Positions 1 to 64,000 of a stretch of 64,000 nt of DNA are shown here, in pieces; position 1 is the first letter of the stretch; each line of letters begins with the position of its first letter. The stretch spans positions 124,001-188,000 of the forward strand of contig NZ_BBLZ01000001.1 of NCBI RefSeq assembly GCF_000971195.1, in the 5' to 3' direction. A program made the translations under genes and the position numbers. Source of the DNA: Demequina soli (GTDB lineage Bacteria; Actinomycetota; Actinomycetes; Actinomycetales; Demequinaceae). The notes beneath the pieces are model-generated. The model worked only from the letters and a program-made list of their open reading frames with translations. It searched no databases and was not told the DNA's origin.

Positions 1-309
1 CGCGTCGAGGCGCAGCTGCGCGACTCGGTGCGCGGGCGGGGGCTGGCGCTGCCGCCGATCGTGGCCGCGGCGACGCGGGCCCGGTCGCGCGGGGTCGCGG
101 TGACCCTGCTGGACGACCGCGGCGCTCCCCTGCCGGAGACGCAGGCCGACGCGATCGTCGACGCCGTCTCGGGGGCGTTGGATGCCGCCTTGGAGGGGAC
201 TGTGACGGTGCGGCTGCTGCCGCCGCGGCGCGACGAGGTCCTCACCATCGTGTCGCAGGACGCGACCGACATCCGGCGGGTGGCACTGCCCCGGGGTGTC
301 GATCGGTAG
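1..309 (+). CDS. C-terminal part of an unrecognised protein (5' end outside window)
   Basis: The reading frame is open from the first base to a TAG at 307-309, giving the last 102 residues of a longer protein. The visible part is a compact alpha/beta-looking tail: a helical stretch around RSRGVAVTLLDDRGAPLPET, a helix rich in Ala, then a VTVRLLPP strand and a TIVSQDATDIRRVALP strand. No catalytic or metal-binding motif is visible. The strand pattern loosely recalls the tails of actinobacterial signalling proteins, but I do not recognise the family and assign no function. It converges on the iron-sulfur gene at 333-1481, with an inverted repeat between the two. Confidence 0.6.
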   Translation, partial: RVEAQLRDSVRGRGLALPPIVAAATRARSRGVAVTLLDDRGAPLPETQADAIVDAVSGALDAALEGTVTVRLLPPRRDEVLTIVSQDATDIRRVALPRGVDR

Positions 310-317
310 GTGAGGCG

Positions 318-348
318 CGCATCGTCCCCGGGTCAGGAGGACGATGCG
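318..348. terminator. Inverted repeat between convergent genes, built from two GGACGATGC copies
   Basis: CGCATCGTCC at 318-327 pairs perfectly with GGACGATGCG at 339-348 across an 11-base loop. The repeat sits between two convergent genes, and the stop codon of the minus-strand gene lies in the loop. It is probably a bidirectional terminator hairpin without a clear U tract. Each arm is one copy of the nonamer repeated across the window. Confidence 0.6.
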
Positions 349-1481
349 GCGGTCGCCATGCGGCCGAGCGCGGCAGCCTCCTCGGTGATGTCGATGCCGA
401 CCGGGCACCAGGCGATGCAGCGGCCGCACCCGACGCAGCCGAGCATCCCGAACTGGTCCTCCCAGCTGGACAGCTTGTGGGTGAGCCATTGGCGGTAGCG
501 GGCCTTGACGTCGCCGCGGAGGGGGCCGCCGTGGATGAAGCTGAAGTTCTCGGAGAAGCAGGAGTCCCAGACGCGGCGACGCTCGGCATTGTCGCCGGCG
601 AGGTCGCTGGTGTCCTGGATGGTGGTGCAGAAGCAGGTCGGGCACACGAGGGTGCAGTTCGTGCAGGCGAGGCACCTGCTCGCCACGTCGTCCCAGCGAG
701 GTGACTCGGCGGAGGCCTGGAGGACGTCGTGGATGGTGGCGGTGTTGATGCTTCTTGTCTGGCGCGCGGCCGCTGCGTCGGCGACCGCTATCGCCTCTTC
801 CTGTGCGTCCGTGCCCGCCTTGGTGGTCGCGATGGCGTCCGCCACTTCCCTGCCCCGGTCGGTGCCTACCTCGAGGACGAAGTGGTGGTCGGGCGTCATG
901 ACCTCGGTGAGGAGGAGGTCGTAGGCGGGCTGTTGTGTTTGAGGGTTCGTGGCGGCGGGTCGCGGGCCGGTGCCCATGGAGGCGCAGAAGCAGGTGGCGG
1001 CTGGCTCGCCGCAGGCGACGGCGACGGTGAAAGTGCCGTCGCGACGGGCGACGTAGTGGGCGTCGTGGAAGGGCCGGTCGGCGAGGACGGCGTCGTGGAT
1101 CTGGACGGCGCGGAGGTCGCAGCTGCGCACTCCGAGGAGTGCGATCGGTTGCTGATCTGGGGTGTCGCGCTCGACGGTGAAGTGACCCTCCTCGCGTCGG
1201 CCGCGCCAGACGACCTCCTCGGCCGGGAAGAACACCGGCTTGGTGGACTGGGCGGGGTCGGCGAAGCCGAAGTAGGCGTCGTCGGCGCGCTTTCGGAGTC
1301 TGTAGGCGCCCGGTTCCTGGCTGTCGCCGACGCCCTGCGGCAGGTCGGAGGCCGCGTGGAGGTCGCCGGTGACGATCGCGTCGCCCCGGACGGTCGGCCC
1401 GACGACGCGGTAGCCGCGGCGGCGCAACTCTGAGATGAGTGCGTCGAGGCCCCGGGGCTCGAGGATTCGGATGTCGTCCAT
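333..1481 (-). CDS. 4Fe-4S dicluster protein, sulfhydrogenase beta / AsrA-like
   Basis: A 382-residue cytoplasmic iron-sulfur protein of the family that includes the beta subunit of group 3b [NiFe] sulfhydrogenases (HydB) and anaerobic sulfite reductase subunit A. The C-terminal third has two 4Fe-4S cysteine sets, [16 protein letters not shown] near residues 261-276 and [17 protein letters not shown] near 345-361. Length fits the family (about 340-380). The start is an ATG with an excellent AGGAGG ribosome site 7 bases upstream. In complete operons it passes electrons between an NAD(P)H/FAD subunit and the catalytic subunit. Here no partner gene follows, because the downstream neighbour points the other way, so the electron acceptor is unknown. 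A DosR-like box upstream suggests induction by hypoxia. AsrA versus HydB cannot be decided from this gene alone. Confidence 0.85.
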
Positions 1482-1499
1482 GACACGCCTCCTCTTGCG

Positions 1500-1540
1500 A
1501 CGGTAGGCGCGCTGCCACGGATCTTTAGGGACCTTGGTCC
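1500..1540 (-). promoter_or_regulatory. Putative DosR-type box and -10 element of the iron-sulfur gene
   Basis: GGGACCTTGGTCC at 1528-1540 matches 11 of 14 core positions of the mycobacterial DosR consensus (GGGACTWWAGTCCC). On the minus strand a TACCGT -10 (TANNNT type) lies at 1505-1500, so transcription would begin near 1493 and the box would be centred about 41 bases upstream, the usual place for a class II activator. The same spacing recurs at 56404-56446 and 56778-56821. Binding is inferred, not shown. Confidence 0.5.
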
Positions 1541-1817
1541 GGGGGCTCCGACGTGTGGGAGATCACAGCCGCGAACACAGGTTCGCCCAATGTCTAATTA
1601 CGCACTCGTGAGACAATAACCGGGTTCTGGAGCGGCACGGCGGGCATGTCCGAGGGATCCGATACGGTCGCACCTGCGCGCAGCGCATCACCATCCGTAC
1701 TCGACGTATCGCGCGATGGGCCCCACAGGCCCCTTCGCACTGGGGGCACCACATGTTCTACCGGCTCACGCCGATCCTGCCGAGCCCGTTGGGGCAGTCT
1801 CGCGTGGAGGCGCACCG
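1541..1817 (+). promoter_or_regulatory. Gene-free leader region of the Zorya operon
   Basis: The 277 bases before zorA contain no supported gene. There is a locally AT-rich stretch at about 1589-1622 (around TCTAATTACGC and ACAATAACC) and a TACGGT hexamer at 1663-1668, either of which could mark a promoter. No clean -35/-10 pair is visible. A GGAGG ribosome site at 1806-1810 precedes the ATG at 1818. The open frame continues upstream to 1716, but that part lacks a ribosome site and a plausible protein. Confidence 0.4.
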
Positions 1818-3467
1818 ATGACTGCCTTGTTCGTCACTGCGCTGGCCTTCATCGCGCTGGTCACCTTCTTCTGGTTACGGCGCCAACGCAAGGCGTTCGG
1901 GCGCCGCATCGCTGCGCTCGAGGACCTGGTCGCGACCGCGAGCGAGGGCGATCCGGTCGACCAGCGGCGCGTGGTCGCCCAGGCAGCCAAGGAAGGCGAC
2001 CCCGTCGTCGCCGGGCTGTGGCACGAGTTCGATGAGACCCTCGCGACCGCACCCGACGGTTCGGCTCTGTACAACACCGTAGACGCCGACTACTTCTTCA
2101 ACGAGACGACCCTCGCGCCGAGCCTCGTCAACAACCGTCTCCTCGCGGCGGTGCCCGCGTTACTGACCGCCATCGGCGTGCTCGGCACCTTCGTGGGCCT
2201 CTGGCTCGGCCTGAGAGGTCTCAACTCTCACGCGGCGCTCGGACCGGACGCCGATACCGACCAGCTCCTCGCCGGCATCGAGACGATGATCGGCGGTGCC
2301 AGCATCGCGTTCACGACCTCGGTCTTCGGAGTCGGCCTCAGCATCCTGATCAACTGGGTCGAGAAGCGGACCGAGCGGCGCGTCGTTGCCAAGATCACCG
2401 CGATTCAGCAGCTGATCGACCATCTGTACCAGCGACTCACTCCCGAGCAGTCGCTCCTCTCGATCCGGCACTCGTCTGACGAGTCGAGCCAGGCACTTCA
2501 GGAGCTGCACGAGCGCATCGGCGACCGACTGCAGGAGACCGTTCAGTCCGTGTCGCAGGACCTCCAGGGCGCGCTCTCGACGGCGATCACCACGGCCATG
2601 ACGCCCGCAATGGAGAAGCTGGTGGCCACCACCACCGAGCAGTCGACCGAGGTATTCGGGCAGCTGGTGGACAGGTTCGCCTCGTCCTTCACCGATATCG
2701 GCACCAAACAGGCGATGGCGCTCGACAAGTCATCGGCCCGGCTCACCGAGGCGATCGGAGTTGTCGCGGCACGTTTCGAGGCGATGGTCGAGGAGTCGCG
2801 TCGCGCGTCCGCCGACCTGCGTGAGCAGCACACGAACCTGCTCGCAGAGCTCGCCATCCTGCGTGATGGACTCGAGGCTTCGTCTTCCCACCTGTCAGAG
2901 TCCGCCAGCGCTCTGGGCGCCGCCGCGCCGCAGATTCAGCAAGCATCGTCCTCGCTCGATGGCGCTCTCACGCTGGCCACATCGAGCCTCGAGAGGCTCC
3001 AATCCAGCGTCGACGCGCAGGCGACGCTTGTCAACGCGCTTCAGGAGCGCGCGACGACCGTATCCGACCACCTCGGGACCGCCGCCACCACGCTGGCCGA
3101 CGGAGTCGGGACGATGCGCGGGCAGCTCACCGAGTTCGGCGCCACCCAGCAGGCGTTCCAGTCCGGCCTACGCGCCGATGCGGAGTCCGTGGCCGAGGCC
3201 TTGCGCGCACACGTGGAGTCACTTGAGTCGCAGGTCTCGAAGTGGCTCACGAACTACTCGGCTGACATCGAGGAGCAGATCGAGCACCGTATGGGCGTGT
3301 GGAACACGCAGAGCCAGGACTACGCGAACCAGATGCTGCACGTGGCGCAGGCTCTCGCCGCCGTCGTCGACGAGCTCGAGACCAAGACCGGCGCGGCAGA
3401 CGTCGTCGGTGAGGCCGACGCCCTCGTGCGAGGCGCCGAGGCAACTCGGGCGGATGGTCAGGCGTGA
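1818..3467 (+). CDS. zorA: ZorA, MotA/ExbB-like membrane subunit of type I Zorya
   Basis: A 549-residue inner-membrane protein of the anti-phage Zorya system, homologous to MotA/TolQ/ExbB stator subunits. A hydrophobic segment spans residues 2-19 (ALFVTALAFIALVTFFW). Two more, near 107-132 (LLAAVPALLTAIGVLGTFVG) and 160-176, form the proton-channel core. They are followed by a long polar, heptad-like tail from about 200 to 540, the cytoplasmic coiled-coil typical of ZorA. In the characterised systems ZorA5-ZorB2 is a proton-driven motor that senses membrane perturbation and signals down the tail to ZorC and ZorD. The ATG at 1818 is chosen because GGAGG precedes it and the protein then begins with the first membrane helix. 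The stop overlaps the zorB start by four bases. No GGACGATGC copy occurs in this operon. Confidence 0.92.
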   Translation: MTALFVTALAFIALVTFFWLRRQRKAFGRRIAALEDLVATASEGDPVDQRRVVAQAAKEGDPVVAGLWHEFDETLATAPDGSALYNTVDADYFFNETTLAPSLVNNRLLAAVPALLTAIGVLGTFVGLWLGLRGLNSHAALGPDADTDQLLAGIETMIGGASIAFTTSVFGVGLSILINWVEKRTERRVVAKITAIQQLIDHLYQRLTPEQSLLSIRHSSDESSQALQELHERIGDRLQETVQSVSQDLQGALSTAITTAMTPAMEKLVATTTEQSTEVFGQLVDRFASSFTDIGTKQAMALDKSSARLTEAIGVVAARFEAMVEESRRASADLREQHTNLLAELAILRDGLEASSSHLSESASALGAAAPQIQQASSSLDGALTLATSSLERLQSSVDAQATLVNALQERATTVSDHLGTAATTLADGVGTMRGQLTEFGATQQAFQSGLRADAESVAEALRAHVESLESQVSKWLTNYSADIEEQIEHRMGVWNTQSQDYANQMLHVAQALAAVVDELETKTGAADVVGEADALVRGAEATRADGQA

Positions 3468-4297
3468 GATTCACCCGGCGCCGGCGGCGCCACTCGGTCG
3501 AGGACGAGAACTCGTACTGGGTGTCGTTCACCGACATCATGTCCAGCCTCTTGATCCTGTTCATCCTCGCCGCAGTCGCGCTCATGGTGCAGCTCATGTC
3601 GAAGCAGGACGCACTCGGCACCGCATTGGCCGCGGTCGACACGCAGATCCAGGCCCAACAGGCCCAACAAGCCGCCATGGACGAGCAGCAGTCCCAATTC
3701 GATGCGCAGATCGGCACCATCAGCGAGGCGGAGCACGTGCGCGCCGAGATCCTTGAGGAGATGCAGTCTCGGCTGCAGGCCGCTGGCATCCAGGTGGTGC
3801 TCAACGAGGACTCGTCCGTGCTGAGCATCCCGAGCTCGGCGCTGGGGTTCGACTCCGGCAACTATGACATCGCGCCGGCATACCGGGACCGCGCCGCCAC
3901 GATCGGCGTCATCCTCAGCGATGTTCTCCGCCAGGGCGACCGGACGGATTACCTCGACACGGTGTTCATCGAAGGGCACACCGATTCGGTGCCGTTCGAG
4001 GGCCCACTGGGGATGAACAACTGGGGACTGTCGACTTTCCGCGCGATCTCGCTCTGGCAGCTCTGGGACGACACATTGCCGAAGGGTAAGCAGCTCGACA
4101 CCCTCAACAACGCCGCTGGTGCGCCGCTGTTTTCAGTTTCGGGCTATGCCGACACGCGCCCCGTCGCAGGCACGCCTCAGGGCGCATCCGAGCACGCGCC
4201 GAACCGACGGATCGACATCCGCATCACGATCGTGCGGCCAAGCAGCGACGAGTTGCAAGGCATCAGCGACGAGTTCGCCTCGGACTCATCGTCATGA
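3464..4297 (+). CDS. zorB: ZorB, MotB/OmpA-like partner of ZorA
   Basis: A 277-residue protein with one membrane helix (about residues 24-45) and a periplasm-side OmpA/MotB-like peptidoglycan-binding domain (about 105-268), seen in EGHTDSVPF and NRRIDIRITI. Asp24, at the head of the helix in FTDIMSSLLILF, is in the position of the proton-carrying Asp of MotB and ExbD. Between helix and OmpA domain is a Gln/Ala-rich linker (QAQQAQQAAM). The GTG start overlaps the zorA stop (GTGA), so translation is probably coupled. ZorB anchors the motor to the cell wall and supplies the conserved Asp; the OmpA region is complete and no key residue is missing. Confidence 0.92.
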   Translation: MRFTRRRRRHSVEDENSYWVSFTDIMSSLLILFILAAVALMVQLMSKQDALGTALAAVDTQIQAQQAQQAAMDEQQSQFDAQIGTISEAEHVRAEILEEMQSRLQAAGIQVVLNEDSSVLSIPSSALGFDSGNYDIAPAYRDRAATIGVILSDVLRQGDRTDYLDTVFIEGHTDSVPFEGPLGMNNWGLSTFRAISLWQLWDDTLPKGKQLDTLNNAAGAPLFSVSGYADTRPVAGTPQGASEHAPNRRIDIRITIVRPSSDELQGISDEFASDSSS

Positions 4298-5827
4298 CGT
4301 TCCGGCTGCCGCCGATCGGCCTTCCTATCCCGGCTGCATGGGAAGCAGACTCGGACCTGCGGTGGGAACGGCTCACGACCAAAGCCCGAACAATGCGTGG
4401 CCAGGCGACGGCTGCGGGTCTGTCGAATCTTGTCGACGCATTGCGACCGCTCCTGCGGAGCGGCGAGACGAATGCGGTGATCCCGCTGCTCGCGAACACG
4501 GGCTACGCACGGGCACTGTCGTGGCTGTGGGCCGAGGTCGACGGCGACTGCCGGGACACGATCTCCGTTCCCTTGATCGAGGCGATCCGGTCAGCGCATC
4601 GCCGACTGTCGACGCTCCTGGTCGAACAGCTCGCGAGCGTGTTCTTCTTGCGCTTCGACGAGCTCGACGACCTCCCCCGTGAGCAGGGTGGCTCGTCGAT
4701 CCTCGAGGCACTCGGCGCGCTGCTCACCGACGGCGCGCGCCTGGGCTTCGCGAGCACGGTCGCAGGAGAGTCTGTGCCGCTCACCCATCGAGACGGTCCG
4801 CTCGCAGGTGCGCAGACGATTCGCCGTGACGCGGGCAACCCGGAAGCGGCGATCCTCGCGATGGGTCTGGCGCCTTACGAGGGTGGGCGGTACATGGAGC
4901 TGGTCCGTCAGCACGTGTTCCTCGAGGAGCTGCGCGCGTTGGCGATCGGCGCCACGAGCGACGTACTGGAGCAGGTAGCCCAGCCCGAGACCTACGAGAA
5001 ACCGCACTTGCGCGGACGGATGCTCGGTCACGCCGCGCTTGAGATCCTCATCGATCGCGCCGAGCACCGATACCCAGGCGAGGCGTGGCGCGACACGGTG
5101 CTCAAGGTCGCCGGCGACCCTCGCCTCACCTACAAGGACTCGTACGCGACGTGGTGGAAGCCGCTCGGTCGCGATCGCGAGGACCGCGTCGCCTCCTGGC
5201 TCGCTCGCGCCGACCTCCAGGTGTTCCTCGACGTCCTCGCGAAATACTCAACAGAGGCCGGTACCGAGGGCATGTCCCGCATGCTGCCGCCGCGCAAGCG
5301 CATGCTCGAGGGGCTCATCGACCTCGGCATCGTCCGCCGTAGCCGGCTCTTCATCGGCGACGATGTCCGCCGTTTCGCCTGGCAGGCGAGCCTCGCTGCC
5401 TCTGCGAACCTCACCGGTAGCCAGTATTCGCAGCGCGCGCTCCTCTACCTCGACTGCGGTGACTTCCACATCATCGAGGGATCGCACAATACCCAGCTGT
5501 GGACCTACCTGGACCTGCCATCCGCTCGCGTGGTCGATCCGAGCAGGCGGAGCTTCTTCTACGAGGAGCTCACAAGCGAACTCGCCACCGGCTTCGAACA
5601 ACGGTGGATCGCAAGCATGGGGACGGCGCAGGGCGCCGGACACGTGGGCACCCGCCACGCCGGCCTGTGGCAGTCGAAGTTCCTCGAGTTCCTCGCCCAG
5701 CACGGGATCGCAGTCGACCCAGAGGCGATCCTCAGCCGCGCCGATTACCAACAGCTTCGCCAACGGCATGGCCTCCCCTGGGTCAACCCGAACGGTCGTC
5801 CCGTTCCGCTCGAGAAGGGGTCAGCCA

Positions 5828-5841
<14 letters not shown>
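4294..5841 (+). CDS. zorC: ZorC, type I Zorya effector-side protein (EH-signature type)
   Basis: A 515-residue soluble, mostly helical protein in the zorC position. I recognise it mainly by context and by the RLPPIGLPIPAAW N-terminus and overall size, as expected for EH-signature ZorC proteins of type I Zorya. No enzymatic motif is visible. Known ZorC binds DNA and works with ZorD after the ZorAB motor signals infection. Its ATG overlaps the zorB stop (ATGA), and its 3' end overlaps zorD by 14 bases, so all four genes form one translationally coupled unit. A Trp/Tyr-rich block (QLWTYLDLPSARVVDPSRRS) near residue 400 matches the kind of conserved C-terminal core that defines the family. Assignment is strong by synteny and moderate by sequence alone. 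Confidence 0.85.
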
Positions 5842-8857
<3,016 letters not shown>

Positions 8858-8875
8858 CTGCTCGTCGAACCAGAA

Positions 8876-8905
8876 GGGAGGACGGCGATCGCACGCCGTC
8901 CTCCC
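8876..8905. terminator. Strong hairpin terminator between zorD and the convergent gene
   Basis: GGGAGGACGGCG at 8876-8887 and CGCCGTCCTCCC at 8894-8905 form a perfect 12-bp stem with a 6-base loop. It sits midway between the zorD stop (8857) and the stop of the convergent gene (8914), so it probably ends both transcripts. There is no long U tract. Confidence 0.8.
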
Positions 8906-8913
8906 TGCACCAA

Positions 8914-11352
8914 TCAGTCGACCGCAGGACTCTCAGGAGTGTTCCCCGCTGCCTCGAGCAGCCCGAGCAACGTCCCAAGGTCCATCCCACTCGTTCGCAT
9001 GAACTCACGAAGCTTGGGTCCGTAGACCGTCTGGATCTGCTCGGCAAGTGCGAACTGGCCGACGCGCTGCGCGGCACGGAAGTCTCGCTGAAGGGCAAGG
9101 AGCTCGCCGAGAGCGTCGGCACCCAGCGCATCCGCGGCATCGCCCGGCGATGCATGTCCGCTCGGTTCGTCGTCCACCCGTGCCGAGCGTGCGATCAACA
9201 GCTCCAGTACCGCGGTGACGTCATGGTCGCCGCGCATCGACGACCAGTTGAGCAGCTCCCGAAGGCCCGTGCCCGAGGGGCAACCCATGGCCGCCGCGAC
9301 GTCGCTGAGGTCGTCACCCGCATGCGGTTCGAGACCTACCAGGCCGCGCAGGCGCGTGAGCGGCTCGACATCGCGCCCGGCCACCGCGCGGAGCTCCAGA
9401 GCCCCTGAGTCGTGGAAGACGACGAAGAAGTCGTCTCCGAGTCGGAGGTCGGTCGCGGCGAGCTCGCGACGCACAGTTCCAAGCGACGGCTGTAGGCCGG
9501 TCCACCGGACGGCGACCATGCCCGCGACGCCGTCAAAGTCACGTGACTCGCCGTAGCCGAGTCCGAGCGCGGACGCAATACCCGGGAGCAGCGCCGTACC
9601 ACTGCCCCGCACATGGTCATCGTTCACCACCGAGCGGAACAACCACGCCTCGCCCACGCGGTAGACGCGCTTGGTGCGTTCGGGTGACTTCAGGCTGTCG
9701 GGGCCCACCGTGCCGGCGCGACGGACCATGCCACCCTCGTTGACGTACGGCGGCGCGCTCGCGTATGCGACGACCGAGTTGGGAGCGACGGAGTACTTCG
9801 CGCAGATGGAGGCCACGAGCTCATCGAGCTCGAGCACGCCGTCGTGCTCGTCGAGCACACGTCCAATGAGGCCACGAATGTTGTCGTAGGCCTCGAGGTC
9901 CCACTCGACCAGCGCCCACTCGTCGCGATCGACGCGCATGAATCGCTGATCGGACCCCAGGCCGTTCTTCAGTGACCGCAGCGATCGATCCTGGCCCGTC
10001 TTCTCGAGGATCACCTCCGATGTCAGCGGAGCACCCTCTACAGAGAGCACGGCCGCGGACCTGTCCACGATGCTGCGCACGCCGAACACCAGATGCTCCG
10101 CGATGACCTCGGCGCCGCAGCGGACGAACCAGTCGAAGATCTCCCCCTCGGCACGGTCAGAGCCGAACGAGGCCGGCATCGCGGGACGGAGGTCGGCGAG
10201 CCGCACCACGCCATGCGCATCGGCGAGATCCTTCGCCAGCGAACGCATCCGAGCCTCGGCCTGTGCGAGGCTCGGCGACGCGCACCACCCTTCCTCGATC
10301 TCGTAGCGATCGTCGAGGCGGTCCAGCACACGCCACACCGGCATCCCGATACCCGGGACCAGGTCGTCGAGCGCCGGATACTCCCGGAGAAGATCCGCGA
10401 GCGGAAGGAGGTCACCGATCGCCTTCACGATGCCTTCGTTCACCTCGCTCAGGAGCGCGTCATCGCGGATCTCGCGCTCGAGACGTGCCCGAGCCTTCGC
10501 AGAGACCTGACGAATGCGCTCGCGCGTGACACCGAAGTCTTCGCCCAGCGAGTCGAGGGTGCGCGGCGAGTCCGCAAACAGGCGCTCGATGAGAGCTGCC
10601 CTCGCCATGTCGGACTCCCCGGAGACGAGATCGCCCAATCGCTCCGCGGGCGATGGCACCGCGTCGAGGAGAGACAGCAGGTCGATGGTGCGCAGCGCAT
10701 GGAGGCGCCCGAATGCCGCCGCGACCCCTTCTGGAAGGTCGAAGAAGTTGTCGCGCGCGAGAACCTTGCCGTCGTTCCGACCCATCGCCGCCTGGAACTC
10801 GACGACGGTGCGGATGTCCGCGACCACATCGTCGATCGCTGCCGGCATGACATCGGGGAACTCGACCTCCTGGTGCGCTTGGTCGGGCGCCACCACCGCC
10901 ACTGCCTCGCCCTCTCCCGAGAGCGCCGTCAGCACGGCCCGCTCGATCAGGAGCTCGAGCGCACGGTCGACTGTCCGGACGGCACCGCCGAGGAGGTTCG
11001 CCATCTCGGAGGAGTCCACGTTCTCGAGCGCTCCCGGGTCCTCCTCGAATGGGTAGGGGAGCGTGGCGATTCCTGCGGCTTCTCGGAGCGCGACCGCGAA
11101 GTCCTCTCCGGTCAGCGAGGGGAAGAGCTCCTCGAGAGTCCAGAGCTGCAGAAAGTCGCCGATCACGGCGACAAGTTCGAGGTGGCGGGCGCTGCCAGCG
11201 GCCGCAGGCTCATTGGTGATGCCGTTCCACGCCGCATCGTCCGCCGGGCTCCGCCAGACGCGAAGCGGGATCGCGTCCACCCACGGGAAGATGTCAATCC
11301 ACGTGGGAGTGAAGTCGACGCCCCAGGAGGTCGCCTGCGTCTCTATCGTCAT
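8914..11352 (-). CDS. Large protein with a sigma-region-4-like helix-turn-helix
   Basis: An 812-residue protein. The recognisable part is a sigma-70 region 4-like helix-turn-helix at about residues 262-293 (LGEDFGVTRERIRQVSAKAR), which in sigma factors binds the -35 element. There is no region 2, so it should not act as an ordinary sigma factor. A second part near 400-560 looks like repeated winged-helix segments (EVILEKTG.., ELVASICAKYSV). Such proteins are found beside DGQHR genes in defence islands; their role is unknown. It starts 9 bases after the DGQHR gene ends, in the same operon, and converges on zorD. The ATG start gives a sensible N-terminus. I infer a DNA-binding partner of the DGQHR protein. 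Confidence 0.7.
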   Translation of the reverse strand: MTIETQATSWGVDFTPTWIDIFPWVDAIPLRVWRSPADDAAWNGITNEPAAAGSARHLELVAVIGDFLQLWTLEELFPSLTGEDFAVALREAAGIATLPYPFEEDPGALENVDSSEMANLLGGAVRTVDRALELLIERAVLTALSGEGEAVAVVAPDQAHQEVEFPDVMPAAIDDVVADIRTVVEFQAAMGRNDGKVLARDNFFDLPEGVAAAFGRLHALRTIDLLSLLDAVPSPAERLGDLVSGESDMARAALIERLFADSPRTLDSLGEDFGVTRERIRQVSAKARARLEREIRDDALLSEVNEGIVKAIGDLLPLADLLREYPALDDLVPGIGMPVWRVLDRLDDRYEIEEGWCASPSLAQAEARMRSLAKDLADAHGVVRLADLRPAMPASFGSDRAEGEIFDWFVRCGAEVIAEHLVFGVRSIVDRSAAVLSVEGAPLTSEVILEKTGQDRSLRSLKNGLGSDQRFMRVDRDEWALVEWDLEAYDNIRGLIGRVLDEHDGVLELDELVASICAKYSVAPNSVVAYASAPPYVNEGGMVRRAGTVGPDSLKSPERTKRVYRVGEAWLFRSVVNDDHVRGSGTALLPGIASALGLGYGESRDFDGVAGMVAVRWTGLQPSLGTVRRELAATDLRLGDDFFVVFHDSGALELRAVAGRDVEPLTRLRGLVGLEPHAGDDLSDVAAAMGCPSGTGLRELLNWSSMRGDHDVTAVLELLIARSARVDDEPSGHASPGDAADALGADALGELLALQRDFRAAQRVGQFALAEQIQTVYGPKLREFMRTSGMDLGTLLGLLEAAGNTPESPAVD

Positions 11353-11361
11353 CGCGACCGC

Positions 11362-12657
11362 TTAGCCGACGACGAGCGCCGGGTCTGCCACCGTCGCGCG
11401 GTACCAAACTGTGTCCGGGCCCTTGACCGCCTGGCCCACGATGAACGCGGTCAGCGTCTTCATGTCCTGCACGCGCGACGTCGTGCTGGTCGAGCCCTCG
11501 CTTCGCGCGGGCACGACGCCGGTCTGGAACCAGGAGTCCCGCACATCGGGGAACACCGGCACCGCGAAGTGCGGCGCCATCTCGGCGAATGCCTCCTGGA
11601 TCGCCGCCGGCTTCCATCCGAGCTGCCGCAGCTCGAACCATGCGCCCGCGATAGCGCGCAGCACGACGTTGGAGCCGATCAGCGAGCGCGAACGCACCTG
11701 CGCGGGCGTCAGCGAACCGGACACCACATCCCTCAGCTCAGGGAACGCCGCCGTGATCGCGTCAGTGAAGGCGGTGAACTCGATCGCGATGTTCTTGTGA
11801 TCGAGCTCGTCCTCGAGACGCGGGGGGATCTTGCGCTTGCCGTTGGTGAGCGCGTGCAGCATCTCCGAGACATGCTTGGCGCCGATCAGGTACTTCGACG
11901 CACCCGACACACGATCCTGCTCGAGATCCACGCGCCCCTCGAGAAGCTCGTTGGAGATGAGTACCGCGTTGAGCGCACGCACCAGAACCTTGCGGTCATC
12001 GAAGCGGCTCTTGACCGAACCGGTGATGCCCTTGGCATTGTCGTTGATGTCAAGGAAGATACGTCGAGCAGTCTCGGGGTTCTCGACGAGCACGATCTGG
12101 ATCGAGACGCGCTCGCCTGCAAGTGCGTCGCGTCGGTCAACCTTCTTCTGGAGCTCCTTCTCCGCGTTCGCGATCACGGGGCGCTCACCGAGCTCCTTGG
12201 CCCGGCCCACGAGCGTGCGCGCCTCGGAGATATCTGCGGTGAGCTGCTCCCACGCGAGGTGGAAGCCCAGCGTGCGGTGCTGCCCGTCGACGATCGCGAT
12301 CTCGGACTTGGCGTCCTTCGGCACGGCAAGGGTGCCGAACTGCGTCGTACCCGTGTCGAGGTCCTTGCGGGAGTCGAACTCGAAGATGTGGGGCGCGCGC
12401 AGGAGCAGCGGCGGGGAGACCCAGTCCGCCTGCTCGACCACGTAGGTGCCGAACTGCTTGGCGTGGGTAGGGACGATCCGGCGCTGCGTCGCGGAGGAGT
12501 CGAGCGGCTTCTCCGGGTCGGGCTTCGGCAGGAAGGTCACGAGCTCGCGGACCGAGAGGTCCAGCGAGAAGACAGTACGGCCGCCCTGACGGTACTTGGC
12601 CGCGAAGAAGTACTCGTTCGGGTCGTAGCCCGTCGGAATGTGTGCGTTGTTCAGCAT
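11362..12657 (-). CDS. DGQHR-domain protein (DndB / DpdB-like)
   Basis: A 431-residue protein carrying the family motif VDGQHRTLGF at about residues 122-131. DGQHR proteins include DndB, a regulator in DNA phosphorothioation, and DpdB of the 7-deazaguanine DNA-modification cluster. The fold resembles ParB-like nucleotide-binding domains. No dndACDE or dpd partner genes are present here, so neither pathway can be assigned. It is the first gene of a two-gene minus-strand operon with the sigma-region-4-like protein. The ATG at 12657 has a GAGGGGC ribosome site, and a clear -35/-10 pair lies upstream at 12692-12720. A following LFLDIN-type segment (RIFLDINDNAKG) is typical of the family, supporting the call. 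Confidence 0.85.
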   Translation of the reverse strand: MLNNAHIPTGYDPNEYFFAAKYRQGGRTVFSLDLSVRELVTFLPKPDPEKPLDSSATQRRIVPTHAKQFGTYVVEQADWVSPPLLLRAPHIFEFDSRKDLDTGTTQFGTLAVPKDAKSEIAIVDGQHRTLGFHLAWEQLTADISEARTLVGRAKELGERPVIANAEKELQKKVDRRDALAGERVSIQIVLVENPETARRIFLDINDNAKGITGSVKSRFDDRKVLVRALNAVLISNELLEGRVDLEQDRVSGASKYLIGAKHVSEMLHALTNGKRKIPPRLEDELDHKNIAIEFTAFTDAITAAFPELRDVVSGSLTPAQVRSRSLIGSNVVLRAIAGAWFELRQLGWKPAAIQEAFAEMAPHFAVPVFPDVRDSWFQTGVVPARSEGSTSTTSRVQDMKTLTAFIVGQAVKGPDTVWYRATVADPALVVG

Positions 12658-12691
12658 CGAATAGCCCCTCAGTGTCGTGCAGTGTGGTCAG

Positions 12692-12720
12692 AGCTAATCG
12701 GAGGGGTCTGACATTGTCAA
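12692..12720 (-). promoter_or_regulatory. Promoter of the DGQHR operon
   Basis: On the minus strand a perfect TTGACA (-35) at 12720-12715 is followed after 17 bases by TTAGCT (-10-like) at 12697-12692, leaving a leader of about 30 bases before the ATG at 12657. The downstream GAGGGGC serves as ribosome site. Confidence 0.6.
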
Positions 12721-12854
12721 AGAAGGAGGAGGTTAATCACAGTCTGAGCGAAAAGAATGCCCGCGATGCGACCCGGGCCAGCCGAGGGACCTACATTTGC
12801 ATCGACACAACGACGTAGCATCTGTGACACCGTCCGCCACGCCGAGGGAGCCCC

Positions 12855-14039
12855 ATGTCCGGCTACGCCGTCATCGATCTCGAGACCACCGGTTTCGCGT
12901 ACAAGTCGCTCGACCGCATCTGCGAGATCGCCGTGGTGCTCCTCGACGCCGAGGGCCGCCGCGAGGACGCCTACACCACCCTGGTCAACCCGCTCCGCGA
13001 CCTCGGCGCCCAGCACATCCACGGCATCGACGCCACCGACACCCGCGTCGCGCCCACGTTCGACCGCATCGTCGGCGACCTCACCGAGCTCCTCGGCGGC
13101 CGCACCGTGGTGGCGCACAACGCACCCTTCGACGTGCGCTTCCTCGCGGCGGAGTACGCGCGGGCGGGCGTCCCGATCGCGCTGACGCCGGACGATGCGG
13201 TGTGCACCATGAAGCTGGCGCGCGAGGTCGGGGTGCCGGCGAAGTTGGGCGACGCATGCCAGTACTACGGCATCCCGCTCGACGGCGCACACGCTGCCCT
13301 CGTCGACGCCGAGGCGACCGCGGTGCTCCTCAACCGCTACCGCGAACACCCGACCGTCGACCGCCGCTGGCACCAGCTCGCCACCGCGGGTGAGCGCCTC
13401 GCGTGGCCCACGGCCGCACCGCTTGCCACGTCCGTGGTCCGCCGCGGCGCGACCCGCCCCGGCAGCGGCCTCCTTGAGTCCGTGGTCGCAACGTTCGACG
13501 GCGCCAGCCACCACGCCGGCGAGGCCGCGTACCTCGACCTCCTCGAGCGCGTGCTGCTCGACCGCAAGATCACTGCAAGCGAGAAGGCTTCGCTCGACTC
13601 CGAGGCCGCGCGGCACGACCTCTCCGGAGCGGACCGCGAGCGCCTCCATCGCACGTACATGCTCGGAATCGTCGACGTCGCCTGCGACGACGACGTCCTC
13701 ACCGCCGACGAGCGTGCGCACATCGTTCAGATGGCGAACCTGCTCGGGCTCGCCGACCTCGAGGTCGAGGCGCTGCTCGCGCATGCGACCTCCAAGGTGT
13801 CGACCGTCGCCGCGTCGCTCGACCTTGCGCCGGGCGCGCTCGTCGTGTTCACCGGGCACTCCGCGGCCGACAAGTCGCACCTGACGGCCACCGCGGAGGC
13901 CCGCGGTCTGGTCATCTGGCCGGGTGTGAAGAAGGGCGTCGCCGCGGTGATCGCGAAGGATCCAGGATCGAACTCAGGCAAGGCCAAGAAGGCCCGCGAC
14001 CTCGGCATCCCGGTGGTCGGCGCCGACGTGCTCGCCTGA
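12855..14039 (+). CDS. DEDDh exonuclease with TerB-like middle and BRCT-like C-terminus
   Basis: A 394-residue protein. The N-terminal 175 residues are a DnaQ-type 3'-5' exonuclease: Asp and Glu of motif I are in VIDLETTGF, motif II Asp in HNAPFDVRF, and motif III His/Asp in GAHAALVDAEAT. Residues about 215-315 form a helical region with acidic pairs resembling TerB-like domains. The last 70 residues (ALVVFTGHSAADKSHLTATA onward) resemble a BRCT domain as in NAD-dependent ligase. The gene diverges from the DGQHR operon; a TAGCAT -10-like hexamer at 12816-12821 and a GAGGGAG ribosome site precede the ATG. It is not the replicative epsilon subunit, which lacks these extra domains. Likely a DNA-repair or defence exonuclease. 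Confidence 0.8.
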   Translation: MSGYAVIDLETTGFAYKSLDRICEIAVVLLDAEGRREDAYTTLVNPLRDLGAQHIHGIDATDTRVAPTFDRIVGDLTELLGGRTVVAHNAPFDVRFLAAEYARAGVPIALTPDDAVCTMKLAREVGVPAKLGDACQYYGIPLDGAHAALVDAEATAVLLNRYREHPTVDRRWHQLATAGERLAWPTAAPLATSVVRRGATRPGSGLLESVVATFDGASHHAGEAAYLDLLERVLLDRKITASEKASLDSEAARHDLSGADRERLHRTYMLGIVDVACDDDVLTADERAHIVQMANLLGLADLEVEALLAHATSKVSTVAASLDLAPGALVVFTGHSAADKSHLTATAEARGLVIWPGVKKGVAAVIAKDPGSNSGKAKKARDLGIPVVGADVLA

Positions 14040-14167
14040 CGCCCCGCACCAAGAAGGGCCTGGCAGGCGCGCCTCGACACCGAGTGTCGCACCCCCGTGG
14101 CAGGATCCTCGGCAGGCCCGGATCGCGACGCCGCGACCGGCCGCACATCGACTGAGGGGACACTGCG

Positions 14168-14863
14168 ATGACCGAACTGCCTGCCGCGCTGCGCGGATCC
14201 CTGGAGAAGGGCGCGCCCTCCCAGGACGGCATGGACTACATCCCTGCGCGCTGGGCCGAGTGGCTTATCGGGCTCCCGGTCTCGGCGGGCCTCCTCGAAG
14301 GAGAGCGCGCGAAGATCGACCGCGCCCAGCTCTGCACCTTCGTCCACGAGAGCGTGGACACCCACCCCGTCGACGCCCTCGTCGCCGTCTACCAGTGGGG
14401 CTACGGCACCGGCGGCCGCGGCCCCAGCCGCGCACGCAAGATCCTCACCGGCGGTGTGCACGATGTGGCACGCACCCGCGCCTATGACCCGACGGTCGCG
14501 GAGCGTCTGGCGGATTCCGTCACGCTTGCCCGCAGCGGCAAACCGTACGGAGCCTACGCCCAGCTCGCGCGCGGCGCCGGCCGGATCTCCGGCTTCGGCC
14601 CCGCGTTCTTCACGAAGTGGCTCTACGCGGTCTCGGCGCAGGGCGACCCGCGCTCCTCCACCGCGCTCCCGATCCTCGACTCGCTCGTCCAGGACTGGAT
14701 CAAGCGCGAGGCCGGCATCACGCTCCGCACGGGGAACGCCAAGGACTATGCCGCGTACGTCGACCTCCTCGACGAGTGGGCGGACACAACGGACGCCACC
14801 GTCCGCATCGACGTCGAGCTCGCGATCTTCGCCCTCGAGCGCGCGCACCGCGCCGCCGCCTGA
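14168..14863 (+). CDS. OGG-fold DNA glycosylase-like protein
   Basis: A 231-residue soluble protein resembling the family called 8-oxoguanine DNA glycosylase OGG-fold proteins. The suggestive part is a helix-hairpin-helix-like segment near residues 140-160 (ISGFGPAFFTKWLYAVS) with a Lys in the position where base-excision glycosylases carry the nucleophile. An Asp follows in LPILDSLVQDW, where the activating Asp would be. YQWGYGTGGRGPSRARKIL near residue 78 is another marker. Activity is not proven by sequence. It lies between the exonuclease and the type ISP enzyme in the same orientation, with an AGGGGAC ribosome site before the ATG. A glycosylase in this setting could act on modified phage DNA, which is inference. 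Confidence 0.6.
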   Translation: MTELPAALRGSLEKGAPSQDGMDYIPARWAEWLIGLPVSAGLLEGERAKIDRAQLCTFVHESVDTHPVDALVAVYQWGYGTGGRGPSRARKILTGGVHDVARTRAYDPTVAERLADSVTLARSGKPYGAYAQLARGAGRISGFGPAFFTKWLYAVSAQGDPRSSTALPILDSLVQDWIKREAGITLRTGNAKDYAAYVDLLDEWADTTDATVRIDVELAIFALERAHRAAA

Positions 14864-14940
14864 CACCCGAACCTCACGAACCCTCGCGGCGCTACCGTGG
14901 AAGCCGCCGCTCACCGCACCGACGCAGGAGACCGCACCTC

Positions 14941-17900
14941 ATGACCACCACCGAACCGGCACCCGTCACGTCCTCGATCGAGGAGCTGCTCGACCGCATC
15001 ACCTTCGGATCGGCCTCCGAGGCCGAGAAGGGCGCCAAGTTCGAGCGCCTCACCAAGGCCTTCCTCAAGAACGACGTCGAGTGGGTGGCGCAGTTCGAGG
15101 ACGTGTGGCTGTGGAACGAGTGGCCCGAGCACAAGGGCCGCGACACCGGGATCGACCTGGTCGCCAAGCGTCGCGACAACGGCGAGTATGTCGCGATCCA
15201 GTGCAAGTTCTACGACCCCCAGACCACGCTCCAGAAGAGCCACATCGACTCGTTCCTCTCGGACTCCGGCAAGGAGCCGTTCGCCTCGCGCCTGGTGGTC
15301 TCGACGGTCCTCAAGTGGGGCCCCAACGCCGAGGACGCGATCAAGGGACAGGCGAAGCCGGTCAACCGCATCGGCCTGACGGACCTGCTCGAGTCCTCGA
15401 TCGACTGGGCGGTGTTCGACCCGGCCACCCCCGAGGCGATGACGCTCAAGGCGCGCAAGGAGCTCCGCCCGCACCAGCGCACCGCGCTCGACAAGGTCCG
15501 CGCGGGCTTCGAGCAGCATGACCGCGGCAAGCTCATCATGGCGTGCGGCACCGGTAAGACCTTCACCTCGCTCAAGATCGTCGAGGACCGCGTCAAGCCC
15601 GGCGGCGCCGTGCTGTTCCTGGTCCCCTCGATCGCTCTGCTGTCCCAGACCCTCAGGGAGTGGTCGCTCGAGGCCGAGGCGACCCTCCGTACGTTCGCGG
15701 TCTGCTCGGACATCAAGGTGGGCAAGAACGAGGACGCCGACATCTCCGTGGTCGACCTCGCGATCCCCGCGACCACCAACGCCCCGCACCTGGCACAGCG
15801 CCTCAAGGAGAAGAAGGACGATGCGATCACCGTCGTCTTCGCGACGTACCAGTCGATCGACGTGGTGCATCAGGCGCAGGCGCTCGGGGCCCCCGACTTC
15901 GACCTGGTGATCTGCGACGAGGCGCACCGCACCACCGGCGCGACGCTCGCGGGCTCCGAGGAGAGCGCCTTCGTGCGCGTTCACGACGAGGCCTACCTCA
16001 AGGCGGGCAAGCGCCTGTACATGACGGCAACGCCGCGGATCTACGACGACAACACCAAGGCGAAGGCCGGCGACACCAATGTGATCCTCGCCTCGATGGA
16101 CGACGAGGGCACGTTCGGCCCCGAGTTCCACCGCCTCGGCTTCGGCGAGGCGGTCGCCGCCGGCATGCTCACCGACTACCGGGTGCTCATCCTCGCGGTC
16201 GATGAGGGTGCGGTCGCGCGCGGCTTCCAGGGGACGATGGCCGCGGACGGCGAGCTCGATCTCGACGACGTCGCGCGGATCGTCGGCTGTTGGAACGGCC
16301 TGTCCAAGCACGGCCGCGCCGAGCATGACTTCGGCTTCGACCCCTCCCCCATGAAGCGCGCGGTCGCGTTCAGCCGCTCCATCAAGGACTCGAAGCTCTT
16401 CGCGGCCAAGTTCGAGGCCGTCATCGGCGACTACGTCCGCAACCAGGGCCTCAACGAGGATGGCGACAGCGTGCTGGACGCCGAGGTGCGCCACGTCGAC
16501 GGCGCGATGAACATCCTCGAGCGCAACGGGCACCTCGACTGGCTCAAGACGGACCCGGGCACCGACGCGTGCCGCATCCTCACCAACGCCAAGTGCCTGT
16601 CCGAGGGCGTCGACGTGCCCGCCCTCGACGCGGTGATGTTCCTCAACCCGCGCAAGTCCGTGGTGGACGTGGTCCAGTCCGTCGGGCGCGTGATGCGCCT
16701 CGCGCCGGGCAAGAAGTACGGCTACATCATCCTTCCCATCGGCATCCCTGCGGGCATCAGCCCCGAGGAGGCGCTCAAGGACAACGAGAAGTACCGCGTG
16801 GTGTGGGAGGTGCTGCAGGCGCTGCGCGCCCACGACGAACGCTTCGACGCGATGGTCAACAGCATCGACCTCAACAAGACCCGTTCCGACATGGTCAACG
16901 TCATCGGCGTGGGCACCGGTGGCAGCGGAGGGTCGAAGGACGATGCGGGGGCCGAGACCCAACTTTCGTTCGACTTCGCGGCGTTGGACGACTGGCGCGA
17001 CGCGATCTACGCCAAGCTCGTCAACAAGGTTGGCTCGCGCCGGTACTGGGAGGACTGGGCCAAGGACGTCGCCAAGATCGCCGAGCGTCACCGCACCCGG
17101 CTGCTGGCGATCCTCGACTCGGGCCACGCCGCCGATGAGTTCGAGTCCTTCCACACCGCGCTGAAGGCGAACCTCAACGAGGGCATCTCCCGGGGCGACG
17201 CGATCGACATGCTCTCGCAGCACATGATCACCAAGCCCGTGTTCGACGCGCTGTTCGGCGAGCACTCCTTCGCGGAGAAGAACCCCGTCTCGCAGGTCAT
17301 GCAGACGATGCTCGAGACCCTCGAGGGTGCGAACCTCGAGTCCGAGACCGAGGCACTCGACAAGTTCTACGAGTCGGTGAAGCTCCGCGCCGCCGGCATC
17401 GACAACGCCCAGGGCAAGCAGCGCATCATCACCGAGCTGTACGAGCGGTTCTTCAAGCTCGCCTTCCCACGCGCCGCGGACGCGCTCGGCATCGTCTACA
17501 CCCCCACCGAGATCGTCGACTTCATCCTGCGGTCGGTCGACCATCTCTCGCGCGAGCACTTCGGCAGGGGCTTGTCAGACGAGGGCGTCCACGTCCTCGA
17601 CCCGTTCACCGGCACCGGCACGTTCATCACGCGCCTGCTCGCGAGCGAGCTCATCTCGCCGCACGATCTCGCCCGCAAGTACGCGTCAGAGATGCACGCC
17701 AACGAGATCATGCTGCTCGCCTACTACATCGCCGCGATCAACATCGAGACGACGTATCAGCAGCGGCTGCTCGACGTCGGCCAGGAGGCGAACTACGAGA
17801 CCTTCAATGGAATCGTCTTGACCGACACCTTCCAGATGACCGAGAACGGCGACATCGACGACCTCGTCGTGTTCACCTCGAATAACGCCCGCGTCGAGGC

Positions 17901-19752
17901 GCAGCGCGCGCTCGATATCCGCGTGATCGTCGGCAACCCGCCCTATTCCGTGGGCCAGTCGTCTGGCAACGACAACAACGCCAACCTCAAATACCCGTCG
18001 CTCGACGCTCAGATCGAGAAGACGTTCGCCGCGCGGTCAACCGCCAAGCTGAAGAACAGCCTCTACGACTCCTACATTCGAGCCATCCGTTGGGCCGCCA
18101 CCCGCATCGGCGACGCCGGCGTCATCGGCTTCGTCACCAACGGCGGCTTCGTCGACGCCAACACGGCCGACGGACTGCGCAAGACCCTCGCCGACGAGTT
18201 CACCGATATCTACGTGTACAACCTCCGCGGCAACCAGCGCACCGCTGGCGAGCAGTCGCGCAAGGAGGGCGGCAAGGTCTTCGGCTCCGGCTCCCGCAAC
18301 ACCGTTGCAGTCACCTTCCTCGTCAAGAACCCCGACGTCGCTCGCGACCGGGCAGTCGTGCATTACCGAGACATCGGCGACTACCTCAGCCGCGAGCAGA
18401 AGCTCGAGATCGTGGACCACGCCGAGCTCGCCACTCTCGAGTGGGCGGAGATCACCCCGAACGATGCCGGCGACTGGACAAACCAGCGATCCGGAAACTT
18501 CGAAAAGTGGCAGTCCATCTGCGACGGCAGCGACGCGATGTTCAGCATCTACTCCGGAGGCTTGAAGACAAACCGCGACGCGTGGGTCTACAACTTTGCC
18601 TCCACCAAAGTACGAGACAACGTAGCCCGAATGATCGATTTCTACAACGCCCAAACCGATGCGTTCGCCACACACATCGCGGCGTCCCCCGAGCGTGATG
18701 CCAAGACCGCGGTGGATGAATTCATCGATACTGACCCGAAGAAGTTCAGTTGGGACCGCGCTGATAGGACAAGGCTCCCGCGGGGCACCCACTACGTGGC
18801 AAACCCGGGCGCATTGCGAGTGAGCACCTATCGACCGTTCTGTCGGCAAGCCGTATGGTTCGACCGCGAACTGAACAACACCGTCTACAAGATGCCGACG
18901 CTCTACCCGACGTCGGAGGTGAATAATCACGGAATCGCGGTCCAGGCCCCGGGAGGCTCTGCCCCGTTCGCAGTCCTCGCGGTACGCGGCCTATCGGACA
19001 ATGTCCTTGTGGGTGCAGGCAATCCCACCCAAGTACTCGCGCGCTACACGTTCGAGGCGACCGTCGGTGCGACCCTCGACTTGGGCGGCGAAGTCACAAG
19101 CGGCTACCGACGTCATGACAATGTCACCGATGCGACGCTGAAGAAGTACCGCGGCTGGTACGGTGGGCAAGTCTTAAAGGACGACGTATTCGCTTTCACC
19201 TACGGATTCCTGCACTCGCGCGAATATCGCGATCAGTTTGCGGCCGATCTCAAGCGATCGCTCCCACGCATTCCTCGGATCAGTACCGAAGACTTCCCGC
19301 GGTTCGTCGACGCGGGCACGAGGCTCCTCGAACTGCACATCAACTACGAGGACGCTGACCCGTACCCGCTCGTGATCGACGGCATCCCCGAGGGACTCGA
19401 CGAGGACGCGATGTACGACGCCCTCCGCGTCATCAAGATGGCCTACGGGAAGTCGGGTAGAGACAAGGACCTCACGACCATCCGCTACTCGGGCAGCATC
19501 ACCGTCCGCGGCATTCCCGAAGAGGCCCACCGCTACGTGCTCGGCTCCCGGTCGGCGCTCGACTGGATCATCGACCGCTACCAGGTGAAGACCGACAAGG
19601 CCTCAGGCATCGTCAACGACCCCAACGACTGGTCGCGCGAGGTGAACAACCCCCGCTACATCCTCGACCTCCTCGCCAAGGTCACGACTGTTTCGGTCGA
19701 GACCATGAGGATCGTCGATGCCCTGCCGCCGCTGCGGATCGTGGAGGACTGA
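14941..19752 (+). CDS. Type ISP single-chain restriction-modification enzyme
   Basis: A 1603-residue protein of the LlaBIII/LlaGI class, which cuts and methylates DNA from one polypeptide. In order: an Mrr-like PD-(D/E)XK nuclease (GIDLVAKRR and AIQCKFY, residues about 70-91); an SF2 translocase with Walker A ACGTGKTF (about 201), DEAH (about 326) and a helicase C half ending near SVGRVMRLAPG; a helical coupler; an N6-adenine methylase with DPFTGTGTF (about 886) and NPPY (about 999); and a C-terminal target-recognition region from about 1050. Length fits the class (about 1570-1650). The ATG has a GGAGA ribosome site, and a TACCGT hexamer about 40 bases upstream may be its -10. One enzyme normally methylates one strand and needs two head-to-head sites to cut. 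All key motifs are intact. Confidence 0.93.
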   Translation: MTTTEPAPVTSSIEELLDRITFGSASEAEKGAKFERLTKAFLKNDVEWVAQFEDVWLWNEWPEHKGRDTGIDLVAKRRDNGEYVAIQCKFYDPQTTLQKSHIDSFLSDSGKEPFASRLVVSTVLKWGPNAEDAIKGQAKPVNRIGLTDLLESSIDWAVFDPATPEAMTLKARKELRPHQRTALDKVRAGFEQHDRGKLIMACGTGKTFTSLKIVEDRVKPGGAVLFLVPSIALLSQTLREWSLEAEATLRTFAVCSDIKVGKNEDADISVVDLAIPATTNAPHLAQRLKEKKDDAITVVFATYQSIDVVHQAQALGAPDFDLVICDEAHRTTGATLAGSEESAFVRVHDEAYLKAGKRLYMTATPRIYDDNTKAKAGDTNVILASMDDEGTFGPEFHRLGFGEAVAAGMLTDYRVLILAVDEGAVARGFQGTMAADGELDLDDVARIVGCWNGLSKHGRAEHDFGFDPSPMKRAVAFSRSIKDSKLFAAKFEAVIGDYVRNQGLNEDGDSVLDAEVRHVDGAMNILERNGHLDWLKTDPGTDACRILTNAKCLSEGVDVPALDAVMFLNPRKSVVDVVQSVGRVMRLAPGKKYGYIILPIGIPAGISPEEALKDNEKYRVVWEVLQALRAHDERFDAMVNSIDLNKTRSDMVNVIGVGTGGSGGSKDDAGAETQLSFDFAALDDWRDAIYAKLVNKVGSRRYWEDWAKDVAKIAERHRTRLLAILDSGHAADEFESFHTALKANLNEGISRGDAIDMLSQHMITKPVFDALFGEHSFAEKNPVSQVMQTMLETLEGANLESETEALDKFYESVKLRAAGIDNAQGKQRIITELYERFFKLAFPRAADALGIVYTPTEIVDFILRSVDHLSREHFGRGLSDEGVHVLDPFTGTGTFITRLLASELISPHDLARKYASEMHANEIMLLAYYIAAINIETTYQQRLLDVGQEANYETFNGIVLTDTFQMTENGDIDDLVVFTSNNARVEAQRALDIRVIVGNPPYSVGQSSGNDNNANLKYPSLDAQIEKTFAARSTAKLKNSLYDSYIRAIRWAATRIGDAGVIGFVTNGGFVDANTADGLRKTLADEFTDIYVYNLRGNQRTAGEQSRKEGGKVFGSGSRNTVAVTFLVKNPDVARDRAVVHYRDIGDYLSREQKLEIVDHAELATLEWAEITPNDAGDWTNQRSGNFEKWQSICDGSDAMFSIYSGGLKTNRDAWVYNFASTKVRDNVARMIDFYNAQTDAFATHIAASPERDAKTAVDEFIDTDPKKFSWDRADRTRLPRGTHYVANPGALRVSTYRPFCRQAVWFDRELNNTVYKMPTLYPTSEVNNHGIAVQAPGGSAPFAVLAVRGLSDNVLVGAGNPTQVLARYTFEATVGATLDLGGEVTSGYRRHDNVTDATLKKYRGWYGGQVLKDDVFAFTYGFLHSREYRDQFAADLKRSLPRIPRISTEDFPRFVDAGTRLLELHINYEDADPYPLVIDGIPEGLDEDAMYDALRVIKMAYGKSGRDKDLTTIRYSGSITVRGIPEEAHRYVLGSRSALDWIIDRYQVKTDKASGIVNDPNDWSREVNNPRYILDLLAKVTTVSVETMRIVDALPPLRIVED

Positions 19753-19756
19753 TCGC

Positions 19757-22495
19757 GTGACCGCCGCAAACCCAAGCGCCCCGCCAGCCGCGCCCAAGGC
19801 GGTCGGCGGGGCCTCGGGCGCCGTCGCATCGTCCGCCCACGCGGGCTGCGCGCGCTTCCGCGGCACCGATCCGTTGATCACCGGCCGCAGCCGACGCCAG
19901 CTCGCGAGCGACCTCGGCCACGCCGACTCCTCCGGCGCGATCCCCGAGGCGCGCTGGATCCGCGCGATGACCTTCGAGCGGCTGCTGCGCCGCGAGGACT
20001 TCGCCTCGCGCATCGCCGTCACCACCGCGGGCGGGCTTGACCTCGCGCGACCCGACGAGGTCGTCACGGTCCACGCGCGCGCCAACGTCCGCACCACTGC
20101 GCGGCTTCTTGCCGACGCCCACGTTCGGGCCACCGGCGACGGCGTCGTGACCATCGTCTTCGGGCTCGCGGTGCCGTTCGTCGGGTTCGATGTCGCGTCG
20201 GCGACCGCCGCGAAGCCGGATTTCGCCGTCGTGATCCCCAAGGCGGACTGCAAGGGCTCGTGGCTGGTGGTCGGCGACGCCAAGGACTACGAGCGGCTCC
20301 GTTCCCGCATCGACGACGCCCGCCTGCTCAAGGGATTCCTCCAGGTCGCGGTCGGCGCGGAGTGCATGACCGCCTGGTCGCAGTTACCTGCGGGCATGGA
20401 GGTCCACACGCACGGCGTTCTCGCGGTGCCCCGCAACTCGTTCCTTCTGCCGCGCATCGTGGTCGAGAACCTTCACGACCACCGGCAGGAGGTGCTCGCC
20501 CGCATCGAGCAGCGGCGCGACGATGCCGAGAAGATCGCCGTCGAGCCCGACGAGACGCTCGCTGGATTCGTCGCGCACCTCGAGGCGACCTTCGACCCGG
20601 CGACCTGCGCCACCTGCTCGCTGTTCTCGTACTGCCGCGAACGGCTCCGCGCGTCGAACGTGACCGCGGACCTCCTCGTCGAGATCGGCGTGCCGCGGGC
20701 GAGTCGACCGGCCGTCGCCGAATGGCTCGCGGACGAGACCGACGGCACGGCGTTGCCGGCCACCGTGACCTCCTCGGTGACCGCGACCACCACCGGCGCC
20801 GCGGTGGCCACGGGCCGTCGCCGGACCGATGTCCTCGGCGACGCCGGCACCATTGAGGTGGTGATCGCCAAGTCCGAGGCCGCCGCGCTCGGTGTGCATG
20901 GCTTCGGGATGCGCCGCACCTCGTCCGCCGGACAGGGCGAGTGGGCGTGGCGCACGTTCGCCGATGCCCAGACGCTCACCACGCGACTCGCGGTCATGGA
21001 GGCGCTCGGCGCGCAGATCGACGCCGCCGTCGCCGACCAGGCCGCCGCCTCGCCCGAGGCTCCGCAGCCGATCCACGTCGTCACGCCCGACTCGGTCACC
21101 GCGGACATGCTGGTATCCATCGCCGACAGCCTCGCGGGCGTCGAGATCTCCCGGCTGCGTTGGAAGCACGACGTCGAGGCCGGTCGCGAGCCTCTCACGT
21201 TCGACGGTGCGCCCGCGGAGATGCCGATGGCGCTGAGCGCCCACGCCCGCACCGCGGTGAGCTTCCTGCTCGAAGCGGACCGGGCCCGCGCATCGTCCTC
21301 CCGCGCCGCGCTGGTCAACGCGCGCGACGTCCTCGCCGGACTGGTCACCGCCGGTGGCGCGCCGATCCTATCGGGCCGTCTCGACTACCTGCTCGCGTGG
21401 GCGAACGCCGACGGGAGCGTCGACCACCGCGCGGTCGCGGACTCGATCGAAAGCCGCCTCGAGACACCCGGCGCGCGGCTGTCGAACCGCCGGAGCGACG
21501 ACCTCCACCGGCTGCTCCCCCGCACCGAGCGCTCCGGCGACGGCGCAGGTCCCTATCGCGACGCTGTGCTGGACGAGCTCCGGTACAAGGCAGACACCCT
21601 CGACGCGACCATCGTTCGCGTTCAGGCCTTCCCGCGGTCCGCGCTCGCGGTCGCCTCGCGCGAGGTCGAAGCGCGCGCCCAGGCCGTGTGGCGGCGCAGG
21701 CTCGCGTTCCACGCGAACGACCTGGTCCGGTTCGGCAGGACTGCTCGCTTCTGGCGGGTCCGCCTGGTGAAGACGCACGAGAAGGACGGGGCCTGGCAGC
21801 AGCGTGTCGACGCGCTCGTCCATCCCGGGCTGGCGCACGACCGCGCCGTCGCGCCGGGCACCCGCGAGCTGTCGCTCGCACGCGTCGTATCGGTTTCTCC
21901 CCTGGTGCTCGACGTCGGATCGCGGCGCTTCGTGTCCGGGACCCGGGTGGTGGCGCTGCACCTCAACGGTGCTCCGCTGGTAGAAGAGCACGGCGTCGCC
22001 GCTGACGTGAGGAAGGACGCGCTCCACCTCGCGGGGATGGCAGTCGGTGAGCTCGACCGCTTCGAGGTCGACGACGACGCCTCCGCCACCCATCTGGCGT
22101 GGCACCCGTTAGTGACCCTCAACCTCGCCGTGGGCGACCGCATCGTCCTCGCGGACCATTCGTGGCTCTCCGCGGCCAGCGGTGACGCCCTGGCCATCGA
22201 GCTGCCGCCGGTGGACGATGCACTAGCGCCGAAGTCCTCCTGCCTGACCGAGTCGTATGGCGAGGATCCCGGCAACCACCAGTGGTGCTGCAAGCCTCAC
22301 GAGGTCTACGAGGCCGAGCAGGCGGACTCGATCGCGAAGCGTCGCGCGAAGGGCGAGCTCAATCCCGAGGTGTGGCCGCCGGTGACCGATGGCGACGCCT
22401 TCGACGCCCTCGGCACGAACGAGGACGGCGCCGACGCACCCGTCGATGACGCCGAGCCCATGCCCGACGGCCTCACGATCGACGACCTGGAGTAG
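19757..22495 (+). CDS. Cas4/Dna2-like Fe-S PD-(D/E)XK nuclease, large form
   Basis: A 912-residue protein whose first third is a RecB-type nuclease with an iron-sulfur latch. KPDFAVV (about 153) and VVGDAKDY (about 172-179) supply the PD and DxK catalytic residues. One Cys near residue 30 (HAGCARF) and three in TCATCSLFSYC (about 284-294) reproduce the one-plus-three cysteine pattern of Cas4, AddB and Dna2. The remaining 600 residues hold no motif I recognise, though a GTRVVALHLNG / VGDRIVLADHSW region looks like beta-rich DNA-binding folds seen in Dna2-like proteins. The GTG start lies 4 bases after the type ISP stop, and the next gene, an SF1 helicase, begins 2 bases after its end. Nuclease and helicase together look like a Dna2 split in two. 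It is not CRISPR-associated, as no array or other cas gene is present. Confidence 0.75.
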   Translation: MTAANPSAPPAAPKAVGGASGAVASSAHAGCARFRGTDPLITGRSRRQLASDLGHADSSGAIPEARWIRAMTFERLLRREDFASRIAVTTAGGLDLARPDEVVTVHARANVRTTARLLADAHVRATGDGVVTIVFGLAVPFVGFDVASATAAKPDFAVVIPKADCKGSWLVVGDAKDYERLRSRIDDARLLKGFLQVAVGAECMTAWSQLPAGMEVHTHGVLAVPRNSFLLPRIVVENLHDHRQEVLARIEQRRDDAEKIAVEPDETLAGFVAHLEATFDPATCATCSLFSYCRERLRASNVTADLLVEIGVPRASRPAVAEWLADETDGTALPATVTSSVTATTTGAAVATGRRRTDVLGDAGTIEVVIAKSEAAALGVHGFGMRRTSSAGQGEWAWRTFADAQTLTTRLAVMEALGAQIDAAVADQAAASPEAPQPIHVVTPDSVTADMLVSIADSLAGVEISRLRWKHDVEAGREPLTFDGAPAEMPMALSAHARTAVSFLLEADRARASSSRAALVNARDVLAGLVTAGGAPILSGRLDYLLAWANADGSVDHRAVADSIESRLETPGARLSNRRSDDLHRLLPRTERSGDGAGPYRDAVLDELRYKADTLDATIVRVQAFPRSALAVASREVEARAQAVWRRRLAFHANDLVRFGRTARFWRVRLVKTHEKDGAWQQRVDALVHPGLAHDRAVAPGTRELSLARVVSVSPLVLDVGSRRFVSGTRVVALHLNGAPLVEEHGVAADVRKDALHLAGMAVGELDRFEVDDDASATHLAWHPLVTLNLAVGDRIVLADHSWLSAASGDALAIELPPVDDALAPKSSCLTESYGEDPGNHQWCCKPHEVYEAEQADSIAKRRAKGELNPEVWPPVTDGDAFDALGTNEDGADAPVDDAEPMPDGLTIDDLE

Positions 22496-22497
22496 AG

Positions 22498-24003
22498 ATG
22501 ACGTCCCCCTTCTCCCCTCCCCTCGTCGAGGCGGGGCCCGCGGTGCACCACGCCGAGGCCGCGCAGCGCAATGCCGCCGTGGCGGACGAGGCAGCAACCG
22601 AGCTCGACGCGATGCTCACCGGAGCCTCGGACAACAAGCGCCTGCTGCTCAAGGCCGCCGCGGGCGCCGGGAAGTCGTATGTGCTGCGGCGCCTGGTGGT
22701 CGAGGCCGCGTCCCACGCCCATGTCTCCCGCGTGGCCGTGGCCGCATTCACCAATAAGCAGGTGCTCCCCCTCGCCGAGCAGCTAGGCGAGGCGCTCGGC
22801 AAGGACAAGGTCTGCCTGTTCGTGTCGAAGGGGAAGTTCGATGACGTCCCCGTCGAGGTTCACGCCGTCGCGACCGTGGTGAGCAAGTACGCCGATATCC
22901 CCGGGAGCGCGCGCGTGGTTGTCGCCACGTGCTCGAAGCTGGGCATTCAGTACGGAGCCAAGTGGCTCGAGAAGGCGCTCGGCAAGGGCGCCAATGGCAA
23001 GACGATCTTCGACGTACTCTTCGTCGACGAGGCCTGGCAGATCCCTCACCACCTGTTCGACGAGCCCTCGAGACTCGCCCCGCTGTGGGTCGGCGTCGGC
23101 GACGTGGGTCAGCTCCCTCCGCTCGAGGTGGGCGAGAACCCGTGGCGCGGTGACGACGGCTTCAACCCCTACCGTGCGTGGCCCACCGACTACGACGACG
23201 ATGCGAAGACCTGGACGCGCGAGCTCCCCGCAGTCTGGCGCCCGGCTGCGGGGCACCTCGAGCTCTGGCGTGCCTTCTACCCCGAGTGGGGCTCGCTCGA
23301 CTGCGTCGCGGCACCGGGCGACCGTCGCCTGGACCTCGGCTCGATCGCGGCGCCGTTCGACACCCTGTGGGCGCAGGTGGGCACCGGCGTGCCGACCCTG
23401 CTCGAGATCGACGGACTCCCCGAGCCCGAGTCCCCCGACGTCGACCTTCCGCTGATGGAGTTCATCGAGGCTGCGCTGGACGCGTTCTTCGCTGGCGGCG
23501 CGTCCCTCCAGGCGGCTTTGTACGACGCAACGGGCGCGCCCACCGGCGCATCGTCCCGTGTGGCGCCGGGCGGCGACCACTCGGACCCGATGGCGACCAT
23601 CCTCGCGACGCGCAACCAGGCGGTGGACGATGCGGCGGACGCCGTCGACCGTCTGCGCGAGCGGCACGGCCTCACCGAGCGCGACCTGGTGAGCTCGACC
23701 GTCGACTCCTACCAGGGGCAGACCAACGGCATCACGGTCGCGCTGCACCCGCTCAACGGCGCGTCCGAGCTCGACGAGTTCAACTCTGCCTTCGGGCGGC
23801 TCGCGGTGACGTGCACGCGCGCGACCCACGGGCTGCTCGTGGTCGCCCGTCCGGGACTCGACGAGCTGCTCGATGACGCTCCGGCGCGCCCAGGCACACC
23901 GTTCGGGGAGCCCGGCAACCGCCAGCTCCCCCGACAGACGCACCAGAGGATCCTCGCAACCTTTGCCCGCGGGCGGATCGCAGTCGCCGGCGAAGAGGAG
24001 TAA
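22498..24003 (+). CDS. SF1 helicase, Dna2/Upf1-like
   Basis: A 501-residue ATPase with helicase superfamily 1 motifs in order: Walker A AAAGAGKSYVL (about residue 53), Walker B LFVDEAWQIP (about 178), motif III VGDVGQLPPLEVGE (about 200), motif V STVDSYQGQTNGI (about 400) and motif VI VTCTRATHGLLVV (about 438). DEAW in place of DEAQ/DEAD and the short overall length are unusual. It begins 2 bases after the Cas4-like nuclease gene, so the two are coupled and probably form one helicase-nuclease machine. The ATG follows a weak GGAGTAG. The next gene starts 13 bases downstream. Confidence 0.82.
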   Translation: MTSPFSPPLVEAGPAVHHAEAAQRNAAVADEAATELDAMLTGASDNKRLLLKAAAGAGKSYVLRRLVVEAASHAHVSRVAVAAFTNKQVLPLAEQLGEALGKDKVCLFVSKGKFDDVPVEVHAVATVVSKYADIPGSARVVVATCSKLGIQYGAKWLEKALGKGANGKTIFDVLFVDEAWQIPHHLFDEPSRLAPLWVGVGDVGQLPPLEVGENPWRGDDGFNPYRAWPTDYDDDAKTWTRELPAVWRPAAGHLELWRAFYPEWGSLDCVAAPGDRRLDLGSIAAPFDTLWAQVGTGVPTLLEIDGLPEPESPDVDLPLMEFIEAALDAFFAGGASLQAALYDATGAPTGASSRVAPGGDHSDPMATILATRNQAVDDAADAVDRLRERHGLTERDLVSSTVDSYQGQTNGITVALHPLNGASELDEFNSAFGRLAVTCTRATHGLLVVARPGLDELLDDAPARPGTPFGEPGNRQLPRQTHQRILATFARGRIAVAGEEE

Positions 24004-24016
24004 CGGAGGTGGAGAC

Positions 24017-24655
24017 ATGGACAGCGCCCAACTGACGCGCGAGGACCGGTTCCGCATGCTGCTCGCGGAGTGGCATGACCGCGCCGGCGCCCCCGACTGG
24101 AACGACGACCTGCTGCGCCTAACCGACGAATGGCGTGCGGTCGCGTGGACCAGCGGCGGCAAAACTCTTCTCGCCGCGCTCGGCCTCCAGTATCAGGAGG
24201 TCGCGCTGTGCCGGGCGCTGGCGTGGCTGCTCGACCCCTCAGGCGGACACCACATGGGGCGCGAACTGATCGATGCCTTCTTCGAGGACCTGGGATTGCC
24301 CGTCGAGCGCAATGCACCCGTGTCCATCCGCGTGGAGGAGTCGCGTTCTGGCACACGCGCCGACATCGTGCTGCGAGTTGGCGGCCAAACCGTCATCATC
24401 GAGGCGAAGGTCTTCGCGGGAGAGCAGCCAGAACAGGCCGACCGGTTGTCTCGTCACTGGGCGGATGACACGCCCGTTCTGGTCTTCCTCACCCGGACAG
24501 GCCACCTGCCCTCCACGGCGAAGCAGAGCGCGGACTTGTGGGTCGCCCGGGCCTGGCGCGACCTCGCCCGGCTCGCGCGCGACGTGGCGGACCGCGAGGG
24601 GCTCAACCTGTCGGCTGGCGCGCGCGAATACATCGAGACGATCGGAGCACTGTGA
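24017..24655 (+). CDS. PD-(D/E)XK superfamily nuclease-like protein
   Basis: A 212-residue protein with a recognisable PD-(D/E)XK core: GTRADIVLRV supplies the Asp, TVIIEAKVFAGEQ the Glu-x-Lys (about residues 128-134), followed by the downstream Gln. The helix YQEVALCRALAWLLDPSG before it is typical of the PDDEXK_4-like branch found in defence islands. The ATG at 24017 follows a strong GGAGGTGGAG ribosome site. It is 13 bases after the SF1 helicase and overlaps the next gene by one base (TGATG), so it belongs to the same operon as the type ISP enzyme and the helicase-nuclease pair. The substrate is unknown. Confidence 0.78.
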   Translation: MDSAQLTREDRFRMLLAEWHDRAGAPDWNDDLLRLTDEWRAVAWTSGGKTLLAALGLQYQEVALCRALAWLLDPSGGHHMGRELIDAFFEDLGLPVERNAPVSIRVEESRSGTRADIVLRVGGQTVIIEAKVFAGEQPEQADRLSRHWADDTPVLVFLTRTGHLPSTAKQSADLWVARAWRDLARLARDVADREGLNLSAGAREYIETIGAL

Positions 24656-25341
24656 TGACTGGCGACCCTGTCAACTTCTACGTGCGGAACCGGAAGCAGA
24701 TCTCCGAGTGGGCCGGTCTCCGGGTGCAGACAGAAAAGCTGATGCGAGACGCCGTATCGAAGGAGTCGCCTGACACAGCCCTCAAGCTCATGACGGGCGA
24801 GTCAGGCGACGCCGACGTCGACTTCTACGTGCGGAACCGATCCCTCATCGAGGAGTGGGATGCGCTCCAGGGACCAGCGGGGCTTGCTCTGCATCACGCC
24901 TTGCTCGAGGCTGCGACCGGCGTTGGCGCTCGAGCCCACGAGGGGAAACGTGGTTGGACGACCGTCTCCTTGCCCGAGGCAGAGCTCGGCACCCTCGTCG
25001 CGGAGCGCCACGAACCGCTTGTGGAACTTGTCTGGACGAAGAGCGACCTCCTTTCGACAAGGAGGGGCTACGCGTTCCCGCGCATGACGCTCGCCTTCAA
25101 TCCGAATACCTGGACCAAGGATGAGCGCCTCGGCGCCCGAGCCGCGACACGCAAGGTCGCGCACTCGCTGGGCATGAGGCGCATAGGAGACGCCTGGTGG
25201 GCCCACTGGGGAGTGCTCCCGGAGATCAACGAGACCCAATCGCTCGGCGACTACGCAGCCGCGTGCATCGACATGCTGAACGAAGGATCCGCGCGCCTCT
25301 ACCCTGCCGTCCGCGACTGGTTCAGCGAGCTGCCCTCGTAG
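24655..25341 (+). CDS. Unrecognised protein with a duplicated FYVRNR motif
   Basis: A 228-residue protein I cannot place in a family. The first 70 residues contain the same element twice: NFYVRNRKQISEWAGL at about residues 7-22 and DFYVRNRSLIEEWDAL at about 55-70. The rest has a Trp-rich segment (VELVWTKSDLL, NPNTWTKDE, AWWAHWGVL) without a known catalytic pattern. The ATG at 24655 overlaps the previous stop by one base; a GTG three bases earlier is possible. It is the last gene of the operon that begins with the type ISP enzyme or earlier. Whether it binds DNA, inhibits its partner, or is a specificity factor cannot be told. Confidence 0.7.
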   Translation: MTGDPVNFYVRNRKQISEWAGLRVQTEKLMRDAVSKESPDTALKLMTGESGDADVDFYVRNRSLIEEWDALQGPAGLALHHALLEAATGVGARAHEGKRGWTTVSLPEAELGTLVAERHEPLVELVWTKSDLLSTRRGYAFPRMTLAFNPNTWTKDERLGARAATRKVAHSLGMRRIGDAWWAHWGVLPEINETQSLGDYAAACIDMLNEGSARLYPAVRDWFSELPS

Positions 25342-25348
25342 CCAGCAA

Positions 25349-25366
25349 TCGGCTTAGCGCAGCCGA
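25349..25366. terminator. Weak hairpin between convergent genes
   Basis: TCGGCT at 25349-25354 pairs with AGCCGA at 25361-25366 across a six-base loop. It lies at the 12-base junction of two convergent genes and overlaps the stop codon of the minus-strand gene. The stem is short, so the call is tentative. Confidence 0.35.
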
Positions 25367-28260
25367 GCCGCCTTGCAGATGGTCTTGACGTCGCACGTGC
25401 GGCACTTGGCGACCTCGGGCCGCGGGTCGTAGTCCCCCTCCCGGAGCCTGCCGACGGTGGCGATGACCTGGCTCTCCGCGACGCCTATCGCAGGCATGCC
25501 GACGTCGACCGTGTGGCGGCGCGCCGTGCCCAGATCGTGGATGTACGCCGCCGAGACATCGAGGCCCTCCCTGCGCCCGGCATCGGCGTAGACCTGGAGC
25601 TGGAGCGGCTCGATGCCGCCGCCGACCGAGGTCTTGTAGTCGACGATCGCGAGCGAGCCGGCATCGTCGTAGATGACGTCGGCTCGGCCCGCAACCACCA
25701 CTCCGTCGAGGTAGAGCTCGAATGGACGTTCCGTAGCCCACGTCTTGGCGAGATCATCGGAGTGCTCGGTGACGTATCGGTGGACCAAGCGCCGCGCAGC
25801 CTCCCGCATCTCCTTGTGCGCAGGCTTGTTGGCATAGGGAAGATAGAATTCGCTGTCGATCAGCTGGTCGACCTCCACGAGCGTGGGGACCGTGCCCGTG
25901 GCCATGGTCGCCTCCGCGACCACGCGCATCGTGTGATGCACCGCGTTCCCGTAGCCAAGCTCCTGCTGGATGGGCGGCATGAACCCGAGCTCGTTCTTGA
26001 GGAGGTAGCCACGCGGGCAGGACTCGTATGCGGCCAGCTCGCTGAAGGTGAGCGCAAGCTCCCCTTCCGACTTGGGCGGCTTCGCGACCACGGTGGTCGG
26101 GGTGCCCGGACTCGCGAGCAGGCCCTCCGCCTCCTCGAAATACGGTGACGGGCCCTTGCGGTGGCCGTTCTTCTGGCGCGAGTGCGCCGAGAGCAGGAGC
26201 GCATCGCGCGATCGCGTGACGGCGACGTAGAACAGGCGGCGCTCGTCGGCATCAACGCCCTCGTACCTCGCGGCGTCGAAGCGCCCCTCGAGCACGCTGG
26301 GCCACTCCTGCGCGGCGCCCATGCGACTCGACGGGAAGCGCCCCTTCACGAGGGACGGAAGGAACACCACCGGCCACTCGAGGCCCTTCGAGCCGTGAAT
26401 GGTGCCAAGGGAGACTCCGTCGACGGAGGCATCCATGCCCTCGAAGGCGTCGTAGCTGCCGCTCGCATAGTTCGCGAGAAGGATCGCGAAGTTCTTGTAG
26501 AACCATTCGCCACCGCTCTGGCCGCCGACCTGCTCGCCGGGGTTCTTGGGGTCGCGGCGCGCGCGCCAGCTCACGCCCTCGTAGTCGGCCAGCACTTGGG
26601 TGAACCGCGCAACGGTGCCGATGCGGTTACGGGTGTAGGCGTCGGTCAGGTCCCAGTCGCGAACGCCCAGCAGCGCGATGAGCGCGTAGTAGTCACGGAC
26701 CAGGCTCTCGTTGAACTCGCTCGCGAGCGCCCGGCCCTGCCATGTGGTCAGGTGATCGGTGAGGACGGCGCGCGTCGGTGCCGCGAGGTCGAACGACTCG
26801 GCCAGCGCGTCGACGACGTCCTCGAGGGAGACATCCTCGCGCTGGCCCCACTTGCCGACCTTCCACTCGATGCTCGCCAACCACGCGTAGGCCTTGCCGA
26901 GCGCTGCGGCCTCGGGCTGCGCGAACAGGCCTGTGCGGCCTCCCGGCTGTACCGGGATCCTGTGATTCTCAAGCGCCGCGAGCAGCGCGGGGTAGGCGGC
27001 CTTGCCACGCACCAGGATCGCGATGTCGCGGTACGGCAGGCCCTGTGCGTAGAACGTGGCGATCTGCTGGGCGATCGCATCGGCCTCGTCGGACTCGGTC
27101 CCAGTGTCACGTGCGATCGCGACGGACGGGCCGTCGGCCTCGCGCGCGGCGGACATCTCCTTGTCGAAGCGTCCCGGGATCGAGTGAGCGAAGCGGTTCG
27201 CGAGATCGACCACTCCGGGGCGTGAACGTCGGTTCTGGAGCAGCTCGAAGCGCTCGACCCCCGGGTAGCGAGCCTGGAACGTGAGGATGTTCTCGACCGC
27301 GGAGCCGCGCCACTGGTAGATGGCCTGGTCGTCGTCACCGACGACCACGACGTCCGCCGACCCGTGCGGCTTCGCGAGCAGGCTGATGAGCCTCTCCTGC
27401 GCGGGGTTGACGTCCTGATATTCGTCGACGATGAGGTGGCGCAGGTCGGCGGCAACGGCCTCGTGGATCTTGGGGTCCTCGAGCGCGCGGACCGCGTGGA
27501 CGATCTGGGTCCCGAACGACATCACCTGATAGCGGTCGAGCATGTCGTAGTACTCGCGGGCGGTCTCGGTGAAGGCATCGGCCGGCAGCTCGTCGAGGCC
27601 GACGAGCTCGTTCTCGAGGACGTCGATGCCGCGGGCAAACGTCTCGATGTTGGCGAAGAGTCCCTTGTCAGGGTTGAGCGCCTTGATGCCGAGCCCGTAC
27701 GCCTCGCGGTACAGCAGGTTGGTGAGCTGGTTCTGGTCGAGCGGCGTGAAAGTCTCGAATCGCGGCACGTACTGCTGCAGCATTCGGAAGCAGTAGGCGT
27801 GGATGGTGCCGACGAACAGGCGGCCGAGCTCGTCGCTCGCCTCCGGACCCTTCAGCGCCGTCACTCGCTCGCGGATGCGCTCCTTGAGCTCGCTCGCTGC
27901 CTTCTCGGTGAAGGTGAACGCGACGATGGCCTCGGGCCTCTCACCGTCGACGAGGAGCGCAGCGACGCGCTGCGAGACGACCTCCGTCTTGCCGGAGCCG
28001 GCCGCCGCGACGATCTGGATGTGCGAGCCGCGGTGCTCGACCGCGGCCTTGGCGTCGCCCTCGAGGACAGGGATCGCGACGGGCTTGAGCGGCGCTGGGC
28101 GGCTCGTGCGCGGCGGCGCGTCAGGCCGGGTCGTCGGGACGGCGGGCGCTGGCCGCGGCACGATGGGTGGTGCAGGCGGTTGCGTCGGCGCGGGGGCGAC
28201 GAAGGGCTTCGGCGCGCGCGGCTTGGCGCTCTCCGGTTGCGGCACCCACGTGAACTTCAT
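25354..28260 (-). CDS. UvrD-type helicase fused to a RecB-like Fe-S nuclease
   Basis: A 968-residue ATP-dependent helicase-nuclease. SF1A motifs: Walker A AAAGSGKTEVV (about residue 84), DEYQDVNPAQ (about 279), GDDDQAIYQWRG, a GTIHGSKGLEWPVVFLP motif V and VAVTRSRDALL motif VI. The C-terminal 270 residues are a PD-(D/E)XK domain with ADVIYDD and AIVDYKTS, flanked by one Cys (ESCPRGYLLKN) and three in CRTCDVKTIC, an iron-sulfur latch as in AddB/AdnAB. Residues 20-65 form a Pro/Ala-rich linker. The frame is open further upstream, but the ATG at 28260 has a GAGGGG ribosome site and gives MKFTWVPQ, so it is chosen. It converges on the helicase-nuclease operon. AdnA/AdnB-like repair is an alternative, but no partner gene is adjacent. 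Confidence 0.85.
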   Translation of the reverse strand: MKFTWVPQPESAKPRAPKPFVAPAPTQPPAPPIVPRPAPAVPTTRPDAPPRTSRPAPLKPVAIPVLEGDAKAAVEHRGSHIQIVAAAGSGKTEVVSQRVAALLVDGERPEAIVAFTFTEKAASELKERIRERVTALKGPEASDELGRLFVGTIHAYCFRMLQQYVPRFETFTPLDQNQLTNLLYREAYGLGIKALNPDKGLFANIETFARGIDVLENELVGLDELPADAFTETAREYYDMLDRYQVMSFGTQIVHAVRALEDPKIHEAVAADLRHLIVDEYQDVNPAQERLISLLAKPHGSADVVVVGDDDQAIYQWRGSAVENILTFQARYPGVERFELLQNRRSRPGVVDLANRFAHSIPGRFDKEMSAAREADGPSVAIARDTGTESDEADAIAQQIATFYAQGLPYRDIAILVRGKAAYPALLAALENHRIPVQPGGRTGLFAQPEAAALGKAYAWLASIEWKVGKWGQREDVSLEDVVDALAESFDLAAPTRAVLTDHLTTWQGRALASEFNESLVRDYYALIALLGVRDWDLTDAYTRNRIGTVARFTQVLADYEGVSWRARRDPKNPGEQVGGQSGGEWFYKNFAILLANYASGSYDAFEGMDASVDGVSLGTIHGSKGLEWPVVFLPSLVKGRFPSSRMGAAQEWPSVLEGRFDAARYEGVDADERRLFYVAVTRSRDALLLSAHSRQKNGHRKGPSPYFEEAEGLLASPGTPTTVVAKPPKSEGELALTFSELAAYESCPRGYLLKNELGFMPPIQQELGYGNAVHHTMRVVAEATMATGTVPTLVEVDQLIDSEFYLPYANKPAHKEMREAARRLVHRYVTEHSDDLAKTWATERPFELYLDGVVVAGRADVIYDDAGSLAIVDYKTSVGGGIEPLQLQVYADAGRREGLDVSAAYIHDLGTARRHTVDVGMPAIGVAESQVIATVGRLREGDYDPRPEVAKCRTCDVKTICKAARLR

Positions 28261-28362
28261 CTGCTGCCCCTCAGCCTTGCTTCTTGTGAATCCATTGTCG
28301 GCACCACGAACTGGGTCCTCGGCTCGCAAGAACCGGGACCCCACCGCTCTGCCGCCACCTGG

Positions 28363-29196
28363 TCAGTGGCCGAGCGCGTGGACCCGATGACGTCCGCTGA
28401 ACCAGTAGCCGGTCTCGCGGGACTTGCGGAAGGTGCCCATCCAGCCGATCGACCTCACGTAGACATCGACCTTCCAACTCGCGGAGTCGAGGCCCGGCAG
28501 CGCATCACCGAGGGCCGCGAGGTCGGCGTACCAGCCGCTCGCGGACAGGCACTCGAGGATCGCTGTCCGGTCCGCCGAACTCCGCACCGTCAGCGTCGCC
28601 GACCCGCTGGGCGACTGCGCCAGATGGCCGGCCAGGTGCAGACCGTCGCCCGCGTCGGGCTGATAGATGTCGAACACGTGCTCCTCAGGCCAGCGCCGGT
28701 CGAAGGCGTCGCGCCACGCCCGCGTCTCCGTGTCGAGGACCGGCTCACCGCGCCAGTCCCACGAGCCTGGTGGCTGGTGCGTCAGGGCATTGGACGCGAA
28801 CTGCGCGACCGCGTTGTCGAGCAGGCCATCGGCGTCCCAGAGCGCCGCAACAAGCGCGAGGGTCGGATCGTCGACCGGCATTCCCAGGTCGCGCCACCGG
28901 CGCAGGCCCAGCCCGATGTCGGCCCAGCCGAGCCGGTAGCCAAGCAGGTACGGGAGCGGAAACCAGTATCCGAGAACGTCGGCGTGAGCGCGTTCAGGCA
29001 CCGGCGATGCGGGAGCGACCGCAGCAGCCCCTGGGGATGCCAAGGCCCGGAACAATCCCGGCACGCCCCACGCCCACTCCCACTGCTCGCCAAGCATGCG
29101 GTGGGCGGACAACCCGCCACCGACGAGATTGCCGTGGGAACCCGCCGACACCTCCCGGGCTTGCACGCGCACCAGCGCGTGGGTGGTGGCCGCCAT
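28363..29196 (-). CDS. Unrecognised protein, partner of the GTPase
   Basis: A 277-residue protein with no family I recognise. It is rich in Trp, Gly and Ala (EWAWGVPGLFR, YWFPLPYLLGYRLGW) without a clear membrane helix, and ends with a basic, aromatic tail (GTFRKSRETGYWFSGRHRV). It begins 3 bases after the GTPase stop, so the two are almost certainly co-transcribed and coupled. The nearest downstream gene on the strand is the UvrD-type helicase about 100 bases on. Presumably it acts with the GTPase. Confidence 0.6.
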   Translation of the reverse strand: MAATTHALVRVQAREVSAGSHGNLVGGGLSAHRMLGEQWEWAWGVPGLFRALASPGAAAVAPASPVPERAHADVLGYWFPLPYLLGYRLGWADIGLGLRRWRDLGMPVDDPTLALVAALWDADGLLDNAVAQFASNALTHQPPGSWDWRGEPVLDTETRAWRDAFDRRWPEEHVFDIYQPDAGDGLHLAGHLAQSPSGSATLTVRSSADRTAILECLSASGWYADLAALGDALPGLDSASWKVDVYVRSIGWMGTFRKSRETGYWFSGRHRVHALGH

Positions 29197-29199
29197 AGG

Positions 29200-30387
29200 C
29201 TACTTCCCGCCCTTGACTCGGGCCTTGAGGACCGCGTTGATCACCTCGACCGCCGTTGGCGCGAAGTCCTTCCAGACCTTCTCGACCTGATCGAGCGCGA
29301 CCTTGCCCGAGTAGACGGCCTCGCACAGGCGAAGCCAGCCCTCGCCTGTGGCCGTCGTGAGCGCAGAGGCCACCGTCGCGTTGATGACCGTGCCGACCGC
29401 AGGGATGAGCTTGATGAGGCTTCGCGCGAGCGCGCGTCCGACGACCTGCACCGCGAGCTGCGCAATCGCCTGCGCGCTCATCATCACCTTGAGATCGAGC
29501 TGGTAGACGGCCGCGATCCGGCCCATCATCCCGAGCTGGATCGGGGCGAGAGCGACGGCATCCGCGACCGGGATCGGGGTCGCCGCCGCCGCCGCAGACG
29601 CGGTGCCGGCGGCGACGATCGCCTTGCGGGCGAGTGCCCGCTTGAGCGGGAGCGACAGCCGCTGCGCGACGACGAGCGCCTCCTGCGCCTCGTCTGGCGC
29701 GAGCGCAAGCGTCATGTCGAGAAGTTCGCCAAGGCCATGCGCGGGACCGCCGTGCTTGCCCTGGTCCACCGCTGCGGTGAGTGCGATGCCCGCGATGGGA
29801 AGCTCGATCGCTTCGCCCTGGTGGTCGAATGGACTCGCGATCCACTCGGCGAACGCCTCGACCTGTGCCGACGGCTTCCACTTTCCGCCCGGAAAGTCCC
29901 GCGCGCGGATGGTCTTCGTCAGCACCACGATCACCGGAAGCCCACCCGCGGCGAACGCAGTGATCTGGTCGATGTCCGGTTGCGTGAGGCGGTCGGCGCT
30001 CGACGTGACGCAGTACCAGACCGCGGAGATGTGCTTCTCGCGCGGGCCGTCCTCGATCACCTGGAGGTTCTCGCGCACCAGGTCACCCGGCACCTTGCCG
30101 ATCTCGAAGCCTTCGAAGTCCCAGATGCCGAGCGAGGCGTCGGCGTTCGTGTAGTACTGAACGCCGCGGGTGACCGGCAGCCCCACGCCGGTGGGGGCGA
30201 GGCCTTCTCCGAACACTGCGTTGACGAGCGAGGACTTGCCGACTCCCGTACCGCCGACGATCGCGAGGTTGAAGCGGCCGATGCGGGCGCGTTCCTCACG
30301 CAGCGCAGTGTGGAGCGCCTCCGGATCGATCTGGGCGACCTCGTCGTCCTCACGCGCGCCCGCGGCGCTCTCCTGGTTGTCAGTCAT
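29200..30387 (-). CDS. GTPase with C-terminal DUF697-like hydrophobic region
   Basis: A 395-residue Era/TrmE-type P-loop GTPase. G1 is GGTGVGKSSLVNAVFG (about residues 44-59), G2 likely the Thr in PVTRGVQYY, G3 a degenerate WDFEGFE, and G4 LTKT in VVLTKTIRA. The second half is Ala-rich and hydrophobic (AAGTASAAAAATPIP and LIKLIPAVGTVINATVASAL), as in DUF697/YcjF-like membrane-associated domains. A GGGGGAATC ribosome site precedes the ATG, and a TAACCT -10-like hexamer lies at 30422-30417 on the minus strand. The pairing with two unknown proteins suggests a membrane-linked switch; dynamin-like function is possible but not shown. Confidence 0.8.
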   Translation of the reverse strand: MTDNQESAAGAREDDEVAQIDPEALHTALREERARIGRFNLAIVGGTGVGKSSLVNAVFGEGLAPTGVGLPVTRGVQYYTNADASLGIWDFEGFEIGKVPGDLVRENLQVIEDGPREKHISAVWYCVTSSADRLTQPDIDQITAFAAGGLPVIVVLTKTIRARDFPGGKWKPSAQVEAFAEWIASPFDHQGEAIELPIAGIALTAAVDQGKHGGPAHGLGELLDMTLALAPDEAQEALVVAQRLSLPLKRALARKAIVAAGTASAAAAATPIPVADAVALAPIQLGMMGRIAAVYQLDLKVMMSAQAIAQLAVQVVGRALARSLIKLIPAVGTVINATVASALTTATGEGWLRLCEAVYSGKVALDQVEKVWKDFAPTAVEVINAVLKARVKGGK

Positions 30388-30492
30388 GATTCCCCCAACG
30401 TCGGTCGTGATGCTTGAGGTTAGCGACGACCACCGACAAGCGGTCGGTCAACGCACCGGCTACCCGACGGACAACCGGCCAGCGCCGCGGGT

Positions 30493-31212
30493 CTACGTAC
30501 GCAGATGACCAGCGAGGGCGCTCGTGACCGCGAGCGGAAGGCTCGCCCCAGATTCCTGGTAGACGTCGAGCAGGTCCATCGCTCCGTCGGAGGTGTGCAC
30601 CTGTCCGTAGAGATCGAACACCGCGGCCGGCTCGAGGTCCCGCATCAGCACCCACGCGTGCGCGGGAGCCTTCTGGTAGAGCGCGTCGTGCGCGGCATCG
30701 TGCCCCCAGCGTTCGCGGAGTCCGACGATCGACGGCCAGCCGAGGACCGGCGTGAGCCACGTTCCACCATGAACGACGGAGGGGTCCTCGGGTCGCTCGC
30801 CGCGCACCGTCCACGAGTGCCGCGAGTTGACCATCGTTGACAGCACGTGGGCGATTGCGCGGTGCCCGATGGTCTCGCGGGTCGTGCGTGGGAAGCGCCC
30901 GGGCCCACCGATGCCGTGTGCGGCCTCGACCGCTTTGAGGACGGCATGAGGGTTCGGGTCCTCGAGCAGATCCGCTGGCGCCACCAGGAAGTCATCGTGC
31001 CCAACGATCCTGATCCCAGCCACGCGCGAGCAGACGATCCGCAGCGCGCTCGTGTCAGGCCACGACACCACCTCGATGAAGGAGCCAAGCTCGTCCTGGA
31101 CGAGCTCCCGGATCCGCAGGCGGGGGTGCCGCCGGCACAGCTCCGACGCGACCCACCACAGTTGCGCGTCGACGAATCGGTCGGCCGCCCGGAACACCTT
31201 GGTGCCGCTCAT
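30493..31212 (-). CDS. Unrecognised protein coupled to the ADP-ribosylglycohydrolase
   Basis: A 239-residue soluble protein of unknown family. Visible segments are an N-terminal alpha/beta region (VDAQLWWVASELCRRHPRL), a HDDFLVAPADLLEDPNPHAV block, and a Trp-rich middle (SWTVRG, TWLTPVLGWPSIV). Its ATG overlaps the stop of the upstream gene by four bases (ATGA), so it is translationally coupled to the ADP-ribosylglycohydrolase fusion. Some features resemble small chaperone-like proteins that accompany effectors, but I would not name one. The GTPase starts about 105 bases downstream with its own ribosome site. Confidence 0.6.
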   Translation of the reverse strand: MSGTKVFRAADRFVDAQLWWVASELCRRHPRLRIRELVQDELGSFIEVVSWPDTSALRIVCSRVAGIRIVGHDDFLVAPADLLEDPNPHAVLKAVEAAHGIGGPGRFPRTTRETIGHRAIAHVLSTMVNSRHSWTVRGERPEDPSVVHGGTWLTPVLGWPSIVGLRERWGHDAAHDALYQKAPAHAWVLMRDLEPAAVFDLYGQVHTSDGAMDLLDVYQESGASLPLAVTSALAGHLRT

Positions 31213-32690
31213 CGCCCCACCCCCGCGAGGTAGGCGCGGAACGCGCGGTTCGGGTCGGCTGCGGGCAGCGCCGCCACGACCTCGGCGAGCGCCCGCCCCG
31301 GCTCGACGCCGAGGTGCCGCGCGGCGTAAAGCGCCGCCACCGTGGGCGTCCGGGATTGCGCGGCGACGCAGTGGAGGTACACCCGCTTGCCCTCGGCGCG
31401 CAGCGCGGCCACCGCATCGGCCGCCTCCTCGAGCACGAACGCGAGGTGTACGTTCGCCCCGGGCGTCGCGTCATCGATGAGCCACACCTCCGCGACGTCC
31501 GCGCGGCCGATGCGCGCCGGCACCTCGCGTGCGCCGAGCTGGCACAGCGACACGACCGCGTCGATGTCCTCGGGCAGATCGGCGAGGCGGTCGACGCCCC
31601 CCAGCAGCACGCCAGCGTCGTGCGGGTGGACCGCGAGCGCGTCGCGCCCGGTCCAGGATGAGTAGTCGACCTTGTCGCCCGAGAGCCAGCCGCGGGAGTC
31701 AGCCTCCCCTCCCCTGACTGCGAGCACCGCAAGGCGCGTCAGGTCGCCAGCGCGCAGGCCGGGGTACCCGTGGAGCAGCCGCTGCCAGCCGACCGGGATC
31801 GCCGATGCCCCGACAAGGGCGCCCGCGAGCGCGCCGGCGATCGCGGCGACGGTGTCCGTGTCGTTGTGGATGCGGACTGCGGCCTCGATGGTGCGGCGGA
31901 ATGCGACTGGCGTGTGCGTCGCGGGGTCGCCGAGCACGATGCCGGCCGCGCGGATCGCGGCGTACGCGGCCTGGACGGCGTGGATCACCCAGCCGTTGTG
32001 CGCGAAGGAGTCGGGGTCGGCGCCGTCGGCCTCGGCGAGCAGCCCGATCCACCGCTCGCGGCGGGCCTCGGGGAGCGCGGCGAGCGCATCGTCCAGGCTC
32101 ACGCGCCCGTCGCGGACGGCGAGGTGGATGAGGATGCTCCAGAGGGCGGCGCCGTCGCGGGCGTCGTCCTCGAAGTGGGTCAGCGCGGCGATGGCATCGG
32201 CGGCGGCCGCGACCTTCGCGACGCCGTCCGGCTCCGTCATGAAGGCGAGCCCAACGGGCGCGGTGCGCATGACGGATCCGTTGCCGCCGCTGCGCCCGTT
32301 CGCCTCGTGGACCCGGCGGGCGGCGTCACGGGCGGCCGCCGCATCGTCCCCCCGCATGCCGCGGAAGACCTGGGAGGTCTGGACGCCGACGTCCTTGGCG
32401 ACGCGCGCCCAGGCGCGCCAGTCGCGGGCGATGCCGTCCTGCGCCTCGGTGCTCGCGAGGTCGAGCCCGGCAGCGGCGGCGCGGAGGATGGGGACGGCCA
32501 TGGAGGTGTCGTCGGTCCACTCCCCCGGCGCCCAGGTGTGGTAGCCGGTCATGTCGGCGGCGGTGCCGGCGAGGGTGAGGTGCGGCCGGGCGGGGCCGAA
32601 CTCGTACGGCGCGCCGATCGCGTCGCCGACGGCCGAGCCCAGGATGGCGCCGGCTGCGCGGTGGGCGATGGAGCTGGTGGTGGTCGTCAT
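31209..32690 (-). CDS. ADP-ribosylglycohydrolase fused to a cysteine phosphatase domain
   Basis: A 493-residue two-domain enzyme. Residues 1-330 are a DraG-like ADP-ribosylglycohydrolase, which removes ADP-ribose: GSAVGDAIGAPYE at the N-terminus, WTDDTSMAV with the metal-binding TDD motif, and a second metal site in HNDTDTVAAIAGALAG. Residues about 350-493 form a dual-specificity phosphatase fold with the P-loop VYLHCVAAQSRTPTVAAL (HCx5R, catalytic Cys near 448). Both active sites look intact. The ATG at 32690 has a GAGGGGGA ribosome site; the frame runs further upstream but would cross the divergent regulator. It is divergent from an NrtR-like regulator, a pairing that suggests control by NAD or ADP-ribose levels. 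Confidence 0.88.
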   Translation of the reverse strand: MTTTTSSIAHRAAGAILGSAVGDAIGAPYEFGPARPHLTLAGTAADMTGYHTWAPGEWTDDTSMAVPILRAAAAGLDLASTEAQDGIARDWRAWARVAKDVGVQTSQVFRGMRGDDAAAARDAARRVHEANGRSGGNGSVMRTAPVGLAFMTEPDGVAKVAAAADAIAALTHFEDDARDGAALWSILIHLAVRDGRVSLDDALAALPEARRERWIGLLAEADGADPDSFAHNGWVIHAVQAAYAAIRAAGIVLGDPATHTPVAFRRTIEAAVRIHNDTDTVAAIAGALAGALVGASAIPVGWQRLLHGYPGLRAGDLTRLAVLAVRGGEADSRGWLSGDKVDYSSWTGRDALAVHPHDAGVLLGGVDRLADLPEDIDAVVSLCQLGAREVPARIGRADVAEVWLIDDATPGANVHLAFVLEEAADAVAALRAEGKRVYLHCVAAQSRTPTVAALYAARHLGVEPGRALAEVVAALPAADPNRAFRAYLAGVGR

Positions 32691-32738
32691 GGTGTCCCCC
32701 TCGTCTCCCGGGCTGCCCCGAGATCTCGACTTGGCGCA

Positions 32739-32786
32739 ATTCTGCGTCAATTGACAAGTTAGCGCAAGGGTGCGACATTCAATCCT
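32739..32786. promoter_or_regulatory. Shared operator/promoter of nrtR and the glycohydrolase operon
   Basis: The divergent gap contains a perfect 10-bp palindrome, GTCAATTGAC, at 32746-32755, flanked by two TTrGCGCAA elements. The right half of the palindrome supplies TTGACA (32751-32756), followed after 17 bases by GACATT (32774-32779), which would start the plus-strand transcript at or next to the GTG at 32787. This fits a leaderless nrtR mRNA and autoregulation. The operator assignment is inferred. Confidence 0.5.
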
Positions 32787-33443
32787 GTGACGACGTACCG
32801 CGACTCCTCCGGCAAGGCGCTGACCGACTACCCGCGGCCCTCCGTGGCCGTCGACACCGCGGTGCTGACCGTGGCCGGCGGGGCACTGTCGGTGCTGCTG
32901 GTGGACGATGCGCGGGATGGCGCTGCAGCACCCAAGACTCGCCGCCTCCCGGGAACGTTCCTGCATGAGGGCGAGGTACTGGCAGATGCGGTGCGCCGGT
33001 CGCTCGCCGACAAGGCCGGGGTCGCGGGTTTGGAGCCGGTGCAGCTGCACGTGTTCGACGGGCCCGACCGCGACGACCGCGGATGGGTGCTGTCCGTGGC
33101 GCACCTGGTGGCGGTGCCCGCTCCCCTGCTCGGCGACGCGGCGCTTGTGCCCATCGCTGATGTCGGACCGCTCGGGTTCGATCACGCGGCAATCCTGGCG
33201 CTGGCGGTGGCGCGGCTGCGAGCCGACTACGCCGAGCACCCCGATCCGTGGGGGCTGCTAGGCGAGGGCCCGTTCACGCTGCTGGACCTCGAGCGGCTGC
33301 ACCGGGCCGTGGACCCCGGGAGGCCCGGGCGGAAGGACACGTTCCGGAGGCTGATGGAGCCGCAGCTGGTCGACACGGGAGACCTTGAGCACGGAACCGT
33401 TGGGAAGCCTGCCAGGCTGTTCACCAGATCTCGGGGGGACTGA
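32787..33443 (+). CDS. nrtR: NrtR-like Nudix-related transcriptional regulator
   Basis: A 218-residue protein with a Nudix-like N-terminal domain (about residues 17-140) and a C-terminal winged helix (about 150-218, GPFTLLDLERLHRAVD and KDTFRRLMEPQLVDTG), the domain order of NrtR. NrtR repressors control NAD synthesis and ADP-ribose metabolism and leave DNA when they bind ADP-ribose. The Nudix catalytic box is degenerate here (LADAVRRSLADKAGV), so it is a sensor, not a hydrolase. The GTG start lacks a ribosome site, consistent with a leaderless mRNA. It diverges from an ADP-ribosylglycohydrolase, which supports the call. The next gene overlaps its stop by one base. Confidence 0.85.
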   Translation: MTTYRDSSGKALTDYPRPSVAVDTAVLTVAGGALSVLLVDDARDGAAAPKTRRLPGTFLHEGEVLADAVRRSLADKAGVAGLEPVQLHVFDGPDRDDRGWVLSVAHLVAVPAPLLGDAALVPIADVGPLGFDHAAILALAVARLRADYAEHPDPWGLLGEGPFTLLDLERLHRAVDPGRPGRKDTFRRLMEPQLVDTGDLEHGTVGKPARLFTRSRGD

Positions 33444-33814
33444 TGACGCACACAACGCCGGAGCCGGTGACTCAACTGGAGCTGATCGCGCTCCAGCGGC
33501 TGTATCTGGACGCGCGATACCGGGGCGACACGCGTGCCAGTTCGACCATCAAGGCGCTCTTCGAGAGCCGGGCCAAGGAGTACGTCGTCGGGCGGCCGCT
33601 CGCGGACGTCATGGGCGCGATCGACGAGGACGGCGAGGAATACGACATGTTCCTCGCATCCTCCGACGACTTGCCGCCCGCTCCTCCGCCCGAATGCCTG
33701 GCGCCTCGGCTGCCTCGCGAGGAGCGCAACCGCTGGCTTCGCGCCTATCACCAGGACGGCGCGGACTGGTCGGATGCGGACATCCTCGTGGCCATGGGCT
33801 CGGGCATGAACTGA
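33443..33814 (+). CDS. Small unrecognised protein in the nrtR operon
   Basis: A 123-residue acidic, probably soluble protein without a recognised domain. It has an N-terminal helical region (LELIALQRLYLDARYRG), a DEDGEEYDMFLASSDDLP acidic patch and a proline run (PPAPPPECL). The ATG overlaps the nrtR stop (TGATG), and an AG-rich stretch precedes it, so it is coupled to nrtR. No function can be assigned. Confidence 0.6.
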   Translation: MTHTTPEPVTQLELIALQRLYLDARYRGDTRASSTIKALFESRAKEYVVGRPLADVMGAIDEDGEEYDMFLASSDDLPPAPPPECLAPRLPREERNRWLRAYHQDGADWSDADILVAMGSGMN

Positions 33815-33875
33815 CGTGCGAGCGGCGCGACTGCGTGCCGGCGGCGCCCCAGCATGCCTGTGACAAGGTGGACCC

Positions 33876-34796
33876 ATGTCCGAGACCCCGACATCGCTCG
33901 TACCGATCTGGCCCCAGTTCGTCGTGCCGGTGCTCCGCGCGATGAGTTCGGGCGAGACCTTGGCACGCCGCACCATCGTCAGTCGAGCGATCGAGTCGCT
34001 CGACCTACCCGAGGCGGCCCTCGATGAGACTCTCGGGAGCGGCGGCTCGAGAGCAATCAACCGCACCCAGTGGGCGATGACGCACCTGGGAAAGGCCTCG
34101 CTGATCGAACGCGTCGCGCGCGGCGAGTGGAGGATCACCGACGCGGGCCGCACCTGGCTCGCCGCCAACCCCCAAGGCTTCAGCGACTTCCGCACCGCGG
34201 ACCAGTTCTTCGCGCCCTTCTACCCCCCGAAGTCCACGCACGTGACTCCGACCACGCAACCCGTCGAGGCCGCCGAGTCGGCGGACCCGATCGAGCGCAT
34301 CGAAGACGGGGTCGGGCTGGCGAACGCGGCCGTGCGCGACGAGCTGCTCGCACGCCTTCGCGGCTCCGATCCGTCGTTCTTCGAGCAAGCGGTCGTCGAC
34401 GTGCTCCTGGCGATGGGCTACGGCGGCGCCGAGCAGCGGGGCAAGCGCATCGGCGGCACCGGCGATGGCGGCGTGGACGGTGTCATCGATCAGGATGCGC
34501 TCGGCCTCGACCAGATCTACGTCCAAGCCAAGCGGTACGCGGCGGGCAACACCGTGGGGCGCGAGGCCATCCAGGCGTTCATCGGCGCGCTTCACGGGGT
34601 CAACGCCAGCCGGGGCGTCTTCATCACCTCGAGCTCCTTCACCCAGCACGCGATCGAGTACGCACGCCAGATCAGCACGCGCGTGATCCTCATCAACGGC
34701 GAGAGACTCGCGGAGCTGATGATCCAGTACAGGGTCGGAGTCCAGGTCAAGGCGCGGTACGACGTGGTCGAGGTCGACGAGGACTTCTTCGAGTAG
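33876..34796 (+). CDS. mrr: Mrr-type restriction protein
   Basis: A 306-residue type IV restriction endonuclease. The N-terminal winged-helix region (Mrr_N, about residues 8-95: WPQFVVPVLRAMSSGE, WRITDAGRTWL) recognises DNA; the C-terminal Mrr catalytic domain (about 150-290) has the PD-(D/E)XK-like pattern GGTGDGGVDGVID and IYVQAKRY (QxK). Mrr proteins cut DNA carrying methylated bases. All core residues are present and the length matches Mrr (about 300). It has its own ATG without a clear ribosome site and no coupled neighbour. In the same window a type ISP enzyme methylates host DNA, so this Mrr must tolerate that mark. Confidence 0.9.
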   Translation: MSETPTSLVPIWPQFVVPVLRAMSSGETLARRTIVSRAIESLDLPEAALDETLGSGGSRAINRTQWAMTHLGKASLIERVARGEWRITDAGRTWLAANPQGFSDFRTADQFFAPFYPPKSTHVTPTTQPVEAAESADPIERIEDGVGLANAAVRDELLARLRGSDPSFFEQAVVDVLLAMGYGGAEQRGKRIGGTGDGGVDGVIDQDALGLDQIYVQAKRYAAGNTVGREAIQAFIGALHGVNASRGVFITSSSFTQHAIEYARQISTRVILINGERLAELMIQYRVGVQVKARYDVVEVDEDFFE

Positions 34797-34823
34797 CGAG
34801 GAAGAGCAACGCAAGGAGTCAGC

Positions 34824-35735
34824 GTGTTCGTAGGGATCGACCTCGCGTGGGGAGACAAGGCACGTACCGGTCTCGCGGTCGTCGATGCGGAGGGACGCCT
34901 CACCGTATCAGGGGCGGTGCGCACCGACGACGAGATCTCGGAGTGGCTCTCGGCACATGCCCACGGCGCGCGCGTCGTGGCCGTCGACGCCCCCCTCATC
35001 GTGCCGAACCACACCGGCCAACGCATCGCCGAGAACCTCATCGGCCGCGCGTACGGCAGGTACGGCGCGTCTGCCCACACATCCAACCGTGGCAAGCCGC
35101 AGTTCGATCCCCCGCGCGCGGAGCGTCTGGCAGCACGCTTCGGGTGGACGATCGATCCGGCAGCCACGAGCACAGAGACGCAATGCATCGAGGTCTATCC
35201 GCATGCCGCGCTAGTGGGCCTGTTCGAGCTGCCGGCACGCATCCTCTACAAGAAGGGGCCCGACCGCGCGGCCGGCTTCGACCAGCTTGCAGCGCTCCTC
35301 GAGGGCATACCCGCGCTTGGCCTTCTCGACGGCGATCGCTGGCGCCAGATCCGAGCGACAATCTCGGCACCCCGTCCAGGCGACCTCGACCGTATCGAGG
35401 ACGAGATCGACGCCATCATCTGCGCACACGTCGCCTGGCTATGGCAGTTCCACCGCGAGGAACTCCACGTATACGGCTCGGCGATCGACGGATATATCGT
35501 GGCGCCGCCAGCGCCTTCGCACCCGGCGCGCCTCGCAAAGACGACCAGCGAGGAGCGGCAGACCCGTGCGCCCGCGCTCACGATCCGTGGACTCGAAGGC
35601 CAGGCGCATGCCACGCTCGTGAGCCTCGCCGCGCGTAACGGACGCTCGCCCGCCGACCAGGCGCGGGCGCTGATCGAAGCGGAGCTCAACCGCATCGCTG
35701 ACGCGGAGACCGTCGTCGATCGACGACCCGGCTGA
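34824..35735 (+). CDS. DUF429 protein fused to a FitA-like ribbon-helix-helix
   Basis: A 303-residue protein. The first 240 residues are a DUF429 domain, an RNase H-like fold predicted to be a nuclease: MFVGIDLAWG with the first Asp, VVAVDAPLIVPN, and the conserved IEVYPHAAL. The last 50 residues (ALTIRGLEGQAHATLVSLAA to ARALIEAEL) closely resemble FitA/VapB-type antitoxin ribbon-helix-helix domains. The GTG start follows AAGGAG with good spacing. The fusion is odd: DUF429 proteins usually end after the RNase H fold. It follows mrr by 27 bases and converges on the GIY-YIG gene. The link to toxin-antitoxin regulation is inferred. Confidence 0.78.
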   Translation: MFVGIDLAWGDKARTGLAVVDAEGRLTVSGAVRTDDEISEWLSAHAHGARVVAVDAPLIVPNHTGQRIAENLIGRAYGRYGASAHTSNRGKPQFDPPRAERLAARFGWTIDPAATSTETQCIEVYPHAALVGLFELPARILYKKGPDRAAGFDQLAALLEGIPALGLLDGDRWRQIRATISAPRPGDLDRIEDEIDAIICAHVAWLWQFHREELHVYGSAIDGYIVAPPAPSHPARLAKTTSEERQTRAPALTIRGLEGQAHATLVSLAARNGRSPADQARALIEAELNRIADAETVVDRRPG

Positions 35736-35746
35736 CGACAGGCGCC

Positions 35747-36610
35747 TCAGTTGAGGTTGTAGCCGAACTTGCGCGACAGCAGCGTCTGCTTGAAGTGCGA
35801 CTCGGCCTCGTCCACCTGGTCCGGCGTCGCGTTCGATCCGAATACTCGCAGCAGGCTCCAGGTGAAGTGCTCTGCGTGGTCAGGGTCGACCCCGAGCGTC
35901 TCCTTGAGCGCGACGTTGCCGCCATGCCCCGTCTCGGCGTACTGGCGCCACCGTCCGAGGATCCGCTCGCCGCCGTCGGCCTTGCCCACGTAGAGCCTTC
36001 CCGTGCGGGCATCCGCGATGAGGTAGATGCCCTGGACCGCACCGAGTGCGGTCCGCCACGACGCATATCGCGAATCTGACATCACCTCGCGCAGCTCGGC
36101 GTAGGTCAGGGCGACGCGATCGAAGCCCGGGAATGCGACCGCCGCCGGGTCCGAGATCTCCACCACCGGGAACCGCGCAGCGAGCTCGCCGCGCTTCGAC
36201 CAGTTGATCGCGTCCGCCGACCACTCGACGACCAGGCGCCCATCAAGCGCGTCGAGCAGGTCGGACTCATGCAGGTCGAAGTAGCGGTGCGTGTCGGTGC
36301 GCTCGGCGGCGACCTCGCCACGGTTCTCATACGCGCCGTACAAGCGGCATCGGCGCTTCCCGTCGGCGAGGAAGACCAACCACCGGCGCGGCGGGTTCCT
36401 AGGGAACTTGACGCCTCGTGCCGTCTGGCGCCGCGTGTACGCGAGCACGCTGTCGGGCGTCAGCGCGCTCGCGGAGCGAAGCCCGTCCTCCTTGAACGTA
36501 TGCCGGATCACCAGCACATCGTCCAGGTCGGTGATTCCCGCCGCTGCCAGCAGGTTCCCCAAGTTCAGCGCGCCCTGCCAGGCGCCCCTCGCGTTCTCAT
36601 CCCCAGTCAT
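35747..36610 (-). CDS. GIY-YIG nuclease domain protein
   Basis: A 287-residue protein with a C-terminal GIY-YIG nuclease domain (about 190-285): GIYLIADARTGRLYVGKA carries both family tyrosines, and RILGRWRQYAETGHGGN the following Arg region. The N-terminal 180 residues (GNLLAAAGITDLDDVLVIRH, RWLVFLADGKRRCRLYGAYE) are an unnamed domain often found attached to GIY-YIG in stand-alone defence-associated proteins. The start is the ATG at 36610. A TACGCT -10 hexamer six bases before it implies a leaderless transcript. It diverges from the PD-(D/E)XK gene at 36705 and converges on the DUF429 gene. Confidence 0.85.
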   Translation of the reverse strand: MTGDENARGAWQGALNLGNLLAAAGITDLDDVLVIRHTFKEDGLRSASALTPDSVLAYTRRQTARGVKFPRNPPRRWLVFLADGKRRCRLYGAYENRGEVAAERTDTHRYFDLHESDLLDALDGRLVVEWSADAINWSKRGELAARFPVVEISDPAAVAFPGFDRVALTYAELREVMSDSRYASWRTALGAVQGIYLIADARTGRLYVGKADGGERILGRWRQYAETGHGGNVALKETLGVDPDHAEHFTWSLLRVFGSNATPDQVDEAESHFKQTLLSRKFGYNLN

Positions 36611-36616
36611 GGCGCC

Positions 36617-36681
36617 AGCGTAGGGGCCGCATCCGACACTCGACGGCACTCCGTGACATGGGCCACCGCACCCGATAGCGT
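36617..36681. promoter_or_regulatory. Divergent promoter pair
   Basis: On the minus strand TACGCT (36622-36617) lies six bases from the GIY-YIG ATG, pointing to a leaderless mRNA. On the plus strand TAGCGT (36676-36681) lies 23 bases before the ATG at 36705, which has a TAAGGGGG ribosome site. Both are TANNNT -10 elements; -35 elements are not clear. Confidence 0.5.
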
Positions 36682-36704
36682 GCAGGCACGGTAAGGGGGA
36701 TCCG

Positions 36705-37808
36705 ATGTCGCGCAGCCTGTTCCTTGTCCAGGACAACCAGCTGGTCGAGATGACTGCGCGCGCCTACGTCGACGAGTATGAGCTGCAAGCGCTGATCGAG
36801 ACGCATCCGGACGTCATCCCGGGCGCCGAGATCAACCCCGAGGATCCGCGACGTTGGCTCGTGATCGCCCGCGAGCCGGGTCTCGCCACCGACGAGTCCG
36901 GACGCGACCGTTTCAGCATCGACCACCTCCTGGTCGACCAGGACGGGATCCCGACGATCGTCGAGGTCAAGCGCAGCTCTGACACCCGCATCCGGCGCGA
37001 GGTCGTGGGCCAGATGTTTGACTACGCCGCGAACGGGGTGAAGTACTGGCCCGTCAGCAAGCTGCGCGACTGGCTCGAAGCGAGAGAAGGCGGCGCTGAG
37101 GGCGCCGCGGAGCGCATCGTCCACCTGCTCGACGCCGGCGACGAGGATCGCGACATCGTCGTCGAGGGGTTCTGGGAGACCGTCGAGGCGAACCTCACAG
37201 GAGGCAAGCTGCGCCTGCTCTTCGTCGCCGACCACATCCCCGCCGAGCTACGACGCATCATCGAGTTCCTCAACGACCAGATGCAGCAGACGGAGGTTCT
37301 CGGCATCGCGATCGCGCGCCACAGGTCCGAGGGCCTCCAGCTGCTCGCACCGCAGGTATTCGGCCGCACCGAGACCGCCGCAAGTGCGAAGCGCGCCGGC
37401 GACGTGCTGTCGCTCGCCGAGTACGTCGCCAAGTCGAGTGTGGCTACCCGAACGGTCGGAGCGCGTCTCGACGAGGCCGCGCAGGCCTTCGGCTGGGAGA
37501 TGCGCACCGGCACGAAGTCACGCATGTACGGCACACCGGAGACCGGCACACTGGTGACCTGGTACCCGACCTACGACTCGATCGAGCTGTCCGTGGGTTT
37601 CATGAGCGACCTCGGACTCGGAGACGAGGTTGCGACCCTGCTCGAATCGATCGGCGACTTCCGAGGCAAGGCGGCGTCTCGCCGCAATCCGAATATCGCG
37701 TGCGCCAGCCTGGTGCCGCGATGGGACGAGTTCCAGCAGGATTTCCTGCCCGCGTACGCCGCCGCACGGTCCCGCGCGGCTCGGCTCGCCTCCTCCGCAG
37801 GGTCCTGA
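36705..37808 (+). CDS. PD-(D/E)XK nuclease-like protein
   Basis: A 367-residue protein whose N-terminal third has a PD-(D/E)XK core: FSIDHLLVDQDG supplies the Asp (near residue 76) and TIVEVKRSSD the Glu-x-Lys (near 88-90), followed by RREVVGQMFDYAANG with the conserved Gln. This resembles the NucS-like or DUF91/PDDEXK branch. The C-terminal part (about 230-367) may be a recognition region (TWYPTYDSIELSVGFMSDLG). The ATG has a strong TAAGGGGG ribosome site. It lies in a run of unlinked single-gene nucleases, and its target is unknown. Confidence 0.8.
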   Translation: MSRSLFLVQDNQLVEMTARAYVDEYELQALIETHPDVIPGAEINPEDPRRWLVIAREPGLATDESGRDRFSIDHLLVDQDGIPTIVEVKRSSDTRIRREVVGQMFDYAANGVKYWPVSKLRDWLEAREGGAEGAAERIVHLLDAGDEDRDIVVEGFWETVEANLTGGKLRLLFVADHIPAELRRIIEFLNDQMQQTEVLGIAIARHRSEGLQLLAPQVFGRTETAASAKRAGDVLSLAEYVAKSSVATRTVGARLDEAAQAFGWEMRTGTKSRMYGTPETGTLVTWYPTYDSIELSVGFMSDLGLGDEVATLLESIGDFRGKAASRRNPNIACASLVPRWDEFQQDFLPAYAAARSRAARLASSAGS

Positions 37809-37857
37809 GCTCACCCGCTTCTTACCTCCCCACCGACCCAACACCTGGAAGCGAGCC

Positions 37858-38769
37858 TTGACCGACATCACCCTCAACCGCTGGACGCGCTACGGTCACG
37901 ACCGCGTCTACGCGGCCGGCCCCGACGGCGCCCGTCTGGGGTACCTCGACCTCAAGACAGGCGAGGTTACGCTGGAACCCGACGCCGACGCGTCGGTGGA
38001 CGATGCGCTGCGCGACTGGAGCGAGAGCGGCGCGCCGGCGACGGCCCAGGCCACGCCGGACGAGGCAGCCGAGCCCGCGACGCTTGAGCCCGAGCCCGAG
38101 CCGCAGGAGGCCGAATCCCCTGCGCCCGAGTGGACCGACCTCGCGAGCACTCGCCCGGGCGAACTGGTACGCGCACAGGCCGCCGAGGCTTGGGAACGCG
38201 AGAAGCGGGCGGGCAAAGTACTCCCTCATCTCGCGCGCGCCCTGGACGTCCACACCGACGAGCGCGCGTGGAGGAAGGGCGCCGAGGGCGAGGAGAAGGT
38301 CGGAGCCGTCCTGGACCGTATGAAGAAGCGCGGGTGGCGGATCCTCCACTCCATCCCCGTCGGCGAGAACTCGGATATCGACCACCTCGCGATCGGTCCA
38401 GGCGGTGTGATCCTCGTGAACACGAAGCACCACCCGGGAGCCAAGGTCACGGTCACGAAGTATGGGGTGATGGTCAACGGGTCGAAGACCGACCACGCCC
38501 CGCAGGCCAGGGCGCAGGCGAAGAAGGCCTACGAGCTGCTCAACGCCGCGGGCGCCGAGGTCGAGCGCGTGGTGCCCTGGATTGCGGTCTACAACGGAAG
38601 CCTGCTGCAGCCCGAGATGAAGCTCGCGGGCAGGATCCCCGGAGTCGGCGTCGTGACGAACCACAACATCAACACCAACCTCAAGCGGCTCGACCCTGTG
38701 CTGTCGCTCGAGCGAGTGGAAGCGATCTACGAGATCGCGCGCCGGTCAACCACGTGGACATCGCGCTGA
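37858..38769 (+). CDS. NERD-domain protein
   Basis: A 303-residue protein with a C-terminal NERD domain (about residues 140-270), a nuclease-related fold: GAEGEEKVGAVLDRMKKRGW, then SDIDHLAIGPGGVILVNTKH with the Asp and the final Lys of the core. The usual catalytic Glu-x-Lys is NTKH, a partial match, so cleavage activity is uncertain. Residues 55-90 are a Pro/Glu/Ala-rich linker (EPEPEPQEAESPAPEW). The TTG at 37858 is chosen because GGAAG precedes it and the N-terminus MTDITLNRW is plausible; the frame is open further upstream, so the start is not certain. Confidence 0.78.
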   Translation: MTDITLNRWTRYGHDRVYAAGPDGARLGYLDLKTGEVTLEPDADASVDDALRDWSESGAPATAQATPDEAAEPATLEPEPEPQEAESPAPEWTDLASTRPGELVRAQAAEAWEREKRAGKVLPHLARALDVHTDERAWRKGAEGEEKVGAVLDRMKKRGWRILHSIPVGENSDIDHLAIGPGGVILVNTKHHPGAKVTVTKYGVMVNGSKTDHAPQARAQAKKAYELLNAAGAEVERVVPWIAVYNGSLLQPEMKLAGRIPGVGVVTNHNINTNLKRLDPVLSLERVEAIYEIARRSTTWTSR

Positions 38770-38793
38770 GTCTGCGCTGTCAGACGCCACCCC

Positions 38794-38799
38794 TAGAGT
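38794..38799 (+). promoter_or_regulatory. -10 element of a leaderless gene
   Basis: TAGAGT (TANNNT type) ends seven bases before the ATG at 38807, so the transcript would start at the start codon. A small inverted repeat (GTCTG / CAGAC, 38770-38785) lies just upstream. Confidence 0.5.
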
Positions 38800-38806
38800 C
38801 CACACC

Positions 38807-39208
38807 ATGACTACGCACGACACCGCCACCGACGCCGGCTCACGCCAGTATTACGACACTTTCGAGGACGCGCTGCGTGACTTCGCGATCCCGGTCGAGA
38901 ATCACGCGCTCGTCCGCGAGACCGTCGCCGGACTCGAGTACGGGCGCATCTACGTCCCCACGAAGTCGCGGCCCTATATCGCACTCGAGGGGTCCGACGG
39001 CGCGCCGGTGGTCGCCTACGTGAACTCGGGGACCGTCGACATCCACCGGCCGGAGGGTGGCTACGACCGCGTCGAGCTGCCGACCAACCGGCTGGGCGCG
39101 GCCTCCGGAGGCGGCGCGAAGCGCCACCCGGCGGACCTGCAGCGCGACGCGTGTCCCGCCTGCTTCACCGAACTGCCCGCGTCGGGGCTCTGCGGCACCT
39201 GCGACTGA
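38807..39208 (+). CDS. Small protein with a C-terminal four-Cys tail
   Basis: A 133-residue protein of unknown function. The N-terminal 75 residues (YYDTFEDALRDFAIPVENHA, LEYGRIYVPTKSRPYIALEG) look like a small alpha/beta domain. The C-terminus CPACFTELPASGLCGTCD carries two CxxC pairs, a zinc-ribbon-like tail. The same tail pattern ends the unrelated proteins at 49040-49471 and 56014-56355. A damaged copy of this gene's last 45 bases lies at 39565-39609. It appears to be leaderless. Binding of zinc is inferred from the cysteines. Confidence 0.65.
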   Translation: MTTHDTATDAGSRQYYDTFEDALRDFAIPVENHALVRETVAGLEYGRIYVPTKSRPYIALEGSDGAPVVAYVNSGTVDIHRPEGGYDRVELPTNRLGAASGGGAKRHPADLQRDACPACFTELPASGLCGTCD

Positions 39209-39246
39209 CCGGCACGAGCACCACACGCTTCAAGGCACTATCCCGA

Positions 39247-39516
39247 ATGAGAACGCTGATGGACTGGATCGATGCGCTGGTGGCGGCCGGAACGACCGGG
39301 CTGATCGTCGTGGTGCTGGTCGTGACCTTCTGGGCGTGCGCCATCGTGGCGTTCTTCTCCGTCGCGATCAACACCTCACGGATCCGGAAGGACGTCGCCG
39401 CGATGCGCGAGATCGCTGAGGCCGAGTTTCAGCTCAGCGCCGAAGACGCAGACGCGGCGCTCGCGACCAACGCCAACGACCCGGGACTGAACCCCAACGC
39501 ACCTCGCTCGTTCTGA
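39247..39516 (+). CDS. Small single-pass membrane protein
   Basis: An 89-residue protein with one hydrophobic segment (about residues 10-36, GTTGLIVVVLVVTFWACAIV) and a polar C-terminus (DVAAMREIAEAEFQLSAEDAD). The frame is open upstream into the preceding gene, but the ATG at 39247 places the helix near the N-terminus. No clear ribosome site is seen. The family is not recognised. Confidence 0.5.
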   Translation: MRTLMDWIDALVAAGTTGLIVVVLVVTFWACAIVAFFSVAINTSRIRKDVAAMREIAEAEFQLSAEDADAALATNANDPGLNPNAPRSF

Positions 39517-39555
39517 TCTCGCGGGACCCGGAACACCCGTCACCAGCGCCAGCCC

Positions 39556-39609
39556 GTGCGCCGCTTCACCGAGCTGCCCGCGTCGGGACTCTGCGGCACG
39601 TGCGACTGA
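39556..39609 (+). pseudogene. Remnant of a second copy of the Cys-tailed gene
   Basis: Bases 39565-39609 repeat the last 45 bases of the gene at 38807-39208, including its stop, with three differences, all at third codon positions (Glu, Gly and Thr codons unchanged in meaning). The frame reads FTELPASGLCGTCD and then stops. Upstream similarity ends, and no start for a whole gene exists. It is the 3' end of a deleted paralogue. Confidence 0.75.
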
Positions 39610-39661
39610 CTGCGGCTGCGGCGGCTGTGCACGCGGGGTAGACGGTCCACCAGCCCCGATC

Positions 39662-39667
39662 TACCGT
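39662..39667 (+). promoter_or_regulatory. -10 element of vapB
   Basis: TACCGT ends six bases before the GTG start at 39674, so vapB is probably transcribed without a leader. Confidence 0.45.
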
Positions 39668-39673
39668 GGCGGA

Positions 39674-39946
39674 GTGAGCCTCAACATCAGTGATCCGCGC
39701 ACGGTCGCGCTCGTCCGCGCGCTCGCCGCGCGCACCGGGGCGAACCAGACCAGCGCCATCGAGGAGGCGGTACGCATGCAGCTCGAGCGGCTCGACAGCG
39801 AGCAAGGCACCAGCCCGCGCTACGAGCGGCTCACACGCGCCGCGACCGTGCTCGAGGAGCTCGACGCAACCACCACGCCGGACGGCCGCGAAGGACTGCT
39901 GCGCGCCGAACGAGACCTGTACGACGAGGTCGGCCTCCCCCGGTGA
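39674..39946 (+). CDS. vapB: VapB-type antitoxin
   Basis: A 90-residue antitoxin of the VapB/PSK-regulator type. The N-terminus SLNISDPRTVALVRALAART and NQTSAIEEAVRMQLERL is a ribbon-helix-helix DNA-binding module with the dimer strand first; the rest binds the toxin. Its stop overlaps the toxin start (GTGA), the normal vapBC arrangement. The antitoxin looks complete, but the toxin is not (next entry). It may persist as a solitary repressor, or decoy for VapC toxins elsewhere in the genome. Confidence 0.8.
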   Translation: MSLNISDPRTVALVRALAARTGANQTSAIEEAVRMQLERLDSEQGTSPRYERLTRAATVLEELDATTTPDGREGLLRAERDLYDEVGLPR

Positions 39947-40047
39947 TCGCCGACACGTCCGCGGTTATCGCGGTCATCGGCGAGAAGCCCCTGTTGTTCG
40001 GGGGCGACGGCTTGCCCCGCGCCGACGTCCGCGCCGCCCTGGCCTGA
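39943..40047 (+). pseudogene. vapC: VapC toxin with a large internal in-frame deletion
   Basis: The frame opens with MIADTSAVIAVI, the start of a PIN-domain ribonuclease with its first catalytic Asp, and jumps after about 14 residues to KPLLFGGDGLPRADVRAALA, which matches the last residues of VapC. The total is 34 residues against about 130 for the family. Roughly 95 codons, with the middle acidic residues of the active site, are gone without a frameshift. It cannot be an active nuclease. Confidence 0.8.
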
Positions 40048-40216
40048 CGGCAAACCCGCCGGTCCACGCTCGCCTGAACCCCGCGCATCATCCCGTGACA
40101 CTCTCTGCCGGAATACCCACCGCGGTACCCGCGTTGGCCTTCTTCGGCACCGCACGGGCTCCTCGCGCACAATGCGAGAAGACGCCCACGCCCCACTCCC
40201 ACAAGGAAGGCCCGTC

Positions 40217-41194
40217 ATGAAGGCACTGATCCACCACGCGTTCGGCAACCCGGCCGAGGTCCTCACCGTCGAGGACGTCCCCACCCCCGAGCCCGGCCCG
40301 GGCGAGGCGCGCGTCCGCCTCATCGTCTCCCCCATCCACAACCACGACCTCTGGACCGTGACCGGCAACTACGGCTTCAAGCCCGAGATGCCCGCGCGCT
40401 CGGGCACCGAGGCCGTCGGGATCGTCGAGGCCGTCGGCGAGGGCGTCGAGAACCTCCAGCCCGGTACGCGGGTCGCCACGGGCGGCACGTTCGGCGTGTG
40501 GGCGGAGCAGTTCGTCGCCAAGGCCGCCGCGCTCATCCCCGTGCCCGACGGCATCCCCGACGACGTCGCCGCCCAGCTGGTCGCCATGCCCTTCTCCGCC
40601 ATCAGCCTGCTCGACTCGCTCGACCTCGCCGAGGGCGACTGGATGATCCAGAACGCCGCCAACGGCGCCGTCGGCCGCCTCGTCGCGCAGCTGGCCGCCG
40701 CCCGCGGCATCAACGTCGTCGGGCTGGTCCGCCGCACCGACGGCATCGGCGAGCTCGAGGCCCAGGGCATCGGGCGCATCGTCGCCACCGACACCGACGG
40801 CTGGCAGGAGCGCGTCCTCGAGATCACCGGCGGCGCGCCGCTCAAGGTCGGCGTCGAGTCCGTCGGCGGCCCGGCGGCCGGCGACGTGATGTCGCAGCTC
40901 GCCGAGAACGGCACGCTCGTGGTCTTCGGCGCGATGGCGTCGCCGACCCTGGAGATCGGCTCGGGCGATGTCATCTTCAAGCAGGCGACCGTGCGCGGAT
41001 TCTGGGGCTCGAAGGTCAGCGCCGCGATGCCGGCCGAGGACCGTGGCCGGTTGATGCGTGAGCTGTTCGCGCGGCTGTCCGACGGGACGATCACGCTGCC
41101 GGTGGAGGCAACCTTCTCGTTCGGCGAGATCGCCGAGGCCGTGAAGGCGCACTTCACGCCTGGGCGCGCCGGGAAGGTCATGCTGCGGCCGTAG
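40217..41194 (+). CDS. MDR-family oxidoreductase (quinone / enoyl reductase-like)
   Basis: A 325-residue NAD(P)H-dependent reductase of the medium-chain dehydrogenase family. The N-terminal GroES-like domain (SPIHNHDLWTVTGNYG) and the Rossmann part with AANGAVGRLVAQLAAARG (about residue 150) are complete. The zinc-ligand cysteines of alcohol dehydrogenases are absent, so it is a zinc-free quinone oxidoreductase or trans-2-enoyl-CoA reductase type. The ATG has an AAGGAAGG ribosome site. An imperfect inverted repeat (CTCGC..GCGAG) lies 25-45 bases upstream. It stands alone and ends at a hairpin. Confidence 0.85.
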   Translation: MKALIHHAFGNPAEVLTVEDVPTPEPGPGEARVRLIVSPIHNHDLWTVTGNYGFKPEMPARSGTEAVGIVEAVGEGVENLQPGTRVATGGTFGVWAEQFVAKAAALIPVPDGIPDDVAAQLVAMPFSAISLLDSLDLAEGDWMIQNAANGAVGRLVAQLAAARGINVVGLVRRTDGIGELEAQGIGRIVATDTDGWQERVLEITGGAPLKVGVESVGGPAAGDVMSQLAENGTLVVFGAMASPTLEIGSGDVIFKQATVRGFWGSKVSAAMPAEDRGRLMRELFARLSDGTITLPVEATFSFGEIAEAVKAHFTPGRAGKVMLRP

Positions 41195-41204
41195 GCGCCA
41201 ATTG

Positions 41205-41244
41205 ACGATGCGGTGGTCGGGTTCCCGCCCGGCCGCCGCATCGT
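41205..41244. terminator. Long hairpin between convergent genes
   Basis: ACGATGCGGTGGTCGGG at 41205-41221 pairs with CCCGGCCGCCGCATCGT at 41228-41244 over 17 positions, two of them G-U, with a six-base loop. It lies between two convergent stops. The outer stem carries ACGATGCGG, the core of the window-wide repeat. Confidence 0.7.
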
Positions 41245-41266
41245 GCGCGCCGGCGATCCGACACCG

Positions 41267-42778
41267 TCAACTCCAGCCGCGCGGGTTGCTCTCCATCTCG
41301 GCGTTCCGGCGCTCGAGCTCGGCGGCGAGGGCCGCGGCGTCCTCCGGGTGAAGCGCGAGGACGTCGTACGCCTCCCCCGGGTCCGCCTCGAGGTCGAACA
41401 GCCACGGCCCCTGCTGCGTCACCGACACGTCCGACGTCCCGCTCGTCACGTCCACGTACGGCTGCTCCGGGTAGTACTTGTACCGACCGTCGCTGACCGC
41501 GAGCAGCTGCTCGCCCGCGTAGTAGTAGGTGAAGTCCCCGACCGTGTCGGACGTCCCCGCCAGGAGCGGCGCCATGCTCGTCCCGTCGAGCGCGCGGTCC
41601 GTGGGCGCGGCGATGTCGAGCCAGTCGAGCAGCGTGGGCAGGATGTCGGTGCCCATCGTCATCGCGTCGAGCGTGCGCCCGCCGGCGATCCCGTCGGGCC
41701 AGCTCACGAGGAACGGCACGAGCATCCCGCCCTCCTCGACCTCGCCCTTGCGGCCGCGCGCGCCGCCGGTGGAGCCCTGGTACCAGGGGCCGTTGTCGCT
41801 GGTGACGATGATGATGGTGTTGTCCAGCTGGCCCGTGGCGTCGAGCTCGTCGACGATGCGACCGATGCCGTCGTCGAGCCCCTCGACCACGTCGCCGTAC
41901 GCGCCCGCGTCGGAGCGGCCGACGTTCTCCGCGGCGGGACTCAGAGGAGCGTGCGGGGAGTTGGGCGCGAGGTAGAGGAAGAACGGGTCGCCCGTCTGGG
42001 CGGCGGCGTCGATGACGTCGACGGCCTCGTCCGTGTAGAGCGCGTCGACGGTGCTCTGGTCGACGTCCTCGATCTCGACCTCGCCGTCGCGGTAGACCTT
42101 GAACGGGCTCATGTCGTTGGAGTACAGCGAGCCGAGGAAGCTGCCGAAGCCGAGGTCGTTGGGCAGGTGCCCGGCGGTGTCACCCAGGTGCCACTTGCCG
42201 ATCATGGCGGTGTCGTAGCCGGCGGCGCCGAGGACCTCGGGCAGCGTGATCTCCTCCTGACCCAGCCCGGTCGCACCCTCGTTGAGGTCGGCGTACGGGC
42301 CGTCGGAGGGGAAGAGCACGTCGGGCACGCCGGCTCGGGGCGCGAGCCTTCCGGTGAGAAGCGCCGCCCTGGACGGTGTGCAGACCGCCGCGGGCGCGTG
42401 GAAGTTCGTGAGGATCACGCCGTCCTCGGCGAGCGCGTCGAGGTTCGGCGTCTCGATGGGCGTGTCGCCCATGAACCCCAGATCGCCGTAGCCGAGGTCG
42501 TCGTAGTAGACGAGCAGCACGTTGGGGGCGCCTTCTCCCACGGGGGTGCCGCTCACCGCGGCGAGGTACTCGTCCTTCGCGGCCTCGTGCTCGGCCAGCG
42601 CCGGGTCCGGGGTCGCGGAGAGTTCTGGCGTGGCGGCCTCGGGCGCGGGCCCGGCAGCGTTGACGTAGGCCAGTCCGCCGACCACCACGGCGCCGGGGAT
42701 CGCGATGGCCAGCCCGGAGACGATGCGCCGGCGGGGCGCGCGCGCACTCTCGCCGGGCGGCGGTGGCGGCTGGGTCAT
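41267..42778 (-). CDS. Membrane-anchored sulfatase
   Basis: A 503-residue sulfatase that hydrolyses sulfate esters outside the membrane. After a basic Pro-rich start, residues 19-42 form a signal anchor (VSGLAIAIPGAVVVGGLAYV). Metal-binding Asp pair: VYYDDLGYGDLG (about 90-101). The signature CTPSRAALLTGR (Cys near 132) is the site converted to formylglycine. HAPLSPAAENVG and VTSDNGPWYQGS complete the active site. The length fits arylsulfatases. The ATG is preceded by GAAGGGGC. The substrate is unknown and no maturation enzyme is seen nearby. It runs convergent to the oxidoreductase. Confidence 0.9.
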   Translation of the reverse strand: MTQPPPPPGESARAPRRRIVSGLAIAIPGAVVVGGLAYVNAAGPAPEAATPELSATPDPALAEHEAAKDEYLAAVSGTPVGEGAPNVLLVYYDDLGYGDLGFMGDTPIETPNLDALAEDGVILTNFHAPAAVCTPSRAALLTGRLAPRAGVPDVLFPSDGPYADLNEGATGLGQEEITLPEVLGAAGYDTAMIGKWHLGDTAGHLPNDLGFGSFLGSLYSNDMSPFKVYRDGEVEIEDVDQSTVDALYTDEAVDVIDAAAQTGDPFFLYLAPNSPHAPLSPAAENVGRSDAGAYGDVVEGLDDGIGRIVDELDATGQLDNTIIIVTSDNGPWYQGSTGGARGRKGEVEEGGMLVPFLVSWPDGIAGGRTLDAMTMGTDILPTLLDWLDIAAPTDRALDGTSMAPLLAGTSDTVGDFTYYYAGEQLLAVSDGRYKYYPEQPYVDVTSGTSDVSVTQQGPWLFDLEADPGEAYDVLALHPEDAAALAAELERRNAEMESNPRGWS

Positions 42779-42841
42779 CGGGCCCCTTCTGCGTCGGCGG
42801 CTCCCCTGTGACGCACAGTCTGGCCCGACCGCATCGTCCCG

Positions 42842-43876
42842 TCAAAGAGCCTCACCCCCCGCTCCGTCCTCTCGATCACGTTCCGCGACGATCTCCGCGC
42901 GGCGCGTCGAGACGAGCAGGTCGGCGGAGCCCAGCGCGCGAGGGGTGCGGAGATACGTCGGCCGGAAGACGATCGGCGCCCCGATCGCCCGCCGCATGGC
43001 CTCGGCCCGGTCGGACGCCCCGCCATCGACGCCGAACCATCCCGCGAGGACCTTCCCGTTGGCGCCCTGACGGAAGCTGGCGATCGTGTCGTTCGCCTCG
43101 CATACGGCGAATGCGACACCCGTCGCGCCGCGCAGCACCGAGGACGGACGCCTGAAGATCCGAGGGTCGGCGATCGCGACCCGTGCGAGGAATCGCCGCA
43201 TCGCGGTGCGGTGCTCGACATCGAGGTGCTCGTCCGCGACCTCGTCGAGCAGCGCGAGGTGCTCGCCCACCCGGTCGCGGATGTCCTCCGCAATCCCGTC
43301 CCACACGAACTCCTCGTCCGGCAGCGGCTCCGCGTCGAGCGCCTCGAGCACGTCGGGTCCGCCGACGTGCACGGCGAGCCGTGCGCGCCGGCGCGTTTCT
43401 GCTTCTCGGGCGGCGGCCCCGCGGAGCCATGGATCGGCCTCCTCGTCCTCCCACATCGACAGCTCACGGCGTTCGGCGAGGACCGTGTGGATCTCGTCCG
43501 CGACCTCCTTGGAGGTGCTGGCGTCGGTCCCGTCGCGAGCGTGCATGAAGCGCACGAGTGCGGGCAGGACCACCGGCAGCGCGTCCAGGGCGCCGCAATC
43601 GGGGCGGGCGAACCCGGGCGCGGCCGCGCGCAACAGGTGCCCGACCACCCGGCCGTCCCACCGCATCGTCCCCCCGAGGGCGACCACCTCGGCGAAGGCG
43701 AGGACGAGGTCGAGCGCGCATGCCGCGCACCGGCCCGGGTTCCGGGGGCGATGATCCGACGCGAGGAACTCCTCACGCAGCGACTCGGACGCGTCGGAGA
43801 GCGTCCCGTAGACACGCTCGCCCGGGCCGGACACCCCCTCGTCCCAGCCCTCGGACAACCATCGCTCTGCGCTCAT
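42842..43876 (-). CDS. Unrecognised 344-residue protein
   Basis: A soluble, acidic protein with a CAACALDLVLAF segment (two Cys near residues 50 and 53) and a C-terminal region FAVCEANDTIASFRQGANGK. No known domain can be named. The ATG follows TAGCGT after six bases, so it is probably leaderless. The next gene on the strand, the sulfatase, begins 64 bases downstream. A GGACGATGC copy lies in the gap. Confidence 0.6.
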   Translation of the reverse strand: MSAERWLSEGWDEGVSGPGERVYGTLSDASESLREEFLASDHRPRNPGRCAACALDLVLAFAEVVALGGTMRWDGRVVGHLLRAAAPGFARPDCGALDALPVVLPALVRFMHARDGTDASTSKEVADEIHTVLAERRELSMWEDEEADPWLRGAAAREAETRRRARLAVHVGGPDVLEALDAEPLPDEEFVWDGIAEDIRDRVGEHLALLDEVADEHLDVEHRTAMRRFLARVAIADPRIFRRPSSVLRGATGVAFAVCEANDTIASFRQGANGKVLAGWFGVDGGASDRAEAMRRAIGAPIVFRPTYLRTPRALGSADLLVSTRRAEIVAERDREDGAGGEAL

Positions 43877-43882
43877 GCCTCG

Positions 43883-43888
43883 ACGCTA
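43883..43888 (-). promoter_or_regulatory. -10 element of a leaderless gene
   Basis: On the minus strand TAGCGT ends six bases before the ATG at 43876, as in other leaderless genes of the window. Confidence 0.5.
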
Positions 43889-44053
43889 GCCAGCCCGAGC
43901 GGACGGTGGACGTTCTCCACAGGCCGGATGCGCGCATCGTGCCCAGGGAGCGTGGGGGGTGATGTCCACAGCCCCGCGCGCCTCGACAGTTTTCCACATT
44001 TACCAGGGACGATGTGCGAGGTGAGTGTCAGACCCTCGTGATGGACTTGCTCC

Positions 44054-45523
44054 ATGGACGTCACGACCGCAGCTCTCGACCGGGCAGCCGCACGCGTGCA
44101 CGCTCTCGACGGGGCCGAGACCCGGGAGCTGCACGGCGAGGGGCTGCACGCCGCGATCGTCGCCGCGTGCGCGGTGCTGTCGGAGGCGCGTCGGCTGGCC
44201 GCCCCGATCGCGGCGGCCGTGGCGCGCGATGCGGGCGGGCAGGGCTCGCGAGGCGGCATCACGCGTGAGGCGGGGCACCGCAGCCCGGAGTACTTCATCG
44301 CCTCCCTGTTGGGCGGCACCATTGCGGAGGCGCGCACGCTCATCGGGGCCGGCCTCGCAATGGATCCCGACGACCCGGAGAAGCCCGAGGGGCCCGAGGG
44401 GCCCGGCGGCGGTGGGGACTCCGGCGGCGGCGAGGACAAGTCGAAGAACGATCCCCCGAAGCCTCCCCGCCCCAAGCCGCGCCCGCCGGTAGCCGGGTCG
44501 CTCGCGGAGGCGCTCGCCCACGGCACGATCGCGATCGACGCGGCCGCGCTCATCCGCGCGACACTCGCCGAGCTGTTCGACGCGGTCGACCGCGCGGAGC
44601 TCTGGGAGATCGAGAAGCGGCTCGTGGCGAAGGCCCCGCGGATGTCGCTCTACGACCTCCGCAAGGCCTGCTGGCGCGAGCGCGCCACCGCCGACCCCGC
44701 GGGATGGCGCGAGCGCGAGAAGCGGATCCGCGCGCGACGCTCCCTGACGATCGGCGAGGACGCCGAGGGCATGACGACGTTCACCGCGCGGCTCGATCCC
44801 CTGTCGGCGGCGCCCCTGCTCCGGTGGCTCGACGCTCAGGTCGCGGAGGCCCTCCGCTCCGCCCGCGACGCCGGCGTCCAGGAGGAGCGCACCGCCGCCC
44901 AGATCCGCGTCGACGCCCTGGCTACGCTCGCCTCCCACGGGCTGTCCTGCGACTCGCCCGGATCCGGCGCCAAGACCACCGTCCTGGTCACGATCGACCG
45001 TGCTGCGCTGGAGAGCGAGCTCGGGCTGGGCTCGTGCGACGGGATCGGCGTGCCCGTGACCGCGGCGACCGTGCGGCAGCTCGCCGTGGATGCCGAGATC
45101 CTGCCGGCCGTGTGCGGCGGCGAGTCCGAGGTCCTGGACTTCGGACGTGCACGTCGCCTCTTCACGCGGGCCCAGCAGCGCGCGCTGTCCGTGCGCGACG
45201 GGGGCTGCGCATGGTGCACGGCGCCGATCTCCTGGGTCGACACCCACCACATCGATCACTGGGTACGCCACGGCGGCTGCACCGACCTGTGCAACGGGGT
45301 GCTCCTGTGTCGCAGCTGCCACCTCCGCCTCCACGACACCGGCTGGGAGGTGGAGATCCACGGCGGCAACGTGTGGTTCCGGCCTCCCGCAAGCGTGGAT
45401 CCGGCTCGCGTGGCGGTGCTCGGCGGCCGGCGACGGACCGCGCCCAGGTCGATGCCGCAGCCTCCTCCCTTGCCCACCTCACCGTCCGTGCGGCGGTGCA
45501 GCGGAAACCACCTGCGGACATGA
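44054..45523 (+). CDS. DUF222 / HNH endonuclease-type protein
   Basis: A 489-residue member of the 13E12-like family common in actinobacteria. The N-terminal 300 residues are DUF222 (about 1-330, with a Gly/Pro-rich insert at 105-145: PEGPEGPGGGGDSGGGEDKS). The HNH domain is at about 378-430: CAWCTAPISWVDTHHIDHW and LLCRSCHLRLHD, with the two zinc-binding CxxC pairs and the HH pair intact. Family members are often multi-copy and may be mobile, but no flanking repeats are seen. The start ATG lacks a clear ribosome site. Confidence 0.85.
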   Translation: MDVTTAALDRAAARVHALDGAETRELHGEGLHAAIVAACAVLSEARRLAAPIAAAVARDAGGQGSRGGITREAGHRSPEYFIASLLGGTIAEARTLIGAGLAMDPDDPEKPEGPEGPGGGGDSGGGEDKSKNDPPKPPRPKPRPPVAGSLAEALAHGTIAIDAAALIRATLAELFDAVDRAELWEIEKRLVAKAPRMSLYDLRKACWRERATADPAGWREREKRIRARRSLTIGEDAEGMTTFTARLDPLSAAPLLRWLDAQVAEALRSARDAGVQEERTAAQIRVDALATLASHGLSCDSPGSGAKTTVLVTIDRAALESELGLGSCDGIGVPVTAATVRQLAVDAEILPAVCGGESEVLDFGRARRLFTRAQQRALSVRDGGCAWCTAPISWVDTHHIDHWVRHGGCTDLCNGVLLCRSCHLRLHDTGWEVEIHGGNVWFRPPASVDPARVAVLGGRRRTAPRSMPQPPPLPTSPSVRRCSGNHLRT

Positions 45524-45562
45524 GTGCCCTGGCCAGTCACCAGCCACGGTCGTCCGGCGCGG

Positions 45563-46801
45563 TCAGGCGGGACGGTCGGAGGAATGCTCGTCGGAACTTG
45601 ACTCCGCGTCGTCGGCGACCACCGCATCGTCCCCCTCGCGGCCCACCCGCGGGATCGCGTGCGTGAACTGGCTCGCGCGCTCCTCCGCCTCCGCGGATCC
45701 GGTGAACAGCCCGGCCTCGCCGGCCTGCTCGGGCTTGAGGCTCCGGCGCCGGGGCCCCGCGGGGGCCGGGGCGGTCGCCTCGGACACGAGCACGCGCTGC
45801 GCGGGCGCGGCGTCCGGCATCACGGACTGGATCCAGAGCACCATCGCCTCGCGCACGAAGCACCGGAGGTCGTAGAGCTTGGGCGCGTCGGAGGCAGTGA
45901 CGAGGATGCGGACCCGCACGTACCCGGCGGTCGCCTCGGTCACCTGGAGGACGGAGGCGCGGCCGTCGTACAGCGGCGTCTCCTTGAGCACGGTCTCGAG
46001 GTGCTCGCGCATCCTCTGCGGCGAGACCCGCCAGTCGAGGTCGAACTCCACGGAGCCGAGCAGCTCCGACCCCTGCCGCGTCCAGTTCTCGTAGGGGGTG
46101 GTGGTGAAGTAGGTGCAGGGCAGCACGAGGCGGCGGTCGTCCCACAGGTCGAGCACCACGTAGCTGAGGGTGATCTCGCCGACGCGGCCCCACTCCCCCT
46201 CGGCGACGATGACGTCGTCGACGCGCAGCGCGTCCGAGAACACCAGCTGGATGCCGGCGAACATGTTCCCCAGCACCGACTGCGCAGCGAGACCCGCGAC
46301 GATCGACGCGATGCCCGCCGACGCCAGCACGGACGCCCCGACCGCCCGCACCGAGTCGAACGTGAACAGCACCGCCCCGATCGCGATCACCACGATCAGC
46401 GCGATCGCGAGCCGCTTCACGATCAGCGTCTGCGTCCGCAGCCGCCGCGCGAGCCGGTTATCAGGGATGTCGATCTTGTTGTACGCGAGCGCGAGGTCCG
46501 CGACGAACCTCACGAGCGCGACGAGCAGCCACGCGATGGCCGCGATCGCGGCGATGGTGAAGACGCGCGAGATGACGGGCATCCACCCGGAATCGCGGAG
46601 CGAAGCGTGCACCCCCGCCCACAGCCCGAGCAGGATCACCAGGACCCAGAACGGGTTGCGCGTGATCGTCTGAAGGTCGCGCGCCCACGGATAGCGGCGC
46701 GCCACCACCCTCATCAGCACCTCGACCACGAGCGCGAACAGCAGGGCACCGCCCACGCCGATCGCGACGGCGACACCGAATCCGAGCCAGTCCTCGAGCA
46801 T
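45563..46801 (-). CDS. MscS-family mechanosensitive channel
   Basis: A 412-residue membrane protein. Hydrophobic segments lie near residues 6-30 (FGVAVAIGVGGALLFALVVE), 47-66, 77-100 and 130-160, followed by the MscS pore helix (GASVLASAGIASIVAGLAAQ) and beta domain (VFSDALRVDDVIVAEGEWGR). The C-terminal 70 residues are an acidic tail (GDDAVVADDAESSSDEH). It would open under membrane tension to release solutes. The ATG at 46801 has an AGGAGGAG ribosome site; an in-frame upstream extension is rejected. Confidence 0.9.
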   Translation of the reverse strand: MLEDWLGFGVAVAIGVGGALLFALVVEVLMRVVARRYPWARDLQTITRNPFWVLVILLGLWAGVHASLRDSGWMPVISRVFTIAAIAAIAWLLVALVRFVADLALAYNKIDIPDNRLARRLRTQTLIVKRLAIALIVVIAIGAVLFTFDSVRAVGASVLASAGIASIVAGLAAQSVLGNMFAGIQLVFSDALRVDDVIVAEGEWGRVGEITLSYVVLDLWDDRRLVLPCTYFTTTPYENWTRQGSELLGSVEFDLDWRVSPQRMREHLETVLKETPLYDGRASVLQVTEATAGYVRVRILVTASDAPKLYDLRCFVREAMVLWIQSVMPDAAPAQRVLVSEATAPAPAGPRRRSLKPEQAGEAGLFTGSAEAEERASQFTHAIPRVGREGDDAVVADDAESSSDEHSSDRPA

Positions 46802-46970
46802 CTCTCCTCCTGGGGTGGGGTCCGTCTCGACGGTACGGGAGGGGTGTTTCGGCCGCATGAACCCTTGGCGCGGCGGACGACGCGCGGGCCCGGTCGCGCG
46901 TTCATTGCCCCCCACCGTGGCTCCCGCTAGGGTCGACGAAAATCCGCACGCACGACTCTGGGGGTGTTCT

Positions 46971-48479
46971 GTGCGGCACCGACGTGTCACCGCAACGCTG
47001 AGACTCGGGCTGGGACTCGGGCTGGGCCTGGCGCTGGCGCTGGGTCCGGGCGCGTTCCTGGGCCCGACCGCGCCGGCGAGCGCCGCCACCGCGAGCACCG
47101 CGATAGACGACGCGATCGCCGCCGAGATGCCCGCCTCCGGCGCGCCCGGGCTCGCGTACGCGGTCGTCACCGACGGCGAGATCTCCGAGGTCGGCGCGCG
47201 CGGCGTGACCCGCGCCGGCACCAACACCCCGGTCACCGCCGACACCCCGTTCCTGCTCGGTTCGATCTCCAAGAGCTTCACCGCGGTCGCCGTGATGCAG
47301 CTGGTAGAGACGGGTCAGGTGGACCTCGACGGCACCCTCGCGGACTATGTCTGGATCTTCGCCGACCTCCCGCCCGGCGACATCACGATCCGCCAGCTCC
47401 TGAGCCACACGAGCGGGTTCTCGACGCTCCAGGGCAACACCCGTCGCACCCACCCGACCGGTGCCGAGGACGACCTCGCCAACGCCGCCGCCGTCATCAC
47501 CGCCGAGACCCCCGCCTACGCCCCCGGCACCCGGTGGGAGTACTCGAACACCAACTACCAGCTGCTCGGCCGGCTCGTCGAGGTGGTCAGCGGCGTCGAC
47601 TACCAGACGTATGTCACCGAGCACATCCTCGAGCCGATCGGGATGGCGGACAGCTTCGTCGCGGACGGCGCCGTGCACCCCGAGATGGCGACCGGGCACA
47701 CGCCGTGGTTCTGGACGAAGCGCCCCCTCGCCGAGCAGCCCACGGATCGCACGACCGCGCCCCAGGGCGGCATTGCGGCGAGCGCGCACGACGTCGCGCT
47801 CTACCTCGCCATGATGATGAACGGCGAGGACGACGTCCTGAGCGCAGACTCGAAGACCCTCATGATGCGTCCCGCGGGCCCGACGTCCCCGTTCTACGGG
47901 CTCGGCTGGTACGTCGACACCTCGCAGGGCACGGTCGGCCATACCGGCTCCACCCCGGGCGTCGAGACGCAGGCGACCATGGTCCCCGCGAGGGACGATG
48001 CGGTGGTGGTCCTCGTGAACGGCGGCAGCGGGGTGGGGTTCGCGGAGACCACGCAGCTGCGCTCGGCCGTCACCTCGGCCGCGCTGGGGCTCGACTACGC
48101 GGGCGAGGGCTCCCGCTGGTCGCAGAAGGCGCTCTTCCTGGCCCTCACGCTCGCACCCCTGCTGTACCTGGCATGCATGGTGTGGGCCTGGAGCAGGCGC
48201 GACGCGATCCGCGCCAAGTCGGGCGCGACCGGCCTGTTCAGCCTGTGGTTCCCGCTGCTCACCACGGGCATAGGTGCGTGGGTGATCCTGGCGCTCGTCC
48301 CCCGCCTCATGGGCGCCCCGATGCCGACCCTGCGCGCCTTCCAGCCCGACCTCGCGCTGGCGATGACGGCGACGGCCGTGGGCGGCGTCGCATGGGCGGC
48401 CTTGAGGCTCGTGGTCGCGTACACCGGCGGCCGCGGCCCGCGGCGCGCGGCGTCATCGGACGCACCGAACCCGACGTAA
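46971..48479 (+). CDS. Secreted serine hydrolase (beta-lactamase/PBP-like) with C-terminal membrane helices
   Basis: A 502-residue class C beta-lactamase-family serine hydrolase. An N-terminal signal peptide (LRLGLGLGLGLALALGPGAF) is followed by the active-site motifs SISK (Ser98-x-x-Lys101), YSN (Tyr191) and HTG (His324). Three hydrophobic segments after residue 385 anchor it to the membrane. Such proteins may act as D-aminopeptidases, esterases or PBP-like enzymes; resistance activity is not implied. The GTG at 46971 has a GGGGGTG ribosome site, and TAGGGT 40 bases upstream may be the -10. It is divergent from the MscS gene. Confidence 0.85.
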   Translation: MRHRRVTATLRLGLGLGLGLALALGPGAFLGPTAPASAATASTAIDDAIAAEMPASGAPGLAYAVVTDGEISEVGARGVTRAGTNTPVTADTPFLLGSISKSFTAVAVMQLVETGQVDLDGTLADYVWIFADLPPGDITIRQLLSHTSGFSTLQGNTRRTHPTGAEDDLANAAAVITAETPAYAPGTRWEYSNTNYQLLGRLVEVVSGVDYQTYVTEHILEPIGMADSFVADGAVHPEMATGHTPWFWTKRPLAEQPTDRTTAPQGGIAASAHDVALYLAMMMNGEDDVLSADSKTLMMRPAGPTSPFYGLGWYVDTSQGTVGHTGSTPGVETQATMVPARDDAVVVLVNGGSGVGFAETTQLRSAVTSAALGLDYAGEGSRWSQKALFLALTLAPLLYLACMVWAWSRRDAIRAKSGATGLFSLWFPLLTTGIGAWVILALVPRLMGAPMPTLRAFQPDLALAMTATAVGGVAWAALRLVVAYTGGRGPRRAASSDAPNPT

Positions 48480-48520
48480 CATCGTCACGCGCATCTCGCG
48501 CACGTCTGAGGGGACACACC

Positions 48521-48979
48521 ATGCTTGCCGCACGCCGCCTGACCGCGATCGCGGTCGCCGCCGCCATCACCGTCTTCGCCGTCGCGCCCGCCACGGCTCC
48601 CGCCGCGGACGCCGCGCCGGCGATCCAGTTCTCGTACGTGCAGTACAACAGCCCGGGCTCCGACCGCGGCGGCAACACCTCGCTCAACGGCGAGTACATC
48701 ACCATCAAGAACCGCAGCACGGTCGCGAAGAGCCTCAAGGGCTGGACGGTTCGCGACGTCGCGAACCACGTCTACCGGTTCGGCTCGTTCACGCTGAAGC
48801 CGGGCGCCTCCGTCACGCTCTACACGGGCAAGGGCACCAACACCGCGTCCAAGCGCTACTGGGGACAGTCCTGGTACATCTGGAACAACGACGGCGACAC
48901 CGCGATCCTCAAGAACGCGTCGGGCACCAGGATCGACACGTGCTCGTGGGGCAGCTCGGGGTCCGCCAAGCGCTGCTGA
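48521..48979 (+). CDS. Secreted lamin-tail-domain protein
   Basis: A 152-residue exported protein. Signal peptide residues 1-31 (MLAARRLTAIAVAAAITVFA, cut near AADA). The rest is one lamin-tail (LTD) domain of immunoglobulin-like fold: YVQYNSPGSDRGGNTSLNGE, then LKGWTVRD and WNNDGDTAILKN, with two Cys at the end (TCSW, KRC) that can form a disulfide. Found at the surface or secreted in actinobacteria; ligand unknown. A GAGGGGAC ribosome site precedes the ATG. It lies 41 bases after the serine hydrolase. Confidence 0.85.
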   Translation: MLAARRLTAIAVAAAITVFAVAPATAPAADAAPAIQFSYVQYNSPGSDRGGNTSLNGEYITIKNRSTVAKSLKGWTVRDVANHVYRFGSFTLKPGASVTLYTGKGTNTASKRYWGQSWYIWNNDGDTAILKNASGTRIDTCSWGSSGSAKRC

Positions 48980-48987
48980 CGCCCAGA

Positions 48988-49010
48988 CCCGCCGGCTCCG
49001 CACCGGCGGG
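48988..49010. terminator. Hairpin between convergent genes
   Basis: CCCGCCGG at 48988-48995 and CCGGCGGG at 49003-49010 form a perfect 8-bp G+C stem with a 7-base loop, 9 bases after the stop of the lamin-tail gene and before the stop of the convergent gene. Confidence 0.7.
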
Positions 49011-49039
49011 CTCCACACCCGCAAGGGTCGAGCGGACTC

Positions 49040-49471
49040 CTAGTCGTCGCACCCGCACGACCCGGACGGCGTCCGCGCCTGCCAGCACTTCTCGCACACG
49101 CCGTAGCTCTTGGGCTCGTCCTGCGCGGGGATGATGCGCTTCTTGCTGCCGGGGCTGCCGGTGCGGGCCGCCACCGGGTGGTCGACCGCCCAGTTGACCA
49201 TGCCGTTGCCGTGGGTCTTGTCGCGCACCCGGTCCGGCAGGTCGGAAGCGGACACGGCCTCGACGCGGGACCCGAACCACTCGGTCGACCGCTTGCCGAT
49301 GTGCAGCGGGTGCAGGCCGTCCTCGCGCATCGCCTTGATGTAGCTGGACTTCACCTCGCACCCGATCACCCCTGCTCGGAGGGCGATCTGCCGCACGAGC
49401 GGCCTGGCGTCGTCGGCGAGCTTGAACTGCTCCATGGCAGCCTCGAGCGGGATGAGGGTCGCGTCGTTCAC
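49040..49471 (-). CDS. Small protein with a Cys-rich C-terminus
   Basis: A 143-residue soluble protein. The core holds HIGKRSTEWFGSRVEAVSAS and HGNGMVNWAVDHPVAAR, without a known domain. The last 20 residues (GVCEKCWQARTPSGSCGCDD) carry a CxxC pair and a second Cys pair, like the tails of the proteins at 38807-39208 and 56014-56355. The start is a GTG with CTAAGGGG upstream. Function unknown. Confidence 0.6.
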   Translation of the reverse strand: MNDATLIPLEAAMEQFKLADDARPLVRQIALRAGVIGCEVKSSYIKAMREDGLHPLHIGKRSTEWFGSRVEAVSASDLPDRVRDKTHGNGMVNWAVDHPVAARTGSPGSKKRIIPAQDEPKSYGVCEKCWQARTPSGSCGCDD

Positions 49472-49515
49472 CCCTTAGGGTCCCACGCGCGGACCGGGAC
49501 CGCTGACCGCGACCG

Positions 49516-51522
49516 CTACTCCAGGTCCCCGAGATCGATCGACAGGTCCACCTCGACGGACGCCGAGAGCCCGGGCGGAGGCGCCGGACGCGCGGGCCGC
49601 ACCGCCACGTGCGGCACCTCCGTCATGAGCCGCTCCGGCAGCCGCCCCAGGAAGTACGCGTCCTCGAGCGCGTCGAGGCCGTGCGGCCCCATCCACGCTC
49701 GCACCGGCGTGTGCGACACGGTCCGCGTCACGACCAACCGGTCCCTCGCGCGCGTGAGGGCGACGTAGAGCACGCGACGCTCCTCCTCGACCTCGTCGAG
49801 GTCGCCCAGCGAACGTGCCGACGGGTACGACCCCGCCGACACCCCCGCGCAGAACGCCCAGTCCCGCTCGAGTCCCTTGGCCGAGTGCACCGTGGAGACG
49901 ATCACGTGGTCGTCCTGCGACTCCTGCTCGAGCTCCGACGTGAACACCGGCGACAGGATGTACTCCTCGAGGAACTCGAGGATGCTGGCCCGCGTCGCGG
50001 CGAGCCGCTCGACGTGCACGAGGTCCCTGGCCCGCGCCTCCCAGTTCTCGTTGCGGTACTTGTGCGCGAGCACCGGCTGAAGCATCGCGGCGGCCCGTCC
50101 CACGGCATCGTCCACCCGCTGCGCGGCCTCCTCGATCGCGTCGAGGCCCGCCCGGAGCCACGCCGGCATGCCCGCCAGCGACGATGCGCGCGCCTCCGCG
50201 GCGGAAGCGCCACCCGCGCGCGCCTCGAGGAACGCGTCGAACGCCCGCGCCGCCGTCACGTCGCCGACGCGGGGGACGAGGGTGAGCAGGCGCATCCAGG
50301 CGACCTCGTCGTCGGGGTTGGCGACCACCCTTAGCGCCGCCAGCACGTCCCGGACGTGGGCCGATTCGAGGAGCTTCACACCCCCGAAGAACACGTACGG
50401 GATGTCGTTCTCGACGAGCCTCGCCTCGATCGCGCGGCCGCTGTAGTTGGAGCGCACCAGCACGAGGTGGGTGGCCCAGGGCAGCTCGTCGGCGCGGGCC
50501 TTCAGCAGCGAGGCGGCGATGAACCCGGCCTCGTCCTGCGGCGTCTCGAAGCTGTGCAGCTCCGGTTTGGCGCCGCGACCGCGGACGGCCCGCAGCTTCT
50601 TGTCGTACCCCAACGGGGACTCCGACAGCAGCCAGTTCGACAGGTCGAGGATCTCCTGCGTCGAGCGGTAGTTGTCCTCGAGCTTGAGCACGCGCGCGCC
50701 CGGCACCCGCTCCGAGAACGAGTGGATGGACGCGAAGTCGGCGCCGCGGAAGCCGTAGATCGACTGAGCGTCGTCGCCGACGCAATACAGCCTGGTACAC
50801 GGCACCAAGGGATCGAGGATGGTCCACTGCAGCGGGTTGGTGTCCTGCATCTCGTCGACGAGGATCTCGTCGTGGTGCGAGCCCACCCACGCCGCCACGG
50901 TCGGGTCGGCGAGCCGGGCCGCGAACACCCGCAGGATGTCGTCGTACGTGAGGTACCTGCGCTCCTGCTTGCGCTGCTCGAAGGCGCGGACCGCCGCGCC
51001 GATCGCCTTCGCGTCGACGTCCAGGTCGGGGAGCTTGGCCGCGATCGCGGACGCGAGGGTGCGGCGCGTGTTGTGCGCGAAGCTCAGCACGTCGACGATC
51101 TGCGCCGCCTTGAGCCCCTCGACCCGCTTGCCTCGGCCCAGCACGCCGCGCATCACCTGGAGCTGATCCTCCTGGTCGAGCACGCTCCAGCCCTCGTACC
51201 CGAACACGTCGGGCGCGCCCCGCACCTCCCGCATCGCCCACGCGTGGAAGGTCATGGCCGCGACCTGGGACGATGCGCCGGCCAGCTCTCCCTGAACCCG
51301 CGACCTGATCTCGGCGGCGGCGCGGCGGGTGAACGTGATCGCGAGGATCCGGTCGGGAGGCGTGCCCTGCTTGATGAGGTGGCGGATGCGGGCGACGATC
51401 GTGGTGGTCTTGCCGGTGCCGGCGCCCGCGAGGATGAGGTTGTGGCGCGCGTCAGTGAGGACGGCCTCCCGCTGCGCGGGGTTCAGATGGCTCAACGCCC
51501 CGTCGACACCCTCCTCAGCCAT
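49516..51522 (-). CDS. UvrD/PcrA-like DNA helicase
   Basis: A 668-residue SF1A helicase with all motifs: LNPAQREAV (Q motif), Walker A AGAGTGKTTTIV (about residue 32), VDEMQDTNPLQW (about 215), GDDAQSIYGFRGAD, HSAKGLERDWAF (motif V) and ALTRARDRLVVT (motif VI). It unwinds DNA 3' to 5' in repair. It lacks the Fe-S nuclease domain of the protein at 25354-28260. DEMQD instead of DEFQD is a mild variation. The ATG follows TAGACT after seven bases and appears leaderless. Confidence 0.88.
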   Translation of the reverse strand: MAEEGVDGALSHLNPAQREAVLTDARHNLILAGAGTGKTTTIVARIRHLIKQGTPPDRILAITFTRRAAAEIRSRVQGELAGASSQVAAMTFHAWAMREVRGAPDVFGYEGWSVLDQEDQLQVMRGVLGRGKRVEGLKAAQIVDVLSFAHNTRRTLASAIAAKLPDLDVDAKAIGAAVRAFEQRKQERRYLTYDDILRVFAARLADPTVAAWVGSHHDEILVDEMQDTNPLQWTILDPLVPCTRLYCVGDDAQSIYGFRGADFASIHSFSERVPGARVLKLEDNYRSTQEILDLSNWLLSESPLGYDKKLRAVRGRGAKPELHSFETPQDEAGFIAASLLKARADELPWATHLVLVRSNYSGRAIEARLVENDIPYVFFGGVKLLESAHVRDVLAALRVVANPDDEVAWMRLLTLVPRVGDVTAARAFDAFLEARAGGASAAEARASSLAGMPAWLRAGLDAIEEAAQRVDDAVGRAAAMLQPVLAHKYRNENWEARARDLVHVERLAATRASILEFLEEYILSPVFTSELEQESQDDHVIVSTVHSAKGLERDWAFCAGVSAGSYPSARSLGDLDEVEEERRVLYVALTRARDRLVVTRTVSHTPVRAWMGPHGLDALEDAYFLGRLPERLMTEVPHVAVRPARPAPPPGLSASVEVDLSIDLGDLE

Positions 51523-51529
51523 GCCGACG

Positions 51530-51535
51530 AGTCTA
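51530..51535 (-). promoter_or_regulatory. -10 element of the helicase gene
   Basis: TAGACT on the minus strand ends seven bases before the ATG at 51522, giving a leaderless transcript. Confidence 0.5.
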
Positions 51536-51571
51536 GGCGCGACCCCCGACAGCCCCGACGAGGCCGGGTGC

Positions 51572-51940
51572 CTACTGGCTGACGTTGTATCCCGCGCCGA
51601 GCACCACGAGCACGAGCGTGACGATCCAGGCCATCACCTTGTACTGGTCGTAGCCGCGCAGGCGGTAGCCCGACTTGTCGCGCATCGTGCCCGTGAGGAT
51701 GAGGATGATGTCGACCAGCACCCACACCCCGAGCCCGCCGATGGTGAGGAACTTGAGGATCGCGGTGCCGACCTTGCCGAGGTAGAACCGGTCGATGCCG
51801 AAGATCCCGAGGAGCCACGACAGCAGCCACGCGACCACGAAGCTCTTCGAGCCCTCCGCCTGTATCGCCATGGGCGGCATCGGCTGCTGAGAGTAGGCCG
51901 GCGGCGGAGGCGGCGTGTCCCGCGGGTCGTTCTCGGTCAT
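51572..51940 (-). CDS. TM2-domain membrane protein
   Basis: A 122-residue protein with a Pro-rich cytoplasmic start (PRDTPPPPPAYSQQPMPPM) and a TM2 domain: KSFVVAWLLSWLLGIFGIDR, the FYLGK motif and GGLGVWVLVDIILILTG, plus a third hydrophobic segment near the C-terminus (WIVTLVLVVLGAGY). TM2 proteins are widespread and mostly uncharacterised. The ATG at 51940 has a GGGGGAG ribosome site. Confidence 0.88.
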   Translation of the reverse strand: MTENDPRDTPPPPPAYSQQPMPPMAIQAEGSKSFVVAWLLSWLLGIFGIDRFYLGKVGTAILKFLTIGGLGVWVLVDIILILTGTMRDKSGYRLRGYDQYKVMAWIVTLVLVVLGAGYNVSQ

Positions 51941-52051
51941 GCGCGCTCCCCCTCGGGATCGATGGGCGTACCGGGCGCCGCCCCATCCGGGCCGGCGCAC
52001 CCGCCGAACCTATCGACGCGGCGCCCCGCGGGGCAACCGTGATCCCCACCC

Positions 52052-54196
52052 TCACGGGGCGGGCGATACCAGCACCCGCACGTCCCACGCCCCGAGCTCG
52101 ACGGCGTCGCCCGCCGCGACCACCGCCCCCGACACCGCGTCCACGAGCGGCACGGGTGCGGCCACGGACGCGGAGCCCCACCCCCAGTGGTGCAGGAAGA
52201 AGGCGCGCCGGCCGTCCGCGAGGGTGGTCGACGTGGCGCGCACCGACGCGGGCAGCCCGGGCCACGCCGCGACCGGCGCCTCCACCGCAGACGCGAGCAG
52301 CGCCGCGGCGGTGCCCTGGTCCGGCACCGTCCCGACCACCGTGATGCGCCCCGCCCCGGCCGCGGTCGACGTGATGGCCGCGTAGCCGCCCAGGTGCGGG
52401 TCGTCGTACGCCGCGAGCACGGTGGCGCCCTCCGGCCGGAGGTACTCCGCCCACGCGGTGGCGGCCGGTGTGGCGGACCCGGCCAGCGCATCGTCCACCG
52501 CGAGCGGCACCGGCGTCGCGAGCGACTGGAACTCCTGGTACGAGACTCCCGCGAGCGCCGCGAACCGGGCCGGCTTGACCTCCGCGCGGGCGCGCGCCTC
52601 GGAGTCGCCGTAGGCCGCGCGCGGCCCGAGCACCAGGTGCCCGCCGGCCTGCGCGTACGCCGCGAGCCAGTCGAGCAGGGCGTCCGAGGCTGCGTAGTCG
52701 GCCGCGACCACGAGCACGGGACGGGACGCCGCGAACGCGACGGGATCCCCGAACGGCGCATCGGCGCCTACCAGTTGAGAAGGCCGTACGATGCTCACCT
52801 GCAGCCCGGCGTCGAACGCCGCCCGGTAGAACGGCAGCGCGAGCTGGCGGTAGGCGTCTCGGTTGTCGCCCATGCGATCCTCGCCGAGCGGCTGCTGGAG
52901 CTGCCGGGCCGCGAGCGCCCACTTGGAGTCGCTCGAGTACAGGAACGCGACGTCCGCGTCCGGGACCGCGCCGGCGAGCAGGGGGCCCACGGCGGAGAAG
53001 TCGGCGCCGATGCGCGCCACCTCGTCGACGATGCGCCCGGGCGCGCCGTCGTGTGGGATGAGCCCGATCCAGTTGGTCTCCGCGCCGTACTGGAGCGTGT
53101 GCCAGTGCCAGTACTCGATCGCGCGCGCCCCGCGGGACACGAGCGCCCACGCGACCTGGCGCAGCTGGCCGTCGAACGGCGGCAGGTTGTACGCGCTCTG
53201 GCCGATGCCGCCCGCGTTGGTCTCGGTGACCCAGAACTCGGCCTGCTTGGAGGAGTACGCGAGGTCCGCGAGCTCGTACACGGCCCACGTGCCGTTGGCG
53301 ATCCAGTCGGGCGACATCGGCGCCTCCGACGGATGCGCGAGCCCGTCCTGCGCCGTGTAGTAGGCGTTGCACGAGGCCACGTCGAGTGCCCGCGACAGCG
53401 CCGCGTCCTCGACCGCGACCTGCTCGTACGAGATGCACGTGGTGACGAAGGGCGCCCCCTCACCCTCCCCGACGATGGACCGGACCAGGGCGGCCTGCCA
53501 CGCGATGTACTCGTCGACCAGGCGCGACTGGTAACGGCGCCACGCGAGCTCGTACTGGGGCTGCCAGTTGTTGTCGGGCCGCCACAGCTCGTCGAACGAG
53601 GTCAGGCGGTGCGACCAGTACACGAGCCCCCACTCGCGGTTGAGGGTCTCGACGTCGCCGTACGCCTCCTCGAGGAAGGCGAGGAATCCCTGGAAGATCC
53701 CCTCGTTGGACAGCAGCCGCAGACCCGGCTCGTTGTCGACCTGATAGCCCACGATCGCGGGATGCCCCGCGTACCGGCCCACCACCGCGCGGATGACCCG
53801 CTCCGCGTGCGAGCGGAACGCGGGATGCGTGAAGTCCATCTCCTGACGCGCGCCCCATCCGATCGCGTGGCCGGTCGCGGAGTCGCCCAGGATCTCCGGG
53901 TGCTTCGCGGCAAGCCACATGGGCACCGCGTAGGTGGGCGTCCCGAGGATCACCGCGATGCCGTGCCGGTGCGCGGCGTCCAGCACCGGCTCCAACCAGC
54001 CGAGCTCGAGCTCGCCGTCTCGCGGCTCCCACGTCGACCACACCGACTCGCCCACGCGGATGAGCGTGAGCCCGGCGGCGCGCATCGTCGCCATGTCGCG
54101 CTCGATGCGCGCGGGGTCCGGGTCCGCGCCCGCGACGGGGTACTCGTGGTAGTAGGCGGCGCCCAGGTGGAGGCGGCCGGGGGCAGGCGTGGTCAT
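52052..54196 (-). CDS. GH42 beta-galactosidase
   Basis: A 714-residue cytoplasmic glycoside hydrolase of family 42, which releases terminal beta-galactose. The TIM-barrel part includes LGAAYYHEYP at the N-terminus, the acid/base Glu in GYQVDNEPG (about residue 155) and the nucleophile Glu in FWVTETNAGG (about 324). A trimerisation domain (about 385-590) and a C-terminal beta domain follow. The ATG at 54196 overlaps the stop of a 56-codon frame (ATGA); an alternative ATG at 54208 would add four residues. It is the last gene of a LacI-controlled operon. No transporter for the sugar is next to it. Confidence 0.9.
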   Translation of the reverse strand: MTTPAPGRLHLGAAYYHEYPVAGADPDPARIERDMATMRAAGLTLIRVGESVWSTWEPRDGELELGWLEPVLDAAHRHGIAVILGTPTYAVPMWLAAKHPEILGDSATGHAIGWGARQEMDFTHPAFRSHAERVIRAVVGRYAGHPAIVGYQVDNEPGLRLLSNEGIFQGFLAFLEEAYGDVETLNREWGLVYWSHRLTSFDELWRPDNNWQPQYELAWRRYQSRLVDEYIAWQAALVRSIVGEGEGAPFVTTCISYEQVAVEDAALSRALDVASCNAYYTAQDGLAHPSEAPMSPDWIANGTWAVYELADLAYSSKQAEFWVTETNAGGIGQSAYNLPPFDGQLRQVAWALVSRGARAIEYWHWHTLQYGAETNWIGLIPHDGAPGRIVDEVARIGADFSAVGPLLAGAVPDADVAFLYSSDSKWALAARQLQQPLGEDRMGDNRDAYRQLALPFYRAAFDAGLQVSIVRPSQLVGADAPFGDPVAFAASRPVLVVAADYAASDALLDWLAAYAQAGGHLVLGPRAAYGDSEARARAEVKPARFAALAGVSYQEFQSLATPVPLAVDDALAGSATPAATAWAEYLRPEGATVLAAYDDPHLGGYAAITSTAAGAGRITVVGTVPDQGTAAALLASAVEAPVAAWPGLPASVRATSTTLADGRRAFFLHHWGWGSASVAAPVPLVDAVSGAVVAAGDAVELGAWDVRVLVSPAP

Positions 54197-54363
54197 GCGG
54201 AGATCCATTCGCGTGGGAGGGGTGGGGCGGGGTTTGGGCGGCGCCGGTCGAGCCCCGCGGGTCGCGGGATCGTGGGCGCCGCGGGCACCACGGATAGGCG
54301 CCGCGCGAGGCGGCGCACGCGCAGGGCCGGGCGGCGGAGGGCGGCGGGTTCCGGCGCGCTCAT
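54193..54363 (-). CDS. Small Arg/Pro-rich ORF between lacI and the galactosidase gene
   Basis: A 56-residue frame with four-base ATGA overlaps at both ends: its ATG overlaps the lacI stop and its stop overlaps the galactosidase ATG. The peptide is basic (ALRRPALRVRRLARRLSVV) with a Pro-rich end (PNPAPPLPREWISA). The exact double overlap argues for translation, perhaps only to couple the flanking genes. It has no homologue I recognise, and a chance frame in high-GC DNA is possible. Confidence 0.4.
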   Translation of the reverse strand: MSAPEPAALRRPALRVRRLARRLSVVPAAPTIPRPAGLDRRRPNPAPPLPREWISA

Positions 54364-55415
54364 GCGGGCTCCCCGGCGACGATGCGCGGCGCGTCCGTGG
54401 ACGCGCGCACCACGAGGCGCACCGGCACCGAGACGCGCCGCGACTCTGGCTCGCGCCCCTCGACCGCGTCGAGGAGCCGCGCGACACCCTCGCGCGCGAT
54501 CGCCTCGAAGTCCTGCGCGAGCGTGGTGAGCGGGGTGTGGAGGTAGGCGGACACCTCCGAGCCGTCCATGCCCACCACGCTCACATCCCCCGGCACCGTC
54601 AGGCCGCGCCCCTCGAGGGCGTGGATGAGGCCGATCGCCATGTCGTCGTTCGCGCACAGCACCGCGGTGAGGTCGGGCCGTGCCGCAAGCGCCATCCCGG
54701 CCTCGAACCCGGAGGCCGCGCTCCAGTCCCCGGTGACGGGCGCAGGCACGGCGCGCCCCGCCGCCTCGAGGGCCGTCCTCCAACCCTCGGCGCGCGCGTC
54801 GGAGGTCCGCCATCCGGCCGGGCCGGCCACGTGGTGCACGGTGCCGTGGCCCAGCGCGAGCAGGTGCGCGACCGCCTCGCGGCACGCGCCCACGTCGTCG
54901 GCGCCGACGCGGATCCAGTCCGCGCTGTCGCCCGGCCGGTCCTCGAAGACCACCACGGGCGTGCCCGGGGTCTCGTGGCCGATGGTCGCCGTGGACTGGG
55001 CGGGCTCGAGGATCACGATCCCGTCGACGCCGCGGTCCACCAGCGCGTCCATGGCCGCCGCGATCGCCTCGGGGCTGCCCGTCGGCGTGCGCGTGAGCGC
55101 GATCCCGTAGCCCGCGTCGCGGGCCGCGGCCTCGACACCCGCAAGGATGGCCGAGGGGCCGCGGAACGTGGTCGACATCGTCACCACGCCGAGCGTGCGC
55201 GTGCGGCTCGTCACGAGCGCGCGGGCGGCCGCGTTGGGCCGGTACCCGGCCTCCGCGATCGCGGCGTGGACCCGGGCGCGGACCTCGTCGCGCACGTTCG
55301 GCTCGTCGTTGACCACCCGCGACACGGTCTTGAGCGCCACCCCGGCGAGGCGTGCGACGTCCGCCATCGTGGCGCCCTTCGCGGCCCTGCGCTGGGCCGT
55401 CGACCGCTCTGTCAT
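54360..55415 (-). CDS. LacI-family repressor
   Basis: A 351-residue repressor. The helix-turn-helix is at about 16-40 (TMADVARLAGVALKTVSRVV) with the hinge helix NAAARALVTSRT; the rest is a periplasmic-binding-protein-like sugar-binding domain (ANDDMAIGLIHALEGRG near 250). It likely represses its own operon, which includes the GH42 gene, and is relieved by a galactoside. A perfect 16-bp operator lies 20 bases upstream of its start. Confidence 0.9.
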   Translation of the reverse strand: MTERSTAQRRAAKGATMADVARLAGVALKTVSRVVNDEPNVRDEVRARVHAAIAEAGYRPNAAARALVTSRTRTLGVVTMSTTFRGPSAILAGVEAAARDAGYGIALTRTPTGSPEAIAAAMDALVDRGVDGIVILEPAQSTATIGHETPGTPVVVFEDRPGDSADWIRVGADDVGACREAVAHLLALGHGTVHHVAGPAGWRTSDARAEGWRTALEAAGRAVPAPVTGDWSAASGFEAGMALAARPDLTAVLCANDDMAIGLIHALEGRGLTVPGDVSVVGMDGSEVSAYLHTPLTTLAQDFEAIAREGVARLLDAVEGREPESRRVSVPVRLVVRASTDAPRIVAGEPA

Positions 55416-55434
55416 GACCCGAGCATCGCCCGGA

Positions 55435-55450
55435 TTGACAGCGCTGTCAA
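55435..55450. promoter_or_regulatory. LacI-type operator
   Basis: TTGACAGCGCTGTCAA is a perfect 16-bp palindrome with the central CG of LacI/GalR operators, 20 bases before the repressor start codon. It also contains TTGACA-like half sites, so binding would cover the promoter. Confidence 0.8.
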
Positions 55451-55487
55451 CTGGAGGCGCGGTGACGGGCGAGGAAAGGGCGCGCGG

Positions 55488-55874
55488 CTACCGCCCCACG
55501 CTCGCCCACACGGCGGCGACCGTCTCCCCCGACGCCACCCGCAGCTCGCGGCCCCCGAGCGGCGCGGCGAGCTCGAGGCGCGCCGTGCAGATCGGCTGCG
55601 ACGCGTTGGTCGGCACGAACGCCGGGGCGCCGAGCCCCAGCAGGTCGAGCGTGACCGCATCGTCCGACTCGAGGGCGCGCACCCGGATCATCTGGTCGCA
55701 CTGCCCGGGCGGCGCGAACGACACCACGAGCGCGGACCCGTCCGCGGTGTAGCCGTCGATGAACGCCTGGTCCGTGAGCGCGGCCACCCCGAGGCCTCCG
55801 AGGCCGAGCGCGATCGCCGCGAGCGCGAGGACGCGCGACACCGTCGCACCGCTGCCTACCAGGGGCGTTCCCAT
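55488..55874 (-). CDS. Small membrane-anchored or exported protein
   Basis: A 128-residue protein with an N-terminal hydrophobic segment (residues 14-33, VLALAAIALGLGGLGVAALT) and an extracytoplasmic beta-rich remainder with two Cys (GQCDQMIRV, PICTARLEL) that could form a disulfide. Unknown family. TACGGT six bases before the ATG indicates a leaderless transcript. It lies upstream of lacI on the same strand but has its own promoter. Confidence 0.65.
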   Translation of the reverse strand: MGTPLVGSGATVSRVLALAAIALGLGGLGVAALTDQAFIDGYTADGSALVVSFAPPGQCDQMIRVRALESDDAVTLDLLGLGAPAFVPTNASQPICTARLELAAPLGGRELRVASGETVAAVWASVGR

Positions 55875-55880
55875 GCGCCC

Positions 55881-55886
55881 ACCGTA
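55881..55886 (-). promoter_or_regulatory. -10 element of a leaderless gene
   Basis: TACGGT on the minus strand ends six bases before the ATG at 55874. Confidence 0.45.
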
Positions 55887-56013
55887 CGCCGCGACCCGCA
55901 CGGCCGCGAGCGTCGGGTGAACATCCGCTGACCGCCCTTCCCGTGCGACCCCGCGCCCGCCTACCCTGCCCCCAAGGGCATCCCCCGCCCTCCCGCCGGA
56001 AAGGCGAGCGTCC

Positions 56014-56355
56014 ATGACCGACGTCCGCGACCTCATCGACTTCGACACCCCGCACAACTACGCGGACCTGCTGACGCGCGCCGGCACCACCAGGGATGCC
56101 GCGCACTGCACGCTCTGCGGGCTCGACTCCGACCCGCTCCCGCCGGATCGCCTGTCGCTCATCAAGTACCGCCAGAGCGGCAGCGACAAGGGCGCGAGCC
56201 GCCTGTACTGCGCGCTCCACCTCGCCGCCTGGCGGGACGATGCGCGCGCCAGCAGGCGCCCCGGACGCCGCGGCGCGGAGCCCCCCGAGCATCAGATCTG
56301 CCCCACGTGCTTCATGCAGATGCCCCTCACCGGCGGCTGCCCCACCTGCGACTAG
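56014..56355 (+). CDS. Small Cys/His protein, tandem family member 1 (with extra zinc tail)
   Basis: A 113-residue protein that heads a set of three related genes. Shared core: NYADLLTRAGTTRDAAHCTL, then CxxC (CTLCG) and a CxxH (YCALH) about 35 residues on, a likely zinc site. Unlike the other two it has a C-terminal extension ending CPTCFMQMPLTGGCPTCD, a four-Cys tail matching the genes at 38807 and 49040. The ATG follows GGAAAGGCGAG. No DosR-like box is seen upstream of this copy. Function unknown. Confidence 0.7.
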   Translation: MTDVRDLIDFDTPHNYADLLTRAGTTRDAAHCTLCGLDSDPLPPDRLSLIKYRQSGSDKGASRLYCALHLAAWRDDARASRRPGRRGAEPPEHQICPTCFMQMPLTGGCPTCD

Positions 56356-56403
56356 CGGCCATCTTTACCGAATGATGGGAATATCAAGGCGCAGGCATGG
56401 GTT

Positions 56404-56446
56404 CGGGACCTTGGACCCGAGCCGGAGCCGCGCGGGTCGATAGAGT
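56404..56446 (+). promoter_or_regulatory. Putative DosR-type box and -10 element
   Basis: GGGACCTTGGACCC at 56404-56417 matches 11 of 14 core positions of the DosR consensus. A TAGAGT -10 at 56441-56446 puts the start of transcription near 56453, with the box centred about 42 bases upstream. The same sequence can also fold as a small hairpin (GGTTCGGG / CCCGAGCC) and might instead end the gene before it. Confidence 0.5.
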
Positions 56447-56492
56447 CTTCTGAGCCCACGAAGACAATGACGTACGGAGCTGGGAACGCACC

Positions 56493-56738
56493 ATGATCGA
56501 CACCACCGAGCGCCCTCACCTGAGCCTCGACAACTACGCCGACCTCCTCGCCCTCGCGGGCATCGTCCGCGACTCCGCGCCCTGCTCCGCATGCGACCCC
56601 GGCGCGCCCGAGCTGCGCCCCGAGGCGCTATGGATCGGCCACGACGCCTCGGGCGAGGAGTTCAGCGCCGCGGTGCTGCTGTGCGTGCGCCACGCCGCCG
56701 AGTGGTCCGCCTCGGGCCACGTCGCCCTCGCGCACTGA
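56493..56738 (+). CDS. Small Cys/His protein, tandem family member 2
   Basis: An 81-residue protein: LSLDNYADLLALAGIVRDSA, CSAC, and LLCVRHAAEWSASGHVALAH. The CxxC and CxxH pairs fit one zinc site, as in its neighbours. It is closer to the third copy than to the first. A DosR-like box and TAGAGT element precede it, leaving a leader of about 40 bases. The ribosome site is weak (GGAGCTGGGA, spaced long). Not a known family to me. Confidence 0.7.
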   Translation: MIDTTERPHLSLDNYADLLALAGIVRDSAPCSACDPGAPELRPEALWIGHDASGEEFSAAVLLCVRHAAEWSASGHVALAH

Positions 56739-56777
56739 CGCCCTCCCGGAGCAAGACCCGAGGCAGATCACACCTAC

Positions 56778-56821
56778 GGGACCAATGCCCCGCGAACACC
56801 CCCGGATCGCGGCGTTACCTT
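56778..56821 (+). promoter_or_regulatory. Putative DosR-type box and -10 element
   Basis: GGGACCAATGCCCC at 56778-56791 matches 11 of 14 core positions of the DosR consensus. TACCTT at 56816-56821 is a TANNNT -10, giving a start near 56828 with the box centred about 43 bases upstream, the same geometry as at 1500-1540 and 56404-56446. Confidence 0.5.
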
Positions 56822-56864
56822 GGCAACGTCAGCAATGACATCGCCGCACACCTGGGAACCACTC

Positions 56865-57116
56865 ATGACTGACACCGCCACCCGCCTCAGCCTCGACAAC
56901 TACGCGGATCTGCTCGCCCTCGCGGGCGTGGTCCGCGCGACCGCGCACTGCAGCGCCTGCGGCGAGCAGTCCCACCCGGTTCGCACGGACGCCCTGTGGA
57001 TCATCCACGACCGCACCGAGCCGAGCCTGTCCGCGCTGCGCCTGCTGTGCGCGCGCCACGCGTCCGAGTGGAGCCGCACCGGACACCTCGCGCCGGCCGC
57101 CCCCGGCGTGGCCTAG
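56865..57116 (+). CDS. Small Cys/His protein, tandem family member 3
   Basis: An 83-residue protein very similar to the previous one: RLSLDNYADLLALAGVVRAT, CSACG and LLCARHASEWSRTGHLA. The frame is open upstream, but the ATG at 56865 aligns with the starts of its paralogues. CxxC plus CxxH again suggest zinc binding. It is preceded by its own DosR-like box. It converges on the C39-like peptidase gene. Confidence 0.7.
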   Translation: MTDTATRLSLDNYADLLALAGVVRATAHCSACGEQSHPVRTDALWIIHDRTEPSLSALRLLCARHASEWSRTGHLAPAAPGVA

Positions 57117-57150
57117 GGTCGGCCCGGCACGGCGACGCCGCGCATCGTCC

Positions 57151-58254
57151 CTACGGACGGCGCAGCCAGACGATGCCGCGGTAGCCCTCGGGACCCCAGC
57201 GCACCATCCGGTCCAGGTCGGCCGCGGCCACCGGCATGTCGTGGGTGTCGACCCACGTCTCGCCCGCCACGTCCTCGACCCACGGGTCCTCGAGCACGAA
57301 CGCCCCGTCCCGCGCGGCGTGCGCCACGATCCAGTGCGCGCCCGTGACGCCGTGCATCGGCTCCTCGTCCACGAGCAGCAGCGCGACCCACCCCGCGTTC
57401 AGGCGGGTCTCGAGCTCCGCCATCGACACGCGGTCGCGCGCGATCGGCACGTCGAGCGCCGCCGCCCGCGCCGCGGAGTGCCCCTGGAGCTCCGCCCGGT
57501 AGTCGCGCTCGAACCCCTCATAGTCCTCGAGCAGCACCGGCCCGTCGTGGTCGAGCGCGACCTCGACCAGGGGGCCGCCGTCGCCGTCCCCGAGCTCCTC
57601 GCGCAGCCGCACGGCGAGCCCGACCGGCTCGCACGCCGGGTGGTTGGTCGCCTCGCGCCAGAACCCGATCTCACGGTCCCGATCCGCCCCGCCGTCCCCG
57701 GCGAAGCCGACGACCCCGCGGGCCTCGAGCGCCATGAGCCCCGCGACGGCGCCGCACGTGTAGAGCGTGGTCTGGGCGTAGTAGCCGAGCTCCTCGTGGG
57801 GGATCCCGCGCAGCCACAGCACGTGGCCCGCGAAGCGCTCGGTGCCCTTGGCGCCCCACGGGGCGCGCATCGGCGCGAATCCCCGCGCGATCGCGAACGG
57901 CGGCAGCGCGAGCCCGGGCGCGACCTCCCACTTCACCGCCGCGTCGCCGGCGGCGGCACGCTCCTCGAGCAGCCCGTCGACCAGGGCCTCCGCCGCGGCG
58001 AGGCCGGCCGCCGACGCCGCCCACCACAGGTCCACGATCTTGACCGCGGCCGTCGCGGGCCTGCCGCTGGTCAGCATCGCCGCAAGCGGCGCGCCCTTCC
58101 CGTCGCGCCGGACCGCGAGCGCGGGCCGGTACGCGGAGCGCGGCAGGTTCCAGCGCGCGGTCCTCTCCTCGCCCAGCACGTCGGCGAGCTCCGTGCCCCA
58201 CGCCTCGAACACCTGCGGGGTGAAGCCCGCGGGGGGCGTCCCGAATCCCGACAC
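57151..58254 (-). CDS. C39-like peptidase with GNAT-like N-terminal part
   Basis: A 367-residue protein. The first 150 residues resemble a GNAT acetyltransferase-like fold (VKIVDLWWAASAAGLAAAEA, FAIARGFAPMRAPWG). The second half is a papain-like C39 peptidase domain: oxyanion Gln and Cys in YYAQTTLYTCGAVAGL (near residue 165), His in GAHWIVAHAARDG and Asp in FVLEDPW. There is no transporter domain of its own. It starts one base after the ABC ATPase ends, so it is the last gene of the importer operon and may process the imported peptide or its substrates, which is inference. Confidence 0.75.
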   Translation of the reverse strand: MSGFGTPPAGFTPQVFEAWGTELADVLGEERTARWNLPRSAYRPALAVRRDGKGAPLAAMLTSGRPATAAVKIVDLWWAASAAGLAAAEALVDGLLEERAAAGDAAVKWEVAPGLALPPFAIARGFAPMRAPWGAKGTERFAGHVLWLRGIPHEELGYYAQTTLYTCGAVAGLMALEARGVVGFAGDGGADRDREIGFWREATNHPACEPVGLAVRLREELGDGDGGPLVEVALDHDGPVLLEDYEGFERDYRAELQGHSAARAAALDVPIARDRVSMAELETRLNAGWVALLLVDEEPMHGVTGAHWIVAHAARDGAFVLEDPWVEDVAGETWVDTHDMPVAAADLDRMVRWGPEGYRGIVWLRRP

Positions 58255-58255
58255 G

Positions 58256-59829
<1,574 letters not shown>

Positions 59830-59833
<4 letters not shown>

Positions 59834-60693
59834 CGGGCCTCCTCCCCCACCTGGGACAGCCGTTGGCCGATCCAGTCGCCCACGAGGTTGACGCACACCG
59901 CGACCGCCACGATGAGCAGCGCGGGCACGAACACGGCGGCCGGGTTCTGGAACATGATGGCGCGCCCGTCGGTGAGCTGACGGCCCCAGTCCGCGGTGCC
60001 GGGCGCGACGCCGACACCGAGGAACGACAGCGACGAGAACGCGACGAGCGCGAACGCGACGTTGAGCATCATGTTGGTGACCACGAGCGACGTGACGTTG
60101 GGCAGGATGTGCCGGAACATCACGCGCCAGCGCGACAGGGACAGCATCTGGGCCGCCTCGATGTAGGGCCGGGCCGACTGCTCGAGCACGCCCGCGCGGA
60201 CGATGCGGATGTCGGACGGCGAGAACAGCACGATGAGCAGCGCGACCGTGACCCAGTAGCCGCCGCCCATCACGCCCGACACGACGATCGCGGCGAGCAG
60301 CACCGGCACGGCGAGCAGCAGGTCGGTCCACCGGGAGATGAGGGTGTCGAGCCAACCGCGCTCGTAGCCGGCGAGGGTGCCGAGGATCACGCCCAGCATC
60401 ATCGAGCCGACGGCCACGATCACGGGCCCCACCAGGGCCGATGCGGTGCCCGCGACGGCCATCTGGAGGATGTCGCGGCCCAGCTCGTCGGTGCCGAGGG
60501 GATGCCCGTCGGAGCCCGGCGGAAGCGTCGCGGCGAGGATGTCCTGGTGCATCGCGTCGGAGAAGATCAGCCTCCCGAGCACGGCGGCGAGCATGGCGAG
60601 CGCGAGCACGCCCATCGCGACGCCGACCCCGATGGGAAGGCGGCGCCGACGACGACGCACGGGCAGGACGCCGATCACGCGGATGTCGCTCAT
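59830..60693 (-). CDS. ABC importer permease, DppC-type
   Basis: A 287-residue membrane permease. After a basic N-terminus ([13 protein letters not shown]) come six hydrophobic segments. The conserved [10 protein letters not shown] at about 65 marks the DppC/OppC subunit, and [20 protein letters not shown] is the EAA loop that contacts the ATPase. The ATG overlaps the stop of the other permease (ATGA), and its own stop overlaps the ATPase start, so the operon is tightly coupled. Confidence 0.92.
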
Positions 60694-61685
60694 GCGGCGG
60701 CTCCCATCTGTCGGCGCACGCGCGGGTCGAGCAGGATGTAGGCGAGGTCCGCGACCAGCGCGATCGCGGCGATCACCACGGCGACCAGCAGCGTGAGCGA
60801 CTGCACCACGGCGATGTCCTTGAACAGCACCGAGTCCTGGAGCAGGGTGCCCAGCCCCGGCAGCGCATACGTGGTCTCGGCGAGCACCGTGCCGCCCACG
60901 AGGAACGTCAGCACCAGCGACGCACCCGTGACGATCGGGATGGCGGCGTTGCGCAGCGCGAGCCGGCGCACGAGCCCCTCGCCGAGCCCGCGCGAGCGGG
61001 CGAACGTCACGTAGTCGGACTCGAGCTCGCGCAGCATCGCCGTGCGCGTGAGCTTGACGATGATCGCGCCGAGCCCGAGGGCGAGCGTGACCGCGGGCAG
61101 CACGAGGTGGCGCAGCGTGTCGACGCCGCCGTCGCCGCCGCCGTAGACCGGGAGGATCGGCAGGTAGTACGCGAACACGTAGAGCAGCAGGAGGCCCACC
61201 GCGAACGTGGGCGCGCTCAGCCCGAGGATCGACAGCGCGTTGCCGGTGCGGTCGATCCAGCCGCCCGCCTTGACGGCGGAGCGCACGCCGAGCGGGACCG
61301 CCACGGCGACCGACACGACGAAGGCGAGCAGGCACAGCGCGGCGGTGATGCCCACGCGGTCCCCGATCGCGTCCGCGACCGGCTGCTGGAGGCGGATCGA
61401 CGTGCCGAGGTCCCCGGTGAGGAACCCCCGGAGCCACGACAGGTACTGGACGACGACGGGGTCGTCGAGCCGGTACTGCGCGCGCACGGCGGCGACCACG
61501 TCCGGGTTGGCGGGGCGGTTGCCCAGGAGGTTCTTCACGATGTCGCCCGGGGCGAGGTACATCATCGCGAAGACGACGATCGAGAGCACGAACAGCACCC
61601 CGAGCACGCCGAGCACGCGCACCGCGACCATGCGGCCGAGCGGCCGCAGGCGCGATGCGCGTGCCCGGTTGTCAGCGATCGACAA
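60690..61685 (-). CDS. ABC importer permease, DppB-type
   Basis: A 331-residue membrane permease with the DppB pattern: a first hydrophobic segment ([20 protein letters not shown]), [17 protein letters not shown] near 80, and the EAA loop [20 protein letters not shown]. The TTG at 61685, two bases after the binding-protein stop, is chosen; an ATG at 61631 would give 313 residues starting directly at the helix, and neither has a good ribosome site. The product pairs with the DppC-type permease. Confidence 0.88.
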
Positions 61686-61687
61686 GG

Positions 61688-63307
61688 TCAGCCCGCCCGG
61701 TAGAGCTGCGCCGGCCACGTCGACACGAACGTGTACGCGCTGTACGCGTCGAGGCCCAGGTCGTTCGCGAACGCGGTCGCGGACTGACCCCACCACAGCG
61801 GCACGTTGATGACGTCCTCGGCCTGCAGCGTCTCGGCCTCGACCAACAGGTCGATGCGGGCCGCCTGGTCCTTCTCGGCGCCGATCTGCGTGAGGAGGTC
61901 GAGGACCTCCTGGTTGTCGTACTGCGCGGGGTTGTCGGCGCCGATGAGGTACGAGGGGATCTCGGCCGGGTCGCCCAGCGTCGAGAAGTACCACATGTAG
62001 TTGATGCCGTACTCGGAGGACGGGTCGAGGCTCGCGAGCCACTCCTCGATCGGCACCTCGCGCACGTTGAGCGTGATGCCGATCTCGGCGAGGTCCTGCG
62101 CGAGGGCCTGCGCCGCGGTGCCCAGCTGGGGGCCGGTGTTGGGCGTCAGCAGCTCGGCCTCGAAGCCGTCCGGCACGGACGACGCGGCGAGCGCGGCCTT
62201 CGCGGCCTCGAGGTCGTAGTCCCACTGCGGGATGCCGGCGAGCATCTCGCGGGCCTCGTCGGGGCTGTAGACCGAGCCGAGCGACTCGGGCGTCATGATC
62301 GCGGTCGCGGCCTCGCCGTGGCCCTTGAGGATCGTCGACACGTAGGCGTCACGGTTGACGGCGTGCGCGATGGCCTCGCGCACCTTCGCGTCGTCGAACG
62401 GCGCGACGCCGGTGTTGAAGTACAGGCCGACGTAGGAGAGGTCGTTCACGTACTCGACGCGCATGCTGTCGAGCGACTCCCACTGCTCCGCCTGGGAGAA
62501 CGGCACGTTGAACGCGACGTCGACGTCGCCGGACTGCGCGGCCAGCAGGCGCGTGGACTCGTCCGAGACGAAGTCCATGCGGATCTCCTTGACCTTGGGC
62601 AGGTCGCCCCACCACGTGTCGACCCGCTCGAAGGTCACGTGCGAGTCCGGCACGAACTCCGTGACCTTGTACGGCCCCGTGCCGAGCAGCAGCGAGTCGG
62701 AGGTGCCGACGTCGCCGTCGTGGGCCTCCCAGAACGCCTTGGAGGTGATGAACGCGGCGCCCGCGGTGCTCATGTTGCCCGCGAACGCGGCGTCGGGCTG
62801 GGTCAGCGTGATGGTGACCTCGTTCTCCCCGGTCGCCTCCACGGAGTCGATGTTCGTCATGTAGTACGCGAGGCCCGGCGAGGCCGTCTCGTCGCGCGCC
62901 TGGTCGAGCGAGAACACCACGTCCTCGGCGGTCACCGGCGTGCCGTCCTGGAACTCGGCGTCGTCGCGCAGCTCGTAGACGTAGGTGACGTCGTCGGTCT
63001 GCTCCCAGCTCGCCGCGAGCGCCGGCTGCAGCGCGCCGGTCGAGTCGACCGACACGAGTCCCTCCTGCGCCACGGACGCGACGTAGTAGTTGAGGATGCC
63101 GGACTCGGCCCCCACGTAGAGGCTCGACAGCGAGCCGGGCAGGGCGACGGTGATCGAGTCGATCTCCTGGCCGGTGTCCGCGCCGACCACGGCGCTCGCG
63201 CGGGGCGTGGGTTCCTCGTCGGACGATGCGGTGCAGCCGGCGAGCGCCAACGCGCCCGCCACGGTGACCGCCGCCGTGCGGGCGACGGTGCCGGACGTGA
63301 GTGCCAT
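61688..63307 (-). CDS. Extracellular solute-binding lipoprotein (family 5)
   Basis: A 539-residue peptide/nickel-type binding lipoprotein. Signal peptide with lipobox LALAGC (Cys at residue 25). Family 5 markers: LRDDAEFQDGTPVTAEDVVF (residues about 110-129), GTGPYKVTEF, and AIAHAVNRDAYV. The last part NVPLWWGQSATAFAND is typical of the C-terminal lobe. The ATG has an AGAGGAGAA ribosome site. The frame is open upstream without a stop, but the ribosome site and signal peptide fix the start. The ligand (peptide, nickel chelate or sugar) cannot be told. Confidence 0.92.
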   Translation of the reverse strand: MALTSGTVARTAAVTVAGALALAGCTASSDEEPTPRASAVVGADTGQEIDSITVALPGSLSSLYVGAESGILNYYVASVAQEGLVSVDSTGALQPALAASWEQTDDVTYVYELRDDAEFQDGTPVTAEDVVFSLDQARDETASPGLAYYMTNIDSVEATGENEVTITLTQPDAAFAGNMSTAGAAFITSKAFWEAHDGDVGTSDSLLLGTGPYKVTEFVPDSHVTFERVDTWWGDLPKVKEIRMDFVSDESTRLLAAQSGDVDVAFNVPFSQAEQWESLDSMRVEYVNDLSYVGLYFNTGVAPFDDAKVREAIAHAVNRDAYVSTILKGHGEAATAIMTPESLGSVYSPDEAREMLAGIPQWDYDLEAAKAALAASSVPDGFEAELLTPNTGPQLGTAAQALAQDLAEIGITLNVREVPIEEWLASLDPSSEYGINYMWYFSTLGDPAEIPSYLIGADNPAQYDNQEVLDLLTQIGAEKDQAARIDLLVEAETLQAEDVINVPLWWGQSATAFANDLGLDAYSAYTFVSTWPAQLYRAG

Positions 63308-64000
63308 GGGGTTCTCCTCTGTAGGGGCCGGGTCATGCTGGAGCGGGGTGGTGACGACGCCGCCCAGGGGCGCGAAACGCGCCCGATGGACGGTGCTGCG
63401 ACGGCGGGAGTCGAGGATGGCCTCGACGCCGACGGGTGAGGGCTGATGCGCGGCCAGGACGCGCAGCGCGGCGGCGACGCCGGGGATCTGCGCGGCCTCG
63501 GCGAGCGTGGCAGCGGTCGTGCGGCGCCGCAGCGCGGGAGCGAGGCCGAGCGCGCGCAGCGACGCGGGCAGCGAGAGCCCCTCGAGCGCGGACTCGATGA
63601 CGAACGCGGCGCCGCGACCATGTGAGGCGAGCGCGACGGCGGTCTCGGGGCGGCTCACCGCCGTGTCCCCGGAGCCCTCGACCCTCCCGATCCGGGCGGC
63701 GACCGCCGCGGAGCACGTGCCCTGGCCGGTGATCCACGGCTCGTCGACGAGCGCCGTCGGGTCGACGCGCCCGTCCGCGCCCGCGACGTCCGCTGCCGTC
63801 AGCGCGATGACCTCCTCCGCGAACAGGAACGAGGTGCGCAGCCCCGCCCCACGGGCACGGTCGCGCCCCTCGAACGGCGTGGCTGTCACGGCGATGTCTG
63901 CTCGCCCGGCGCGCACCATGTCGAGCGCCTCCTCGGCGTCGGTGGCCTCGAGGATCGCGATGTCGAGATGCGGCTGGAGCTGCGCGAGCCTGGCGGCGGC
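63308..64000 (-). CDS. Effector domain of a LysR-like regulator (N-terminus outside window)
   Basis: The frame is open from the window end into the binding-protein gene, with no stop between them. Residues visible before that gene resemble the periplasmic-binding-like effector domain of LysR regulators: GRADIAVTATPFEGRD, LFAEEVIALTAADV, VDEPWITGQGTCSAAV and AVALASHGRGAAFV. The helix-turn-helix would lie outside. The domain should end near 63400-63450; about 110 bases that follow look non-conserved. In the +1 frame a TGA occurs at 63335-63333, so a frameshift near the end may have removed the original stop. The boundary at 63308 is nominal. Confidence 0.6.

Follow-up and report, generated by a model that had tools for sequence, protein, structure and literature searches.

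Two adjacent genes of Demequina soli, here termed FeS and HEL, encode a predicted Fe-S nuclease and an SF1 helicase, and their relatives in other actinobacteria are tied to particular lineages of type ISP and type III restriction enzymes, a linkage that is well supported by the genome data. We propose that the two proteins constitute a portable, split Dna2-like helicase-nuclease that serves an ATP-dependent restriction enzyme as its degradation arm, a function that we regard as probable, if by no means assured. Some restriction systems may thus come equipped with clean-up machinery of their own.

The pair lies in a window of 64,000 nucleotides (the whole stretch of DNA that was analysed) from a 3.0 Mb genome (G000, contig 16). 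An earlier note, made from the letters of the sequence, had described here a run of five genes on one strand with gaps of 4, 2, 13 and -1 bases, and this layout is confirmed:

14941-19752, + strand: gene 1, type ISP enzyme of 1603 aa (Pfam)
19757-22495, + strand: gene 2 (FeS), 912 aa, predicted from conserved motifs to be a Fe-S RecB/Dna2-type nuclease
22498-24003, + strand: gene 3 (HEL), Upf1/Dna2-like SF1 helicase (SF1B)
24017-24655, + strand: gene 4, PDDEXK_4 protein (PF14281, E 4.7e-12)
24655-25341, + strand: gene 5, orphan with a short internal repeat

Most of the individual assignments of the earlier note are borne out: gene 1 encodes a type ISP enzyme of full length with its Pfam domains in order, gene 3 displays the SF1 motifs, gene 4 is a PD-(D/E)XK protein by its PDDEXK_4 match, and gene 5 contains a duplicated motif, YVRNRxxIxEW, which occurs twice. 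The exclusion of BREX, DISARM and CRISPR also holds, as a PADLOC search with the five genes returned no full-length match to genes of these systems. What survives of the proposed composite system is the tie between the type ISP gene and the split Dna2-like pair, not a single five-gene unit. Genes 4 and 5 adjoin the pair in none of the 22 other loci that we recovered, so the set of four partners fails by the earlier note's own measure, namely that the four genes should recur together; in the survey that it called for, with and without the type ISP gene, the two-gene set recurs and the four-gene set does not. The designation "candidate new system" is likewise too strong, because broadly comparable helicase-nucleases have already been published next to type III restriction-modification (R-M) genes.

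The single-chain layout of type ISP enzymes extends over the 1603 aa of gene 1, in the order Mrr nuclease, SF2 helicase, ISP coupler, N6-MTase and Type_ISP_C (Pfam matches to PF13156, PF04851, PF22240, PF02384 and PF18135; E 7.4e-87 for Type_ISP_C), which is also the domain order of LlaGI and LlaBIII (PMC4666363). Its Mrr nuclease keeps the QCK site, with the same residues as in ISPs that are not linked to a pair, and the protein groups with the pair-linked ISPs with a support of 100/100.

The predicted nuclease and the helicase

The earlier note's reading of gene 2 as a Fe-S nuclease rests on motifs that are indeed kept in its relatives, and finds no counterpart in the reference collections: FeS was compared with Pfam (E up to 1), PADLOC and NCBIfam (E up to 0.1), and nothing matched. 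A family of 11 rows (the window protein and 10 relatives) has as its best Pfam match only an unrelated family at E 0.083. Across these 11 rows C31, P154-D155, D174-A-K176, Q196 and C284-x2-C287-x5-C293 are invariant; when all 23 FeS rows are compared, every motif residue other than C31 is identical in each row, and C31 is found in 19 rows, which are those with the N-terminus included. One cysteine thus precedes and three follow the PD-(D/E)XK motifs, in the manner of an "iron staple". The exact spacing of the cysteines is also known for AddB. "Iron staple" nucleases are characterized by RecB-family motifs and four cysteines that span the domain (PMC7430649). The nuclease part of FeS covers approximately residues 1-345, and the remainder forms a central and C-terminal region, with C829, H841, C844, C845 and H848 conserved in its C-terminal part.

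Further evidence comes from a distant relative of the FeS-HEL pair, an operon of three genes that encode a nuclease of 406 aa, a middle protein and a helicase. FeS residues 1-345 match the profile of the 406-aa nuclease with an hhalign probability of 96% (E 3.7e-9), as against 0.8% or less for five other families and five column-shuffled copies used as controls. This alignment places C31, C287, C293 and P154-D155 in matching columns, with C284 and D174-x-K176 shifted by one. The 406-aa nuclease itself carries EPD, E183-I-K185 and Q205-x3-Y209, the last of which we take to be the QxxxY motif of RecB, and 2 of the 12 rows of its family give weak PDDEXK_1 matches (best E 0.047). The C-terminal part of FeS and the separate middle protein gave no significant match (2.9%). 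A PDB search with the FeS profile returned nothing up to E 10, and the hits of the 406-aa profile there, two designed proteins plus an envelope protein (E 0.71), were discounted as composition matches. A structure prediction for FeS with one relative reached a pLDDT of 35, and the model was unusable. Near the five genes the window also encodes a UvrD-fused nuclease, the nuclease domain of which showed no significant match to FeS. Taken together, the motifs lead to the prediction that gene 2 is a Fe-S RecB/Dna2-type nuclease that stands outside Pfam.

HEL has the motifs Walker A AAAGAGK, DEAW, GDVGQLPP, VWRP, STVD..QGQ and TRATHG, which show little or no variation across 11 rows. Its Pfam matches are to generic AAA models, with a weak UvrD N-terminal match below the cut-off, and its profile has a single weak match in PDB, to another protein. 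The HEL profile is related to that of the three-gene operon helicase (99.9%), and since the latter matches the structures of SMUBP-2, DNA2 and UPF1, we assign HEL to SF1B, the Upf1/Dna2-like group, by way of its motifs and this related family. A scan of viral contigs found no relative of FeS, and the helicase had no phage match.

Genomic partners and their lineages

FeS was matched in 2 of 396 genomes sampled across the phylum, 6 of 396 across the order (one of the matches being weak) and 8 of 394 across the class (one being a remnant); each of these three counts includes the window's own genome. More focused samples gave 12 of 196 genomes of one genus (one of them with a remnant) and 3 of 147 genomes of one family. 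The samples overlap. Matches were also found in 2 of 72,556 plasmid records and, by an exact-seed search, in one genome_contigs record. Two matches, in G463 (21 bits over 81 residues) and G896 (66 residues, two stops), were left out as loci. The arrangement goes beyond chance, since relatives of genes 2 and 3 with 43-67% identity recur in the same order at 22 other loci in actinobacteria. HEL adjoins FeS in all 23 loci, always as a separate gene (the HEL of L044 is cut by a contig end), and in each of the 21 relatives for which the distance was determined (all but L004) a HEL start codon is located -17 to +14 nt from the stop codon of FeS.

A type ISP gene adjoins the pair in 10 of the 23 loci. 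In the window it lies upstream on the same strand, and in the other nine it is divergent from FeS. In a further 9 loci type III Mod and Res genes, named by PADLOC on L011, follow HEL on the same strand; L011 also includes a Schlafen-like ATPase. None of the 23 loci has both ISP and type III genes in one stretch. The remaining four loci have neither beside the pair: in L002 an AspBHI/Mrr-type enzyme is divergent from FeS, L012 contains Zac genes, and in L013 and L014 no reference gene adjoins it, eight neighbouring proteins being without a PADLOC match. Zac genes occur in the stretches of 9 of the 22 relatives. As L003 and L004 are near-copies, the pair is linked to an R-M system in 18 of 22 distinct loci. 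The sample is uneven: one genus accounts for half of the relatives (11 of 22) and for 8 of the 9 ISP-linked loci besides the window; the ISP link is seen in three genera, namely that of the window, the heavily sampled genus and that of G841.

In the heavily sampled genus, 21 ISP genes (fragments being joined in this count only) are present in 19 of 138 genomes; seven of them have FeS beside them, and for the other 14 the 1.5 kb that was read past the match contains no FeS. One branch with a support of 100/100 separates 8 linked sequences (including that of the window) from 10 unlinked ones in a tree of 18 full-length ISPs. L022 (gene in two frames) and L042 (cut by a contig end) are not in this tree, nor are the unlinked genes of G1224, G1217, G1128:C3 and G1125, which are broken or partial. 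Likewise, a tree of 18 type III Res proteins separates 9 linked from 9 unlinked sequences by one 100/100 branch, two of the unlinked rows being on long branches; this tree omits L004, which nearly duplicates L003, and, among the unlinked rows, G818, G1129, G1114 and G1159. The plasmids of eight unlinked Res rows carry neither FeS nor the 406-aa nuclease, as searches of all plasmid records located these in five other records. At 13 columns of the alignment, the linked and the unlinked ISPs are each fixed for a different residue. The pair is tied to particular ISP and type III lineages. The residues of the nuclease site are the same in linked and unlinked rows, QCK in ISP and DPH in Res; this rules out that the pair replaces a dead nuclease of its partner, and indicates that it adds to cleavage.

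The FeS of the window is placed on the type III side of the FeS tree (100/99), as is its HEL in a tree without L044 (100/99) and both in the joined FeS+HEL tree (100/100), while its ISP groups with the other linked ISPs. In AU tests, for which the groups were named after the trees had been seen, moving the window HEL to the ISP-linked pairs was rejected (p 0.009; 0.016 with L014), whereas moving FeS was not (p 0.34). A single origin of the ISP link is accordingly rejected by the HEL tree and not by the FeS tree. Partner exchange at this locus seems likely.

Contexts of the three-gene form

The three-gene nuclease was matched in 23 of 158 genomes of the class, and 24 loci were read, in 23 of which the helicase was found. 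A defence or end-processing neighbour is present in 5 of the 24. In L082 a Res of the linked group occurs without FeS-HEL, and the three-gene operon is found there instead, divergent from Mod; of all the observations, this substitution of a distant counterpart for the pair points most strongly to a function in the service of the restriction enzyme. The operon adjoins SbcCD and Wadjet genes in two Streptomyces plasmids (L092 and L093), SbcCD together with an HA-repeat helicase in L126, and HmaA and pPIWI-RE genes in L127. The gene after the operon in L126 had been considered as an ISP from a tblastn match, and was set aside when Pfam identified it as the helicase with HA repeats, with no methyltransferase. 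The other 19 loci contained none of the reference defence genes in a reference-gene search, 9 of them being syntenic chromosomal copies in one genus, and they fit general DNA repair. Either general DNA-end processing that is recruited by defence or plain repair would explain both sets of three-gene loci.

Possible roles of the pair and its local neighbours

For the pair as a degradation arm we infer the following order of events. Two ISP molecules would collide on unmodified DNA, and their scattered nicks would add up to a break, as collision is followed by scattered nicks and a double-strand break in other ISP enzymes (PMC4666363). The pair would then load on flaps or ends, unwind 5' to 3' and cut the single strand; a precedent is Bad, which moves along ssDNA in the 5'-3' direction and acts as an ssDNA endonuclease with a preference for 5' flaps and free ends (PMC7430649). 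Consequently the invader would be degraded rather than resealed or recombined, and the host would be spared because its methylated sites would not trigger the first step. A wider generalization, to which we give only tentative credence, is that lineages in both type ISP and type III depend on a dedicated and exchangeable Dna2-like nuclease-helicase, which would unwind and shred the target as the last stage of restriction, and that the three-gene form serves Wadjet and other DNA-cutting defences.

The main rival, which we consider unlikely, is host protection by repair, whereby the pair would trim or resect the ends and nicks made by these ISP and type III lineages on newly replicated host DNA, making them tolerable to the cell. 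Resection and flap processing are performed by DNA2-type enzymes (PMC7430649), ISP enzymes are able to nick the host's DNA after replication where sites lie head-to-tail (PMC4666363), and the chromosomal three-gene form occupies a conserved place without recognised defence genes, all of which would suit such a role. However, lapses in N6 methylation do not explain the presence of the three-gene form beside Wadjet or beside HmaA and pPIWI-RE. Moreover, actinobacteria already own end-resection enzymes, such as AdnAB.

The lineage-specific associations also bear on two further readings. An independent antiphage or repair module that merely shares islands and transfer with R-M genes would account for the stand-alone loci L013 and L014 and for the other defence genes around the pair, such as Zorya in the window and Zac in 9 of 22 stretches. 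We hold this to be improbable, as the R-M partner directly adjoins the pair in fixed layouts in 19 of the 23 loci, the linked and unlinked R-M enzymes form separate groups, and a distant equivalent stands in for the pair in L082. The same partnership in both R-M classes, along with the 13 columns fixed differently in linked and unlinked ISPs, could instead mean that the pair is an obligate subunit, which the ISP or type III enzyme recognises and recruits, with the main restriction step being the cutting or unwinding by the pair. The linked enzymes, however, retain their own nuclease sites, and 4 of the 23 loci have the pair without either R-M class, leaving us to view such an arrangement as quite improbable.

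AddAB, RecBCD and AdnAB combine a helicase with a Fe-S or RecB-type nuclease at DNA ends, as proposed here for FeS-HEL, and differ from it in helicase family, sequence and gene context. The further breakdown of phage DNA after restriction is commonly assigned to the general exonucleases of the host. If certain lineages of type ISP and type III enzymes are equipped with an end-processing machine of their own, restriction in them becomes a two-step process of cutting followed by unwinding and shredding, and, if this is true, a role is suggested for Bad-type enzymes as well.

The idea has direct precedents in Bad, which is found beside a type III M gene, and in the UvrD-Cas4 fusions, found beside type III Mod and Res. 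In the Geobacilli examined, Bad always lies beside a type III-like M gene, and its authors suggest a novel restriction enzyme while stating its physiological role as unknown (PMC7430649). Judged by layout, the pair, with its predicted nuclease, resembles Bad in the order of Fe-S RecB-type nuclease, central domain and SF1B helicase (PMC7430649). Unlike Bad, which is a single polypeptide, it consists of two genes in 23 of 23 loci and of three in the distant form, and its partners are complete type ISP or Mod and Res systems. The UvrD-Cas4 fusions are most commonly found beside type III Mod and Res, with Schlafen-like ATPases at some loci (PMC5704561). They share with the pair the joining of a Fe-S nuclease, a predicted one in FeS, with an SF1 helicase, type III neighbours and, in L011, the Schlafen-like ATPase. 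In contrast to their UvrD-like SF1A helicase and PF12705 nuclease, HEL is Upf1/Dna2-like and a separate gene, and gene 2 has no PF12705 match. The published section on these fusions mentions no ISP link (PMC5704561). LlaGI and LlaBIII are described as single-chain enzymes (PMC4666363), whereas here a helicase-nuclease pair follows. What is new is the split form outside Pfam, the type ISP link, the lineage-specific linkage in two R-M classes and the replacement by the three-gene form; searches of an open-access library gave no description of the type ISP link.

Genes 4 and 5 are probably local passengers. Searches of Pfam, PADLOC and NCBIfam gave nothing for gene 5; in 60 genomes of the phylum the copy in the window was the sole one, and no relatives were found in plasmids. 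Gene 4 is a candidate PDC-S26 protein according to PADLOC, and plasmid PDDEXK_4 proteins have lengths of 387-414 aa. That genes 4 and 5 are a single split PDC-S26 protein was considered and set aside, as the comparison of gene 5 with PDDEXK_4 C-termini did not rise above shuffled controls. The surroundings of the locus also encode a DndB/DGQHR protein and a DEDDh exonuclease, and a type I Zorya system occupies positions 1818-8857 of the window.

Genes flanking the ISP operon in the window

The type ISP restriction-modification gene (ISP), the predicted Fe-S nuclease (FeS) and SF1 helicase (HEL) genes and the orphan gene 5 lie among the following features of the window.

1818-8857, +: type I Zorya system, with all four of ZorA, ZorB, ZorC and ZorD matching PADLOC models
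8914-12657, -: protein of 812 aa containing a sigma-70 region 4-like domain, adjoining a DGQHR/DndB-like protein
12855-14863, +: DEDDh exonuclease (PDC-S48 model) and OGG-like DNA glycosylase, immediately upstream of ISP on the same strand
25354-28344, -: fusion of a UvrD helicase with a PF12705 nuclease, encoded convergently to gene 5 and 12 bases past its end
30493-32690, -: ADP-ribosylglycohydrolase, one end of which resembles a dual-specificity phosphatase, adjoining a TY-Chap2 protein

The OGG-like glycosylase found no match in any of the 22 other FeS-HEL stretches, and the DEDDh exonuclease has just one match among them, distantly related and located at the far end of L014. The UvrD-PF12705 fusion has the same architecture as the UvrD-Cas4 fusions described in PMC5704561. 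A 26% relative of the 812-aa sigma-70 region 4-like protein is encoded at 3535-4932 of L022, near FeS-HEL and ISP.

Zac genes and the type III Res nuclease site

Zac genes, whole or partial, occur inside the fetched stretches of nine of the 22 FeS-HEL relatives (L011, L012, L020, L021, L043, L045, L046, L047 and L049), the names ZacA, ZacB and ZacC being taken from PADLOC matches on L011. The type III Res of L011 (15731-18313) and its 17 relatives carry D-P-H at the position of the C-terminal nuclease site where D/E-x-K is expected, and this motif is common to Res enzymes with and without FeS-HEL or its three-gene equivalent alongside.

Three-gene operon and a decayed FeS copy

The distant three-gene form of FeS-HEL, with nuclease, middle protein and helicase as separate genes, occupies a single conserved chromosomal place at nine loci of one genus (L128-L136). 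Genome G896 has a decayed FeS copy.

G896 contig 1, 161401-161598: short FeS remnant (L019) with two in-frame stops
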